DNA of 64,000 nt from Hydractinia symbiolongicarpus (Eukaryota; Cnidaria; Hydrozoa; Anthoathecata; Hydractiniidae): NCBI RefSeq assembly GCF_029227915.1, contig NC_079883.1:15936001-16000000 (forward strand), written 5' to 3'. Of this stretch, positions 1-64,000 are shown piece after piece. How positions within the stretch are numbered: position 1 is the stretch's first letter; every line of letters starts with the position of its first letter. Made by a program: the position numbers and the translations under genes. The notes under the pieces are model-generated. The model was not told the DNA's origin, searched no databases, and worked only from the letters and a program-made list of their open reading frames with translations.

Positions 1-335
1 AACCTAGCAAGCTGTATATTTAATATCCAAGACTTTACCACAGAAAGAGAAAACAACACAACTTTATGTTTTTAGCTCACCAGCGTATTTTCAATAAGTC
101 GTGTGCGAAACGAAAGTTGGATTGTCCCTGAACTTCGACACTTTATAGCTAGCTAGCTTGTTTGTCATTTAGCTTCCATTCATATCACTTGCTGACCACA
201 CTAAGCAAAAATCAATAAAACCTAGCAAGCTGTATATTTAATATATAAGACTTAACCACAGAAAGAGAAAACCACACAACTTTGTTTTTAGCTCACCAGC
301 GTATTGTCAATAAGTCGTGTGCCAAACGAAAGTTG
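1..335. repeat. two-unit direct repeat, period 218 bp
   Basis: Positions 1-120 and 219-335 are the same sequence with a few substitutions; both begin AACCTAGCAAGCTG and end near CGAAAGTTGG. The DNA between them (121-218) is not repeated. The first unit touches the window edge, so the array may continue to the left. No coding capacity is seen in the units. Confidence 0.85.
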
Positions 336-344
336 GCTGGTATA

Positions 345-536
345 GAGATGGGAGCTGTGAAATTGAAGACTTTAATGCACTTGGCCAATGTGGACATTTT
401 GTTAAGCATTTTGAGGAAAAAATTAACACTTTCTGCGCTCGTGTAGTGGTTATCCACATGCAAAAAAATTGTCCAATGTCAGACACCGCGAGCATTAATG
501 AATGCGAAAATAAATTCATGTCATTAAGGTATATTT
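345..536 (+). other. possible isolated exon, unrecognised
   Basis: An open stretch encodes a short cysteine-containing peptide including the pieces NALGQCGHFVKHFEEK and NCPMSDTASINECENKF. It has an AG acceptor-like site near 345 and a donor-like AAG|GTATAT near 537. The spacing of the cysteines is not one I recognise. No neighbouring exon could be found, and the antisense frame is open too, so this may be chance. Confidence 0.2.
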
Positions 537-680
537 TACATTATACATTAAACCTATTTTAAATCTTACGTCTTTCCTCACAATATACATAAGAAGTGAT
601 TGACACACCAGCCCAAAAGAGCAAAGACTTAAAATGACTAAAGTTATCAAAACTTTAAACAATGGTGAGTGTGTATGATA

Positions 681-914
681 TTAAAGGGAAAAAAGAACAA
701 CAACACTTTTAGGTGAAATATATTTACGACCTTTCGGCCGTACGACGGCCATTATCAAGTACAAAGTTCAACATAAAAATTCGATATACATACAACGTGA
801 CGTTTGTCCGTAGGGACAACATTATGCATTATCAGAAAGTAAACACAAAGGCATTGATGCAATGTTTCTATTAAGTATATGTTTGTTGTTGTTTTTGTTC
901 TTTTTTCCCTTTAA
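681..914. mobile_element. 226-bp MITE with TTAA target duplication
   Basis: The element at 685-910 has imperfect inverted ends of about 30 bp, beginning AGGGAAAAAAGAACAA and ending with its complement. TTAA is present on both sides (681-684 and 911-914). Inside is a short GC-rich palindrome around CGGCCGTACGACGGCC. TTAA plus AGGG ends is the same signature as the Kolobok-like element at 18.2-20.2 kb, so it may be a non-autonomous relative. piggyBac-type elements also use TTAA and cannot be excluded. Confidence 0.75.
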
Positions 915-960
915 AGTAAGCAACTTTGCCTAAACATTAAATAATCACACATTAGTTCTG

Positions 961-1190
961 TCACAATAGCCCAGTTGGTTAGCACATTGGACTATGATGC
1001 AATGGGCCACTGCAGTGCTGGTTCGAATCACCTAGGACATTTATTTAAATCTCGTTGATGACGTTGCAATTGACATTTTTAGAGAAAGGAAGTTAGTTAG
1101 TCAGTTACGAGTTGGAAACCAATACTATCCTCAAAGGCAAATAGTATTGTAATCCATGACATCTTGGATGAAAAAAGCTGACCATAGCTT
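961..1190 (+). repeat. tRNA-derived SINE-like sequence
   Basis: AGCCCAGTTGGTTAGCAC resembles an RNA polymerase III A box, and GGTTCGAATC about 45 bp later is a near-perfect B box. The segment does not fold as a complete tRNA and continues into a non-tRNA body. This arrangement is typical of SINEs. The 3' boundary is uncertain. Confidence 0.6.
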
Positions 1191-1199
1191 AGCTGCCCA

Positions 1200-4100
1200 A
1201 ACAACATCTACTATAAAACAAATTTCATTTTACAGACGACTTACTTGAAAATATCTGGAAAATTTGGTTTGATGTAGTTGGCTTCAATAGGATGGCGTAT
1301 GCAAACAATATGTGTTATACCGTGCTGTTGTAGATTTGACAGCTAATAAAACCAAATAGTAGTTGTACAATCATCGATTATGTAGAAATTTATATAAACA
1401 AATTAACAAGGGAAACATACGGTAATACCTTTCTACGGATAGCGGTGCAGTAAGGACCCAGAAAAACATTTGGTACTATCTCCTAAAATGAGAAAATGCA
1501 GGTCTATGTGATTTTTAGCATCTACAGCCATTCATCAAAACACAGGCTTTATACAACCTACCTTTTACCTAAATTGACAACACTTTAGTCAACAAAGGAA
1601 GTAACTCCTTTTCCTAAGCAAAACCTATCCTGCAAGTAGCACTTCTTTTAGCACCCCCTCACTTAACAAACACAAATACTTCATTGTCTATAATCTCAAC
1701 TTTGTAACGCTTTCTTGCAAACTGAATGTCAGCTCTTTAAGCATCAATACCACTGCACCCAAAGTTTATAACAAGTAAAAAACAAGTTTCTGTTTTTATA
1801 AAAGTCTGTGCCAATGAATTTACAGCTTTTTTAAAACCAAATCAAGTCTGAAAGAAATAAGAAAATACTGCTTAAATGAAAATTTATAAAGCCAAATGGT
1901 TTTTGTTTTGTGCCACCTGAAGCCCTGTTTACACAAACCACACAACATAAAAAACACTACTGGAAAGTCCTTTTTTAACCATTTTAGATTTTTTTCACTG
2001 CTTGCATGCCTGGAGATTTCTTTATATTACACAAAATTGTGGTACCAAAAATATCATTTTTAGACACTGACACAATATAATTAGTGTGTAGTTATTCTGT
2101 AACTAATTTTTCCGACACCTGTTAAATTACGTAAGTTTTTATTAATATTTTCTTTGTTTCGTGGCAGTGGAATCTTGTATCTGGTATTTTATTTATGGGA
2201 GATAATGTCAGAAATTTAGGATTTTGATACCTAATTTTTTTGGCGAAAATTTGCATTGCATATTCCTTTAAATTTAGAATTATGTTGCTGCATGGTGGAG
2301 ATTTTTGTTTGATACAGAAAGCTTGAGGGTTCCCATGGTCCACCATATATTTATAGTCATGCATTTTAACTAAAAAAATAATTTATCCTCTTCTGTTTGG
2401 TCACACATGACAGCTAAGTTACCTATAAATTAGGGTCAGTTCTTACGTCAAAGCTCTTTTTTGGTTCTGCTCATCACGTTTTTCTGCTTTTTTGCACAAA
2501 GATACTGATACATAAATACTAGGAAGTAACATTTTTGAATTTATGGAAAAAATAATAATGGTACCATTTTGGGCAAAAAAGGGTTGATTGAGTTTTATCC
2601 TAAAAATTATCATTCCTTTTTTTTAATAAATAGTCTAAAATGCTAGTACAGATCATTATCTACAAATTTCATTTGGTTTCGCATGCAAGGAAAACTTGGT
2701 TGCTAGGCAATGGCCCATATTAGTTAAAAATGTTTTTTTTGCCTCCTTATCCATGTTTGTCACCAAGTTTTGTTGGATCTGTTACTTCTCGATAAAGGCT
2801 AGTGGAAAGTGACAAATCTTATTTGGTCCTACATGCGGCCTCTGGTTTTAAAATTAACCAGAAAACAGAAGATTATCTACAAATTTCATTTAATTTTATG
2901 TTTGAAAAAAAATATGCTACCACCCCAAATTAACTGTAAATAAGGTTTTTATGTTTGTCTAAAAATTTCATTATTTATTCTCATGTTTGATAATCGTGTG
3001 TGAGCATTAAGATGTAAACTTGTTTTACTGAAATATTTTGGATATGGTGTACATTATTAGTAAGTAGCACGATTATTTTAGAAAATTTGTCTTCATTTTA
3101 CATATATGTAATATTTTTCTAAAAAAATTTGTTGAATTTCGAAAGTGTTGTTAACTATAACTTATAATATATCCGTGGAGAGTATTTGCATGCCTAGTTA
3201 ATAAGCATTTTCTGTAAGGCATTTTTCTGTCAGAATGCTTTTACTCATTTTCTTTTCGTTAGTTGTTTGCTTTACATAATAATATAAAATGGAAATGTTG
3301 ATGTATTCAATTCATTTTAGTTTTTACCCAGTGTTACCAAAATTATTTTCTTATTGGGGTGGAATAATTTTTCCATTTTTATAAAGGAAGAAAATGTGTG
3401 CAAAAGAAACTTTAGCAGCTATCAGGTGAAAAATGAATAATTTAAAAAATAACTCTCTGAGGAAACAGCAAGATTAAAGAATAATTTTCAGAGGAAACAA
3501 TGCAAGATTAAAGGTTAAAGGTTAAATAGTGCCAAATTAAAGAATAATTGTCTGAGGACACAATGCAAAATTAAAGAAAAATTTTCGGTAAAAATAACTT
3601 TATGAGATAACAATGCAATTATTAAAAAATAATTTTTTACAGGAAACAAAACCTGAGCTTGCTGGTTAAAAATCATGTTCAATTTCTTATGTTTTCCTGA
3701 AAATGGAAACACGTTTAGCACTTGAAATGTCAAAAAAATAAGAAACTTTGAGTGCTGGGCTGAAGCTTATTAAAAGTGTGTACTTAACTTTCATCTTCAA
3801 TAAGGATAAAAGCATTTCTTTTATTTTTGCCATTAAAAAGAGCCCAGAAAATTTAAAATATTATTTTATCAATGCTCTTTAAACATGTTCAGTTAAAAGG
3901 ACTGATAGTGTCTGTATTATGTTCTTATAAACATGTTTCTTAATTTAGAAAAATAACTATGTTACTAGGGCTTCATATGTAACATCCCCTCCACATCTGC
4001 GTTTTCATATCCTCTTCTATTCTTGAAGCTTAGCAGAAAAATTCCCTGGATAAAAAACAAACTAATATAAAAAGAACAACTAAGATTTCCATTTAAAATG

Positions 4101-4700
4101 CTTCTCATGTAAATTGAGAGCAAAACGACTTGTATAATCCTCTATTCTTCCCCAAAAGACAATGAAATCAATAAAAATACAAAGACCCCTTCCTCCCGAA
4201 ATTTGGACGTCCTTTAATAATGACTCTATACATCATGAAAATAGCTAATGCCCTCTTCCTTAACTTTGTTACAAGTCTTGGAAAGAAAGTAACACATTTA
4301 TTTATTCGTAACAAAAAGTACATGAACTGCGTGCTCTATTAAACTCCTTGGCTTACTGATTTTGTTACAGACTTTGTTTTGGAAAAAAAGTAATAGTTTT
4401 CTAGAGTTAGAACTACATGAAAACGCGCACCCTAGACCAAGATCCTGTAAAAAAATAAAATTTTCGCTGAATAAACCTAAAAAATCTAGGTAACTAGCTA
4501 AACTTTCTTGGTCATTTTTGAATCTTTTGTTTGCTTTTTTTATTTAGAAAATAATTATCTTAAAAAAATAAAAATATTTCGTGTGTCAAAAGGGATTATC
4601 TTATCCCTCTTCAAGATTATCAAAATCCCCTTCGCATCCTTCGCCACCATTTTTTCTGACTTTTAGGAAGTCACCTATCTGTGTCTGACAACCATGTGAC
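1200..4700. other. non-coding AT-rich stretch
   Basis: I see no convincing coding exon, tRNA or complete element here. Open frames are short and lack family resemblance. Short A/T runs and degenerate tandem sequence occur around 3,410-3,660, where AAGATTAAAG-type words repeat. It is best described as intergenic or intronic DNA with unresolved old repeats. Confidence 0.6.
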
Positions 4701-4710
4701 TCATATGTTA

Positions 4711-4829
4711 TTAGCTAGTCTAGTAAACTAAACTCATCATTTTCCCGTTTTGTATTTTTGATGAGAAAGGTAAAAAAGATGCAGGGCAATAGGGAGAGCA
4801 AGGAAGAGAGACAGGTATCCTTTCTAGTT
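4711..4829 (+). repeat. dispersed short repeat, copy 1
   Basis: The sequence runs from CTAGTCTAGTAAACTAAACT to GGTATCCTTTCTAGT and recurs at 12,456-12,605 with indels in its A/T-rich middle. No coding potential is seen. The two copies share both ends, so it is a discrete element and not chance similarity. Confidence 0.75.
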
Positions 4830-4839
4830 ACCAGCCTAC

Positions 4840-7600
4840 TCTGTCGTTTACTGAATGTGTTGCAAACCATTCCAAGCTTAAGCAATCTCTTACTTTTATT
4901 ATTTTAACTAGAACAAAACTAGGAAAAAAAGTGCTGATGCATCATCATTCTATATTTTATGAGAGTGAGGAGGGTAAATAAAGGGAGGAGGTAAATAAAG
5001 GGAGGTGGCTACAGAGGAATTACAGTAATACATTCATACAGTATTTATATACCTGCATTTCACGCCTCATGCTATATTCCCAATCCTAAATAAATATTAG
5101 TCTGCAAAATTATTACACCAGACAATAATCTAGTCCACAGAGTGCAGTTTTATGGGGGACAGGATTTTTTGCCAAACTGTTTCGGCCAAGGGAAATGTAA
5201 ACCTGTTTCAGTAGCTCCTCAAGTTAGGTAACTGGCGGTTTTTTAGTCTTTTAAATTTCTTTGACAACTTTTTCCCCATGTCCACAGTATATTTAGTAAA
5301 TTTGTTAGAATACTTCGGCAATCATGTAGATAATTTAAAATTTTTGGGACTGAACAGCACTAAATTGCAAAAAATGTAATTGACGCATTGATCGTAACAA
5401 ATACATTTTTAGCATAAACATGCAATAATAGTGAATAATTCACACCTTAAGAGTCATAAATAAAAGCTAAGAAGTTAATTAACTTACTGGCAGATTACAT
5501 GGAACACTTGGCAAGCTCGGGAATTTAACTCTGTTTCCATTGTCAGCCATATCAATTATATGGTCATGCTCGTTACATTATTAGCAAAAAGTCTAAATAA
5601 AAAAAGTTATAGTAAGGCACTTCAAGTTAAGTGACAAATACTGATGATCAAATTTCACAGAAAAATTCTGATAAGAAATTTTACATGCTTTTTAGGAAAC
5701 AACATTCTAACTGAATACCTGGGAAATTTTTGGACCCCTAAGAGTATACCACTGAGTATATGCTCAGCCAATTTTGGAGAAGTTGACATGTTGCTGTAGA
5801 GCAGAAAAATAGAGAAAAAGCAAAACTTGGTGGATAAAACCGAATTTAGCGAGTTGGTTCACCTTTTTAAATGATTTTTAACTACTTTTCTAAAAGTATA
5901 TTTTGTGTGCTCTAGACTTTCCTAAGTGCAACAGTTAGAACAAATGTGTTTACTTCCTTCTAAAATGCATATTTCTTAAATGCCAATCCATCATTTTAGA
6001 TTTGTTTCTTTACTTTAGACATATATTATCTTAGCTATTAAACTAACGAAAAAAACTACATATATATTTTCATGTGGTAAAAACGTATCACAAAAACAGC
6101 ATGGCACAATTTTTTTTAAACTTTTCTCCAAATTTTGGCCGCAAAAAGCAATAATTACATTATTGGTCGCCGGCATTATCGAATAAAAGTCAGGTTCATA
6201 CATATTTTGTTGACTTGTCTTACACTTATGAAACAAAATATACTAATATACTTAAGTTTGCACTGTTGCAAATGCAGAGAATATGTGGTTGTCCCAACCT
6301 TTCGTGAGTGCAAACCTTGCAAGGAATTCAAAAAGTTGCGTGGTGTAATGCCCTTGCGATCCAACGCGAAGATTTTTTTACATCATGTTTACACAAGGTG
6401 GTGTTAGAAGCTATGTATAGCATAGTCATATAGCAAAATTAATTTCTAAGAATATAATAACATGCAAATTTGGGCGAAGAAACAATACTACTTCCAAAAT
6501 AAGCTTTGAGACTTTAAATCACTTCCAGTGTTTTTTCAGAAGTGAACACATTTCATTGTGTGCACTCTTTGTTTTGCGAAATGTTTTATGTTGTAAAAAT
6601 TTTAGCAAATAAAAAAAAAACACCTGCTGTCTTGAAAAATGTTTTAATACAAAAATAAAATTGTTTCACACACGTAATACTTGTAACGTTTTTTCAGACA
6701 TACAAAGTATATTTATTTCAAATATACAAATTAATCTCACACAATCTGCTGTAATAATACAGAGCCTCTGTCTGTCTGTGTGTGACTTTTACAAGGACTA
6801 TATTATTTACCACCCGAATGCGCGAGTTTGTCGAGTTTTTTTGTTCTGTTTACATTTGTCCCACAACCGTCACAAACCACGTGATAGAAAATAAGCAACA
6901 TGATTTGCTCAAATTCCTACTTTCCAATGGAACGGCATTCGAATAGAAAGTTCCCTTGGTGTAAAAACAAACAAACAAACAAATTGTTTTTTGAAGTTCT
7001 CGCGACAAAAGAAGAACTTAAAAAGCGAATAAAAAAATTATTAAATCGTTGAAAGATAAAGAAAAACACATACACAGTTTATGTTCAGTAAGGAGTTTTA
7101 AATACCTAATCTTCTCTTTTATCGTTGTGTAAATAAATAGGCTAGCTAAGACATCTTTGTTTTTAAATATCAAATTGTTGAAGGTATTTTCAAAAAATGC
7201 AGTGAGCCAATGCAGCTACTAGGTTACTGAACATTTTCTTAAAAAAAAGAAATGTTCACAAAATCATTTTTAATAGCTACAGCTAGCTACAGTTCATCAG
7301 CTTGCTTTCAAGTGATATACCTATAACTTTTACTTTTACTACATTAGGAAATATCCACATAAATCAAACTAGTTTGTTAAATAAACTTTGTGCAAAGAAA
7401 AGATAAATATTTCTTATGCTTTTGTTTTCCCATTTGTTTATAACAACAAAGCTAGCCTATTTCTTTACAAATTTTGCATAAATTAATTCGATCTTCAAGT
7501 GCATAACTAATATGCGTGTTTAATTATTTAAAATGCTGCACAAAGATGCGAGTACAAACAATTTTGTTGTTGTTCAAGCAAATTAAATTATAGAGATTGT
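4840..7600. other. non-coding stretch
   Basis: There is no supported gene. The best open frame (6,135-6,407 plus) has a CxxC-like spacing but no recognisable family and an equally open antisense frame. Short G-rich direct repeats (GGGAGG-type) occur near 4,960-5,010. A small CAAA tandem run is at 6,966-6,982. Confidence 0.55.
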
Positions 7601-7624
7601 AAATAGCTTCTAACATCAATACTA

Positions 7625-7761
7625 TCTATATTATAATAACCGTATACATCTGTCTGTCTGTCACGCAAAATGGTAGCTTAGCTGTGCAGGTAGTGAGACA
7701 CAGAAAATCCGGTATAAAAAGGGCGGCTAACCCGTCAATTTTTTCACAGGCTAACAACTAG
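7625..7761 (+). mobile_element. short non-autonomous Helitron
   Basis: The 5' end TCTATATTATAATAACCGTA follows an A. The segment contains a TCTGTCTGTCTGTCACGCA block and ends with a degenerate hairpin followed by CAACTAG and then T. Insertion between A and T, a 5' TC and a 3' CTAG after a hairpin are Helitron hallmarks. The 5' half is nearly identical to unit 4 of the array at 42.77 kb. It lies about 600 bp upstream of decayed Helitron coding sequence and could be related to it. Confidence 0.8.
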
Positions 7762-8527
7762 TTTTATATAGTTATATATAGCTAGGTAGCTATAAGTTAA
7801 AAGAGTGTTTTCTTTCTATTATATTTTTCCTAGATACCAGGCAACAACAAAAAAAGGAAATTATAGAAGTTGAAACTTAGGAACTGTGAGTAAGGAATTT
7901 TTTATTTTGTAATTACATATAGCGTAGCATTTCAAACTGTTGTTTTACAAATAAGAGGATTCTTTTGAATTCCAAATAGTGGTATTAATATGAAAAATAT
8001 GTTTATAAGAACAAGTCAGGCTAAAAAGTGTAAAAAGAACTGTAAACCGTAAGTCTTATTTTACTGGTTCTTATGACAAGTTAGCTTTATTTATAATCAT
8101 ATATATTTATTTATCGTATTTTTTCTCATTTTAGGAGCTGTGGTACCCAATTTGTTTTATATAGTTTTAACTAGGATATAATGTCTAATGAGTGTGGAAT
8201 TAATGACAGCAGTTCGTGGTTTTAGGTTGTTTAATAATTTAGGTAGGTTTGTATTGCAACAACGTGACAATAATCAAGGTTTGATAGGTGCCATTTTGAG
8301 ACCACATATTTCTCAAATATTGAATTTCCATAGGAAATACAGAGAAATGTAGTGCCATGTTTATCTGATAATGAGGATGTTGCCTTAGCAAGACGTAGGC
8401 AACACTCTCAATGTGTCGCATCTTTACATTGATTGGAATCGACTGATCAGGTCAATACTAGGCAGTGTAATAATACTGTTAGACAGGCTGCTAGCTGTAA
8501 TGTAGAATCAGCTCAGTAAACTTGCAA

Positions 8528-8700
8528 CAGACAATTTATGGCTGGCCTAAGACAATTTATGGATGCTCAAAGGCACATTGTTTCTAGGCAATTAGAATCC
8601 AATAAGCAGGCTTCCCATAGACAATTTATGGATGCTCAAAGGCACATTGTTTCTACGCAATTAGAATCTAATGAACAGGCTGCCCATAGACAAGCTCAAG
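8528..8700 (+). repeat. 84-bp tandem repeat inside Helitron N-terminus
   Basis: GACAATTTATGGATGCTCAA recurs with the following 60 bp, starting near 8,548 and 8,629, with a shorter partial unit on each side. The repeat stays in frame and gives a repeated basic, glutamine-rich peptide. Such repeats may be a natural part of this Helitron protein and not a later duplication. Confidence 0.8.
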
Positions 8701-10463
8701 ATGCTGAAAGACACGTCAAAAACAGCGTGACGAACAGGTTATAAGTAGAAGGCAAGTTGATGTCTAAAGACATGTTGCTCTTCGTGTTTGCAGAAATGCC
8801 CAATATTATAATGTTGCACGTCAACATATTCTGCCCAATGTTTATTATTTAGGTGTTATGAACAAAAATTATGAGTATTGTCAAGCTGTAAAGTTTGAAA
8901 ATGAAGAGTGTTTCAAATGCTGTCATAACGGCAAAGTCGCACTTGATAATTTGTCTCCTTACCCTGAGCAGCTAAGGCAACTGTTAACAAATAGTGATAC
9001 TGGTCAGGCACGGAATTTTCAAGGTAATATACGTAAGTATAATAGTGCTGTTTTGTTTGCTTCATTTGGAGCAAATCTTCGTCCTCCCCCTGGCCGTGGA
9101 CCACCATGCTTTCGTATCTGCGGTCAAATATGGCATCGTGTTGGAAATCTCCACCCTCCTGAGGGCCAAACTCCTGTTTTTAACCAACTTTATATTTATG
9201 AAGCAGGTAGAGCACTCAATGAAAGAATGGCACGTCCTGAAAATAATGGCTGTAGAGAAGACGTGATGCAAACTGTTTAAGATGTAATGAACACTGTTAG
9301 CCTTTTTGCAGCTGCATACAGATACAGGGCTGAAGTGGAAGCTGATGAAATAGCTCGGGCAGCTGCTGAAAACCGTGCCCCATCAGAAGTACGCATGTGC
9401 ATGAACCCCATGTTGCCGAATGTGCAACCCATACTCTACACAAAATACTTTTACAGTTGCAGTATTATACTTACCGTGTGGCTGTTTTGGAAAATTTTTA
9501 GCCCAATCCATTATGATAACAAATTATTTCAACAGTATTGTGTCGATTCTTATGTTAAAGTTGAGGGTAACAACTTAAATTACATTTGTGCGAATCAAAC
9601 AAACCTGCGTGTTGACAGTTTTGAAGATTTAGCTAACCACTCGAATGCACAAGCTGAAGAGCGAGGTCTTCAACCAGGACGTATTGTTGTCCTTCTTTTA
9701 AGTTTTCAAAGAAGTCCAGGTGCCATGGCTCAAAACTATCAAGATGCTATGGCTGTTATTGGTAAATTTGTAAAACCAGACTTTTTCCTGACTTTTACCT
9801 GCAATCCAAAATGGAGTGAGATTACAGAAAATTTGTTTGTAGGCCAACATGCACATGATCGACCTGATTTAGTTTCTCGAGTTTTTAAATTGAAACTAAA
9901 TGAACTCCTAAAAGATGTTACCGAAAGGGGTGTTTTAGGTAAAACTGTGTCACATGTTTATGTTATAGAATTTTAAAAGAGGGGTTTACCTCATTGTCTC
10001 ATTTGTTACTTCATTTAGATCCCAATGATAAACTTCGGGATGCAGATGACATAGACACTGTTATTTCAGCCGAAATTCCTAATCAACAGGAACAACCTGA
10101 GCTGTTTAAAATTATTCGGTCATGTATGATTCATGGACCATGTGGGTATCTGAATCCTAATTCCAGATGTATGGAGGATGGTGTTTGCACAAAAAACTTT
10201 GCAAAAAATTTTTTAGCATCTATAAACTTGGAGGCTTGCATGTCTGTTAAATCTGTTAAATACCTTTATAAATATATTTATGATGGTTATGATTGTGTCA
10301 AGATTGAGATCCTTGAACGTATTAATAACGATGAGGTACAGACGTTTTTAGATGCTAGGCATGTCAGTGTGCCAGTATGGCGTATCTTTGAATTTAAAAT
10401 GCATCAGCAATCTCATGTTGTCCATAGACTGCCAGTGCACTTGCCTAAAAACCATATTGTTTA

Positions 10464-10813
10464 TGGCGCCGTAGATTAGTGGTTATAGCTCTCGTACTCT
10501 GTGCGGGAGACCGGGGTTCGATTCCTCTTGAAGGCGATTCAACATGGGCGAGTGAATGTTACCATAGCCCCGGGTTAACCCAAGCCATGTGAGGGAAATT
10601 GGGAAGATGGCACACTGTGTGGGCCGTTGGATGTTGCCGGGAGTTGTCTAGTAGAGCGCGGGCTCTAATTGGGTCTGCGTAGCTCAAAATGAGCATTAAA
10701 TACTCTAGGACTCTCCATCTACGCCATGGCCCCTCCTGGAAATAATAGACAGGGTATATCCCTCGATATTTGTGAGGCTAGCCATGTAAAATATGCACAT
10801 CTATCTATCTATC
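10464..10813 (+). repeat. tRNA-headed SINE (family 1) inserted in Helitron
   Basis: A TGGCGCCGTAG head carries A-box-like and clear B-box (GGTTCGATTCC) sequences. A conserved body ends in ATGGCCCCTCCTGG... and a CTAT microsatellite tail. The Helitron reading frame resumes directly after the tail. The same SINE is found at 28,281-28,631, 34,620-34,970 and, as a 3' fragment, 40,444-40,614. A target-site duplication is not clear. The short open frame starting MAPPGNN is SINE sequence read through, not a gene. Confidence 0.88.
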
Positions 10814-11772
10814 TTCAGCAAGGTCAGACTGAAGAAGCTTTGAACAGAGCTGCAAATCAAGCCACTAAATTAACAGCTTGGTTTGTGCTAAATGGAGAGA
10901 ATCGCAATGCTTGCCAATATTTGTATCCAGACATTCCTCTTCATTTTCTTCAAGTTGAAACTGCTGCATTTACTGATACAGCAGCAACTCTTTTGAAAAA
11001 CGGTACCACCATACATAAACTGTTTCGATTATCAGTTCCTATTTTAGAAAACAGTACATGCAGCATAACTCCAAGAGCTATACGACAAAAATTCTCTTTC
11101 TACTTGATGAATCTTCCATGATCCCTAAGCATGCTTTTAATGCAATAGACCGTCTTCTTAAAGACATTTGCAATAACGAACTTTCATTGGTGGTAAAGTT
11201 GCTCTTTTAGGTGGTGATTTTTGACAGTTATTGCCTGTTGTCAGAAAAGGAAGACCAACTGAGATTGTTGACATGTGCTTAAAAAGTTCCCCTCAATGGC
11301 ACTTTGTAACAGAATTTAGATTAACTCGCGAACGAGACCAGGAGAACAAGAATTTGCTGCATGGCTTTTGCAACTTGGGAAAAGTGTTTTACCTATTCAG
11401 AAACAGCCACCATTCCAAGGTGTAATTGAAGTGCCATCTAATTGTGTTTTGCAACAACATCAATGTATTGTTAATACTTTGTTTAGGGATTTTCACCCAG
11501 AAAATATGGCATCATCTGTGATACTAACACCTACAAATGATGATTCACTTATCATTAATGATCAAGTGTTAACAGTGTTGCCAGGTGAAGAAAAAATTCA
11601 TTTCAGTGCAGATGATGTTGTTTGTGATGATGAGGAGGAACGAAATCAATATCCTGTGGAATTTTTAAATAGTATTATACCCTTAGGTATGCCTCCTCAT
11701 TGTCTTAAATTAAAATCTGGTGTTATTGTTATGTTATTAAGAAACATAAACATAAATAAAGGTTTAAATTAA

Positions 11773-12440
11773 ACATTTCTTCTTTTTAAATTTTTTTTAT
11801 TTATCCCTGGTAAAAGTTGACATTACCAAAAATTAACCCTGCATAAATTTTTGTGAAATCTGTTGAAGTGAGAAGGAATGACTAAAAATTTTTTCACGTA
11901 ATAAATTCATCATATGTTAAATTGTTTTTTAATTGCATTGGAAAAACAGTTTGTTTCTCAATTCCTTTCCAAAATTCGTTCGTTTCATGGATTGATCTGT
12001 AAACAATTTTAAAAAATGATAATACGAGCTTAAAAGAATCATAATCGTGGGGACGGTCCCTTACACATTAAGCCATGAATTTTTTTCTGCTTGGTATAAA
12101 GTATACATATAAAAGCAAAAGTATTAATAGTTAAAATTCACCTATTCTTGTCCTAAATTAACATTATTGATTCACTTTGTTAAGTATAATAGACCTATTT
12201 CAATATCCATTTCCATTCCGCAAAATACACAGCCGGAATAGACATACTAACATGAAAATGGGGTTAGTTTAGAGACAATTTTAATTTGTTATTGAAGTGA
12301 TGCACATATAGTTTGTTTCCTTTATTATGTCGTCTCAAATTAACTTGTCAAATGGGCAAATTATGAACTTTTGGTAAAAAAAATAGAACATGGTACTTAT
12401 TTTATACCCATTGGGCTTATTAAAATTGCTGGTTTATATT
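11773..12440. other. non-coding stretch after Helitron remnant
   Basis: No coding sequence and no Helitron 3' hairpin with CTRR was found, so the coding Helitron appears 3'-truncated at about 11,772. The DNA is AT-rich with no repeat I could assign. Confidence 0.55.
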
Positions 12441-12442
12441 TT

Positions 12443-12614
12443 TTCTAGTGTTTAACTAGTCTAGTAAACTAAACTCATCATTTTTCCCTTTTTAATATTT
12501 TTCCTTTTTTGATATTTTGATCTTTTCTGCGAGAACGTAAAAAAAAAATAAAAAATACAGGGCAATAGCGAAAGCATGGAAGAGAGACAGGTATCCTTTC
12601 TAGTGTTTAACTAG
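12443..12614 (+). mobile_element. dispersed short repeat, copy 2, with 17-bp flanking repeats
   Basis: The second copy of the 4.7-kb repeat is flanked by an exact direct repeat TTCTAGTGTTTAACTAG at 12,443-12,459 and 12,598-12,614. A 17-bp duplication fits target-primed insertion. The element body of about 138 bp has no coding capacity, so a short SINE or a 5'-truncated LINE tail is plausible. Confidence 0.65.
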
Positions 12615-12689
12615 CTAGCTAGGTTGATTGGTTTGGATTTTATGTTTAGTTACACTAGCACTAGCATTGGTTACTACTAGCTAGCTAGT

Positions 12690-12718
12690 TGGAACAATAT
12701 ATATATATATATATATAC
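12690..12718. repeat. AT dinucleotide microsatellite
   Basis: An uninterrupted run of AT dinucleotides of about 26 bp lies just before TATACACTTT. It is flanked by repeated CTAG-type words. Confidence 0.9.
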
Positions 12719-13000
12719 ACTTTATTCTTTGTTATTGGATACCTTTTTTTTAACATCTGTAAATAACATTATGCCTTGGCTATCCTAAGCATGTTGGGTT
12801 GGTGGTATTAGACTGAATATTGGTCTTCAACATGTTATATAATCAACAAAATTTAGTAAGAGCAATGCAATCACCCAAGGTAAAAGCATGTATACTCATA
12901 AGCATCCTTGAGCCTTGATTATTTAAAATTAGGGCATGTAAGAATGTTACGGTTGCAGTTACAGATAATACACTTAATCATAATACCGTGTTTTTCCTGT

Positions 13001-13067
13001 GCGCGCAGAAATGGAGGTAACTTTTCCAATTAGTTTGTTGCATTTTCACCTCCATTTCTGCGGGCGC
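13001..13067. repeat. GC-rich inverted repeat
   Basis: GCGCGCAGAAATGGAGGT at 13,001-13,018 is mirrored by ACCTCCATTTCTGCGGGCGC at 13,048-13,067, leaving a loop of about 29 bp. The arms are far more GC-rich than the surroundings. It may be the core of a folded MITE whose outer ends I could not define. Confidence 0.75.
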
Positions 13068-13699
13068 ATCGGGCATAACATAATTCCTTAGATGCGTGCG
13101 CAAGTAAATATCAGGACTGTGATTTTATGTATTCTTGTTGTTTTTTAAATTTACAAAATGTTTTGTCAATAAGTAGTACTTCTATAAGCATTGCCAGTAA
13201 TATTATATTTATAAGTAGCAGTAGAAGGTTCACCCCCTATGCTCTGACCATTTTGAAGAAACCTGCTTTGAACCAAGCTGGAAACTTCAGAATGAATTAT
13301 TTTATAAAGATCGTCCTTGCAAACAGCGGAGGATTCCAAATTCTGTGCCGACAATTTTTTGTCATAAGACTGCCCCTAAGGAACGTACATCATCCACATC
13401 ATGAGCCAAACGAAGTCAATCTAAAGACGTAAGCAAATCTGTTTTTTTTATAAGAATGTTAATCTTGATAATTATTCTTAATTTCTTCGTATTTTGCTAT
13501 TGGTATTGACAAAGCCTTGAATGTTCTTAACATTTCTCGAGTATATCATCTTTGTTCCCATTCCTTTTTATTACTTCGTTCGATCGTTATTAGTTGGTGA
13601 AGTCAGCCTTGGTTGAAGATTCTGAACAATTATGTTTAATCGATAATGAAGTTAAATTTGAAGTTAAATCAGATTATCAGAAATCTTTAGAAACACTCA

Positions 13700-13970
13700 G
13701 TTAACGAAGAAGGAATTCGGAAACCACTTTTCAAAGTCGCGTATTCCAAACCGAACAAAAGATTTGTATCCAAAATTGTGAAAGTTGATAAGGATTATGG
13801 CTACTTACACCATATCCTGCAAAAGTAAAGAAACGCGCTGAATGTAAAAAAAAGTTTCAGAAAGAAATCGGATGAAACGCCAACTGTCGTTAAAGATTAC
13901 TCCCGATGACAGGCCACCTCGCGAAGAAATTATCGAAAAATCGACCAAATATAAACGTATAAAATTGTAA
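13700..13970 (+). pseudogene. transposase C-terminus remnant, Kolobok-like (copy A)
   Basis: Fragments in two frames match the end of the copy C transposase: KPLFKVAYSKPNKRF, then a KDYGYLHHILQKVKKR stretch, then a tail containing KRQL, REEIIEKSTKY and a terminal basic residue run before TAA at 13,968-13,970. Copy C has the matching SRKRQL and TIELSTKYSRLK. Frameshifts and a stop separate the pieces. It points toward the ballast gene on the opposite strand, with 171 bp between the two stop codons. The N-terminal two thirds were not found. The open stretch upstream (13,594-13,690) is of uncertain origin. Confidence 0.75.
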
Positions 13971-14141
13971 ATATAAAAATTCTAATACACGTTTTTAATT
14001 TTTAAGCAATCCGATGAATATTTCTTCTAATGTTTCTTAAATTTGCACAAAAAAATATATTACTACGTTTCTTAAAAAACAGATTCTTATACGAAAAAAA
14101 TGTGTATGACTTTTGTAAATATGTACAAGTAGTGTATATAA

Positions 14142-15394
14142 CTATTCGTCTTCTATCTCCGCTATCCAAGAAAAATCCATTTCAACCAGTTCTCCCCCTT
14201 CTGCGTCACCCTTAAACCCAGTGTATCGTCCATCTACACTAGGATACTCCTTTCGGATCTTACAAACTGCACAAGCTGGTATGACACGTGTTGTGGATAA
14301 ACCAGCAAAACTGTCGATAAGCACCGTAACAGTAAGTCCTAAAATTTTTACCAAAATAAGTTAAGTCAATCGTCGAATTTTTAGTAACGCGGGAGAGATT
14401 AAATAGATTACCTATTTGGTACATGGTCACGCTCAGGTAAACCGCGACTTTCCCAGTCATATAGCGTGACTAACGCTGTCCATAACACATCTTTCAACAA
14501 CACTATGTAGTTAAAATGTGGATGCTGTGTGATACACTCCTGATCTTAAAATAATTATCATGAAGTCATATTGAAGAAGAACTACTTTGTTTGTTGTTTG
14601 TGGGAGCCGCAGACAAACCCACTACACTACGTGCGGCAATATGTTAGTGATGAACTCGGATAGTTTATCCGGATGGTGTATACATATAGGTGAATATTTA
14701 TCATAGCACATCCGTATTTCATTCTCAACAGAGAATGGTTTACCCCGATCAGACCTCTGATCATGATGGGCGAGTATAATGCGTGTAAGTCATATTGAAG
14801 AAGAACTACTTTGTTACTAACATATTGCCGCACGTAGTGTAGTGGGTTCGTCTGCGGCTCCCAGTTCTGGGGACCGAGGATCGAATCCCGCTCACTGCTT
14901 GGCAGTATGTTAGTGATGAACAAAGTAGTTCTTTCAATATGACTTACACGCATTATACTCGCCCGTCATGATCAGAGGTCTGATCGGAGTGAACCATTCT
15001 CTGTTGAGAATGAAATACGGATGTGCTATGATATAAATATTCACCTATAATTATCATGAAGTTAGAAAAAAGTCTGGAAATATAAACTCGCCTTATTATT
15101 TTTGGAAATATATAAAAATAAACCGCTACCATTAAGATTGAAGTATTTTATGGCATCGATTTCAACACAGCAAACACACTATTTCTCTGTCGGCATCCTC
15201 TCACATTTACCACAACGACACCAATCAGTAAAACAGGCTTACACAATCTATAGGAATTTGCTGAGGATCGAAGTCTGCCTGATCATCAAAAGCATCATTA
15301 AAAACCTGCCTAGGCTGTGAAGCTATTTCGGAATCTGATCTTCTGGTTCATACTGAAATCCTAATACCGTGAAATTTTTGTTCGACGAAGACAT
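14142..15394 (-). pseudogene. P2X7 ballast-domain gene, broken (copy A)
   Basis: There are three exons. Exon 1 (15,394-15,130) starts MSSSNKNF, keeps a WCRCGKCERMPTEK and CVCC cluster, and has a frameshift plus a TAG stop. Exon 2 (14,544-14,412) contains DQECITQHPHF and KDVLWTALV. Exon 3 (14,338-14,142) contains GAYRQFCWF, then after a small deletion and frameshift TRVIPACAVCKIRKEYP and GRYTGFK. These match the zinc-binding cysteine-rich cytoplasmic ballast of the P2X7 receptor, without any channel segment. Intron phases are the same as in copies B and C. Intron 1 has been invaded by a 480-bp insertion (14,567-15,046). The ATG was chosen because the sequence resembles the copy B N-terminus (a QYEP/QFEP motif). 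Confidence 0.85.
14551..15062. mobile_element. 480-bp insertion with 16-bp target duplication and long inverted arms
   Basis: ATAATTATCATGAAGT occurs at 14,551-14,566 and again at 15,047-15,062, bracketing the insertion 14,567-15,046. Inside, arms of about 125 bp (about 14,688-14,818 and 14,923-15,046) are inverted copies of each other. The loop is a tRNA-like SINE head with GATCGAATCCCG as B box. A second inverted piece of the loop lies at 14,595-14,650. A 16-bp target duplication suggests LINE-machinery insertion, perhaps of a template-switched, self-folded SINE transcript. Confidence 0.8.
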
Positions 15395-15764
15395 ATTAAT
15401 AATCGTATTTCATAATTCGTAGAGAAGAGTTTAAAATTAAAAGTTTTTTTAAATAAGTTTCTAAACAGTTAACTTCTTGGGGGTTCATATTTTGTACTGA
15501 AAACGCTACACACTTTCGCTACATAGTCTGTTTTTCACCACTGTTCTACGTCACATGCATAATTACGCATACTAAATTTTTAACCCAGGCCGTTTTGCGC
15601 GCATTTTCAGCAACGAGACGAAGCCATGCTTTAACAACATCTACGATAAAAGAGTTGTTTATATATGTGATTAAGTGAATAATATCAAAAAAGAATTTTC
15701 TATGTCATAATTTTAAATTACAAATAATATTTTAAAATAATTTTTCACCGGACAGTCCCTTTAA
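15395..15764. mobile_element. right end of TTAA element copy A
   Basis: The non-coding region upstream of the copy A ballast gene ends with GGACAGTCCCT followed by TTAA (15,761-15,764). On the other side of that TTAA the Gypsy reading frame begins at once, so this is a real insertion boundary. The end CCCT|TTAA agrees with the right end of copy B. A matching left end starting TTAA-AGGGACTGTCC was searched for by eye from 11.8 to 13.7 kb and not found. Confidence 0.65.
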
Positions 15765-17030
15765 CCACAAGTGCAAAGTTGAAACGTTGGACGCGATGGG
15801 AGGTTGCTCTGCTTGTGGTTCCGCGATTTCGGTATTGAGCGTGTCTCCTCCTTCTTCCGGGTCATTATACGGTATGGTGGCATCGGATTCCTTGGCATCC
15901 TCACATCCTCGTACTGATACTCGTCAGCGGTATTCTCGACCTTGGCAGGGTAATTCTCTGGCAAGGATGGTTAAGGTTCGTTTTCGTCAGTGCTACCTTC
16001 GACTGATTCATCTGAAGTGGTGCTCATTGTTTTCCACTTCGCAGATGTGTGCACTCTCTTGCCTGAACTGCTAAATGGCTTGACATGAACGCTATTTCGC
16101 ATGAATGACTTGTCATCATGGCGAAGGGCAAGAGCGTTCCCTTTAACCTTCGTGACTTCAGCGGGGTTGTGTTCCCAACGGCTAGTGAGCTTGTTTTGAT
16201 GCTTCTTTTTGTCGGCGATGAGGACGAGGTCTCCTACTTTGATGCTGTGTGGCTTGGCACAATTTTTCTTATCAGCATGGCTTTTGATCTTTGCCTTGCG
16301 GTCGGAATCTCGCTTCTCCACTCGCGTCGAATCGGGATGTGATTTATCATTTGTAGGGAGCTTATCTCGGATGGGACGGCCGAATAGGAGCTCAGCAGGC
16401 GCCACACCTGTTGTGGCATGGAGTGTGGAACGGTAGGACAATAAAAAGTTCTCCAATGCGATTTGCCAATCAATACCGTCAGCTACGGCAGTTTGGATGC
16501 ATTTCTTCAGTGTCCGGTTAAAACGCTCCATCTCACTATTTGCTTGTGGGTGGTATGGAGCGACTTTTCGGTGTTTGATGTTAAACTTGGTCATCAGACG
16601 TTTGAAGCCTGCACTTATGAACTGTGGCCCATTGTCTGTGACCATTTCTTCTGGAGATTCGTAGCGGCAAAACGTCTTCATGAGTTTCTTTGCAATGGCG
16701 TGTGTATCAACTTTGTGTAAGATTTCCACCTCAGCATATCTGCTGTAATAGTCGATGCATACCAATAGGTTTTTGCCTTTCGGGAATGGACCGCATAAAT
16801 CGCATCCGAGCAGCAACCAAGCGAAGTCGTTGTTTTGTGCGAACAATACCTTGGTGTCCCTCGTGTGCTAACTGAAGAACTCTGATACACAGCTTTTTAG
16901 GGACGACCACTCGGTCTTTGAACGAACCGGTGATGATGCAATCTTTCAATTCAGTAAGTCGTTTGTCCTCTTTCGAAGCTATTTTAAATTCGGACTTGGA
17001 GATTGCAACTGGTAGCGTGCTTTCTAGCAT
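15765..17030 (-). pseudogene. Gypsy integrase region, broken
   Basis: On the minus strand a zinc-binding segment near 16,860-17,030 (pieces LCIRVLQLAHEGHQGIVRTK) is followed by an integrase core with CDLCGPFP, VTDNGPQF and SEMERFNRTLKK. These supply the two aspartates and the glutamate of the DDE triad. A C-terminal region with DLVLIADKKK follows. Frameshifts near 16,860 and a stop after STDENEP break it. The reading frame on the left ends exactly at the TTAA where copy A is inserted, so its last codons and 3' LTR are displaced and were not found. Confidence 0.9.
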
Positions 17031-18209
17031 AGCGTAAACGTAGGACTCGGCTCTTTGTCGTCTGTATGGCCATAGGGTAATGGATTTGAACGTGATAGGA
17101 AATCCGATGCGTTGTCGTCGCCTGGTTGGTATTGGACGTCAAATGAAAATGGTGTTAGGTACATGATCCATCTTTCGATACAGGGCAGTGGTTTAGCATT
17201 AACGCGGAAGAGGGGCACTAGCGGTTTATGGTTCGTAGAGACAGTGAACTTCATGCCGTAAAGATATATCTTGAAATGTTGGATTTCGAAGTAAATTCCC
17301 AGACACTCCCCTTCGATTTAGCTATATCGTTTCTCCACTGGTGTAATTGAGCGACTCGCGTAACTAACCGGCCTCAATGTTCCATCTGGTTGCCTTTGAG
17401 ATATCAGTGCGCCAAATCCCGTTGGTGATGCATCAGCTATGGCGTGGGTTTCTGCGTGTGGATTGAAATGTGCTAGTGTGTCGGTGGATATGAGTAGACA
17501 CATGAGGGTGTTGAATGCTATTTTATGCTCTGGTTTCCATTTCCATTTGGTATCTTTCTTGGTCAATACTCGAAGGGGTTCTGTAATTGTAGCTAGATTT
17601 GGTATGAAACTAGCACAGTATGTGACCATTCCAAGGAATGAGCGTACTTCCTTTGGATTTGTTGGCTGCTTTAAGGAGTTTATAGTCTCTACTTTGACTA
17701 GGTCGGGGGACAAGCCACTTGCAGATATGACATGCCCCATATACGTGAGTTCGTTCCTGAAGAACTTACATTTCTTTAAGTTGATGGTGAGATTATGTTC
17801 TCTGAGGCGCTTGAATACTTCCTCGAGCCTGTTGAACATTTCGCCTTTATCTTCAGCACCTATGATAATGTCGTCAGACACATTACGCACTCTGTGCATT
17901 CCTTGTAGCACCCGCTCGATCTTGCGCTGGTAGATTTCGGTTGTGGCACTGATTCCATAGATGAGTCGTGTATAGCGTAATATTATGCCATCTCTAGCAG
18001 CAAAAGCAGTGAGATCTCTGCATTCCTCATCTAATGTAACTTGGTGGTATCCTTGGTTGAGGTCTAGATGGCAGAATATCTTGCAGTTGTGGAATTCATG
18101 CAGAAATTCTTCAAGGGCGGGGATCTGGTACGGATTCCTGATGATTGCTGTATTCGCCTTGCACATATCAACACACAGGCGTAAGTCACCAGAAGGCTTT
18201 CGGACAACT
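17024..18209 (-). pseudogene. Gypsy reverse transcriptase and RNase H, broken
   Basis: The RT reads KPSGDLRLCVDM, CHLDLNQGYHQV, then the active site as NVSDDIIIG, with V-S-D-D in place of the usual YxDD. A FLGMVTYCASFIPNLA thumb and RNase H with AIADASPTGFGAL follow. A TAA stop near 17,318 interrupts the RNase H, which resumes as IEGECLGIYFEIQHFK and TVSTNHKPLVPLF. The serine-containing active site occurs in some Gypsy lineages and need not be a mutation. The upstream end of this segment is the TTAA at 18,210-18,213, where copy B is inserted. Confidence 0.92.
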
Positions 18210-18660
18210 TTAAAGGGATCCCAAGGTGCCGACACAAGTTTATTTTATTTGAAAATATGGACCATTTAATTCATAAATTCGTTGTTTATTTTACTTGAAT
18301 TTGTAAGATTACCTAATACTGTTCTTCAAAAGTTTGTCCTTCGCTCGCTTCCTTCGCTTCGGCTGTGTCCGCCATTGCTCCTTCTCCAACTGTTTTCGAA
18401 ATAGATAAGAACTTAGTGACATAGCTCAAAACACCATACGGCTTTGTTGCGTTCTATTATGACGTCACATATACGTAGCTTGAAATTACTGTATCCAGAC
18501 AGTAAACAACTTGTACGGTTCCACTGCGTTTTTAAGCTTAATATAAAAATATGTCTTCATTGAGAGCATGTTATAGCTCATTTAGAAACTTTCGTGCAAC
18601 CACGACACTTATTCTGCAAAATATGCTCACTTTTATAACTTTCCCGCTCATTTCTAAATA

Positions 18661-18836
18661 GTGTGTATGAAAAAAAGCGGTATGATTATTTGAAGGTCAT
18701 GATGATGGGAGCATATAAGCGAGCTGCTAAAGGTGAAAAACATAAATCAAGAAAACCAGTCATGGCACCGAAAGAAAGAGAAAGTAGGGATGACATTATT
18801 GAAAAGAAGAAAAAAATGGCTCGGTTTAAAAAATAG
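18661..18836 (+). pseudogene. transposase C-terminal exon, Kolobok-like (copy B)
   Basis: An open frame after an ATAG acceptor-like site reads VYEKKRYDYLKVMMMGAYKR, a lysine-rich stretch, and DDIIEKKKKMARFKK before TAG at 18,834-18,836. It aligns with the ends of the copy A and C transposases (K-x-Y-x-x-x-x-x-I-L, then IE-x-[SK]-x-K). The rest of the transposase is absent from the 447 bp between the left end and this exon, so copy B is non-autonomous. Its stop lies 128 bp from the ballast stop on the other strand. Confidence 0.7.
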
Positions 18837-18964
18837 ATGTTGTTGTTTTGAAAGGAAAGGACGCCTTAAAAAATGTGGAGGCTTGGGTTCCAGGTTGTAA
18901 AAATTTATATTCATATTTAACCACTGTTCAGTGGCTGCCTTATATTATTGCTAGAGTTCGCTCT

Positions 18965-19877
18965 TCATTCTTCATCATTTGCCATGTATTCCCATGCCTC
19001 GATTACTTCAGATAGCCCATCAGCACCCTCGTCGTCTCCATCAAAATTTACGTAGATCCCATTCGCTTCAGGAAACGTTTCTCTTATCTTTGATACAACA
19101 CAGGCGGGATGATTCTTCGAACGTATCTTCCAAGTTTCGTATAGACGAACCAGGAAAATTGGCGATATGCAGCGTATCGATATGTGCTATAAAAGAAATT
19201 GGGAATGAAGTTGTGAATTTTGTTACCTGTATATAACTTTGAGTATATTATAGTATGTGACTTTGAGTATATTATAGTATGTTGAGTATAATTTTTGTTC
19301 GACATATATCATGAGTACAATTTTACACGTTACATTTTGTTGAGTATACTTTAGCATATGTTTTTAAAATAATAAAAAAGTTGTTTACCGATTTGGAACG
19401 TTATCTTTATTAGGTATCCATGCTCCTTCCCTGTCATGGAGACTGACCATTGCAGTCCATAACACATGCAGGCTCAGACAGATAGCATTGAACCCTTCGT
19501 GTTGAGTAACACATGTCGAATCTGAACAAAATAGAAGAAAGTTTGCCAAAAAAAAAAAAAAAATACATTGTGTGCGCATTATATATTTTCACGTCAAAAA
19601 CAAGAAAATATGCCCACTAAAGTTGAAACTTACCACCAGAAATATATCTCAACTTTATTTCGTCGATTTCAATGCAGCACAAACATTCACGATTCACTGG
19701 CATAGTACAACAAAATAAACATTTACACCATTCGGATGGTTCAACATGTAGTCGATTATTTTGAGGCTCTTGCTCTCCAACCTCTTCAGGTATATCTTCC
19801 CAACTGCCATTGCTATCATCGTCGTGATTATTTATAACTTTCTTTTGTGGTTCGAATTGGTAAGGATTTGCAGACAT
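18965..19877 (-). pseudogene. P2X7 ballast-domain gene with one frameshift (copy B)
   Basis: Exon 1 (19,877-19,634) begins MSANPYQFEPQKK, has an acidic linker and the cluster WCKCLFCC...ECLCC. Exon 2 (19,521-19,389) has CVTQHEGFNAICLSLHVLW. Exon 3 (19,187-18,965) has TYRYAAYRQFSWFVYTKLG and RRIIP, then after a one-base frameshift near 19,105 the expected CVVSKIRETFP and an acidic C-terminus ending at TGA 18,965. Splice sites are GT-AG, with GTAAGT and GTAAAC donors. Apart from that one base the gene is complete, so a sequencing error is possible. The cysteines match the Zn-binding ballast of P2X7; there are no membrane segments. A soluble metal-binding protein is the simplest reading; its role in the transposon is unknown. 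Confidence 0.88.
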
Positions 19878-20164
19878 ATTATTAAACTTTTGTGTAAGTA
19901 TATTTGTATTTCGCGCGGGATTTTGTTACTTAACCGGCGCGTCACAAAAGTGTTGTGAGTAAAAAAGACTGGACGCTACTCTTCAACCTTCTGAAAATAA
20001 ATTCACAACAAGATGGTGGCGGAGGTTCACATTTTCATGAAGTAAACATGGGCATATCTTATATACCATATCGATTTGGTAAGAACGACTATCTTTTTGT
20101 AATTTCTTCATATGTTCTGAGGTAAATTAGCTCAACTTGTGTCAGCACCTCGGGATCCCTTTAA

Positions 20165-20998
20165 GTGGACTGACCAATGCTGGTGGTGTGGCCACTTTTT
20201 CAAGGACACCCAGTTGCAACAATCTCTTGATCTCTTCATCAACTTCCTGCTGTAAAAGGATTGGTAACCTGCGAGGTGGTTGCGCAGCAGGTGTCACGGT
20301 TTCATCAATTTGTATCTTGACTTTTGCGTCTTTCAATTGCCTAGTCCTTCGAATCTGTCGGAGAATTTGTCAATGAGGCCTTGCAGACGTGTCTGACGTT
20401 CACCACTTGCGTCGGCGATAGAATTGATTTTCTCGTGGGGTTCTTCTTTCGGCGGGCCGATTCTCAGTAGGTTTAGGGCGATTGCGGCTTCACGGATTAG
20501 GATAGGAACGTGTTGGGTTTCCATCACTAACATAGTGGTACGGGTGGAGTATTGTCGGGACTTGAGGGTGATGTCGAAACAGCCTGTCACATCTAATGGC
20601 TCAGGAGAATTATAGCAGAACACCTTCTTTGTATATGGTCTAAGTTGAGGTGGTAGTTGTATGGCTTTCAGTTGTGATTCACTAACTATGGTTACAGTAC
20701 TGCCACTGTCAATCAAAAATTTCACAATAATCTGGCCTATTGTGATAGGTATTAATGGTTTCTGATCACGTTTCTGGATAACAAAGGAGTATTCATCATC
20801 TGAGCTGGAGAATGACTCTGATGCAGTTACATATCTCACAGCCACAGGCCTCTGGTCAGTCTTGACGTATCTGACGGTAGCTTTGGATTGGCAAACTTTT
20901 GCAAAATGACCAACAATTCCGCATTTGTTGCAGGTTTTTCCTCTGGTGGCCTTGCATTTGCTTGCAATATGGGAACTGCTGCCGCAACGTAGTATACT
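20165..20998 (-). pseudogene. Gypsy nucleocapsid knuckles and protease, broken
   Basis: On the minus strand from 20,998, two CCHC knuckles (CGSSSHIASKC and CNKCGIVGHFAKVC) are followed by an aspartic protease with FLIDSGSTVTIVS and a linker into the polymerase. A one-base frameshift near 20,335 separates the protease frame from the segment KDAKVKIQIDETV...ATPPALVSPL, which stops where copy B is inserted. The gag N-terminus, the primer-binding site and the 5' LTR upstream of about 21,000 were not found, so the element is 5'-truncated. Confidence 0.9.
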
Positions 20999-21059
20999 CG
21001 GGACATAACAAAAGTTTGATATTTTTCTGGGCAGTGAAAAAGAACAATTTCCATATCAA

Positions 21060-21525
21060 TACAATGATACCCTTACACTTACAGATCCCAGTTTGTGAAC
21101 AATAGCCTCATTATCTGTGCATAGAACAAGCAAAAAAACTTGCAAAAACTGATGATATAATTATTTTAAAATAAATGGGTAATGAAAACCATTGACTGTC
21201 ACAATACCCTCCTAGGCCTAATCCTTATGCATCTGTATTATACAAATCAGCCTTATTATAATAGTAAACAGTATGTGTATGAAACACGACAATTCTGTTC
21301 TAAGATGGTAAGAATTCCAACCACCACTCAATATCTTTCGTTGCTTCATGCCGTGTTTTTACTAGTCAATTTTACTAATCAATTAATTATACATCCAGAA
21401 AAATTCTACAGCATTTCACCACCTTGCTAGCAAAAAAGAGAAACCCACTTAGTGATAGCAAGTCCCATTTTGTGGATTTTTTTCTGCATCTCCACTTCGT
21501 AAGGGTAGCTAGACATTAGTTTAAT
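21060..21525. other. non-coding stretch between Gypsy and BEL elements
   Basis: There is no coding region or repeat I can identify. It provides the left flank of the BEL insertion and ends with the target duplication GAACT. Confidence 0.6.
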
Positions 21526-24500
21526 GAACTTGAAGAAAATAGCTTTTCTGTATAATAGCTTTTCTGTATAGTTTCTTTTATTATGTTAGACAATACGTTG
21601 TATTTTGATTGGTTTATTTTACGGCGCATGCGTTAATGTAAAAACGTTGTAAACTCTGAAACAGCGTGGTTAGACCCGCGAAGAATTTAATAAAAACAGA
21701 CAGAGTTATTTCTCTTTTTTTCTGGTTTTTAAATGGCGCCCGATGAGGGACACAAAGATTGATTTATATAATTAAAGAAAATTGGATGCTATTGCTGTTG
21801 AGCAAAGACATTGATCAAGATTGGATCAACGAAATTTGAACGAAAGACACGTATGAAACGAAAATAGTTCAGTAAGCTCATTCGCTACTTGACTTGACTG
21901 ACCTTTTTTTTTTTGAACTGCTTAATAATTTAATTGACATTTAAGAACGTTTTTAGACAGCCATCTTTGACGTTACGAAATCGATATTTTTGCTTGATTG
22001 CAAAGATATTTACGGATTTGATTGAAGTTTCTTTTTTTTGTTTCTTGTGTGCCAGCACGTGGTTTAGACATAAGTATAGTTTTTGGTTTTACAGCTTATG
22101 GTTTGGGGCTATAGAAGAGTACGAATTCATGTTTTTTCTTGGTTTGTTTTGATACGTGGAGTTGTTGTTTAGACTTATTTATTTTGAAGGTTGTTTTATT
22201 TTAGTTTCTAAACGCGTGTTTCTTTACATGCCATTTTTCTGTTTTGTGCATAAGAAAAAGTTTACTCCTGTTGGGTACAGACTGCTGTTTACCCTCTTTG
22301 TGGATAAGAATTAGATCGAGATAGATTTTGGCTCCTGTTAGGCACAGGATACTTTGTAAGTGTTTGGGTATACTTCTATTTTAAAGCTTCTGAAGATGTC
22401 TGATCTACAAAAGAAAATTAATCAAAGAAAGGCTATCCGCATCCAAACTTCCTCGGTTACTAAAAGAATAGAAAAGCAGCTTAGTGATGAAAATGCTACT
22501 CATGTAAAGTTACTAGGTTTACAGAATAACCTTGTTAACAAGATTGAGCAGCTAAACATGTTGAATGATGAAGTTTTAGCTCTGTTGAAACCAGAGGAAG
22601 TTGAACAGGACGTTCTAGAAAGTATGGAATATACTGATCCCACACATGAACTTCTTGCAGCGGTCACGTTAAAGTTACAATCTTTATCGTTGTCCCCTCC
22701 ATCTGAGGTTGACCATCACGGCCCAGATTCTGTAAGAAGTGTGTCCTCTCGTTGTCGTTTACCAAAATTTGAACTGCCAATTTTTAAAGGAGACCCCCTA
22801 TGCTGGCAAGGATTTTGGGATCAGTTTAGCGCGTCGATTCATGACAACGAAGAGATTTCTGATATTGATCGATTTAATTATCTGAAGAGATATGTCGAAG
22901 GTCAAGCTTCTGAGACAATATCTGGATTAAGTTTAAGTTCAACAAACTATAAAGAGGCCATTAAAATTTTAACCGAACGTTATGGCAATCCACAGGTGCT
23001 GATATCAGCACACATGGATTGTCTAATTCGTCTGAACAAGGTAACTAATAAATCTGACATTGTGTCTTTACGGAAACTTTATAACGGAATTGAAAACTGT
23101 ACTAGGAATTTGAGTGCATTAAAGTTGGACATTTCTGCATATGGAAGTTTGTTGATTCCTCTATTAAAAGAAAAGTTACCGGATGATCTAAATATGATAA
23201 TTGCTAGGAAATTTGGAAGCGATATTTGGACGCTTGAACGCCTTATGATCTTTTTTAACGATGAACTGACTGCTTACGAAAATTGTAAACCTGTCGTAAA
23301 GCCAAGTGCAGAGGGAAAAATGAAAAGAAATGATGAGTTTTTTACATCAAGTTGCTTGCATAGGCAAAACTTCTTGTTAAATAAGTCCAAAAGTTGTTTA
23401 TACTGTAATGGAAATGATCATTTGGCAAGTCGATGTAGGTCTGTGACAGAGGTTGTTACAAGAAAGGAATTGTTACGTAAGCAAGGTCGTTGCTTTGTAT
23501 GCCTAGCAACTGGACACTTAGGAAAAAACTGTCCTAGCAACTATTCTTGTCGAAAATGCAAACACAGACATCACATTTCCATTTGTTCTTCTGATGGTTC
23601 GCAAGCAGGTGCTCATCACAACAATTTTGTATCATCATACAGTGGTGTTTTAATGCAAACTGCTTCTGCTGATGTATCTGATACATCAGGCAATGCAAAA
23701 AAGCACACGCGGATTCTATTCGATAGTGGCAGTCAGAGAAGCTACCTATCTCAGGACTTATGTAAGACTTTAAAATTAAAACCGTTAAGAAAGGAAAAGG
23801 TTATTGTTAAGACTTTCGGAAGTGACGATTCCAGGGTTCAGGATCTCCAAGTTTACCAGGTTAAGATTAAACATAAGAACTGTCATGGATTTTGTTTTGT
23901 TGAAGCATACTGTGTTCCAAATGTTTGTAGTCCGTTGACCCACCAATACCTTGAGTTTGTAAAAGCAAGTTACCCTCATGTGGAAGGTTTAGAGTTGGCT
24001 GATAGAAACGTGAATTGTCGGGATTTGAATGTAAACTTATTGATTGGGCTAGATTTCTATTATAGTTTTTTTACTGGGAAAATGAAAAAGGGTTCGGGGG
24101 GACCTGTAGCATTGGAAACTACGTTGGGTTGGGTCTTAAGTGGAAAATACGAGTCCGAGGAGCAGAAACAGCACTGTTTGCAAACACAGCATGTTATGAA
24201 AGTGGAAGTTGAGAAGAAAAATGAGTTACTAAGAAATGAGTTAAAGAAATTTTGGCAGGTTGAATCTGTAGGGGGTCAAGAAATTTCTGTAATTAATGAT
24301 TTTGAAAATCATATTTATCATGATGGATCACGCTATGTGACAAGGTTACCTTTCAAGCCTGATCACGATCCATTACCTGATAATTATTTTGTAAGCGAAA
24401 GAAGACTTAGATCCACGGCCAAGAAACTGCATGCTCTAGGAATTTATGATGACTATGATAACATTTTTAAGCAATACGTCCAGGAAGGTATAATTGAAAA

Positions 24501-27500
24501 AGTAGGTCGCAATGAATTAATCAGAGAAAGTGGTAATGTCCATTATCTCCCACACAGGGCAGTTGTGAGGGAAGATAAGCAAACCACTAAGATTAGGGTT
24601 GTATTTGATGCATCCAGTAAGGCAAACGGTCCTTCTCTTAACGATTGTTTATACTCAGGTCCAAACTTATTATGTAAGATCTTTGATGTACTTTTTAGGT
24701 TTCGGTTGAACAAGATTGCAATTATTGCCGATATCAGGCAAGCCTTTTTAAATATTAGTATTGATCAACCTCACCGTGATTTTTTGCGATTCTTATGGTT
24801 TGAGGAGAACAAAGTGGTAATTTATCGTTTCCTCAGAGTTGTTTTTGGTTTAACAAGCAGCCCTTTTCTTTTAAATGGAACAATTCGTCAGCATTTAAAT
24901 AAATTCTTAGATATGTATTTCGAGATTGTGAAAAAATTGGGTGAAGATTTGTATGTAGATGACACGACAACCGGTTGTAATTCTGTTGAAGAAGGGAAAA
25001 AATTTCAAGAAGTTGCCGTGGATGTGATGAGTAAGGCTGGATTTGAATTAAGGAAATGGTTTACTAATAATAATGAACTACAAGTTTTTTTTGATAGGCG
25101 AAAGGGGTGTGATAAGACTATTGGAGATGACATGACTTTTGCTAAAAGCCAAGTTAATGGAATAAATAAAGACTATAGTCATAAGGTTTTAGGATTAACA
25201 TGGGATAAACACACTGATTGTTTTCTGTTTGATTTTAACGAATTTATCAGAAAATCTAAGGCATGTTCTTTCACAAAGAGGAATGTTTTAAGTTTATCTG
25301 CTTCTATGTACGATCCACTTGGAATTATTTCTCCTATTACAGCTCAAATTAAAACTTTTTTTCAGTCCTTGTGCGTGGATAAATCGGATTGGGATGAAGT
25401 TATTTCAGGTGGTATTGAGGCTAGATGGATCGCTCTGTTAGAAAAAATTGAGTTTTTGAGCGTAGTCCGCGTACCAAGGTTTTCCTTCGTTGATTGGACC
25501 GAAGTTGTATCTGCAGAGTTGCATGGGTTTTGTGATAGTTCTCTTAGTTTATACTGTGCTCTTGTCTATGTGAGGATTGTTACCAAGGTTGGGATCAAAG
25601 TATTTTTTTGGACGTCGAAGACCAGGGTTTCACCACTGAAAACTCTTTCTATCCCTAGGCTTGAACTATTAGGATGTTTATTGCTTTCTACTTTGATTGA
25701 GGATGTCACGAGGGCTATTGCTGGAAGGATAAAAATAGATCGCATTGTTGGCTGGACAGACTCACAAGTAGCTCTTTGTTGGATCAGGGGTAAAGAGAGA
25801 ACTTGGAAGTCCTGGATTGAGAATAGGGTGGTGAAAATAAGGAAAATTGTTTCACCTGACATGTGGTTTCACGTAGCTGGCGTAGAGAATCCTGCTGATC
25901 CACCAACAAGATCTATCGATGATTTTGTGAGTCTTTTTAATGGTATTTGGTTTAACGGTCCTTCTTTTCTTTTAAACGACAACATTCATTATGACGTAAC
26001 AACTGACTTTTCAAAAACTGAAGTGGAAAAGGAGCTAAAAGCTTCGACTGACATACAAAACGTACTGACTGTTACTGAACAGAATGCGGTTGACTTGAAC
26101 GAAATCGTTGATTTCTCTCGATATGGATCATTAAACAAATTAATTCACGTCGTAGCCTACGTTATTCGCTTTAAGAACAATTTGATAGCAAAGATACGTA
26201 AAAATGAAGAATCAAACAACGATGAAAACCTGAATGTCGATGAAGTAACCAAATCTTTGGACCATATTGTACGTGCCGAACAGCAAGCTATGACCAAAAA
26301 TTCGAATTTTAATAAAACAAAGTCGAATTTAAATGTTTACCAGGATACTGAAGGATTTTTTAGACTGAAAAGTCGTTTTGGTGAATCAAAGTTAACAGAC
26401 GATCAAAAGCACCCGCTTTTACTTCGAGAAGGAAGTCATGTGACAATGTTAATCGTTCGAAATGCCCACGAAGAGGTATTGCATTTTGGAGTGGAATCAA
26501 CGTTGGCGAAGATTAGAGAAAGATTTTGGATTTTGCGTGGCAGGAAGACAGTGAGAAATGTTTTACGACGATGCGTAATATGTCGGCGATTTCAAGGACG
26601 AACGATGACCTCACCAGAAAGTCCGGATCTTCCTGTTTTCCGAGTGGATCATCTGACGCAAGCTTTTGCTACGACAGGGCTTGATTACGCCGGTCCTCTA
26701 TTTGTAAGGATTCACGGACATTCCTGCTCAAAGGTATACATTTTACTTTTTACTTGTGCTAGTAGTCGCGCAATCCACCTTGAACTCACGCCTGACATGA
26801 AATCACCTGCGTTCATCCGAGGCTTTAAGCGATTCGTTTCAAGAAGAGGAAAACCAAATGAAATTGTAAGTGACAATTTCAAAACATTTAAGTCGTCCGA
26901 GGTTAAAGCTTATATGTTAAAAATGAGAATTGGTCAACGCTTCATTCTACCAGCCTCCCCATAGTGGGGTGGATTTTATGAACGTCTTGTTCGTTCCGTA
27001 AAAACATCTCTTAAGAAAATACTAAGAAAGTCGTTTCTAACGTTTGAAGAGTTACAAACTGTTTTATGTGAAGTCGAGAGTGTAATCAATTCAAGACCAC
27101 TCTGTTATGCGAGTGATGAAGACGTTGGAGCTATGATCACCCCTAATCATCTTATCTTTGGGAGATCATTGAACCATGCTACAACTAATAATCAACCGAT
27201 TACTGTATTAGATGTGACCGAATGCACTCGAAGAGTCCTTCGTTTAAGAACAGTCTTAGAACATTTTTGGAAACGCTTTAGTATAACTTATTTGAACGAA
27301 CTGAGGCAACGACACCTTTACGAAAGGAAGAAGACAGCAGACGCAGAGTTGAGGCTGAATGATATTGTACTCATCAAGGACGACACACCCACACCACGCT
27401 CGCAATGGAAAATCGGAAAGATAGAAAAATTAATTGTTGGAAAGGACGGTCGAACTCGAGGTGCAAAATTAAAAGTGAATTCGACATCAGGCCGGTCAAC

Positions 27501-27960
27501 TTATGTGCATCGACCTGTTCAAAAGTTAATACCGTTCGAAGTGATAGAAGAAGAGGTGAAGGCAACTGAGGCGGAAGATAATCAACTTTATCCTATGGTC
27601 ATCGACGAACAGAGTTCAGGTAGTTCAGGTGGTGCGTGCGATGAACACCGCGTAGAAAGTAGAGTACGCCGGCGGGCTGCGATAGAGGGGCAGAACTTTC
27701 GTCGTTTTAAGGACAAGTATAGTAATTGATTTCTGTCAATTACGGGGGGAGGATGAAGAAAATAGCTTTTCTGTATAATAGCTTTTCTGTATAGTTTCTT
27801 TTATTATGTTAGACAATACGTTGTATTTTGATTGGTTTATTTTACGGCGCATGCGTTAATGTAAAAACGTTGTAAACTCTGAAACAGCGTGGTTAGACCC
27901 GCGAAGAATTTAATAAAAACAGACAGAGTTATTTCTCTTTTTTCTGGTTTTTAAAGAACT
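21526..27960 (+). mobile_element. BEL/Pao LTR retrotransposon, complete structure
   Basis: The 5' LTR (21,531-21,733) and 3' LTR (27,754-27,955) both start TGAAGAAAATAGC and differ by about one base, so the insertion is recent. GAACT lies directly outside both LTRs as a 5-bp target duplication. The LTR is followed by TGGCGCCCGATGAGGGA, a plausible primer-binding site. The 3' LTR is preceded by the purine tract GGGGGGAGGA. One gag-pol frame fills the interior, broken by a single TAG. Confidence 0.95.
22360..27729 (+). CDS. BEL/Pao gag-pol polyprotein with one in-frame TAG
   Basis: The frame is 1,789 codons. The likely start is 22,360 or the internal ATG at 22,396 (MSDLQKK). In order, it has a coiled-coil N-terminus and a Gag-like domain (around residues 130-290, PIFKGDPLCWQGFWDQF). 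Zinc knuckles follow from residue 346 (CLYCNGNDHLASRC, CFVCLATGHLGKNC), then a protease with FDSGSQRSYL near 455. The RT has YVDD at about 865, the RNase H has GFCDSSLSLYCAL, and an integrase has LDYAGPLFVR, SDNFKTF and GGFYERLV. A TAG at 26,962-26,964 replaces an expected tryptophan codon just before GGFYERL, near the catalytic glutamate; after it the frame continues to 27,729. The order protease-RT-RNase H-integrase is that of BEL/Pao. The product should be virus-like-particle polyprotein; the stop probably disables integration. Confidence 0.93.
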
Positions 27961-28280
27961 TTTGCTGAGGAAGGTGAATCACTAAATGTATGGGTCTATT
28001 TTTTATGACAAAATATGGCTATTAGTGCCTCGTACCCACAAAAAATACTATTTCCTGTTTTTTTAAGCGTTTACGGTATTGACAGCCAGATAATTGGATA
28101 ATGTACTGATGGTACACGCAGTAAAATTTCCTACCTTTCATAGTCAGACACTGTTTGCTGGCTGTGTTGCCATTTTACTATTTTTTCACAAGATAATTTA
28201 TGTGATTAGTTAGTGACGTTTGCCGAACTTCGTACACTATATATATTTTAAGTTGTGTACGAGGCTGGTATCGATTATAA

Positions 28281-28631
28281 AGATAGATAGAAAGATGTGC
28301 ATATTTTACATGGCTAGCCTCACAAATATCGAGGGATATACCCTGTCTATTATTTCCAGGAGGGGCCATGGCGTAGATGGAGAGTCCTAGAGTATTTAAT
28401 GCTCATTTTGAGCTACGCAGACCCAATTAGGGCCCGCGCTCTACTAGACAACTCCCGGCAACATCCAACGGCCCACACAGTGTGCCATCTTCCCAATTTC
28501 CCTCACATGGCTTGGGTTAACAAGGGGCTATGGTAACATTCACTCGCCCATGTTGAATCGCCGTCAAGAGGAATCGAACCCCGGTCTCCCGCACAGAGTA
28601 CGAGAGCTATAACCACTAATCTACGGCGCCA
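28281..28631 (-). repeat. SINE family 1, copy in duplicated flank
   Basis: This is a full-length copy of the SINE seen in the Helitron, in reverse orientation: tRNA-like head at 28,560-28,631 and tail with GATA/TATC units near 28,281. The same copy is repeated at 34,620-34,970 by the segmental duplication, so these are one insertion. Confidence 0.9.
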
Positions 28632-28639
28632 CAATAAAA

Positions 28640-28732
28640 AAATCAAGACTGCACGTGATTACTTACAACCATTAGATGGTGGTCAATTAACATCTAGAGA
28701 ATATTTAAGATATTCTCATGAATGTATTTATT
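28640..28732 (+). other. short open frame next to SINE, unrecognised
   Basis: Directly after the SINE head an open frame reads KTARDYLQPLDGGQ, TSREYLRYSHECIY and stops at TAA. It looks protein-coding in composition and could be the end of an element ORF cut by the SINE. I cannot name a family. It recurs at 34,979-35,071 by duplication. Confidence 0.3.
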
Positions 28733-29006
28733 AATGTTTAGATATTCACTTCTAAACAATTATTCGTTGCATAATTTTTTGCATAGCAATAATCGTAATA
28801 AAATTTTCCATCTTCGTACAAGTGTGACGTACGTAGTGTGGTTTCTATACGGAGTAATACTATATTTAGAAATTATAAAATTACATAGTCGGCTTGATAC
28901 CTTGAAAATTCAAACATACGTTATTTTATATAATTTTGTTTTGGTCTATTTCTATAGCGAGAGACCGCCGCTCAAAATATATGATATATATATAATACTA
29001 TTTCGG

Positions 29007-29088
29007 CTATCGGAATTCCCTTATTTCCGATAGTGTGTTGGTCAAAGACATGTCGACATCAGATATGTTAACATCCCGCCGCAATGAT
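29007..29088 (-). pseudogene. duplicated last codons of the RLE LINE
   Basis: This 82-bp segment is identical to 35,346-35,427 and encodes the C-terminal DVNISDVDMSLTNTLSEI region of the LINE protein. It marks the right breakpoint of the tandem duplication and shows that the duplicated block reached into the LINE gene. Confidence 0.9.
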
Positions 29089-29354
29089 GCTTATGGTTTG
29101 GGGCTATAGAAGAGTACGAATTCATGTTTTTTCTTGGTTTGTTTTGATACGTGGAGTTGTTGTTTAGACTTATTTATTTTGAAGGTTGTTTTATTTTAGT
29201 TTCTAAACGCGTGTTTCTTTACATGCCATTTTTCTGTTTTGTGCATAAGAAAAAGTTTACTCCTGTTGGGTACAGACTGCTGTTTACCCTCTTTGTGGAT
29301 AAGAATTAGATCGAGATAGATTTTGGCTCCTGTTAGGCACAGGATACTTTGTAA

Positions 29355-32300
29355 GTGTTTGGGTATACTTCTATTTTAAAGCTTCTGAAGATGTCTGATC
29401 TACAAAAGAAAATTAATCAAAGAAAGGCTATCCGCATCCAAACTTCCTCGGTTACTAAAAGAATAGAAAAGCAGCTTAGTGATGAAAATGCTACTCATGT
29501 AAAGTTACTAGGTTTACAGAATAACCTTGTTAACAAGATTGAGCAGCTAAACATGTTGAATGATGAAGTTTTAGCTCTGTTGAAACCAGAGGAAGTTGAA
29601 CAGGACGTTCTAGAAAGTATGGAATATACTGATCCCACACATGAACTTCTTGCAGCGGTCACGTTAAAGTTACAATCTTTATCGTTGTCCCCTCCATCTG
29701 AGGTTGACCATCACGGCCCAGATTCTGTAAGAAGTGTGTCCTCTCGTTGTCGTTTACCAAAATTTGAACTGCCAATTTTTAAAGGAGACCCCCTATGCTG
29801 GCAAGGATTTTGGGATCAGTTTAGCGCGTCGATTCATGACAACGAAGAGATTTCTGATATTGATCGATTTAATTATCTGAAGAGATATGTCGAAGGTCAA
29901 GCTTCTGAGACAATATCTGGATTAAGTTTAAGTTCAACAAACTATAAAGAGGCCATTAAAATTTTAACCGAACGTTATGGCAATCCACAGGTGCTGATAT
30001 CAGCACACATGGATTGTCTAATTCGTCTGAACAAGGTAACTAATAAATCTGACATTGTGTCTTTACGGAAACTTTATAACGGAATTGAAAACTGTACTAG
30101 GAATTTGAGTGCATTAAAGTTGGACATTTCTGCATATGGAAGTTTGTTGATTCCTCTATTAAAAGAAAAGTATAGGCAAAACTTCTTGTTAAATAAGTCC
30201 AAAAGTTGTTTATACTGTAATGGAAATGATCATTTGGCAAGTCGATGTAGGTCTGTGACAGAGGTTGTTACAAGAAAGGAATTGTTACGTAAGCAAGGTC
30301 GTTGCTTTGTATGCCTAGCAACTGGACACTTAGGAAAAAACTGTCCTAGCAACTATTCTTGTCGAAAATGCAAACACAGACATCACATTTCCATTTGTTC
30401 TTCTGATGGTTCGCAAGCAGGTGCTCATCACAACAATTTTGTATCATCATACAGTGGTGTTTTAATGCAAACTGCTTCTGCTGATGTATCTGATACATCA
30501 GGCAATGCAAAAAAGCACACGCGGATTCTATTCGATAGTGGCAGTCAGAGAAGCTACCTATCTCAGGACTTATGTAAGACTTTAAAATTAAAACCGTTAA
30601 GAAAGGAAAAGGTTATTGTTAAGACTTTCGGAAGTGACGATTCCAGGGTTCAGGATCTCCAAGTTTACCAGGTTAAGATTAAACATAAGAACTGTCATGG
30701 ATTTTGTTTTGTTGAAGCATACTGTGTTCCAAATGTTTGTAGTCCGTTGACCCACCAATACCTTGAGTTTGTAAAAGCAAGTTACCCTCATGTGGAAGGT
30801 TTAGAGTTGGCTGATAGAAACGTGAATTGTCGGGATTTGAATGTAAACTTATTGATTGGGCTAGATTTCTATTATAGTTTTTTTACTGGGAAAATGAAAA
30901 AGGGTTCGGGGGGACCTGTAGCATTGGAAACTACGTTGGGTTGGGTCTTAAGTGGAAAATACGAGTCCGAGGAGCAGAAACAGCACTGTTTGCAAACACA
31001 GCATGTTATGAAAGTGGAAGTTGAGAAGAAAAATGAGTTACTAAGAAATGAGTTAAAGAAATTTTGGCAGGTTGAATCTGTAGGGGGTCAAGAAATTTCT
31101 GTAATTAATGATTTTGAAAATCATATTTATCATGATGGATCACGCTATGTGACAAGGTTACCTTTCAAGCCTGATCACGATCCATTACCTGATAATTATT
31201 TTGTAAGCGAAAGAAGACTTAGATCCACGGCCAAGAAACTGCATGCTCTAGGAATTTATGATGACTATGATAACATTTTTAAGCAATACGTCCAGGAAGG
31301 TATAATTGAAAAAGTAGGTCGCAATGAATTAATCAGAGAAAGTGGTAATGTCCATTATCTCCCACACAGGGCAGTTGTGAGGGAAGATAAGCAAACCACT
31401 AAGATTAGGGTTGTATTTGATGCATCCAGTAAGGCAAACGGTCCTTCTCTTAACGATTGTTTATACTCAGGTCCAAACTTATTATGTAAGATCTTTGATG
31501 TACTTTTTAGGTTTCGGTTGAACAAGATTGCAATTATTGCCGATATCAGGCAAGCCTTTTTAAATATTAGTATTGATCAACCTCACCGTGATTTTTTGCG
31601 ATTCTTATGGTTTGAGGAGAACAAAGTGGTAATTTATCGTTTCCTCAGAGTTGTTTTTGGTTTAACAAGCAGCCCTTTTCTTTTAAATGGAACAATTCGT
31701 CAGCATTTAAATAAATTCTTAGATATGTATTTCGAGATTGTGAAAAAATTGGGTGAAGATTTGTATGTAGATGACACGACAACCGGTTGTAATTCTGTTG
31801 AAGAAGGGAAAAAATTTCAAGAAGTTGCCGTGGATGTGATGAGTAAGGCTGGATTTGAATTAAGGAAATGGTTTACTAATAATAATGAACTACAAGTTTT
31901 TTTTGATAGGCGAAAGGGGTGTGATAAGACTATTGGAGATGACATGACTTTTGCTAAAAGCCAAGTTAATGGAATAAATAAAGACTATAGTCATAAGGTT
32001 TTAGGATTAACATGGGATAAACACACTGATTGTTTTCTGTTTGATTTTAACGAATTTATCAGAAAATCTAAGGCATGTTCTTTCACAAAGAGGAATGTTT
32101 TAAGTTTATCTGCTTCTATGTACGATCCACTTGGAATTATTTCTCCTATTACAGCTCAAATTAAAACTTTTTTTCAGTCCTTGTGCGTGGATAAATCGGA
32201 TTGGGATGAAGTTATTTCAGGTGGTATCCATCTAGCCTCCACCAACAAGATCTATCGATGATTTTGTGAGTCTTTTTAATGGTATTTGGTTTAACGGTCC

Positions 32301-34068
32301 TTCTTTTCTTTTAAACGACAACATTCATTATGACGTAACAACTGACTTTTCAAAAACTGAAGTGGAAAAGGAGCTAAAAGCTTCGACTGACATACAAAAC
32401 GTACTGACTGTTACTGAACAGAATGCGGTTGACTTGAACGAAATCGTTGATTTCTCTCGATATGGATCATTAAACAAATTAATTCACGTCGTAGCCTACG
32501 TTATTCGCTTTAAGAACAATTTGATAGCAAAGATACGTAAAAATGAAGAATCAAACAACGATGAAAACCTGAATGTCGATGAAGTAACCAAATCTTTGGA
32601 CCATATTGTACGTGCCGAACAGCAAGCTATGACCAAAAATTCGAATTTTAATAAAACAAAGTCGAATTTAAATGTTTACCAGGATACTGAAGGATTTTTT
32701 AGACTGAAAAGTCGTTTTGGTGAATCAAAGTTAACAGACGATCAAAAGCACCCGCTTTTACTTCGAGAAGGAAGTCATGTGACAATGTTAATCGTTCGAA
32801 ATGCCCACGAAGAGGTATTGCATTTTGGAGTGGAATCAACGTTGGCGAAGATTAGAGAAAGATTTTGGATTTTGCGTGGCAGGAAGACAGTGAGAAATGT
32901 TTTACGACGATGCGTAATATGTCGGCGATTTCAAGGACGAACGATGACCTCACCAGAAAGTCCGGATCTTCCTGTTTTCCGAGTGGATCATCTGACGCAA
33001 GCTTTTGCTACGACAGGGCTTGATTACGCCGGTCCTCTATTTGTAAGGATTCACGGACATTCCTGCTCAAAGGTATACATTTTACTTTTTACTTGTGCTA
33101 GTAGTCGCGCAATCCACCTTGAACTCACGCCTGACATGAAATCACCTGCGTTCATCCGAGGCTTTAAGCGATTCGTTTCAAGAAGAGGAAAACCAAATGA
33201 AATTGTAAGTGACAATTTCAAAACATTTAAGTCGTCCGAGGTTAAAGCTTATATGTTAAAAATGAGAATTGGTCAACGCTTCATTCTACCAGCCTCCCCA
33301 TAGTGGGGTGGATTTTATGAACGTCTTGTTCGTTCCGTAAAAACATCTCTTAAGAAAATACTAAGAAAGTCGTTTCTAACGTTTGAAGAGTTACAAACTG
33401 TTTTATGTGAAGTCGAGAGTGTAATCAATTCAAGACCACTCTGTTATGCGAGTGATGAAGACGTTGGAGCTATGATCACCCCTAATCATCTTATCTTTGG
33501 GAGATCATTGAACCATGCTACAACTAATAATCAACCGATTACTGTATTAGATGTGACCGAATGCACTCGAAGAGTCCTTCGTTTAAGAACAGTCTTAGAA
33601 CATTTTTGGAAACGCTTTAGTATAACTTATTTGAACGAACTGAGGCAACGACACCTTTACGAAAGGAAGAAGACAGCAGACGCAGAGTTGAGGCTGAATG
33701 ATATTGTACTCATCAAGGACGACACACCCACACCACGCTCGCAATGGAAAATCGGAAAGATAGAAAAATTAATTGTTGGAAAGGACGGTCGAACTCGAGG
33801 TGCAAAATTAAAAGTGAATTCGACATCAGGCCGGTCAACTTATGTGCATCGACCTGTTCAAAAGTTAATACCGTTCGAAGTGATAGAAGAAGAGGTGAAG
33901 GCAACTGAGGCGGAAGATAATCAACTTTATCCTATGGTCATCGACGAACAGAGTTCAGGTAGTTCAGGTGGTGCGTGCGATGAACACCGCGTAGAAAGTA
34001 GAGTACGCCGGCGGGCTGCGATAGAGGGGCAGAACTTTCGTCGTTTTAAGGACAAGTATAGTAATTGA
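29355..34068 (+). pseudogene. second BEL gag-pol copy with two deletions
   Basis: This copy lacks the 5' LTR. It has an in-frame 183-bp deletion after 30,171 (loss of about 61 Gag residues before the zinc knuckles). A further 485-bp deletion is replaced by a 12-bp filler at 32,228-32,239, which removes much of the RNase H region and shifts frame (stop at 32,261). The frame reopens at 32,266-33,303 and, after the same TAG as copy 1, at 33,304-34,068. The 3' LTR follows at 34,093-34,294. It is dead as an autonomous element. The TAG shared with copy 1 predates the duplication. Confidence 0.93.
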
Positions 34069-34619
34069 TTTCTGTCAATTACGGGGGGAGGATGAAGAAA
34101 ATAGCTTTTCTGTATAATAGCTTTTCTGTATAGTTTCTTTTATTATGTTAGACAATACGTTGTATTTTGATTGGTTTATTTTACGGCGCATGCGTTAATG
34201 TAAAAACGTTGTAAACTCTGAAACAGCGTGGTTAGACCCGCGAAGAATTTAATAAAAACAGACAGAGTTATTTCTCTTTTTTCTGGTTTTTAAAGAACTT
34301 TTGCTGAGGAAGGTGAATCACTAAATGTATGGGTCTATTTTTTATGACAAAATATGGCTATTAGTGCCTCGTACCCACAAAAAATACTATTTCCTGTTTT
34401 TTTAAGCGTTTACGGTATTGACAGCCAGATAATTGGATAATGTACTGATGGTACACGCAGTAAAATTTCCTACCTTTCATAGTCAGACACTGTTTGCTGG
34501 CTGTGTTGCCATTTTACTATTTTTTCACAAGATAATTTATGTGATTAGTTAGTGACGTTTGCCGAACTTCGTACACTATATATATTTTAAGTTGTGTACG
34601 AGGCTGGTATCGATTATAA

Positions 34620-34970
34620 AGATAGATAGAAAGATGTGCATATTTTACATGGCTAGCCTCACAAATATCGAGGGATATACCCTGTCTATTATTTCCAGGA
34701 GGGGCCATGGCGTAGATGGAGAGTCCTAGAGTATTTAATGCTCATTTTGAGCTACGCAGACCCAATTAGGGCCCGCGCTCTACTAGACAACTCCCGGCAA
34801 CATCCAACGGCCCACACAGTGTGCCATCTTCCCAATTTCCCTCACATGGCTTGGGTTAACAAGGGGCTATGGTAACATTCACTCGCCCATGTTGAATCGC
34901 CGTCAAGAGGAATCGAACCCCGGTCTCCCGCACAGAGTACGAGAGCTATAACCACTAATCTACGGCGCCA
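34620..34970 (-). repeat. SINE family 1, duplicated copy
   Basis: Same insertion as 28,281-28,631, shifted by 6,339 bp through the tandem duplication. The sequences look identical by eye. Confidence 0.9.
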
Positions 34971-35345
34971 CAATAAAAAAATCAAGACTGCACGTGATTA
35001 CTTACAACCATTAGATGGTGGTCAATTAACATCTAGAGAATATTTAAGATATTCTCATGAATGTATTTATTAATGTTTAGATATTCACTTCTAAACAATT
35101 ATTCGTTGCATAATTTTTTGCATAGCAATAATCGTAATAAAATTTTCCATCTTCGTACAAGTGTGACGTACGTAGTGTGGTTTCTATACGGAGTAATACT
35201 ATATTTAGAAATTATAAAATTACATAGTCGGCTTGATACCTTGAAAATTCAAACATACGTTATTTTATATAATTTTGTTTTGGTCTATTTCTATAGCGAG
35301 AGACCGCCGCTCAAAATATATGATATATATATAATACTATTTCGG

Positions 35346-35372
35346 CTATCGGAATTCCCTTATTTCCGATAG
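35346..35372 (-). other. stem-loop at the LINE stop codon
   Basis: CTATCGGAA at 35,346-35,354 pairs with TTCCGATAG at 35,364-35,372, a 9-bp perfect stem with a 9-nt loop spanning the last codons and stop. It could act as an RNA structure for the reverse transcriptase or be coincidental. Confidence 0.5.
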
Positions 35373-38300
35373 TGTGTTGGTCAAAGACATGTCGACATCA
35401 GATATGTTAACATCCCGCCGCAATGATCTTGATCCACGCAGGCATAGCAATGTCGATTGGAGTAACGAAAAGCAAACTTTCGTTCTGACAAACGTCGTAG
35501 CGATAGACGTTGGTATACCACGTTTATCTGCTATCAACTCAGCAAGACGTTGATAGAATCTCTTGCATTCTCTTCCTAACCCACCGTGTGTAGAAAACAC
35601 CAAAGGTGTAAAAGAACCATTTTCAACCTGCAAAACCCTTTCGTTGTATAACCTTTTCTTTTCTTGCTCATTTCTTTCATAGCAACGTTTGATTTCTGTG
35701 TTCCTATACCTCTGGGCGTTAAGGTCAAAGACCCTGACATCGCAGAATACCCGTTGGCCAGGAATCCAGAAACCAAGTGCGCTAACATCTAATCGAGCTT
35801 CATTGGATGTGATCGCACTTTTCTGTTCAAAGCGTTCGTTTTGTAGTGGAGCAAGCATCGGTTCAATTCGTACGTCTTTACACACTTCTTTCAAAAGCTG
35901 AGCAGTTATATCACGAACTTCGTTATGACGTTGTGTGACAAACCCACCCTTTTTGCAGGATAACGCATGAGCAAGATCAAACTTTGAGCCACATGCACAT
36001 TCAAATGGTAACCTGGGTAATTCCCAGTTATATCGAATTCTCAATGCGTCGAAAAACTGCTCCTTTGTGAGGTAGTAACCACTCTCTTTTATTGGCAGAG
36101 TCGTCAACCATTTTGACGCACCTATTTCCTGATTTGCTTCGTTCTGCCTCTTAGCACTTTCATCCATTTGTGACAATAGTCCTTGCAGAATGTTTTGATG
36201 GCTTTTATTTCTCTCAGACTTTATTTGGCTTTTCGTTTTGCTGATCTCGTTCGCATTTTCATTTTGTCTGAGAAGAATATTTACGAGCTCCGTCGTCATT
36301 TTCCGAGAATTCTCGTATACTGTGTCAGAAACATTCTCAAGGATTTTTATTCCTAGACCCCCGAGACGTGGTGGCAAGGACATTAGCTCCCTCTCTACAT
36401 CGTTTACAATATGACCACCAGTAATAGCCGGCAACAGTTGGTGTCTTATTACACTTTCCACTGGTCGCAGTAATGATGATATTTCTGGGATGGTCCGTAA
36501 ATAGTATGTGAAGCGATGTTGATATCCACTAACATAGCATGTGTAAGCTGCTTGTGGTTCGATAACAGCTATTTCTGAAATTAGTGTGATTTCTTTCACC
36601 CATTTCGCGACAATGTCTTCAACGTACTCTTTTCGAAAAGTCTCACTGTCAATAACTGCTCCGAGATGTCGTTCTCCTGTACATGTAATTTGGATATTTG
36701 TTTCTTTGAAGTGTGTTTTTGCTCCTTCAATGTTCTTATCTTTCACAATTAGCCATGATTTCTTTGGCTGTGGTTGGTAACCAAATTTTGGGCCTTCCAC
36801 AATGAGCTCGTCCCACCATTTCCGAATGGTGGAAAAATTTCCAACAGCTGTTAAGTCATCAGCAAAAGCTACCAATTTCATATCAATATCAGCAATGTTT
36901 TTCATACTATCAAGTAATGGTGTGAGTCCTATTGCGTAAATGGCCATCCCCAACGGGTCGCCTTGGGTGGTACCTTCTCTTGAACTCAGTTCAGTTCCAC
37001 CAATCACAAAAAGTCTCGCAGGCTTTTTGTAGCAGTTGTTGATGTATGTTGCTAGAATCGGGCAAATGATCTTGGTATTATGAAGTGTTGCACTACGGTT
37101 TAAGCTATTGAAGGCATTTGCAGCATCAACTAATAAGACACATTCGGCTTCTTCACTAGAGTATGCATCTTTCATTGCATGTATAGCAGCTTCGCACCCA
37201 GATTCATGACCGGAGCACAGTTGAATTTTTGAACAAGATTCAATAACATCATTCTTTGATGCGTACATCACGGCTTTTCCAATAATGCGTCTTAAAACCT
37301 CTCCTACTCCGATAGGTCTAAGACCAGGGTTCTTGTCTAAAGGCACAAGACGACATCCTAAATACGCCTCTAAAGAATTATCGTTTACTTCTTCATGGCA
37401 AAGTCTTCTTGCAAACTTAGCTATCGCTTTCCGTAAATCTGTTCCAGTGTCGCCATAAACTCTAGACGCTATGATTTTGATCCATCCATTCGCATCCATT
37501 CCAGATGGTCCGGAGCCGCCTTTTGTTGTCTTCGCTGCTCGCATTATCATGTCTTCGTCAATGACGTCATATACAACGGCATTAACTGATTTGATCGGAC
37601 CTTGTATCAGCGTGTTTTCGTATGATTCACTTCCTTCAGGATGTTTTTGTCTTAGCATTTCAAGAGTTTCGTCATTCAAAGGAAGTATTCCTCCAGACAT
37701 ATTGTTCGTCACCACATTAATCGCTTTATGAACATCTCCTTTTTGCATATGGTTCCGGAACTTCCTTGAAATAACTGCAATATCTTGCTTTTTTACTACT
37801 TTAGGTAGTCGGCTTTGAATCGTCTGTGCCTCATCCATTAAGCTCATAAAATCTCCTTTAAACCATTGTGTTAGACGTCTGTTTAATGCTTCTACGTGCT
37901 CCTTAGATTTCGATGCTTGTGATGGTTTTTGCAGCAGCAGAGCAGGCATGATATGTATAGCTTTTAATGCTATAGCTCTTAAAGGTGTGTTTTCAATCCA
38001 CGCATTGAGCAATCTTGTGGTCTCACGTATGTAGGATTTACCTGCGTTTCCATTAGGCAGCATAAACAAGTTTCGTTTCCAATAAACAATTCTGCTGTAA
38101 CATTCCTCGATGTCATTGACTGCTTCACTTCCTTTAACATTACTCCAATAAAACTTCTCTGGAGCATCAGCAAAATGATGTTGAGATGAAGTTGCGTCTT
38201 CGGGAACGTTACGTTGTTGATTTGTATCCTGTTTTGTTTGTGCAATGTTCTGTGTCAACACTTTACAATACTTCAAGTGCTGTACCAAACCTCTATATGT

Positions 38301-38453
38301 TTTAAACTTTCGGTGACATTTCATACACGGAAAAGTCTCTTGACTCTGCTCAACACTATCAATTCTTGAATTCGATGACGATGGTTGCTTATGACCTCTT
38401 TTAACCATTTTTATCCAATAAACTGTGAAAATGATGTTTCGTCGTTTCTTCAA
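35346..38453 (-). CDS. non-LTR retrotransposon ORF with restriction-like endonuclease
   Basis: The intact frame has 1,035 codons. The N-terminus has a C2HC-type zinc finger (FPCMKCHRKFKTYRG...HLKYC, about residues 40-65). The central RT has GSGPSGMDANGW, LVDAANAFNSLNR, GTTQGDPLGMAIYAIG and FADDLTAVG (about residue 530). The C-terminus has a CACG...H-x-x-x-x-C knuckle (FDLAHALSCKKGGFV), then RLDVSALGFWIPGQRVFCDVRV, a PD-(D/E)XK-like endonuclease, and FTPLVFSTHGGLG. A C-terminal rather than N-terminal endonuclease, plus an N-terminal finger, places it with the R2/NeSL-type group; I cannot name the clade. A later Met (MVKRGH) is an alternative start. No stop or frameshift is seen, so it may be recently active. 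The 3' end was duplicated to 29.0 kb. Confidence 0.88.
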   Translation of the reverse strand: MKKRRNIIFTVYWIKMVKRGHKQPSSSNSRIDSVEQSQETFPCMKCHRKFKTYRGLVQHLKYCKVLTQNIAQTKQDTNQQRNVPEDATSSQHHFADAPEKFYWSNVKGSEAVNDIEECYSRIVYWKRNLFMLPNGNAGKSYIRETTRLLNAWIENTPLRAIALKAIHIMPALLLQKPSQASKSKEHVEALNRRLTQWFKGDFMSLMDEAQTIQSRLPKVVKKQDIAVISRKFRNHMQKGDVHKAINVVTNNMSGGILPLNDETLEMLRQKHPEGSESYENTLIQGPIKSVNAVVYDVIDEDMIMRAAKTTKGGSGPSGMDANGWIKIIASRVYGDTGTDLRKAIAKFARRLCHEEVNDNSLEAYLGCRLVPLDKNPGLRPIGVGEVLRRIIGKAVMYASKNDVIESCSKIQLCSGHESGCEAAIHAMKDAYSSEEAECVLLVDAANAFNSLNRSATLHNTKIICPILATYINNCYKKPARLFVIGGTELSSREGTTQGDPLGMAIYAIGLTPLLDSMKNIADIDMKLVAFADDLTAVGNFSTIRKWWDELIVEGPKFGYQPQPKKSWLIVKDKNIEGAKTHFKETNIQITCTGERHLGAVIDSETFRKEYVEDIVAKWVKEITLISEIAVIEPQAAYTCYVSGYQHRFTYYLRTIPEISSLLRPVESVIRHQLLPAITGGHIVNDVERELMSLPPRLGGLGIKILENVSDTVYENSRKMTTELVNILLRQNENANEISKTKSQIKSERNKSHQNILQGLLSQMDESAKRQNEANQEIGASKWLTTLPIKESGYYLTKEQFFDALRIRYNWELPRLPFECACGSKFDLAHALSCKKGGFVTQRHNEVRDITAQLLKEVCKDVRIEPMLAPLQNERFEQKSAITSNEARLDVSALGFWIPGQRVFCDVRVFDLNAQRYRNTEIKRCYERNEQEKKRLYNERVLQVENGSFTPLVFSTHGGLGRECKRFYQRLAELIADKRGIPTSIATTFVRTKVCFSLLQSTLLCLRGSRSLRRDVNISDVDMSLTNTLSEIREFR

Positions 38454-38638
38454 TTAATTCTTCGCGTTTTGACACTTAATTGAAACTTGCATGACGGATC
38501 ATTTACTTTGTTCCGATCAATCGGCATTGGAGACGTCCGCCATCTTTTACTCCGTTTATCTGCTATACAGAGTTTGGTTTAGCTATACGGGTTCTGCCAA
38601 CGAATGTTCTTAAAGTGAAATACTGCAATATATGACTC

Positions 38639-39654
38639 TTAAAGGTTACGGTAACCCCCTTCAGGGTCACTTTTTTTTAAAAAATTATTTTTTTTAATTT
38701 TGATTCTTTGGCATAAGAGTGATTAAATGAAGAAAGATCTTCTTTATCTTTTAGTGTTTTCAATAGTGTGCTCAAAGTTTAAAATTCCTTAAATATATTT
38801 AATCTGTATAATAATTAAAGGGAGTTATGCAGACCGAATAAAAAATTGCATCCCTACATATAACATAGGAAACATTTAAACTTTAATATTTATATATTAT
38901 TATCATCTATACCTTTTTATTTTATTTCTTTATTTTTTTCGTTTTTATCCTGTTATGTTATGTTATCCTGTTGTCTGTTTAACAATAACTAGACTTAAAG
39001 TTCTGCAAAAACACTTTGCCTTTAATTTAAATAAAATTCATAACTTTTAAGTGGGTGTAACCATGATTCTTGCAGGTAAAAGCAAAGGTCTTTGATTTGC
39101 TTTTTCTCGAAATAAAATTTTCAGTCGTAACGCTATATATTTTTGTCGAACACTCCCCTCCATCTTGTCAAAATTGTACGAAAACAAGTTTGTTGCGACA
39201 ATTATATCTTTGGCTACAAAACTTTGCTCTTTTTTAACGCAGAAAGTGAGGAAATATCGAGTTGATTGATCTATGATGCTTAAAAATAGATAAATCTGTC
39301 ATAAAACAGCTATTGTGACACAAAATATGCTATATTTTTGGAACCACGTGTTGTTTTGAGTAAAAAAAGCAAAGTTTTTTAGAGCTGAATAAGAGCTTCG
39401 CAATGATATTTTTTCAACGAACAAAAACTTCACTGAGGGGAGTGTTCGACAAAATGAACTGGAAGGGTGAATTTTTGTATATAACTTTTTTTCTACTTTT
39501 TAGATTTTTTTTTTTATGAAAATATTTTATCATCATTCTAGAGATAATTTATTTGGCTTTCAGAATATATATATTTGCTACGGTTAATATAGCGAACAGA
39601 GGGGATATTTTAAATATACTGAGTATGTGTCTCAGGGGGTTACCGTATCCTTAA
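38639..39654. mobile_element. 1-kb non-coding TTAA element
   Basis: TTAA at 38,639-38,642 and 39,651-39,654 brackets 38,643-39,650. The ends are inverted repeats of about 18 bp around TACGGTAACCCCCT, with one mismatch and one indel. A second, inner inverted pair around TCGAACACTCCCCTC lies at about 39,147-39,162 and 39,435-39,452. There is no ORF. A non-autonomous Kolobok or piggyBac relative is likely. Confidence 0.75.
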
Positions 39655-39762
39655 AACTATTTCCGAAAAAAATAAAAAATAATCACCATAAAGAACAAGT
39701 TAAAAAGACAAGCACGTCATTTTCCTACTTTTTATCCATCGTAAACATACGAGGTAATTGTA

Positions 39763-40140
39763 GTTATACGGAGTGTGGAACATTAGTTTGATTGCAAAAA
39801 AAGGATTATAGCATACAGATTGTGAGATACCGAGAGTATATTATGCAGAATTCGCTATGTGGAGTATGCAGAATTTGATATAAGGAGTGTGCCATACGGA
39901 GTATGTTATACGGACTATGCCATACGGAGTATTCTATACGGACTATGCCATACGGACTGTGACATGCTTTACATACGAAGTATGCTATACGGAGTGTGAC
40001 AGGCTTAGTATATGGAATGTGACATGCTTAGTATACGGAGTGTGACATGCTTAGTATACGGAGTATGACATGCTTGATATACGAAGTATGCTATACGGAG
40101 TGTAACAGGCTTAGTATACGGAATGTGACATGTTTGGTAG
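39763..40140 (+). repeat. degenerate minisatellite, TATACGGAGT-type unit
   Basis: Words such as ATACGGAGTATG, ATACGGAGTGTGACA and GACATGCTTAGTATACGG recur at irregular spacings of roughly 13-30 bp. A higher-order unit of about 29 bp (GTGACATGCTTAGTATACGGA) is visible from 40,000. It is non-coding. Confidence 0.85.
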
Positions 40141-40443
40141 GCACAGAATTCGATGTATTGTTAATGAGTTAAGGTTACTGTAAAGGAAACAATTTTTTTT
40201 TAGGTTTTTTGCAAAAAATTCAAGACAAATAGAAAAATAAATTCTCTTTCGAATGACGTATTTTATATTCCATGAAAATAATTGAAACATCCCTTTTTTC
40301 TGAAAAAAGCCTTTTCAGAGGTGTTATATCCTTCACACTTTCGAGAAAATATGTGCAAAATGAGTTGAGCATATTTTTTGAAAACATTATGCATGATATT
40401 TACACTCCCGTGTAAATTATATGCATAATATTTTTTAGATAGT

Positions 40444-40614
40444 GCCGGGAGTTGTCTAGTAGAGCGCGGGCCCTAATTGGGTCTGCGTCGCTCAAAATGA
40501 GCATTAAATACTCTAGGACTCTCCATCTAAGCCATGGCCCCTCCTGGAAATAATAGACAGGGTATATCCCCCGATATTTGTGAGGCTAGCCATGTAAAAT
40601 ATGCACATCTATCA
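40444..40614 (+). repeat. SINE family 1, 3' fragment
   Basis: The body and tail match the SINE in the Helitron from GCCGGGAGTTGTCTAG to ATGCACATCTATC. The tRNA-like head is missing, as in a 5'-truncated insertion. Confidence 0.88.
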
Positions 40615-40662
40615 TCTAGTGTACTACGAATAAAAACAAAGTTTAATTGTTTTAAAATTTTA

Positions 40663-40914
40663 TTATTTCTTATAAATAGGAAACTTTCTGTACACTCCTT
40701 TTCGTCTTAAAATAAGTCTTATTGTTGGAAACAGTTCCTTCCTCTTCAACAGTTCCCTTTCGAACGTCTCTGCATCTTTTTTGCGACTTGCCTCAAAACT
40801 AAACTTTGCAGGAACAACCAAACCAACCTCTCTTTGCCTTTTTCCTGTCACTACCACACGTATCATATTGTCTTCACTTTGGTTGACTGGGCTTGGGACT
40901 CGTTTGAAGCCCAC
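40663..40914 (-). CDS. hypothetical 83-residue basic protein
   Basis: The open frame contains VVVTGKRQREVGLVVPAKF, a charged helix with DAETFERELLKRKELF, and a lysine-rich end. Composition looks coding. The VTGKR...PA pattern resembles part of an open frame at 41,735-41,897 (VTGKRVNRGAGYGLEIPAQY, then EKAVEWAEKNIRKVL). Both lie by pogo-type sequence. It overlaps the start of the transposase remnant on the other strand. Function unknown. Confidence 0.4.
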   Translation of the reverse strand: MGFKRVPSPVNQSEDNMIRVVVTGKRQREVGLVVPAKFSFEASRKKDAETFERELLKRKELFPTIRLILRRKGVYRKFPIYKK

Positions 40915-41409
40915 ATGACGAATGATGTTAAAAAGAAATTGGCAAATTCCAAGAATGATTCAGTGATTATTCCAGGAGGATGTACTAAGTACATACAGGC
41001 TCCTGACGTAGTCTGGAATAAGCCTTTTAAGGCTAAAATTTCAGAATTCTATGACGACTGGTTAGCAAACGCAAAACATGAGTATACTGCTGGAGGCAAC
41101 AAGAGACCTGTTCCGCGTAGATTGCTTGTTGAATGGATAGTTAAAGCTTGGGATGAGTTTTCGAGCAGTATGATATCATCATCTATAAGATGTTATGCGT
41201 TAGGCTTGTCAGTAGATGGCTCTCAAGATCATCTGATTTCATGTTTCAAGGAAGGGAAGAAAACTAAAGCAGGATCGAATCTTTTAAAAAACCAGACGCT
41301 GCTGCTCCAAAATAAGGAACTTGACTTGAACCTGTTCGAAATTTCCGAAAATGATATCGCTGACGCTGCACCAACACTAAACATAATTGATGAATATAAT
41401 ATAGATTAA
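40870..41409 (+). pseudogene. pogo/Tigger-type transposase C-terminus
   Basis: An open frame reads WDSFEAHMTNDVKKKLA, VIIPGGCTKYIQAPDVVWNK, FKAKISEFYDDWL and VEWIVKAWDEFS, matching the end of a DDE_1 superfamily transposase of the pogo group. It includes the penultimate aspartate-containing strand (W-D-S-F-x-A-H) and the acidic C-terminus. The N-terminal CENP-B-like DNA-binding domain and earlier catalytic residue are absent upstream, where unrelated sequence on the opposite strand begins. It ends with TAA at 41,407-41,409. Confidence 0.85.
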
Positions 41410-41496
41410 GAAATCGACATATTTAACTGTTGAATATTTATTGTTGTGTCATATTTTTTGTTTGTATTTCATTTATTTGACTAACTACAAATATAA

Positions 41497-42158
41497 TACA
41501 GTGGAATCCCTCTAAAGCGGACACCATTGGTGCAAAAAAAAGTGTCCGCTTTAGAGGGATGTCCGCTTTATAGGAAGTTGACCAAAAAATTAGTTTTAGA
41601 CCTAATTTTGACCAAAAAAGCTTTTTTTGTAGTACTGGCAGTTGAGTGGGCCGAGAAAAATATAAGGAAAGTGTTGGACTCGGTAGCAAACTATTCAACA
41701 AATTCATGTCGCTTCCTAACTGTACCATCGGATGTAAAGTGACTGGGAAGCGAGTGAACCGTGGTGCTGGCTACGGACTAGAAATTCCTGCCCAGTACCA
41801 ATTAATTGGTGTTGAAAAGGCAGTTGAGTGGGCCGAGAAAAATATAAGGAAAGTGTTGGACTCGGTAAATAACAAAACTCAAAGATGTACTAAGTAAAAT
41901 GGTTTAAATTTTAAGAAAAAGTGACATTTCATCTCGTTATTTTTCCATTGTCCGCTTTATAGGGAGTGTTTATAAGGGAAACTGTCATTTGGTGCAAAGA
42001 TTTTTGTCCGCTTTATAGAGTGTCCGCTTTATAATCGTCCGCTTTATAGAGATTTTTTTATGAGAGTTTGACCTAAATTCTGCCGGTGCAAAAATTTTTG
42101 TCCGCTTTAGAGGGCTGTCCGCTTTATAGGGTGTCCGCTTTAGGGGGATTCCACTGTA
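41497..42158. mobile_element. 658-bp pogo-type MITE with TA duplication
   Basis: The element 41,499-42,156 starts CAGTGGAATCCCTCTAAAGC and ends with the inverted counterpart GCTTTAGGGGGATTCCACTG, with TA on both sides. Copies of TGTCCGCTTTATAGGG recur in both orientations near the ends. TA duplication and CAGTGG ends are typical of pogo/Tigger elements. It does not enclose the transposase fragment at 40.9-41.4 kb. Confidence 0.85.
41638..41897 (+). repeat. 49-bp direct repeat in open frame within the MITE
   Basis: The same 49 bp occurs at 41,638-41,686 and 41,819-41,867 and encodes AVEWAEKNIRKVLDSV in both. The second copy is in a frame open from 41,646 to TAA at 41,897. This suggests captured coding DNA inside the element; it may be kin to the 40,663-40,914 frame. 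Confidence 0.55.
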
Positions 42159-42182
42159 ACAATTTGCAAATTTAACATTTTT

Positions 42183-42232
42183 TAATAAACGCCCCCTCTT
42201 ATAAACGCCCCCCTCGATTAAACGCCCCCTAA
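42183..42232 (+). repeat. three copies of TAAACGCCCCC
   Basis: Near-identical 17-24 bp units starting at 42,187, 42,203 and 42,221 carry TAAACGCCCCC. A fourth, TAAACGCCCC, lies at 42,892-42,901, beyond the Helitron array. The array therefore appears to have inserted into a short repeat element with this motif. Confidence 0.6.
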
Positions 42233-42245
42233 ATATCAATATCAA

Positions 42246-42884
42246 TCTCTTTAATAATAGCCGTATTTTGTCTGTGTCCGCGAGAGGCGCGTCCCGTACC
42301 GGAATCACGAAATTTTTAAAATGCGCACCAATATCAAATGCGATATATTTTTGTCCACTTTGTTGCGACGGGTAAATTTAAAGGACGGGCGAATCCGTGG
42401 ATTTTTCCACGGCTAACGACTAGTCTCTATAATAATAGCCGTCGTCTGTCTGTCTCTGCGCGGACCCCCCGCTGAGTTAGAAAATCATGTTACGGAAACA
42501 CGAATATCAAATGCGACATATTTTTATCCACTTTGTTGCGACGGGTAAATACAATGGACGGGCGAACCCGTGGATGTTTCCACGGGCAACGACTAGTCTT
42601 TATAATAATAGCCGTTGTCTGTCTGTCTCTGCGTGGACCCCCGCTAAGTTAGAAAATGATGTTACGGAAACACGAATATCAACAAATGCGATATATTCTT
42701 ATCCACTTTGTTGCCACGGGTAAATTCAAAGGACGGGCGAACCCGTGGATTTTTCCACGGGCAACGACTAGTCTATATTATAATGCCCGTATACGTCTGT
42801 CTGTCTGTCTGTCTGTCTGTCACGCAAAATAGTAGCTTAGCTGCGACGGGCGAACCCGTGGATTTTCCACGGGCTAACGACTAG
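42246..42884 (+). mobile_element. head-to-tail array of four short Helitrons
   Basis: Units are 42,246-42,423 (178 bp), 42,424-42,596 (173 bp), 42,597-42,771 (175 bp) and 42,772-42,884 (113 bp). Each starts TCT and each ends with a CCGTGGATTTTTCCACGG-type hairpin followed by AACGACTAG. The last base of one unit abuts the first of the next, and the whole array sits between A and T. Units 1-3 share a body; unit 4 has the TCTGTCTGTC and ACGCAAAATAGTAG body seen at 7,625. Confidence 0.9.
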
Positions 42885-43131
42885 TATTTAATAAACGCCC
42901 CAGGCCTTTGATCGATGCCGTATAGCTGCACACTCCGAATTGAACACAAGCGCGTAAAATGACCAACTTCGTATAACGAGGCAATTTTGTACGGAACAAT
43001 AGTGCATACTTGAGAACTTTTCGCGGGAAAGTTAGCTGTAGCTGCGGTTCGGTTTCGGTTTCATTTTCCGAAGCGATCTTGTCTTTGGTCTCCAAGGTAA
43101 ATGTTAGTTATTTTCTCTGTCGACGTTTGTT

Positions 43132-43225
43132 CTACTCACATTTTAACACAAAAAAGGTTGCCAGAAGGAATGTATATCTGCCCACATCTGCAACAACATT
43201 GGCAATCAAGCCCACGATTTAATTA
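43132..43225 (+). pseudogene. fragment of DIRS-type Gag zinc finger
   Basis: The DNA AAAAAAGGTTGCCAGAA and the following words track the 50,960-51,040 zinc-finger part of the DIRS element ORF1, including a CCCAC-TCTGCAAC step and GGCAATCA. It is out of frame and lacks flanking DIRS sequence. It is a decayed fragment of a related element or of a cellular CCCH finger. Confidence 0.5.
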
Positions 43226-43229
43226 AAAG

Positions 43230-45300
43230 CTACTCAGGCAGTCTGAAAATCCCTAGCTAGATTTCTATCCTAAACTTTTCTGTGTTTTCTTGGCCTACAG
43301 ACATTGATGGATCTTTCCGGTGGGATCATGCATTGCTCGAAATATAAGAAGAATAAATTAGAATTTATATATTTATTTCACACCAATCTAGTCATAAGTC
43401 TATGAGAGCATTTTCCAGTTGGTAATTTTAATTGTGGAATGATTTCATTTCAGTTTTTTGCAATTTTGGTTTTTATTAAGTTCGATCCAAAGGTAATTGT
43501 ATTGGTATAAAAGATGTAAAAAAAACTCAACGAAAATTTTAAGCTTGGTCCCTATTTAAAATGTCAAAAGTTTTTCCTATCGAAATGTAAGAAACTTTGT
43601 GGACAGACAGTAGTTATAAAGATAAACGTTAGAAATTAGCTAAACAAAAAATGTAGCAACCTGAAATTACATATAGCTAATTTCGCCACCAAATTAACTA
43701 AATAGTGCTCCAAAAATAATGTATACAAACGTATACCAATCAAGTTTAACAGTCTGCTATGACGATTAACAAGCTTCACTGAGATTTACACTTCTCTGTA
43801 AAGGATGAAGCCACCATATTGTGCGTTCGATTTGTTGTTGAATGTTTCCGGGCTGTATATTTATTCAAATTTAGCGCCATATTGTTATAACAAACTTCAT
43901 CGTTCGAAAAAAAAATATTGTTGTTGGTCATGACAGATATTTCTCAAGTTCAGAGAAGTTTAAACGAAGGTTATAAAATGCTGTTACTACTATAGTACGT
44001 AAAATATTCTTGGTTATCTCAAGTAAAAGATCTTACTTTTGTTGTTTACTGGTAAATACATCCAAAACCTACTTATTTTCATCCTATACAGCCATGGAAA
44101 TTCTGAAAAATGTTGTTAGAAAGCTATATACAACTTAGTATATATAGCTATATATATATAGTGGTTATCTAGTAGATTTTAGGATTTAGAAGTCTATAAT
44201 TTTTTTCTCTCGCTTAAATTTTATTTTCCGGCTGCCACAAAATAATTTTTTGTCTGCCTCTCCTTTAATGGAGGAAACAAAGTCACTTTGTTTTGAGGTC
44301 TAGGCGATTATCACCTGCATATTAGTCCTGGATCGTTCTTTTGTGAAGTTTACATTTTATACCAGTTGCCAAAACCAGAGAAATACACCAGAGAAATTCT
44401 TGCCCAGGCACATGGGCAGCTTACACCCGCAGAACTGGTGTAAATAGTGAAGCCGGCACCGACACAAAGAATTAAACATTTTACAGGACGAAAGAGTGAC
44501 GATTTGTATGTTCTGACAGAAATAAGAACATCCAACCCGGGTGCAGAGAGTGGGGACTCTGAAAACCAATTTTATACGCGAGGGCGTGTGCACGGGTGTT
44601 ATCCTGCTATGTTCAGGCTTATTGGAGACAAATTTTTACTGGTGTATTTACGTCCGTACACCATATCTTAATCCGCCCCTCCTTATTTGTTTATGAGAAC
44701 AGGATGAAGGCAGTATTACAGGAGTACTAATAAGTAACAACAAGAAATTCAAACTTTTAACATTTCTTTGTCTTCCACATATATAAAAACAATACAAAGA
44801 CATAAATAAATATAAAAAAAGTAAAACATAATCAAAGTTACGCAGGCAGCCCGACATCCTTATCAGTGAAAGGCGCAAGTGGGAATTGAAATGAACCGTT
44901 GCTCTCACCAGTGGACAAAAACCTTCACAACTCTTGTAGCCAAATGGTTGTACAAGGAAACCGTGCAGCTAGAGCAACCAGCCAAATTTATGATTGATCG
45001 GGTGACCACCAATCAACGAATGGGTTATGTGAGCCAATGCAGAAGGTTCACAGTGCTTGACGAGTGCGTGAAAGGTAGCACCAGTGGTTTACAGAAGACA
45101 ATCTATTTCGCAAGTGTCATCAGGTTTGGCATCACATAAAATAAAATTAAAATATGATAATGGAAGGTTGGGTGGGAGATTAAATTCTGAGGAGCTTCAG
45201 TCTCACACAACCTTGGGCTGGCCCACGTGCCTGTACTTATTACTTGTTTTATTAAGCGAAGCAAAGCGGAGGCATGTTGACATGAGACAATACTCAAAGC
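43230..45300. other. mostly non-coding stretch
   Basis: No recognised gene. Two open frames (44,447-44,671 and 44,879-45,139, plus strand) have plausible composition but no family I recognise and no clear splice partners. A TATATA-rich microsatellite lies at 44,138-44,160. Part of the right half should belong to the copy C transposon, whose left end I could not locate. Confidence 0.5.
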
Positions 45301-45314
45301 AGATATAATCCAAC

Positions 45315-46095
45315 ATGGCTACCTTTAAAGCTTACCTCCCGAGAAAAATCAAGTTGACCTAAATTGGCTTATATTTACGAATATAAAGTTTTTCAGGCAA
45401 AATACTAAACCAAGTACTGACTCGGATTCCAGCTGGGAGAGCTGTGATGAGGATACTGATCAAGAAGAAGTCGCTTCACGTGTTGATGTTGCTGTGAGCA
45501 TGTGGTGCAAGTGTGGAAAATGTAAGGAAATGCAGAGCGAAGCGGAGTGTCTTTGCTGTTTCGAGTTAGAATCCACGAATATTTTTAATTTGATCGGTGA
45601 GTTTTGATATGCGATTTATAGGCACATGTCAGTATTGCGATTCCGCTCTTGTGAAAATCATACTCTTTTTTAGATAACTGCATTACAGAACATGAAAACT
45701 TCCACAGCATCATACTTTTGAAGGAGGTTTTATGGACCGCATTGGTAGGAATGCATGACACAAATACGAGTCATCTACCACAACGAGTAAACGTAACCAA
45801 CAAGTAAATATTTTCAATCTTTTAACATAATTACAGAATTAAATATATAAAGTAAATATAAGCACTATTTTATATTTTCAGGACTTATAGGTACGCAAGT
45901 TATAGACAGTTTACTTGGTGGGTGCATAATAAGATAGGGAAAGGAGTTCGTCGAGTGATACCTAGTTGTGTTGTCAATAAAATAAGAGACGTGTTTCCTG
46001 AGCCGAACGGAGTTTATGTTGGATATAAAGATGGTGAACCCGTACCCGAAATTGACATTGCATGGGCATTGAGGGAAGAAGAAGAATTGGATTAA
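45315..46095 (+). CDS. P2X7 ballast-domain protein, intact (copy C)
   Basis: Exons are 45,397-45,596, 45,674-45,803 and 45,882-46,095, with GTGAGT and GTAAAT donors and TTTTTTAG and TTTTCAG acceptors. A 5' exon at 45,315-45,352 ([12 protein letters not shown]) joins in phase through a 44-bp intron but has a weak donor (AA|GTTGAC). The protein has an acidic linker ([11 protein letters not shown]), the cluster [11 protein letters not shown]...ECLCC, then NCITEHENF and [13 protein letters not shown], then [36 protein letters not shown] and GVYVGY, and an acidic tail. These are the cysteines and the Y-R-x-Y/A motif of the P2X7 ballast. No transmembrane segment is present, so it is a free-standing ballast. 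Its stop is 22 bp from the stop of the transposase on minus. Confidence 0.88.
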
Positions 46096-46117
46096 AATTA
46101 TATATAAATTTTAAGTA

Positions 46118-47704
46118 TTATTTAAGTCGGGAATACTTTGTAGATAGTTCGATGGTTGTTTCTCTATTTGGCTTTTCTGCAGGTGCTACAAATAGCTGAC
46201 GTTTTCTTGAGTCTGCTTCAATCTTGGAGCGCCTTTCGGAATCTACTGCGCGGAAGTGAATAGCTTTGAGGATACATCGCATAAAGTAATACGATTTATC
46301 TTCCTAACTTTTAAGGCTGTAAATCTCTTAGTGGCTTTCGAATAACGAATACGGAACCTTCGAACTTTACCATCAGCGTTCTTTTTTCGGTATGTGGCCT
46401 GCAGAAAACAGCGGGATGCATAAAATTCACGTACACAGAGATGATTTTATTTAACATTTTGTAATATTTACCTGTTTCCGATCAGCGTTGTAATTATGGT
46501 CCATTATAGCCAGTGCAGTTGATGCCAACATCTTATCTTTTTCATAAAATACGCTTTTAGGCAAGTATCGAATTTTTAATGAATGGAATACCTCCAGACC
46601 AGCTGTAGAGATATTCTTATTCATTTTTTGCATGTCTTTAACAAGTTGTGGTACCTTTAACACTTTGATGAGAGCATCGTGCGCTGGACTACTTGGTTTG
46701 ATCCAATTCTTCTGTTTCTGTTCCTCACTTGTATATGGAGGATGGTCACACTTTTTGTAATGTAATCCAGGGAAGGTATGCTTGTTTGTGACATGATGTA
46801 TCACAGATAGAAATCTCTCGACAAGCTCAACCCCGTTCCATTACAAGTCGACACACTCCAATACAAGTGATTAACGATAGAAGGTGCCCATTCTCTAAGC
46901 TGTTCGTATCTTAATAAAAGTTTTAAAAACCTCTTTATATCCTGGCCCAGTAAATGATAAGACACTATATATATGAAGTAGCTAATGACCAACCTTTTTT
47001 TTGCCCAACTTTATTAGTTTTTTAAAAATGTTCTTTGCAATATGCCATGGGTCAAATTGGTGACGTATATTCTTGTACCTTTTGTCTGTGGCCATTAACT
47101 TTCTGATTTACGTATGTTGGTCTGTAGAGATTGCAGCGATGGGCAGAGCATGATTGTCTTTAAGGTTATTTACCGTACGTATGAAGCCCTCCTTCTCCAT
47201 TACCATAACAATTAGTTGGTGGATATAGCATACTAGTATTGTTTTACTTGTCCTATACAAAAAAAGTTCCCTACCATTGGAATTCTTTACCTCCTTCACG
47301 TCAACGATTTTATAATCCAATGTTCGGCTAGATGAAACGTCCATCGCTGAATCCGTGCTATACGTGGCATTGTGACCAGGGCTATCACATTGTCCGTCTA
47401 TTGATAGTTGGATATTCTCAGATTTATGTTTAACTTTTTCAATCATTTCTAACTGATGAGCACTCCAAGCGCGTTCAATTTCTGGGAATACATACTGACC
47501 TGTAAATAGTTACACCATACATATGGTACAAAAATCACAAAAAGTATAAGTTCGCTGTCGCTATACAGATATCTTACCTCGCAACCTGTAGTAGGTTGTT
47601 TTTTCAATGAATGGCATGTTTAGCAAATAGGCGAATCGCTTAAGTTTCGTGAAAGATTTGGCCGCCATTTCTGCTGCAGCAGTTACTAATAGATTTTTCA
47701 ACTC
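46118..47704 (-). pseudogene. Kolobok-like transposase, C-terminal two thirds (copy C)
   Basis: Four exons were inferred. 47,704-47,578 (KSFTKLKRFAYLLNMPFIEK). 47,499-about 46,995 (QLSIDGQCDSPGHNATYS, YKIVDVKEV, AISTDQHT, then after a TAA stop, IRHQFDPWHIAKNI). 46,941-46,472 (IVNHLYWSVSTCNG, HHVTNKHTFPGLHY, WIKPSSPAHDAL, GLEVFHSLKIRYLPKSVF and ALAIMDHNYNADRKQ). 46,398-46,118 (FRIRYSKATKRF, YYFMRCILKAIHFR, a KRQL...IELSTKY tail). The ordered motifs D-G-x-C-D-S-P-G-H, S-T-D-x-H, F-D-x-W-H and E-V-F-H-S are those of an RNase H-like transposase I believe to be Kolobok. Lesions: the TAA at 47,108-47,110 and frameshifts near 46,835 and 46,300. The expected N-terminal THAP-type domain was not found upstream. 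Confidence 0.72.
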
Positions 47705-48249
47705 CTACATGAAAGAAACAATTCATACAGTACATACTCGAAACTGAAAAAATGTGTTGGATCAAAGGTGCCTCATTCTCAAACCTTATTTGAGATACTG
47801 TACTAGGCCAGAGCCAGAGTGGTGCCTATCGTTCTACAGGAAAGCTAGAAGGTTTACTGAAGTCACCACAATTAACATGAGCTAAATATTCATTTGGCTC
47901 CATTTAATGCCGAGATACTTTATTCGGAGAAGCGTTCGCGATAGAAACTTTAACGAGTTTCTTGTTTTTGGACCTTTTTTGCGAAACTTTGTCTTGCAAG
48001 ACTTTCAAAAATGGCCATTCGCGAAAGTTTATTCAGTACAAACTTTCTAAACTGTCGATTTGCGAAAGTTTACCCACTAAATTTTTAAAAACATTTGCTG
48101 ATGCTAAAAGTTATTTCTTGACTCGCCCTGACTTGTCTCACCCTCTTGATATAAAAAAGAGACAACTGGCGCTGGGAATGAGGTTGGAATATACTTAGAA
48201 GTAAACAAAAGCGTTAATGTTTCAAACGTATGTATTTTAAAAAAAATTA

Positions 48250-48780
48250 ATCAAGGATCTGGACGCCGTTTGCAGAATTGATGAAGAGGAGCGGAATGCT
48301 TATAGCTGCGTTACTGGCGAAGAAGGTTCTGCTTGGAAAAAGTTGTACGGTAGTGAGACATGGGCAGTGAAGCAGGAAGATCTTGAACGTTTAGAAAGGA
48401 ATGATATGAGAATGGTTAGGTGGATGTGTAACGCCAGCCTGAGAGACAGAAAGAACTCAGATGAGCTAAGAAGCAGGCTAAGTCTCTGTAGAATTAAAGA
48501 TGTTATCCAGATAAGAAGATTGAATTGGCTGGGGCACTTGGAAAGAATGGAGGAGGATAATTGGGTAAGAAAGTGTAGAGACTTGATAGTTCCTGGGGCA
48601 AAGCCCAGAGGCAGACCGAGAAAGACTTGGCAGGAGGTTATAAGGACAGACTTGATACAGAGGAAGTTGAGTTTAGATCTAACACAGTCTAAATCAGATT
48701 TGAAGAGGGTCATTAATATACCCCGTCCAACCCATGCTAGCATGGAAAACGGACGTTAAGCCGAGAATGATGAATGATGA
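48250..48780 (+). pseudogene. 3' end of a LINE (RT C-terminus) with GAT tail
   Basis: The open frame 48,343-48,759 reads YGSETWAVKQEDLERLE, RMVRWMCNASLRDRK, RLNWLGHLERME, KPRGRPRKTWQEVI and PTHASMENGR. This is the conserved end of a non-LTR reverse transcriptase. It is followed by a GATGATGATGAT microsatellite to about 48,790, a common 3' tail of such elements. Everything upstream of about 48,250 is missing, as expected for 5' truncation during target-primed insertion. Confidence 0.88.
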
Positions 48781-48792
48781 TGATGATGATGG

Positions 48793-48998
48793 CTTTACAG
48801 TTTTCAAAAACATCAGTGGTCCGGAGAGTAAAAGGATAAAAAAAGAGTTCCAAAAAACATTTAAAATCATGGTCTAGATACCATAATTCAATGCAACATG
48901 AAAATTGTCAACTACCTCGATCTTACACTAAACCTTACTGATTCCACATACAGCCTGTATCGCAAACCTGACAACGAGACACACTATGTCCACTGCTG
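48793..48998 (+). pseudogene. Penelope-like RT fragment
   Basis: Two frames, separated by a shift near 48,868, read VFKNISGPESKRIKKEFQK and then HGLDTIIQCNMKIVNYLDL and TDSTYSLYRKPDNETHYV. The order and the NYLD-x-T-L-N-L motif match the part of a reverse transcriptase seen in Penelope-like elements of invertebrates. It abuts the microsatellite tail of the LINE, so one inserted beside the other. Confidence 0.7.
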
Positions 48999-48999
48999 A

Positions 49000-50160
49000 T
49001 GAAGAAAATGTATTGGGTTTTTGCTGACGTCAGCAGAAACATGTCAAAATACAACATTTTTTGCCGACATTGTATAGAGCTTGAAACACTGATTAAGAAA
49101 ATGTATAGGATCGTGTGCTTTTGACAAGTGGTTACAGAGGGGATCAAAGGTTTTTGATGCCGTCAGTAAACCGTCTATTTCGAAACTTATTCTGAGAACC
49201 AGGTTTGGCAAACTTAAGCAATTTATGCCAAGGTTGTCCCTATTTACCCATGCGATGAAAAATGACTGACAACACCACCCCATTTCAAGTTATGTGGTCT
49301 CAAAGTAATAAGTGTACTGGGTTCATCAACTTATAAATTAAATATGAATATATTTAATTTTATTGACGCTGTTTGAGACATAATCAAAGGAAAATAAACA
49401 CACCCACTTTGTCACTTACAGGCAGACACAGCTTTTGTATTAATATAATAGATTAAAGCCCGTGAAAAAATGTACATAGGAAATGGAAAAAGAACCGTCA
49501 CATGAATTTTGATGAAATCAGCGAGAACCTGCCAATTTGCAAAAAGATTTTTTAAAGATGTTTATTCATTGCCTCCATTGTATAGAGCTTTTTGACGAAC
49601 GGTTAAGAGATATTGCCATTTAAAGATTTTCTGGTGACGTGTTAATTAACCGGGGTGCAAGAAAGTGGTCCCAGGTGGTTTGGAATAAAAAAAATTTTCA
49701 CTTATTTTTATTAGGAGAAAAGTGCATGTCAGAATTGCCCCTCTCAAACACAGACTCAACAAATTAATATAAGAGATAATCAATAGTGAGGGTTCCAATG
49801 TCTTCCCGTTTCATGGAGTTTGTTAAAAGCAAATATTTATGATCTTGTTATTCCCTATGGGGAGAAAGTAAAAAAATAGCGTTACATTTATATGACGTCG
49901 TATATGACGTCACAACTGTCACCTAAAAAAGATTTTTTTTACAAAAATTAATTTTTTTACACCATTCAAAACAGCATTAAAAACGAGTTAAAAACACATA
50001 AACCATATGGTAAAAAACAAGTCTATATATATATACGACTGTGAAAATTTAGTTAAAATGGGGTAAAGTATGACATAAAAACTACTATTTTATAGGTATT
50101 TGTTGACTAAAACAACATATCTGTTTGTTTTTCTCATTTTGAGTATTTCGTGAAGGATTT
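49000..50160. other. non-coding stretch left of DIRS element
   Basis: No coding region was recognised. AT-rich sequence, with a TATATATAT run near 50,022. No copy of the DIRS B repeat is present immediately left of the A1 repeat. Confidence 0.6.
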
Positions 50161-50534
50161 TTCAAAAAAATAATCATTTGCAATTGGGTGCTGAACATGG
50201 GTAATGGTTATACTTGTTATCCCCTGTAAAATATAAAAATGGTGGAATTTTCATTATTTCGGCACATAAAATAACTATAAAGCAATTTTTCTGTTAGTAT
50301 GGTCAAGTGAACAAATCTGGAAATCATATTTGACTTCAATTTCTAAAGTATTGTAAATTTTTAGCAATTTACCGCTGTAAAAGTAGATATTGTCAATTCT
50401 ACGATATCAACCTTAACATAGTATAAATCTAGATATTTTTCACGACACTAATTTTGGATGTACTTTACGCCTTAAAACCAATGTTAGAAAAGTTTTACCT
50501 GTAAAACACAATTTCTGGTTCACAAACTACGCTA

Positions 50535-51074
50535 ATGTTGGCTATTGGAAATAAGAAGCCAAGACTGGAATCTCTTTCCATGGAACAATATAACATAGCT
50601 AATTTGAGAATTTTTTATGAATTATTGTCTTCTGCCAGATTGCCAACCTCGTCCGATTTACGTGACTATTTGTCTTATTCCATTAAGATCTTAGAGTTGG
50701 CTAGAAAGTACACCTGGGAGTCTGTGCTAAAGTATGACGATGAATATCGAATTCTTCAGAACACTTATGGCTATCCATGGAGCTTTGACAATAGCCATTT
50801 GCATGAAGTGATGCTTATACCTGGTTGGGCCTCCCCTCCTGTCTGTAACCCTTCCAGTACCTTAAGTAAGGGAAATTCAGGTTCACCTGCCTCAGGATCG
50901 TCTTCAGGGTTTCCTACACATACTTCTTCCGGTGTGGAAATCTGTCGTAATTTTAACCGCCAAAAAGGTTGCCAGAAAACAGAATGTAAATTCACCCACG
51001 TCTGCAACCGCAAAATTGGTAATCAGGCTTGTGGCAAACCTCATTCTGGACAAAACCACAATTCTGACAATTGA
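50535..51074 (+). CDS. DIRS-type Gag-like ORF1
   Basis: The protein has 179 residues. The N-terminal half is helical (YNIANLRIFYELL, LARKYTWESVLKYDDEYR), typical of a capsid-like region. A serine/glycine-rich linker follows, then a CCCH-type finger starting at about residue 136 (CRNFNRQKGCQKTECKFTH, then VCNRKIGNQACGKPH). The stop TGA is at 51,072-51,074, and the RT frame opens before it in another register, so ORF2 is probably reached by overlap or frameshift. Nucleic-acid binding is inferred. Confidence 0.82.
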   Translation: MLAIGNKKPRLESLSMEQYNIANLRIFYELLSSARLPTSSDLRDYLSYSIKILELARKYTWESVLKYDDEYRILQNTYGYPWSFDNSHLHEVMLIPGWASPPVCNPSSTLSKGNSGSPASGSSSGFPTHTSSGVEICRNFNRQKGCQKTECKFTHVCNRKIGNQACGKPHSGQNHNSDN

Positions 51075-52251
51075 CTACCCTCAGAATTTCGCACTCCTCT
51101 TTAATGTTGACTTATGGACCAATGAACTGGCTGAAGACCCAGATCGTGACTTCCTCCTTAATGGAATTCACTGTGGTTTTCAGCTTCTTCCTAAGGACTC
51201 TGATTTATTGCCTGCCGAAATGAATAACTACTTTTCTGTTACCAGTCCTACAGCTCATATGAAAGTAGAAGCTACTCTGCTGGATGAACTTAAAACTGGT
51301 AACTATGTTCTTACTCAATGTAAACCTACCATTGTCAGTGCTCTTGGGGCTGTCCCCAAACCTGACTCTGATGAGTTACGCATTATACATGACTGTTCCA
51401 TGCCAGTTGGAAAGGGTGTCAATACATACATTGATATTGAAAAACAAAAATTTCAAACTATCGATGATGCCTGTGCTATGATCAAACAGGGATATTTTAT
51501 GGCCAAGGTTGATTTACGCCATGCATATCGGTCAGTACCTGTTCATCCATCAAACTATGCTGCGCTTGGTCTAAAATGGCGGTTTTCTGGAAGCACTCGA
51601 TACTCATATCTTGTCGATACTCGACTTCCTTTTGGAGGTCGAAGTGCTCCTGGAATATTTCATCGCCTTACACAATCTGTTCGTCGTATGATGCTAAGAC
51701 GAGGTTTTCCTCTCGTTATTGTCTACCTAGATGATTTTCTTGTTATTGGCCGAACACAGACTGAATGTTATGAGGCCTATAACACACTCTTTAAATTACT
51801 TGTTGCACTAGGGTTTCAGCTTAGCCCTGCTAAGTTGGTCCCTCCATGCCAGCAACTTACTTTTCTTGGAATTCTGCTTGACACTGTGTCACTTACCCTT
51901 TCTCTTCCACCTGCTAAACTGGATGCATTGAGGGAAGTAGTGTCACATTTTTTAACCAAGCAGAGAGCCTCTAAGAAAGAGTTGCAACGTCTTGCTGGTC
52001 GCCTAAATTGGGCTTGTAAAGTCGTGTATGGTGGTAGAACGTTCTTGAGACGTGTCCTGGATCTGATGAACACCTTGTCTTCCTCTGCCTCGAAGTGTCG
52101 CTTGACGCTCGAATTTCACAGGGATATAGCTTGGTGGGATCAGTTCTTGGGTGTGTTTAATGGACAATGCGATTTCTATGACCAAAGACCTATTACCAGT
52201 CTGCAAACTGATGCTTGCTCTGGCGCTGTTGGTGCCTTTTTTAAAGGGTGA
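51060..52251 (+). CDS. DIRS-type reverse transcriptase (start of ORF2)
   Basis: The RT reads GAVPKPDSDELRIIHDCS, FMAKVDLRHAYRSVPVHP, LPFGGRSAPGIFHRLTQS, VIVYLDDFLVIG (YLDD at 51,724-51,735) and FLGILLDT. The first RNase H strand is LQTDACSGAVGAFFKG, ending at a TGA at 52,249-52,251. The frame is open further upstream (to 50,932), but that part shadows ORF1. The stop follows a T6-A3-G3 run, where a one-base indel moves the RNase H into the next frame. That could be a mutation or a read error in the homopolymer. Confidence 0.9.
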
Positions 52252-52702
52252 TTGGTTCTATTCTCATCTAAGGGTAGACCATTTCCCTCTTGCCTCTTTG
52301 CATATTAATTTTAAGGAAGCCCTGTGTGTAGTTCTTTCTGCTATTCGCTGGGCTCCCACTTGGCAGAACAAAACTATCCATGTCTTCTGCGATAATACTG
52401 CTGCTGTTGCTATGCTTAATAAAGGAACTACCCATCACCCTGTTATGATGGACTATTTACGTCAGTTGTTTTGGTTATCGGCTACCTTCAATTTTCGTTT
52501 GAAGGCTTTCCATGTAGCTGGTGCTCAGAATGTCCTTGCTGACGACATATCACGTCTTCATTCAAGACAACACTTATTATCATTTTTGCACTTTTTGCAG
52601 CTCAACTCACTGACTTCAGTCTGTGATATGGTTGCCATCAATCATATGTCTGCCTATTCTTATTATTTTCTCATTGGTAAGTATACCATCTGTGATAGCT
52701 AA
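52236..52702 (+). CDS. DIRS-type RNase H (continuation of ORF2)
   Basis: In the next frame the RNase H continues: GDWFYSHL, INFKEALCVVLSAIRWAP, VFCDNTAAVAMLNKG and HVAGAQNVLADDISRLHS. These provide the glutamate, aspartate and final aspartate of RNase H. It ends at TAG 52,700-52,702 and overlaps the recombinase ORF, which starts at or before 52,623 in a different frame. Confidence 0.85.
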
Positions 52703-53711
52703 TTTTTGTATTCTCCTTCCTCTAGAGTTGCCCCCCTTCGTTTCGGAGTTGGTGCACGACGTTGTCCTTTTTCGGCAGGCCACCTATGCTGAGAATACAA
52801 AAAAGAGCTATCGCACGCATCGCAAGGCTTATGAATGTTTTTGTAGCCAGATGTCTTCGCCACTTGTGCCTGCCTCCACAGATTTTTTATGCCTATATAT
52901 TGCCCATCTGGCTAGGTTTTTACTACCACAATCAGTTTGTATGTATCTAAATTTTGTTGGCCTTCTACATCTTGAGATGGGATATGCTAATCCTCTAACC
53001 AACAATTGGACACTATCCACAGTTTTAAAAGGTATGAAGCGTATGCTTGGTGTTCCGGCCAAGCCACGTCTTCCTATTACCACTGCTCTTCTTTTTGGTA
53101 TTCGTTCTCGCCTTAACCTAAATTGTAGCTTTCATGCTTCATTTTGGGCTGTTTGTTTAGTTTCATTTTTTGGTCTGTTCCGTAAGTCACATTTATTGCC
53201 GGCATCTTCTACGATATTTAATCCCCTCAAACAACTAGTTCGGTCTGATTTTACTTTTCATGATGACCATATTCTCGTTCTAGTTAGATGGAGTAAGACC
53301 ATCCAACTGGGACAGCGCACAATTACTGTTCCACTGGTGGCTATTCCTTCTTCTCCTCTTTGTCCAGTTCGGGCTATTTTGCATGCTTTTTCTCTCACTC
53401 CAGGTGTTCTGCGTGATGCTCAAGCCTTTTGTTGGCGCAAATCCTTGATGCTACCCAACACTATATTGACATATCGGACTTTCATGTCCGTTATGAAAAA
53501 AGTGTTGACAGAGTTAGGGTGTTCTACCTCCCAATATGGTACCCACTCGTTTCGCCGTGGGGGGGCCACCTTTGCTTTAGAGGCAGGCGTTCCTCTGGAT
53601 GTCATATCCTTATTGGGGGACTGGAAATCTGATAGTATGTTTCTTTACCTTCACATGCCCCTTGCTCAGCGGTTTTCTGCCCAACGACTTATGGCATCAC
53701 ACCTTGCATGA
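52623..53711 (+). CDS. DIRS-type tyrosine recombinase (ORF3)
   Basis: The protein has 362 residues. An N-terminal SAM-like DNA-binding segment (TYAENTKKSYRTHRKAYECF) is followed by the catalytic domain: FFGLFRKSHLLP (first Arg), VRWSKTIQLGQR, GTHSFRRGGATFALEAG (H-x-x-R) and LLGDWKSDSMFLYL with the nucleophile Tyr. All R-H-R-Y residues are visible and the frame is intact, so this ORF could be functional. It would integrate a circular cDNA by site-specific recombination. Confidence 0.92.
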   Translation: MIWLPSIICLPILIIFSLVSIPSVIANFCILLPLELPPFVSELVHDVVLFRQATYAENTKKSYRTHRKAYECFCSQMSSPLVPASTDFLCLYIAHLARFLLPQSVCMYLNFVGLLHLEMGYANPLTNNWTLSTVLKGMKRMLGVPAKPRLPITTALLFGIRSRLNLNCSFHASFWAVCLVSFFGLFRKSHLLPASSTIFNPLKQLVRSDFTFHDDHILVLVRWSKTIQLGQRTITVPLVAIPSSPLCPVRAILHAFSLTPGVLRDAQAFCWRKSLMLPNTILTYRTFMSVMKKVLTELGCSTSQYGTHSFRRGGATFALEAGVPLDVISLLGDWKSDSMFLYLHMPLAQRFSAQRLMASHLA

Positions 53712-54010
53712 CATCTTTTATTTTATTTTATTTTCTACTACTACTTTGGATTTGGACTCTATGTTTTCACATATTTTACGTTGTGAGCTATGCTATGTAT
53801 ATATATATTTTGTTCACGCTTATTAATATTATATAGAGATGTGTTATTACCTTGGCTTTGTTGTTGCTTATATTATAAATGTGTTCTACTTTCATTTCAT
53901 GCTTGTATATATTTTCAGCTATTACTATATATAAATGTTTTGTAACTTTTGTCCTATCTACAGCAATAGAACTGTACTCTACAATGATGAGTTTTTATGT
54001 GTGAGTTTAA

Positions 54011-54252
54011 GTGACTCATAAATATATATTTATGAGTGTTTAAATGCACACATATATAGATCTTCTTCCTACAGTACTCTGGTTTGTATTGCCCATAGTT
54101 AGTTCACCATTTACCTATGTGCCTTTTCTGGTCAGCAGCATATTTTTTGGTCAGCAGTCTTGCTAGTATTTAAGCTGCAGTTGCCTCATGGTTTTCCTTT
54201 TCAGTTCTAGCAGTTTTTCTTCCTCCTCCCTCCCTGCTGCTATTATATATAC
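54011..54252. other. spacer between B repeats with a perfect palindrome
   Basis: The 242-bp spacer separates B1 from B2. At about 54,013-54,036 it holds a 24-bp perfect palindrome (half-site ACTCATAAATAT). Its location between the repeats makes it a candidate recombination or junction site. Confidence 0.6.
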
Positions 54253-54879
54253 CTCTATGTTTTCACATATTTTACGTTGTGAGCTATGCTATGTATATAT
54301 ATATTTTGTTCACGCTTATTAATATTATATAGAGATGTGTTATTACCTTGGCTTTGTTGTTGCTTATATTATATATGTGTTCTACTTTCATTTCATGCTT
54401 GTATATATTTTCAGCTATTACTATATATAAATGTTTTGTAACTTTTGTCCTATCTACAGCAATAGAACTGTACTCTACAATGATGAGTTTTTATGTGTGA
54501 GTTTAACAAAAAAATAATCATTTGCAATTGGGTGCTGAACATGGGTAATGGTTATACTTGTTATCCCCTGTAAAATATAAAAATGGTGGAATTTTCATTA
54601 TTTCGGCACATAAAATAACTATAAAGCAATTTTTCTGTTAGTATGGTCAAGTGAACAAATCTGGAAATCATATTTGACTTCAATTTCTAAAGTATTGTAA
54701 ATTTTTAGCAATTTACCGCTGTAAAAGTAGATATTGTCAATTCTACAATATCAACCTTAAAATAGTATAAATCTAGATATTTTTCACGACACTAATTTTG
54801 GATGTACTTTACGCCTTAAAACCAATGTTAGAAAAGTTTTACCTGTAAAACACAATGACAAATGCTAGAAATGTTAGTT

Positions 54880-55390
54880 TCACTTTTCTATTTCCGTTTT
54901 GTTGTTACTATCATTGTCGCAGTTTGTACATTCGCGCATATATGTACCTTTCTTTCATTTTGCACCTTATTTTACATCTACACACACTTAGTCCAATTTA
55001 TGCCTTCGGAGCTGGAAAACTATCAGTCATTGCGGCAACCAAGGCATAGTCGATTCCATCCAATTCAAAACTCTCTGGTGTGGGTAGCTATTGAATTAAA
55101 AGATGAGAGCATATAAGCACTAATGTGAAATAATGGCAACGGAATATTTTGTATTTTAGGGCGGACATTGCAGGTGGTAGTTTTTCTGTTTCAGTTTAAA
55201 ATTGTGGTAGAGTAGTGTGTTTTGGGCAGTTGTTTCCACAATAAGCCTGCACAATGAAGTATTCTAATGCTTCCAATGTAGCAAGAGATGGTAACGAATC
55301 CGATAATTCCGCTTCTTTAGGCGCGTCCAGAGTTTGACTGTTGCATGTCATAGATGACTTCCACCAAGCTGATTTGGATTTTTTCACAGA
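54880..55390 (-). pseudogene. decayed C-terminus of an element protein with Cys-rich tail
   Basis: On the minus strand from 55,387: ATLEALEYFIVQAYCG, TTLPQF, a stop, then EKLPPAMSAL. Frames shift to PTPESFELDGIDYALVAAMT and PAPKA, and then VCRCKIRCK and ECTNCDNDS. I recognise the layout (a LPP motif, a DY-x-LV-x-x-MT motif and a C-x-C-K-x-x-C tail) from transposon-linked uncharacterised proteins, but cannot name the superfamily. At least two stops and two frameshifts are present. It abuts the right end of the DIRS element. Confidence 0.55.
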
Positions 55391-55399
55391 ATTTACTAG

Positions 55400-56605
55400 T
55401 TTGGGCGCAACGTGAATGTATGAAAACCCCGGATTGCAGATGCTCGCAAAGGCCCGAGGGTTTTAAAAAAAGTGCCAATATCAATCATTCTAGTATCAGC
55501 CGCTCATCCAGGTGGCAGAGATAAGTAATAATAAATAGTAAGATCTTGTTTGGTCTCAATATGAGATAAAAATGTTTTTTACTAGTATTGGCTATATTAG
55601 TACTATCTGGCACCTTGTATCGTACTTTCTTCCCAGTTTTGTTAATTTGATTTACAACTGCCATTCCATCGTCATTCTATCAATTATCATCACACTATTG
55701 TGATCTAGAGCCACAAGAATTCAAAGTTGCCAAGCTTTCCTCTAAATCACGTTTTTGTCTTTTGCGTGCTGTAACCAAAAACCTGGTAACCAAAGTTTTT
55801 TTTTCACGACCTTACACACCTTTTTTGATCTTCTTGTTATCTTTTTAAAGGACTTTAAATTAATTTTCTTCATAGGAGACCATACGAAACACCTTCCTTA
55901 AAATCGTGTTGTTATGAATTCATCGGCCACAACTTTAGTGATTTAAAACTTGCTTTGCAGCGAAGATGGCAAAGCAGCTTTCATTACTGAGAACTGACAA
56001 CTTTGTGTTCTGTGTAATATGTTTCTGAGTTAGCCAGTTAATTGGTAGTGGCACGCTTTGTAATCTGTACTAATTCCTTGAAGCTTGCAAAACTCGTCAC
56101 ATAATAAAGCAAGTATTAGCGAAACTAAGCAAAATCGATTTAACGCTGGCTTATTTTGTGTTAATCCAACCACGCCACAACCACGCCACCACTGACCTTA
56201 AATATTAAAAGAAAAATTATACACTATCATAATAAAATTTAAAAAATCCATTTTTTATACGTCCAATAAATACTTTATTAGAGCGTATAAAAATTAAATA
56301 TTTCCATACTAGCTTATTTAATAATTCTTCGGAAACTTTATTTCATAGTTACCCCCTGGTTTTAGGAATTTTTAAGGCTGCAAATATCTCTCTTTGACTT
56401 GATTTTTGCCGGATGGTTTATATATCATTTTTAACTTATGCTTTATATATGATTTTTAGCTTTATCTAAAAGAATTGCTTTTAAAACGCTTTATCCAGAG
56501 AAATTTGTTCGTTACATTTGAACCCTTGCTAATAACAATATCAACATTTTCATATTTTTATTGTCTAATATCTAACATTTTTTATCTAGTGAAAAAAACC
56601 CAGCA
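55400..56605. other. non-coding stretch upstream of channel exons
   Basis: No coding sequence was recognised. The last few hundred bases may hold the promoter and 5' leader of the channel gene, but no TATA box or initiator could be singled out in such AT-rich DNA. Confidence 0.5.
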
Positions 56606-56610
56606 TAATC

Positions 56611-57246
56611 ATGGAAAACAAACCACAGTTGTCTAAGCTACCTGATAATGCAAGCAAGTTTAGAATATTTATTTTTAAAATGATTGACAGTAAAGTGTTT
56701 GGAGCAGCCATTTTGTGTGTAATATTGGTGAATACTGTAATTTTGATCATTCAAACAGACGAAGAGATTAGTGTAAGAGGAGGTATGTGAATTGTTGTAT
56801 GTGAATTGATGTAACTAAGCAGCCTTTCTAATTCACATTGGCACTCAGCAATTGCCAATGTTTTAACAAAAAATCTTGGTTTACATTTTTTAGCTAACTG
56901 TTTTTCATGTTTGGGAGCTCATGATCACAAAACAAAATATAAGCTGTCGATGTAAAACACAAGTTCTCTAACGTGAAGCATGCCTGGTTTCCGTGCTAGC
57001 ATGAGTTGGACGCATTGTCAATTTTTGCTGACGTGATAAAATTGAGTTAGAAAAGCTCTTTTACAGAAATTTAAAATTCTTAGCATAGTATGTATAACAT
57101 CATATACTAATATGCTATAACAATTCATTCAGGTTGGTACTTCTCTGTCATTGATAATGTTTTCCTTGCAATTTATATTGTGGAGCTTATTTTAAAGTTG
57201 TACGCATTAAGATGGAGTTACTTTAAGACTGGATGGAATGTGATGG
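56611..57246 (+). CDS. CatSper-like voltage-gated cation channel, exons covering S1-S2
   Basis: Exon 1 (56,611-56,781) starts MENKPQLSKLPDNASKF and encodes helix S1 (VFGAAILCVILVNTVILII), then QTDEEISVRG. It ends at a GTATGT donor. Exon 2 (57,133-57,240) follows a CATTCAG acceptor and encodes GWYFSVIDNVFLAIYIVE, LILKLYALRWSYF and KTGWNVM. This is S2 with the conserved acidic residue and the turn into S3; its donor is G|GTGAGT. The RGxWYF turn is characteristic of CatSper sperm calcium-channel subunits; another single-domain voltage-gated channel is possible. Later exons (S3-S6, pore) were not found downstream, so the gene is partial here, with long introns or a break. It is the only clear host gene in the window. 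Confidence 0.72.
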
Positions 57247-57249
57247 GTG

Positions 57250-58125
57250 AGTTGCCTTGAAAAATGAGAATGTTTCCCTTATGTTTTTTTGGTTCTTTCT
57301 TCAAAACAATTTAAATCTGAATTACTATTTCTTTATGTCCTTATATTAATTTAGGAATTTTTTTAAAGGAGTACTAACATTTAAGATTAATAACTCTTTT
57401 TTTGAATTCAATAAATTTGGTTTAAATGTAGATTTTGCTGTTCACAGCCAAAAAAAGGTTTATAATACTTGTAACACAGGGCTGATGCCGATCCTAAAAT
57501 TCTAGAAAGTCTGGAAATTAAAAACTGTCCTGGAAAGTCTAAGAATTTGTTATAACTGTAAAGACTTGATAAGGGCTACTGTGAGAGAAACAAATTAAAA
57601 ATTTTTTGTTGTTGTATGTATAAAATAACAAAACAGGTAGTAAATTCTGCGTAGGAAAGCTCGTTTAAAATGAACCTGAATAATATAACTATATAATGTT
57701 TTTTTAGTTCTTTTTGTTTTTAGCTCTGATAAAAGTTACGGAGTAAGTTATAAAATATATGAGTGACAAAAATTTGGATTTCAAAAAGCCACCTTTAAAC
57801 AAAACTATTAAGAATTAGGGAAAAACAATTTTAGGCATATATACATCTGTTTTGGTTTGGAAAATTAAAACAGTTCAGTCGTTTTGTAAACAAGTCCCTA
57901 AACTTTAAGGAGGAGGTTAAATATTCTCTACCTTATAAAGCTTCTGTCTTGGCCAATTCTAGCTTAAACTCAGTGATTTAGACTGTTGTTCTAACTTCTG
58001 CTGTCTTTCTATGAATTCGGCTTCCACTTTAAGTTCTGCTAAATTAACTCACTCTTTAGCCCTTCGACTCAAAATACTCTTTTAGAAAGAAATTTTACTC
58101 GGATTTAACAGATCTACGCGATATT
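57250..58125. other. non-coding stretch, possible intron
   Basis: Probably intron 2 of the channel gene. No S3-S6 exon could be recognised, and no element was identified. Confidence 0.45.
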
Positions 58126-58640
58126 TGCTTCCTTCGGTGCTTCGTCATCGTTACCGGCCTTATTTAAAAAATGACCTGACTCATCCAACACCTCAGCCAC
58201 TTTACGCTTGGTGAAGATTACTTTCCTTTCAATGGAATATGTACTGTAATTATCCACGTCATCCGTCATCTGACATTTTGCATAGCATTTCATGTATTTA
58301 CTAAGCAGATTGTCTATAGTGTCAAACTTCTTTTGGAATTATTTAAACCTATTATCTTCTATGGAATTTTACATCTTTAAGAGCTGCTCACATACTTTGT
58401 TATCTAACTGGGTTTCGACATTACTATTTCTCACCAAGCTAAAACATTGTGGCCTTTCCATGATACTCCTTAACCTGAATGGTCTATCTGGCTGCGTGTA
58501 TGACATAACGAATCTGTACAAGGTTATTATATTTTGTGTTTTACTGGTACCGCAACTTAGCAATAGCGACTACTGGGTAGGCGGTTTTACTGACACAAAG
58601 TGCAGCATTAACTTTTCTTTCACAATTCGCGAAGCTACAA
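58126..58640 (-). pseudogene. decayed ORF, unrecognised
   Basis: Minus-strand frames at 58,369-58,563 (LSCGTSKTQNIITLYR, RLRSIMERPQCFSLVR) and 58,128-58,320 (TIDNLLSKYMKCYAKCQM, TYSIERKVIFTKRKV, EVLDESGHFLNKAG) have good coding composition and follow on from each other. No start or family was found. A transposon-borne gene remnant is likely. Confidence 0.35.
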
Positions 58641-58649
58641 ACAAATGAA

Positions 58650-59470
58650 AAATAAGTTACATACGTGGAATAAAACAACAGACACAAACATGTATATAAA
58701 TAAAATGACATAAAACAAAACTAAACTAAACCGAACGGCCAATACATTCTACATAAATATCAAACGCAAGAAAAACAAAACATATACTTACCAAAACACA
58801 AAATTCCTAAACTTCATCTATATGTAAACACACGGCAAAGATACTTTACACACTGACAAACACGAAACACAAATATGCTATACCCAAGAGACAAAAACAC
58901 AATAAAACATAGCACACGATAAACAAAGACAAACTGAACATATAAAAGTATTTACCAAGAACGCAAAAAAGGAGAACCAGATGTTTTGGGTCACATTACA
59001 AGCACTCCGTGACATTTTTCATCCTGATCATACTACACACATACCAGGTACTAATAATAGAGCTGTTACATTGTCCCAGTTATTTCTGTGAGCTATATTT
59101 GGAAAATCATTTCCCAATTTGTGGGCAGTTGTGGATGAAGAACATAAAGCAGAGAAATTCAATACAGGCATTGTGCCCTAATATTATGCAAGTAATCATG
59201 AAATTGTGTTAATGCTCCATCTCAAAATTCAGTGAGATCACTGAAATCAAGTACAAGAAAACAAAGTGTGTGGTGAAAGAAAAGTTTGCAGAGTCTGTGC
59301 ACCAGGACAAGCAAGTGGTCTTGCTGAGATTTTAGTTCTTCTATGAGAAAACATAGAAGAACCAACTACTGATATATTTAATCAGCTAAAAATCTTCAAT
59401 ATATATATAACAATATAACAAGTTAACAGAGTTAATAGAGACAAACATTATACAAAGCCAATACAAAGTA
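58650..59470. other. non-coding stretch
   Basis: A strand-biased A- and C-rich region (58,660-58,960, many ACAAA and ACATA words), followed by sequence without recognisable genes. No repeat end could be defined. Confidence 0.45.
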
Positions 59471-59564
59471 AGTTGACTAAAGATTGTGTTTATAGAACGC
59501 ATTCGTGCATGCTCTGGCGCAATTCTGTTTTCCTGCTTTAGAGTCCCTCCGCAGCCCCACCCCT

Positions 59565-59680
59565 GCACCACCTTTTCGATTTGTCGACTCATCTCCCGCT
59601 TCCGACCCTCTCCACAGCACCTTTTCGATCTATTGTTGAACTCCTCGCTTCCACCCCCCTCCACAGCTACCCTTCATCTC
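59565..59680 (+). repeat. imperfect 52-bp tandem repeat, C-rich
   Basis: CACCTTTTCGAT and the following CTCCCGCTTCC...CTCCACAG occur twice in succession, starting at about 59,568 and 59,620. The region is markedly more C-rich than its surroundings. Open frames on the minus strand are probably a side effect of this composition. Confidence 0.55.
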
Positions 59681-59859
59681 CCTAAAATCCGTCGACATCA
59701 TGCAGAAGTTCAGTAAAGAGAGAGAAAAAAACTTATTAAAAGTTGAAGAACTTTTATGTAGGTATAAATAAGTGTTCCAGATCGCTGCAGTACTCAAAGC
59801 ATTTTAACAGCCTTGTTGTATATGGTCTTTATTTCCTTGGGTGTTTCCCAGATTATCTT

Positions 59860-60050
59860 GAAACGCAAGACAGGGGCAACAATGCAGTCGATGCTAAACC
59901 CTACACACTCAAATATGTCCCAGATAAATTCAAGTCTCAAGCCATTTGCAGCCAGGCAGTCGATGATAATCCTATGTGCTCCAGTATGTCTTCAATCCTG
60001 TACAATCCATTGATGAGTAACAGTTACTCATCAATGGATTAAGTAACAGT
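59860..60050 (+). pseudogene. DUF4116-like repeat protein fragment
   Basis: The frame reads NNAVDAKPYTLKYVPDKFKS and QAICSQAVDDNP, one full unit and the start of another of a repeat with the pattern C-x-x-A-V-x-x-x-P-x-x-L-x-Y-V-P-D. A frameshift then leads to YVLQYVFNP and SIDE. Such repeats occur in multicopy genes of transposon-rich genomes. The fragment is short and degenerate. Confidence 0.5.
60004..60040. repeat. perfect 18-bp inverted repeat with 1-nt spacer
   Basis: AATCCATTGATGAGTAAC at 60,004-60,021 is followed by one base and then its exact complement at 60,023-60,040. It lies at the end of the DUF4116-like fragment and has the form of a foldback junction. Confidence 0.85.
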
Positions 60051-60432
60051 TTGGTCAGGACTTACCTTTCTGATAATGAAAGCGTTGATGAGGAACTGTT
60101 CAACCATGCAGGTCGAATATTTATTGACTTTCAAGTGATCCCCGTACACTACCCTATAGGTAGTCGTGAAAAAGCGTTGGTTTGACTGTATCTGTGATGT
60201 AAGGTTTTTCATGTTTCTTCTATAAAAAAAATCATTTACTCGTATAATCCAAGGGCTAAGTACAGGTTGAATCAGGGAGAGAAGCCACTGGGTATTACAA
60301 AGCTTGAGCACCAAGATTTGTACATATCGACGGAAAATGCGCATATGGTAGCTATTGCCAGAATTTACCAAATATCCCATCAGGATCATAACAATTTACC
60401 TTAACGATCGAGTAGATACGTCTAACATAGCT

Positions 60433-60710
60433 CATAGCAAAAAATTCTGGCATTCAACGAAACCCGTTTTTTCAAATGTTTCTTATCACTCGAATAAAAT
60501 AACTCATTGAAAATGAAGAAATTGTCAAAAAGAATGGAGATGTCTGTAAAGTATTCAATCACTATTAGAGCTAATAGCAAAAAGTTCTGGAATTCAACGA
60601 AACCCTTATTTTCAAATGTAACTTATCACTCGAATAAAATAACTTTCATTGAAATTGAAGAAATTGTCAAAAAGAATAAAGATGTCTGTGAAGTATTCAA
60701 TCACTATTTT
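60433..60710 (+). repeat. tandem duplication in LINE linker
   Basis: The stretch from TAGCAAAAAATTCTGGCATTC to GTATTCAATCACTATT is repeated once, starting near 60,433 and 60,574, with several substitutions. Only the second unit keeps the LINE frame intact. Confidence 0.8.
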
Positions 60711-60892
60711 GCAGATATTACTTCCTCACTACTCATCAAAGCAAACGCAAACGAAGCGAATATAAACTCTGTAAAAGATGCGATAGAATCACACGAAAAT
60801 CACCTAAGCGTAATCGAAATTTGGAAACGTAGAAGTCACAGAAACGTTTCAATTCCAGCCTGTTATTCAAAATGATGTAAATGAAATAATAA

Positions 60893-61262
60893 GTGTTATT
60901 ACATACCTGTCAACTCTTTATATACAATAAATCTAAATGTTCCGTACAACCGTGCAATAACTGACGCGATATTCCAAAGCTTGTTTTGGTATTTTTAATT
61001 TGCAATGCAATGACTTCCGTAAAACGTTCGAATCGTCAAATCGAATTTTTGTGTTTAGGGTTTTTAAAAAAACGATATCGTTACTATATCCCTTTAATGG
61101 ACCTTCTCTTTAGCAAAAATGCAATAGAAAATTAAAAAATGTCTGACAAATGTCTGGACATGTTGGTGAGACAATATTCCACTCGTCTGCGCCTCGTGGA
61201 ATATTGCTCACCTCGAGTGGATAAATCTTGATATTCGACAAACGGTCCTGCAATATCTGCTT
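60893..61262. mobile_element. insertion in LINE with internal hairpin
   Basis: The LINE frame is interrupted by unrelated AT-rich DNA. Near its right end GTGAGACAATATTCCAC (61,166-61,182) pairs with GTGGAATATTGCTCAC (61,196-61,211). A MITE or similar folding element is likely. Exact ends and any target duplication were not resolved. Confidence 0.6.
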
Positions 61263-61833
61263 GATATGGACTCGAAAAATTCTTCTCCTATTAGTGATTT
61301 TCCCGTTTATTTACTTAAATTGTGCATTGATATAATAACGCCCTATCTCACTTTAATTATAAATTTTTGTTTTAAAAATTGTATTTTTTCTGATGAGCTG
61401 AAACTAGCTGAGGTTATACCTATTTACAAAAAAGGGGATCTTAATGACAAGCAAAAATATAGACCTGTAAGCTTACTCTATAATCTATCAAAGGTTGTTG
61501 AAATGCTTGTTCTCAAACAGGTTAATAAATTTTTGGCTGATAAACTGAGTCCATGTCTATCAGGATTCAGAAAAGGTTACAACACCCAGTATGCACTTGT
61601 AAGAATTATTGAGAAATGGAAATGTATATGTGTATGACAATAAGGGTGTTGTTAGGGCAGTTCCGATGAACCTTTCAAAGGCCTTTGATATAATTAATCA
61701 TAGCCTACTTATTGCGAAGCTTCATGTCTATGATTTTGCTAAAAATGCTTTGCATTTCATTTATTCTTATCTTTGCCACCGTTTTCAACAAACCAGAATA
61801 AATCCGGTTGGTAGTACTTGGCGTCCTTTTTTT

Positions 61834-61906
61834 GTTGGAAATGGAGGACCTATAATGGATCCTTGAGGACAAGGATCTATTATAGGTCCTCCATTTTTTA
61901 TTATCT
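61834..61906. repeat. inverted repeat replacing part of the RT
   Basis: AAATGGAGGACCTATAATGG and following bases (61,838-61,861) are inverted at 61,871-61,895 with one mismatch. The right arm contains the native RT sequence (QGSIIGP), and the left arm sits where other RT residues should be, so it looks like an inverted local copy. Confidence 0.75.
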
Positions 61907-62799
61907 CTATTAATAATTTATTTTGTTTCGTTCTACTTTTACAAATTTGTAATTTTGCTGATGGTGATACTTTATATGCTTGAGACAATACCTCTGACAA
62001 AGTTGTTTTAACTTTGTTTTACTCACAGATTTGTCTATATTACATAATTGGTTTAATGAGAATTTTCTTGTCGTAAATTTAAATAAATATCAATATATTA
62101 CGAAGTATCGACAATTTTATTTCTTTTTAAGGTCAGACTATTATGTGGAGTTCAACAGTTGATTGCTCAGTGTTACGACTGATTCCAAACTAAAGTTTGC
62201 CGCACACGTTAGAAACATTTGTTCTAAAGCCAGTAGGAAGCTAAATGTTCTTTAGAGAATTTCTTCGTATATCTCTCCAAGGAAGAAGAGACGTCTTTTT
62301 AATACTTTTAATCTTTCTCAGTTCTCCTCCTTTGGTATGGATGTTTTGTGGATGTGTAGCTAATAATCGTATCAATCTTATACAGGAACGTTGTCTACGC
62401 ATAATTAATAATGATGACATATCTAGTTTTGTAGGTCTTTTTAGTTTTATTAAGTAATGATTCCATCCACGTTATTAACTTAAGATGTGTTATGAAGGAA
62501 TTATATAAATTTTTAAACGGAATGTTGCCTAGTTATATATCTGAAATATTTTGCATTAGAGAAAATAATTATAACTTACAAAATTTTAATTTGGTAAAGG
62601 GCTCAACATACCGCACACTATCGTATGGTTTAAATAGTCTTGCTAATCGGACAGGAATTTTATGGTTATCTGTCCCATCTTCCGTCAAAAACTCACTCGG
62701 GGCTCGTCAAGCGTTGAGGTACTGGAACATTTATGTCAATTTAAAAACTCATTGCGCTACAACAGCACTTGGGATCTCTGTAAAACATATGACAGGATC

Positions 62800-63082
62800 T
62801 TTACCACTTATCAACAGCATCTTTCGCTTCCATGTCTACTACCATATGCGACATGTTCTCGGAAGGATAAAAGTGCCCATGCCTTTTAATGATGGTTTTT
62901 CCGGTACAGGAATCCTTACTCAACATCTGGATTTGCACAAGTGTGTTTTGCACGGCATGTATAAATTCAGAGCGGTAGGTGCTAAACTCACCAACAGGGA
63001 ATGGTTGCCACAAGTTGAGGGTGACTACGCGAAGTTCACAAGCACAGGTAAAATTGTTCTTGATCGGTTTTGGTGCAGATAG
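62800..63082 (+). CDS. open frame of unknown function
   Basis: After the LINE end, the frame (open from 62,492 but non-LINE from about 62,800) reads SIFRFHVYYHMRHVLGRIKV, PMPFNDGF, HKCVLHGMYKF and YAKFTSTGKIVLDRFWCR, then TAG. The following DNA continues in another frame with YTVRQILLQNYGLEIG (63,085 on). It looks like a true but broken protein, separate from the LINE. I could not name it. It could start a gene cluster with the small frames to its right. Confidence 0.4.
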
Positions 63083-63251
63083 CTATACAGTGAGACAAAT
63101 CCTATTACAAAACTATGGTCTTGAGATCGGAAGATGTCGGGAAGGATATAACAACCTTTCAAAACGCTCGAACTCTGGTGAATTTTGTTGTGATGCCAAG
63201 CTTGTACATGTTGCCATCAAATACGAACCTCTACATAGATAAAATTTAGGT

Positions 63252-63452
63252 ATGCAACAACAACATCTTGAACGCACCTTCCCCGCAAAGCCTAGCACAC
63301 AAAGTAAAAGTTGAGAAAAAGACAACTCACAAAATGCGTTGAAAGAGGTACCTAGTCCGCAGATGCAGGAAGCGGAAAAGCATGACGATAACAATGTTGT
63401 GTTGGTCACAGCAGTGGTAGCGCTTATCGTCGCATATATATGGATGAAATAA
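63252..63452 (+). pseudogene. small single-pass membrane protein, one stop
   Basis: From ATG 63,252 the frame reads MQQQHLERTFPAKPSTQSKS, a TGA, then a polar stretch and a hydrophobic helix VVLVTAVVALIVAYIW two residues before the end (TAA 63,450-63,452). A C-terminal membrane anchor is inferred. It could instead be the end of the preceding broken ORF, since frames change nearby. Confidence 0.35.
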
Positions 63453-63525
63453 GATGTTAAGTGTATTCGTGTAGATATTTCACACAAAAACGAAGTGTTT
63501 TTGTTTCTCTCATTTACCCCACAGT

Positions 63526-63621
63526 ATGGGCGACAGCGGCGGCACTACGCAGGTACAAATATTGAGCTACAAACTCTACCACTATGACAGCTACTCTGAA
63601 GGCAGGACACTGCTGTGCTAA
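63526..63621 (+). CDS. short hypothetical frame
   Basis: ATG at 63,526 opens a 31-codon frame (MGDSGGTTQVQILSYKLY, then HYDSYSEGRTLL) ending at TAA. Composition is coding-like, but no family was recognised. A further frame opens at 63,851 (MDSEVCNDPELILLVSTWYK) and has a stop at 63,959-63,961 before the window ends. Confidence 0.25.
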   Translation: MGDSGGTTQVQILSYKLYHYDSYSEGRTLLC

Positions 63622-64000
63622 TAATTCCAGGAAGGGCTCCACCTGCCTTGTGTGATACCTGTCTGTTTTGTATCCTGTTTGTGTTGTCGATGTGTGCCAT
63701 ATTTGTTGTTGTTTTGTATATTTTTATGTTGGTATGTGTGTCCAAGAAGAGAACACACGTGAGAATTTAACAAGCGTACGACTGTATTTTTAACGAAGAT
63801 AAAACAAAACTTTGTAGCTACCAAGACTTTATTATTCACCCTGTTTACATATGGATTCAGAAGTTTGTAACGATCCAGAACTTATTCTGTTAGTAAGTAC
63901 TTGGTACAAACGATTGTTTTTTTTCCATGATAAAGACAAAACACTGGATTTTGAATATTGAGCATTTGTAGACAGTTATCAAGCTCCATGCTACTTGATG

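Follow-up and report, generated by a model that had tools for sequence, protein, structure and literature searches.

A probable non-autonomous Kolobok element carrying a ballast-domain gene in Hydractinia symbiolongicarpus

Kolobok transposons and the ballast of P2X7

P2X7 is an immune receptor, and piggyBac is, beside Kolobok, the other well-known TTAA superfamily of transposons. The two subjects of receptor and transposon are joined by KolX, a protein of Kol0-lineage Kolobok elements that is described as having the cytoplasmic ballast fold in the parts of Kojima & Bao (2022, PMC9587614) available to us. According to the same parts, Kolobok elements are characterised by a duplicated TTAA and by RR..YY ends, the latter setting them apart from piggyBac, and P2X7 is held to have originated when a P2X4-like gene was fused with KolX (sections 12 and 16). 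Ballast proteins have been found across animals, and the ballast of P2X7 is encoded by a single exon, exon 13, as given in the available portion of PMC7016195, the main text of which does not contain the string 'transpos'. In PMC10620158 the word ballast is confined to the reference list. Among the texts consulted it is PMC9587614 that ties the ballast and P2X7 to transposons.

The window, by which is meant the whole 64-kb stretch of H. symbiolongicarpus DNA that was analysed, contains a short element whose family is like Kol0, as presented in the available parts of PMC9587614, in its TTAA, its RR..YY ends, a DDE transposase that has C/DxxH and, ahead of the last E, a zinc motif, and the possession of KolX. 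Unlike Kol0 the element is shortened, with most of the transposase deleted, and its KolX has two introns; its family is not named in those parts of the paper. The Kolobok elements of Xenopus, as far as they are covered by the accessible text of PMC6004289, have in common with the present family the THAP and H2CH motifs, TTAA and, in one listed copy, AGGGGA ends, and differ in their host, the term 'P2X' having no occurrence in that text. With the cytoplasmic ballast of P2X7 itself (PDB 9e3m, 6u9v, 8tr5) KolX displays sequence homology over the cysteine clusters, the difference being that KolX has no P2X channel part.

The kinship between KolX and the tail of P2X7 is real, and the available parts of PMC9587614 make clear that both the identity of the ballast with KolX and the origin of P2X7 by fusion were published in 2022. 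As that paper already states these links, the headline of an earlier sequence-only reading of this DNA, that P2X7 may have gained its tail from a transposon gene, is an independent rediscovery. What is new here is (i) the non-autonomous family represented in the window, (ii) a recently mobile ballast-bearing family, and (iii) the varied introns of KolX.

The short element and its longer sisters

The element spans window positions 18214-20160 (1,947 bp), is flanked on both sides by TTAA, and has 27-bp inverted ends, identical at 25 of 27 positions, which read AGGGATCCC[A/G]AGGTGC[C/T]GACACAAGTT (Table 1). Its TTAA-anchored end-match score is 25; when the flanks of unrelated loci were cross-paired as a control, scores of at least 14 arose in 2 of 592 cases and of at least 12 in 22 of 592, values that apply to the narrower end scan, for which the control was done. 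The sequence-only reading had located a TTAA-flanked element of this length, with inverted ends, inside a Gypsy polymerase gene, and its coordinates were right. Excision of the element in silico, with one TTAA kept, leaves the Gypsy frame open across the join. The Gypsy frames on either side match the Pfam models RVT_1, RNase H and rve (integrase), and the upstream frame also matches two aspartyl-protease models, both below their curated cut-offs. A TTAA target-site duplication is found in the window element, in the relatives that were read and in sampled elements described below. The termini read AG..CT, in keeping with the 5'-RR, YY-3' rule, in the window element and the five relatives that were read, and AG..CT is also found in 13 sampled ballast-locus elements with printed ends (L022 not among them).

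Table 1. Positions of the short element, its host frame and the other ballast-related features in the window.
Feature	Positions	Strand	Basis
TTAA target-site duplication, left	18210..18213		sequence
Terminal inverted repeat, left, 27 bp, starts AGGG	18214..18240	+	sequence, end-match scan
Terminal inverted repeat, right, 27 bp	20134..20160	-	sequence, end-match scan
TTAA target-site duplication, right	20161..20164		sequence
Gypsy reverse transcriptase/RNase H, interrupted by the element	17321..18208	-	Pfam match, rejoined frame
KolX exon 1 (predicted), start codon at 19877	19634..19877	-	splice signals, frame, P2RX7_C match
KolX exon 2 (predicted)	19389..19521	-	splice signals, frame
KolX exon 3 (predicted), 1-bp loss breaking the frame	18965..19186	-	splice signals, frame, copy comparison
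Transposase leftover, last codons ending RESRDDIIEKKKKMARFKK-stop, from the deletion junction (element positions 454-468)	18663..18836	+	translated alignment
Second KolX copy, exons to 45596, 45674-45803, 45882-46095	45329..46095	+	splice signals, frame, P2RX7_C
Decayed Kolobok-type transposase, tail-to-tail with second KolX copy, internal stops	46121..47701	-	alignment to L033
Third KolX copy, stops and nested foldback insertion, limits approximate	14143..15394	-	translated similarity
THAP-domain remnant, on that side of the third copy where one would be expected	13237..13431	+	L033 THAP exon residues 53-118, 1.5e-7

Within the element lies a predicted three-exon gene on the minus strand, drawn from splice signals and frame, with GT/AG borders and intron phases 1 and 2. 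Upstream of a break in the frame the protein matches Pfam P2RX7_C at 3.7e-6 (27.4 bits, cut-off 23.5). This had been put forward as a ballast gene with all hallmarks; the three exons, the quoted motifs and the P2RX7_C match hold, but a 1-bp loss right after RRIIP shifts the I-R-x-x-FP motif into another frame. Because the loss breaks exon 3, KolX in this element is not an intact gene, and that candidate was rejected. A PDB search limited to the first 154 residues brought up no P2X7 chain at E up to 1, a phage collection searched with a piece of the protein gave nothing, and a Pfam scan of two of the window ballast proteins at E up to 1 listed P2RX7_C alone and no P2X channel domain. Judged by its sequence, the gene is most plausibly KolX, the accessory gene of a Kol0-lineage Kolobok, and so native to the transposon and not foreign to it. 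The copy in the window element is a decaying leftover.

When the genome was searched with the element, 35 matching pieces turned up in 26 candidate places. Coverage of the whole element at 92-100% identity was found for four short copies, on contigs C9 (the window), C2, C5 and C8, which were all read (the window's, L030, L031 and L032); a copy at C9:14.08 Mb has an inner part missing, a copy on C11 covers the element at 67%, and the remaining matches are pieces of longer elements. All four short copies have TTAA at both ends and their flanks are all different, their pairwise identity being 93-97% with the flanks counted in. They also have in common a single internal junction, which joins about 419 to 2970 of the longer sister L029 at a short repeat. 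As these copies lie at TTAA sites that are unrelated, the shared junction indicates that the short form itself moved. Neither the DDE catalytic part nor the THAP domain is seen in the window element, in which the C-terminal tail of the transposase alone is left.

L029 (4,373 bp) has TTAA at its borders and the ends of the window element, and identity over the aligned parts is 96-98%. Between its ends it has, besides a THAP domain (2.4e-15), a DDE transposase whose frame is broken and a ballast gene interrupted by one stop. It is without 164 bases that are present in the short form. L029 is not the direct parent of the short form, and the parent is not among the copies seen. A sister family is represented by L033 (4,565 bp), in which a THAP exon (3.3e-19) is accompanied by a transposase frame of 732 aa that matches Pfam Mutator (1.4e-8) and by a KolX predicted as three unbroken exons (P2RX7_C 2.2e-13). 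In both longer sisters the transposase and KolX are arranged tail-to-tail. When the L033 transposase is aligned with that of the ballast locus L013 (632 aa, no Pfam family matched), GDGRCDSPG, TDxH, FDxWH, the H..H..CEH motif and the following E line up, placing the DDD/E residues, C/DxxH and the zinc motif before the last E in both proteins. The retained last codons of the transposase, and the ends shared with the long sisters, mark the short form as derived by internal deletion.

The TTAA duplication would equally fit piggyBac, an identity to which we give almost no credence. The ends are 5'-AG..CT-3' and start AGGG, RR..YY being what marks Kolobok from piggyBac in the available parts of PMC9587614, and the L033 transposase has FDxWH together with a THAP exon and matches Mutator, with no piggyBac model listed at E up to 0.01. 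On its RR..YY termini and the lack of a piggyBac-type transposase in L033, piggyBac was rejected. Our main reading, with a probability of about 0.95, is that window positions 18210-20164 derive from a Kol0-lineage Kolobok DNA transposon with two genes and are themselves non-autonomous, and the short elements are built as would be expected of non-autonomous elements that their relatives serve. In such a process a deletion between short repeats would have removed the THAP and catalytic parts, and the transposase of a longer relative would then have recognised the intact ends and cut-and-pasted the short form. KolX may assist transposition in trans, which would render the copy within the short form dispensable and allow it to decay.

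Two further ballast copies that had been reported in the window proved real, at about 45.3-46.1 kb (+) and 14.1-15.4 kb (-). In the second copy the open frame of exon 1 is without a start codon, and the protein matches a P2X7 chain in the PDB at 7.4e-9. Neither the two longest pieces of its adjoining transposase nor the L013 transposase matched a Pfam family, so both proteins were assigned via the alignment to L033. The scan for ends detected no TTAA inverted ends around the second copy (43.5-45.4 against 47.7-52.5 kb) and no left end for the third; these ends may have decayed. The likely right end of the third copy, CCCTTTAA at 15757 (window 15757-15764), abuts the end of the Gypsy frame that was hit by the window element; a single Gypsy copy may thus have received Kolobok insertions from two different families. 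By eye, in translation, the second and third copies keep transposase tails that resemble that of the window element. The foldback insertion within the third copy lies at window 14577-15054 and has arms of 106 nt that are 95% complementary. A separate observation concerns window positions 22094-35430, where two near-identical retroelement copies in the same orientation, with long polymerase-like frames, are 99.97-100% identical over pieces of 1.1-3.2 kb.

Ballast genes across the genome

Is the ballast gene a host gene that was picked up as cargo by a TTAA transposon, or does it belong to the transposon? The first answer, given by the sequence-only reading, agrees with the window element as it is now, with a ballast gene and no catalytic transposase, but longer sisters with such ends have the same ballast gene beside a transposase. 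A genome-wide search for P2RX7_C (480.9 Mb, 76 contigs) gave 465 candidate places, of which 150 were scored, and all 150 exceed the family cut-off. From the best 37 ranks of these, 20 loci (L009-L028) were read, a non-random sample that includes several of the same family. Where capture might lead one to expect mostly single-copy host genes outside TTAA elements, all 20 (of 150 scored, 465 candidates) are transposon-borne, as judged by a neighbouring transposase and/or TTAA inverted ends. In 16 of the 20 a match to a Kolobok transposase (tblastn, E up to 1e-4) is tail-to-tail with the ballast match at a distance under 0.5 kb, an arrangement that extends to ballast families 27-43% identical to one another; the other four (L016, L017, L026 and L027) are TTAA elements with no transposase match at E up to 1e-4. 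TTAA with inverted ends scoring at least 15 was found at 13 of the 20 loci, 11 by the narrower scan together with L009 and L010, whose 5.9-kb elements were reached by the wider scan only; L028 has an end-match score of 12.

The relation to P2X receptors points the same way. There are five P2X_receptor matches in the genome, all at C13:8.33-8.34 Mb, and the nearest C13 ballast match, among the 150 scored of 465 candidates, is at 9.01 Mb. On these positions no joined P2X-ballast gene was seen, and none of the 150 scored matches is near the P2X locus. Host-gene capture is very unlikely, and was rejected on the position of KolX beside the transposase in the longer sisters and in other families. 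The ballast is indeed carried by mobile DNA, as had been proposed, although it is the native KolX of a Kol0 Kolobok and not captured cargo.

All six KolX proteins in the alignment retain the WCxCxxC and CC clusters; five retain the C of C[IV]T (it is N in L009), and the last cluster, P[SA]C, is present in all five that extend that far. Judged by sequence, KolX would have the ballast fold. Unbroken frames in L009 and L013 match a P2X7 chain in the PDB at 1.9e-12 and 9.5e-10, respectively. Four elements of 4,113 bp (L018, L019, L020 and L021) occupy four different sites and differ from one another by 2-4 mismatches; they contain a transposase frame of 633 aa, a ballast gene predicted in two exons and a frame that is THAP-like by eye, to which the L033 THAP exon gave no match. 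This ballast-bearing family is recently mobile.

Elements that bear KolX with no detected DDE transposase derive from three parent families, namely the window family, L016/L017 and L026/L027. L016 and L017 have one deletion in common relative to L009, whereas L026 and L027 differ in their inner parts, L026 having a THAP-like frame by eye. Some ballast matches are arranged in other ways. Three equal matches on the same strand at C6:11542348, 11547338 and 11552328 are spaced 4,990 bp apart, tandem-like, and two triplets on C7, at about 22.09-22.10 and 32.68-32.69 Mb, mirror each other in order and strand, as though one were an inverted duplicate of the other some 10.6 Mb away. L013 and L014, two 3.4-kb ballast-bearing elements, have identical outer 12-base flanks, so one may duplicate the surroundings of the other.

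Constraint on KolX and the possible origin of the P2X7 tail

When L033 is compared with L029 and the four short copies, KolX dN/dS is 0.056-0.070 (five comparisons), values that are rough since dS between these long lineages (1.55-1.73) approaches saturation. The six comparisons of the short copies with each other give 0.44-0.86, on few changes, and those of the short copies with L029 give 0.37-0.75. KolX in the short copies diverges about like non-coding DNA and is conserved between the longer lineages, which is most simply explained if long elements need KolX whereas short ones, in cis, do not.

A different reading would have the KolX of short elements functional, either now or when they spread, with its retention selected and the short elements acting as KolX-exporting helpers or hyperparasites. 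The KolX-only elements from three parent families are what recommends this, a pattern that the sampling itself favours because the elements were found by a KolX search. It appears improbable given that the KolX frame is broken in all four short copies, that exon divergence exceeds non-exon divergence in four of their six pairs (and is below it in two), and that L016 and L017 each carry a stop in the ballast match. About equally doubtful is a broader proposal, in which loss of the transposase with KolX kept is recurrent and initially selected, and KolX may bias a shared transposase and then decay after the burst; if true, the P2X7 tail would be a transposition co-factor.

What do the introns of KolX say about P2X7? 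As predicted from frame and splice signals, there are two in the window family, in the second window copy and in L033, one in L019, and in L009 and L013 the stretch that matches the ballast is intronless. Because the ballast of P2X7 is one exon, an intronless KolX lineage would fit best as a candidate donor, and the derivation of the P2X7 tail from such a transposon gene is compatible with the present data.

Copies read at the DNA level in one genome thus confirm that the P2X7 ballast domain belongs to a transposon gene which is present in multiple copies and recently mobile. Between the long lineages KolX is under constraint, which is relaxed in elements that have lost the transposase, and the near-identical 4,113-bp elements offer a test of its putative role in transposition, and hence of what P2X7 would have inherited.
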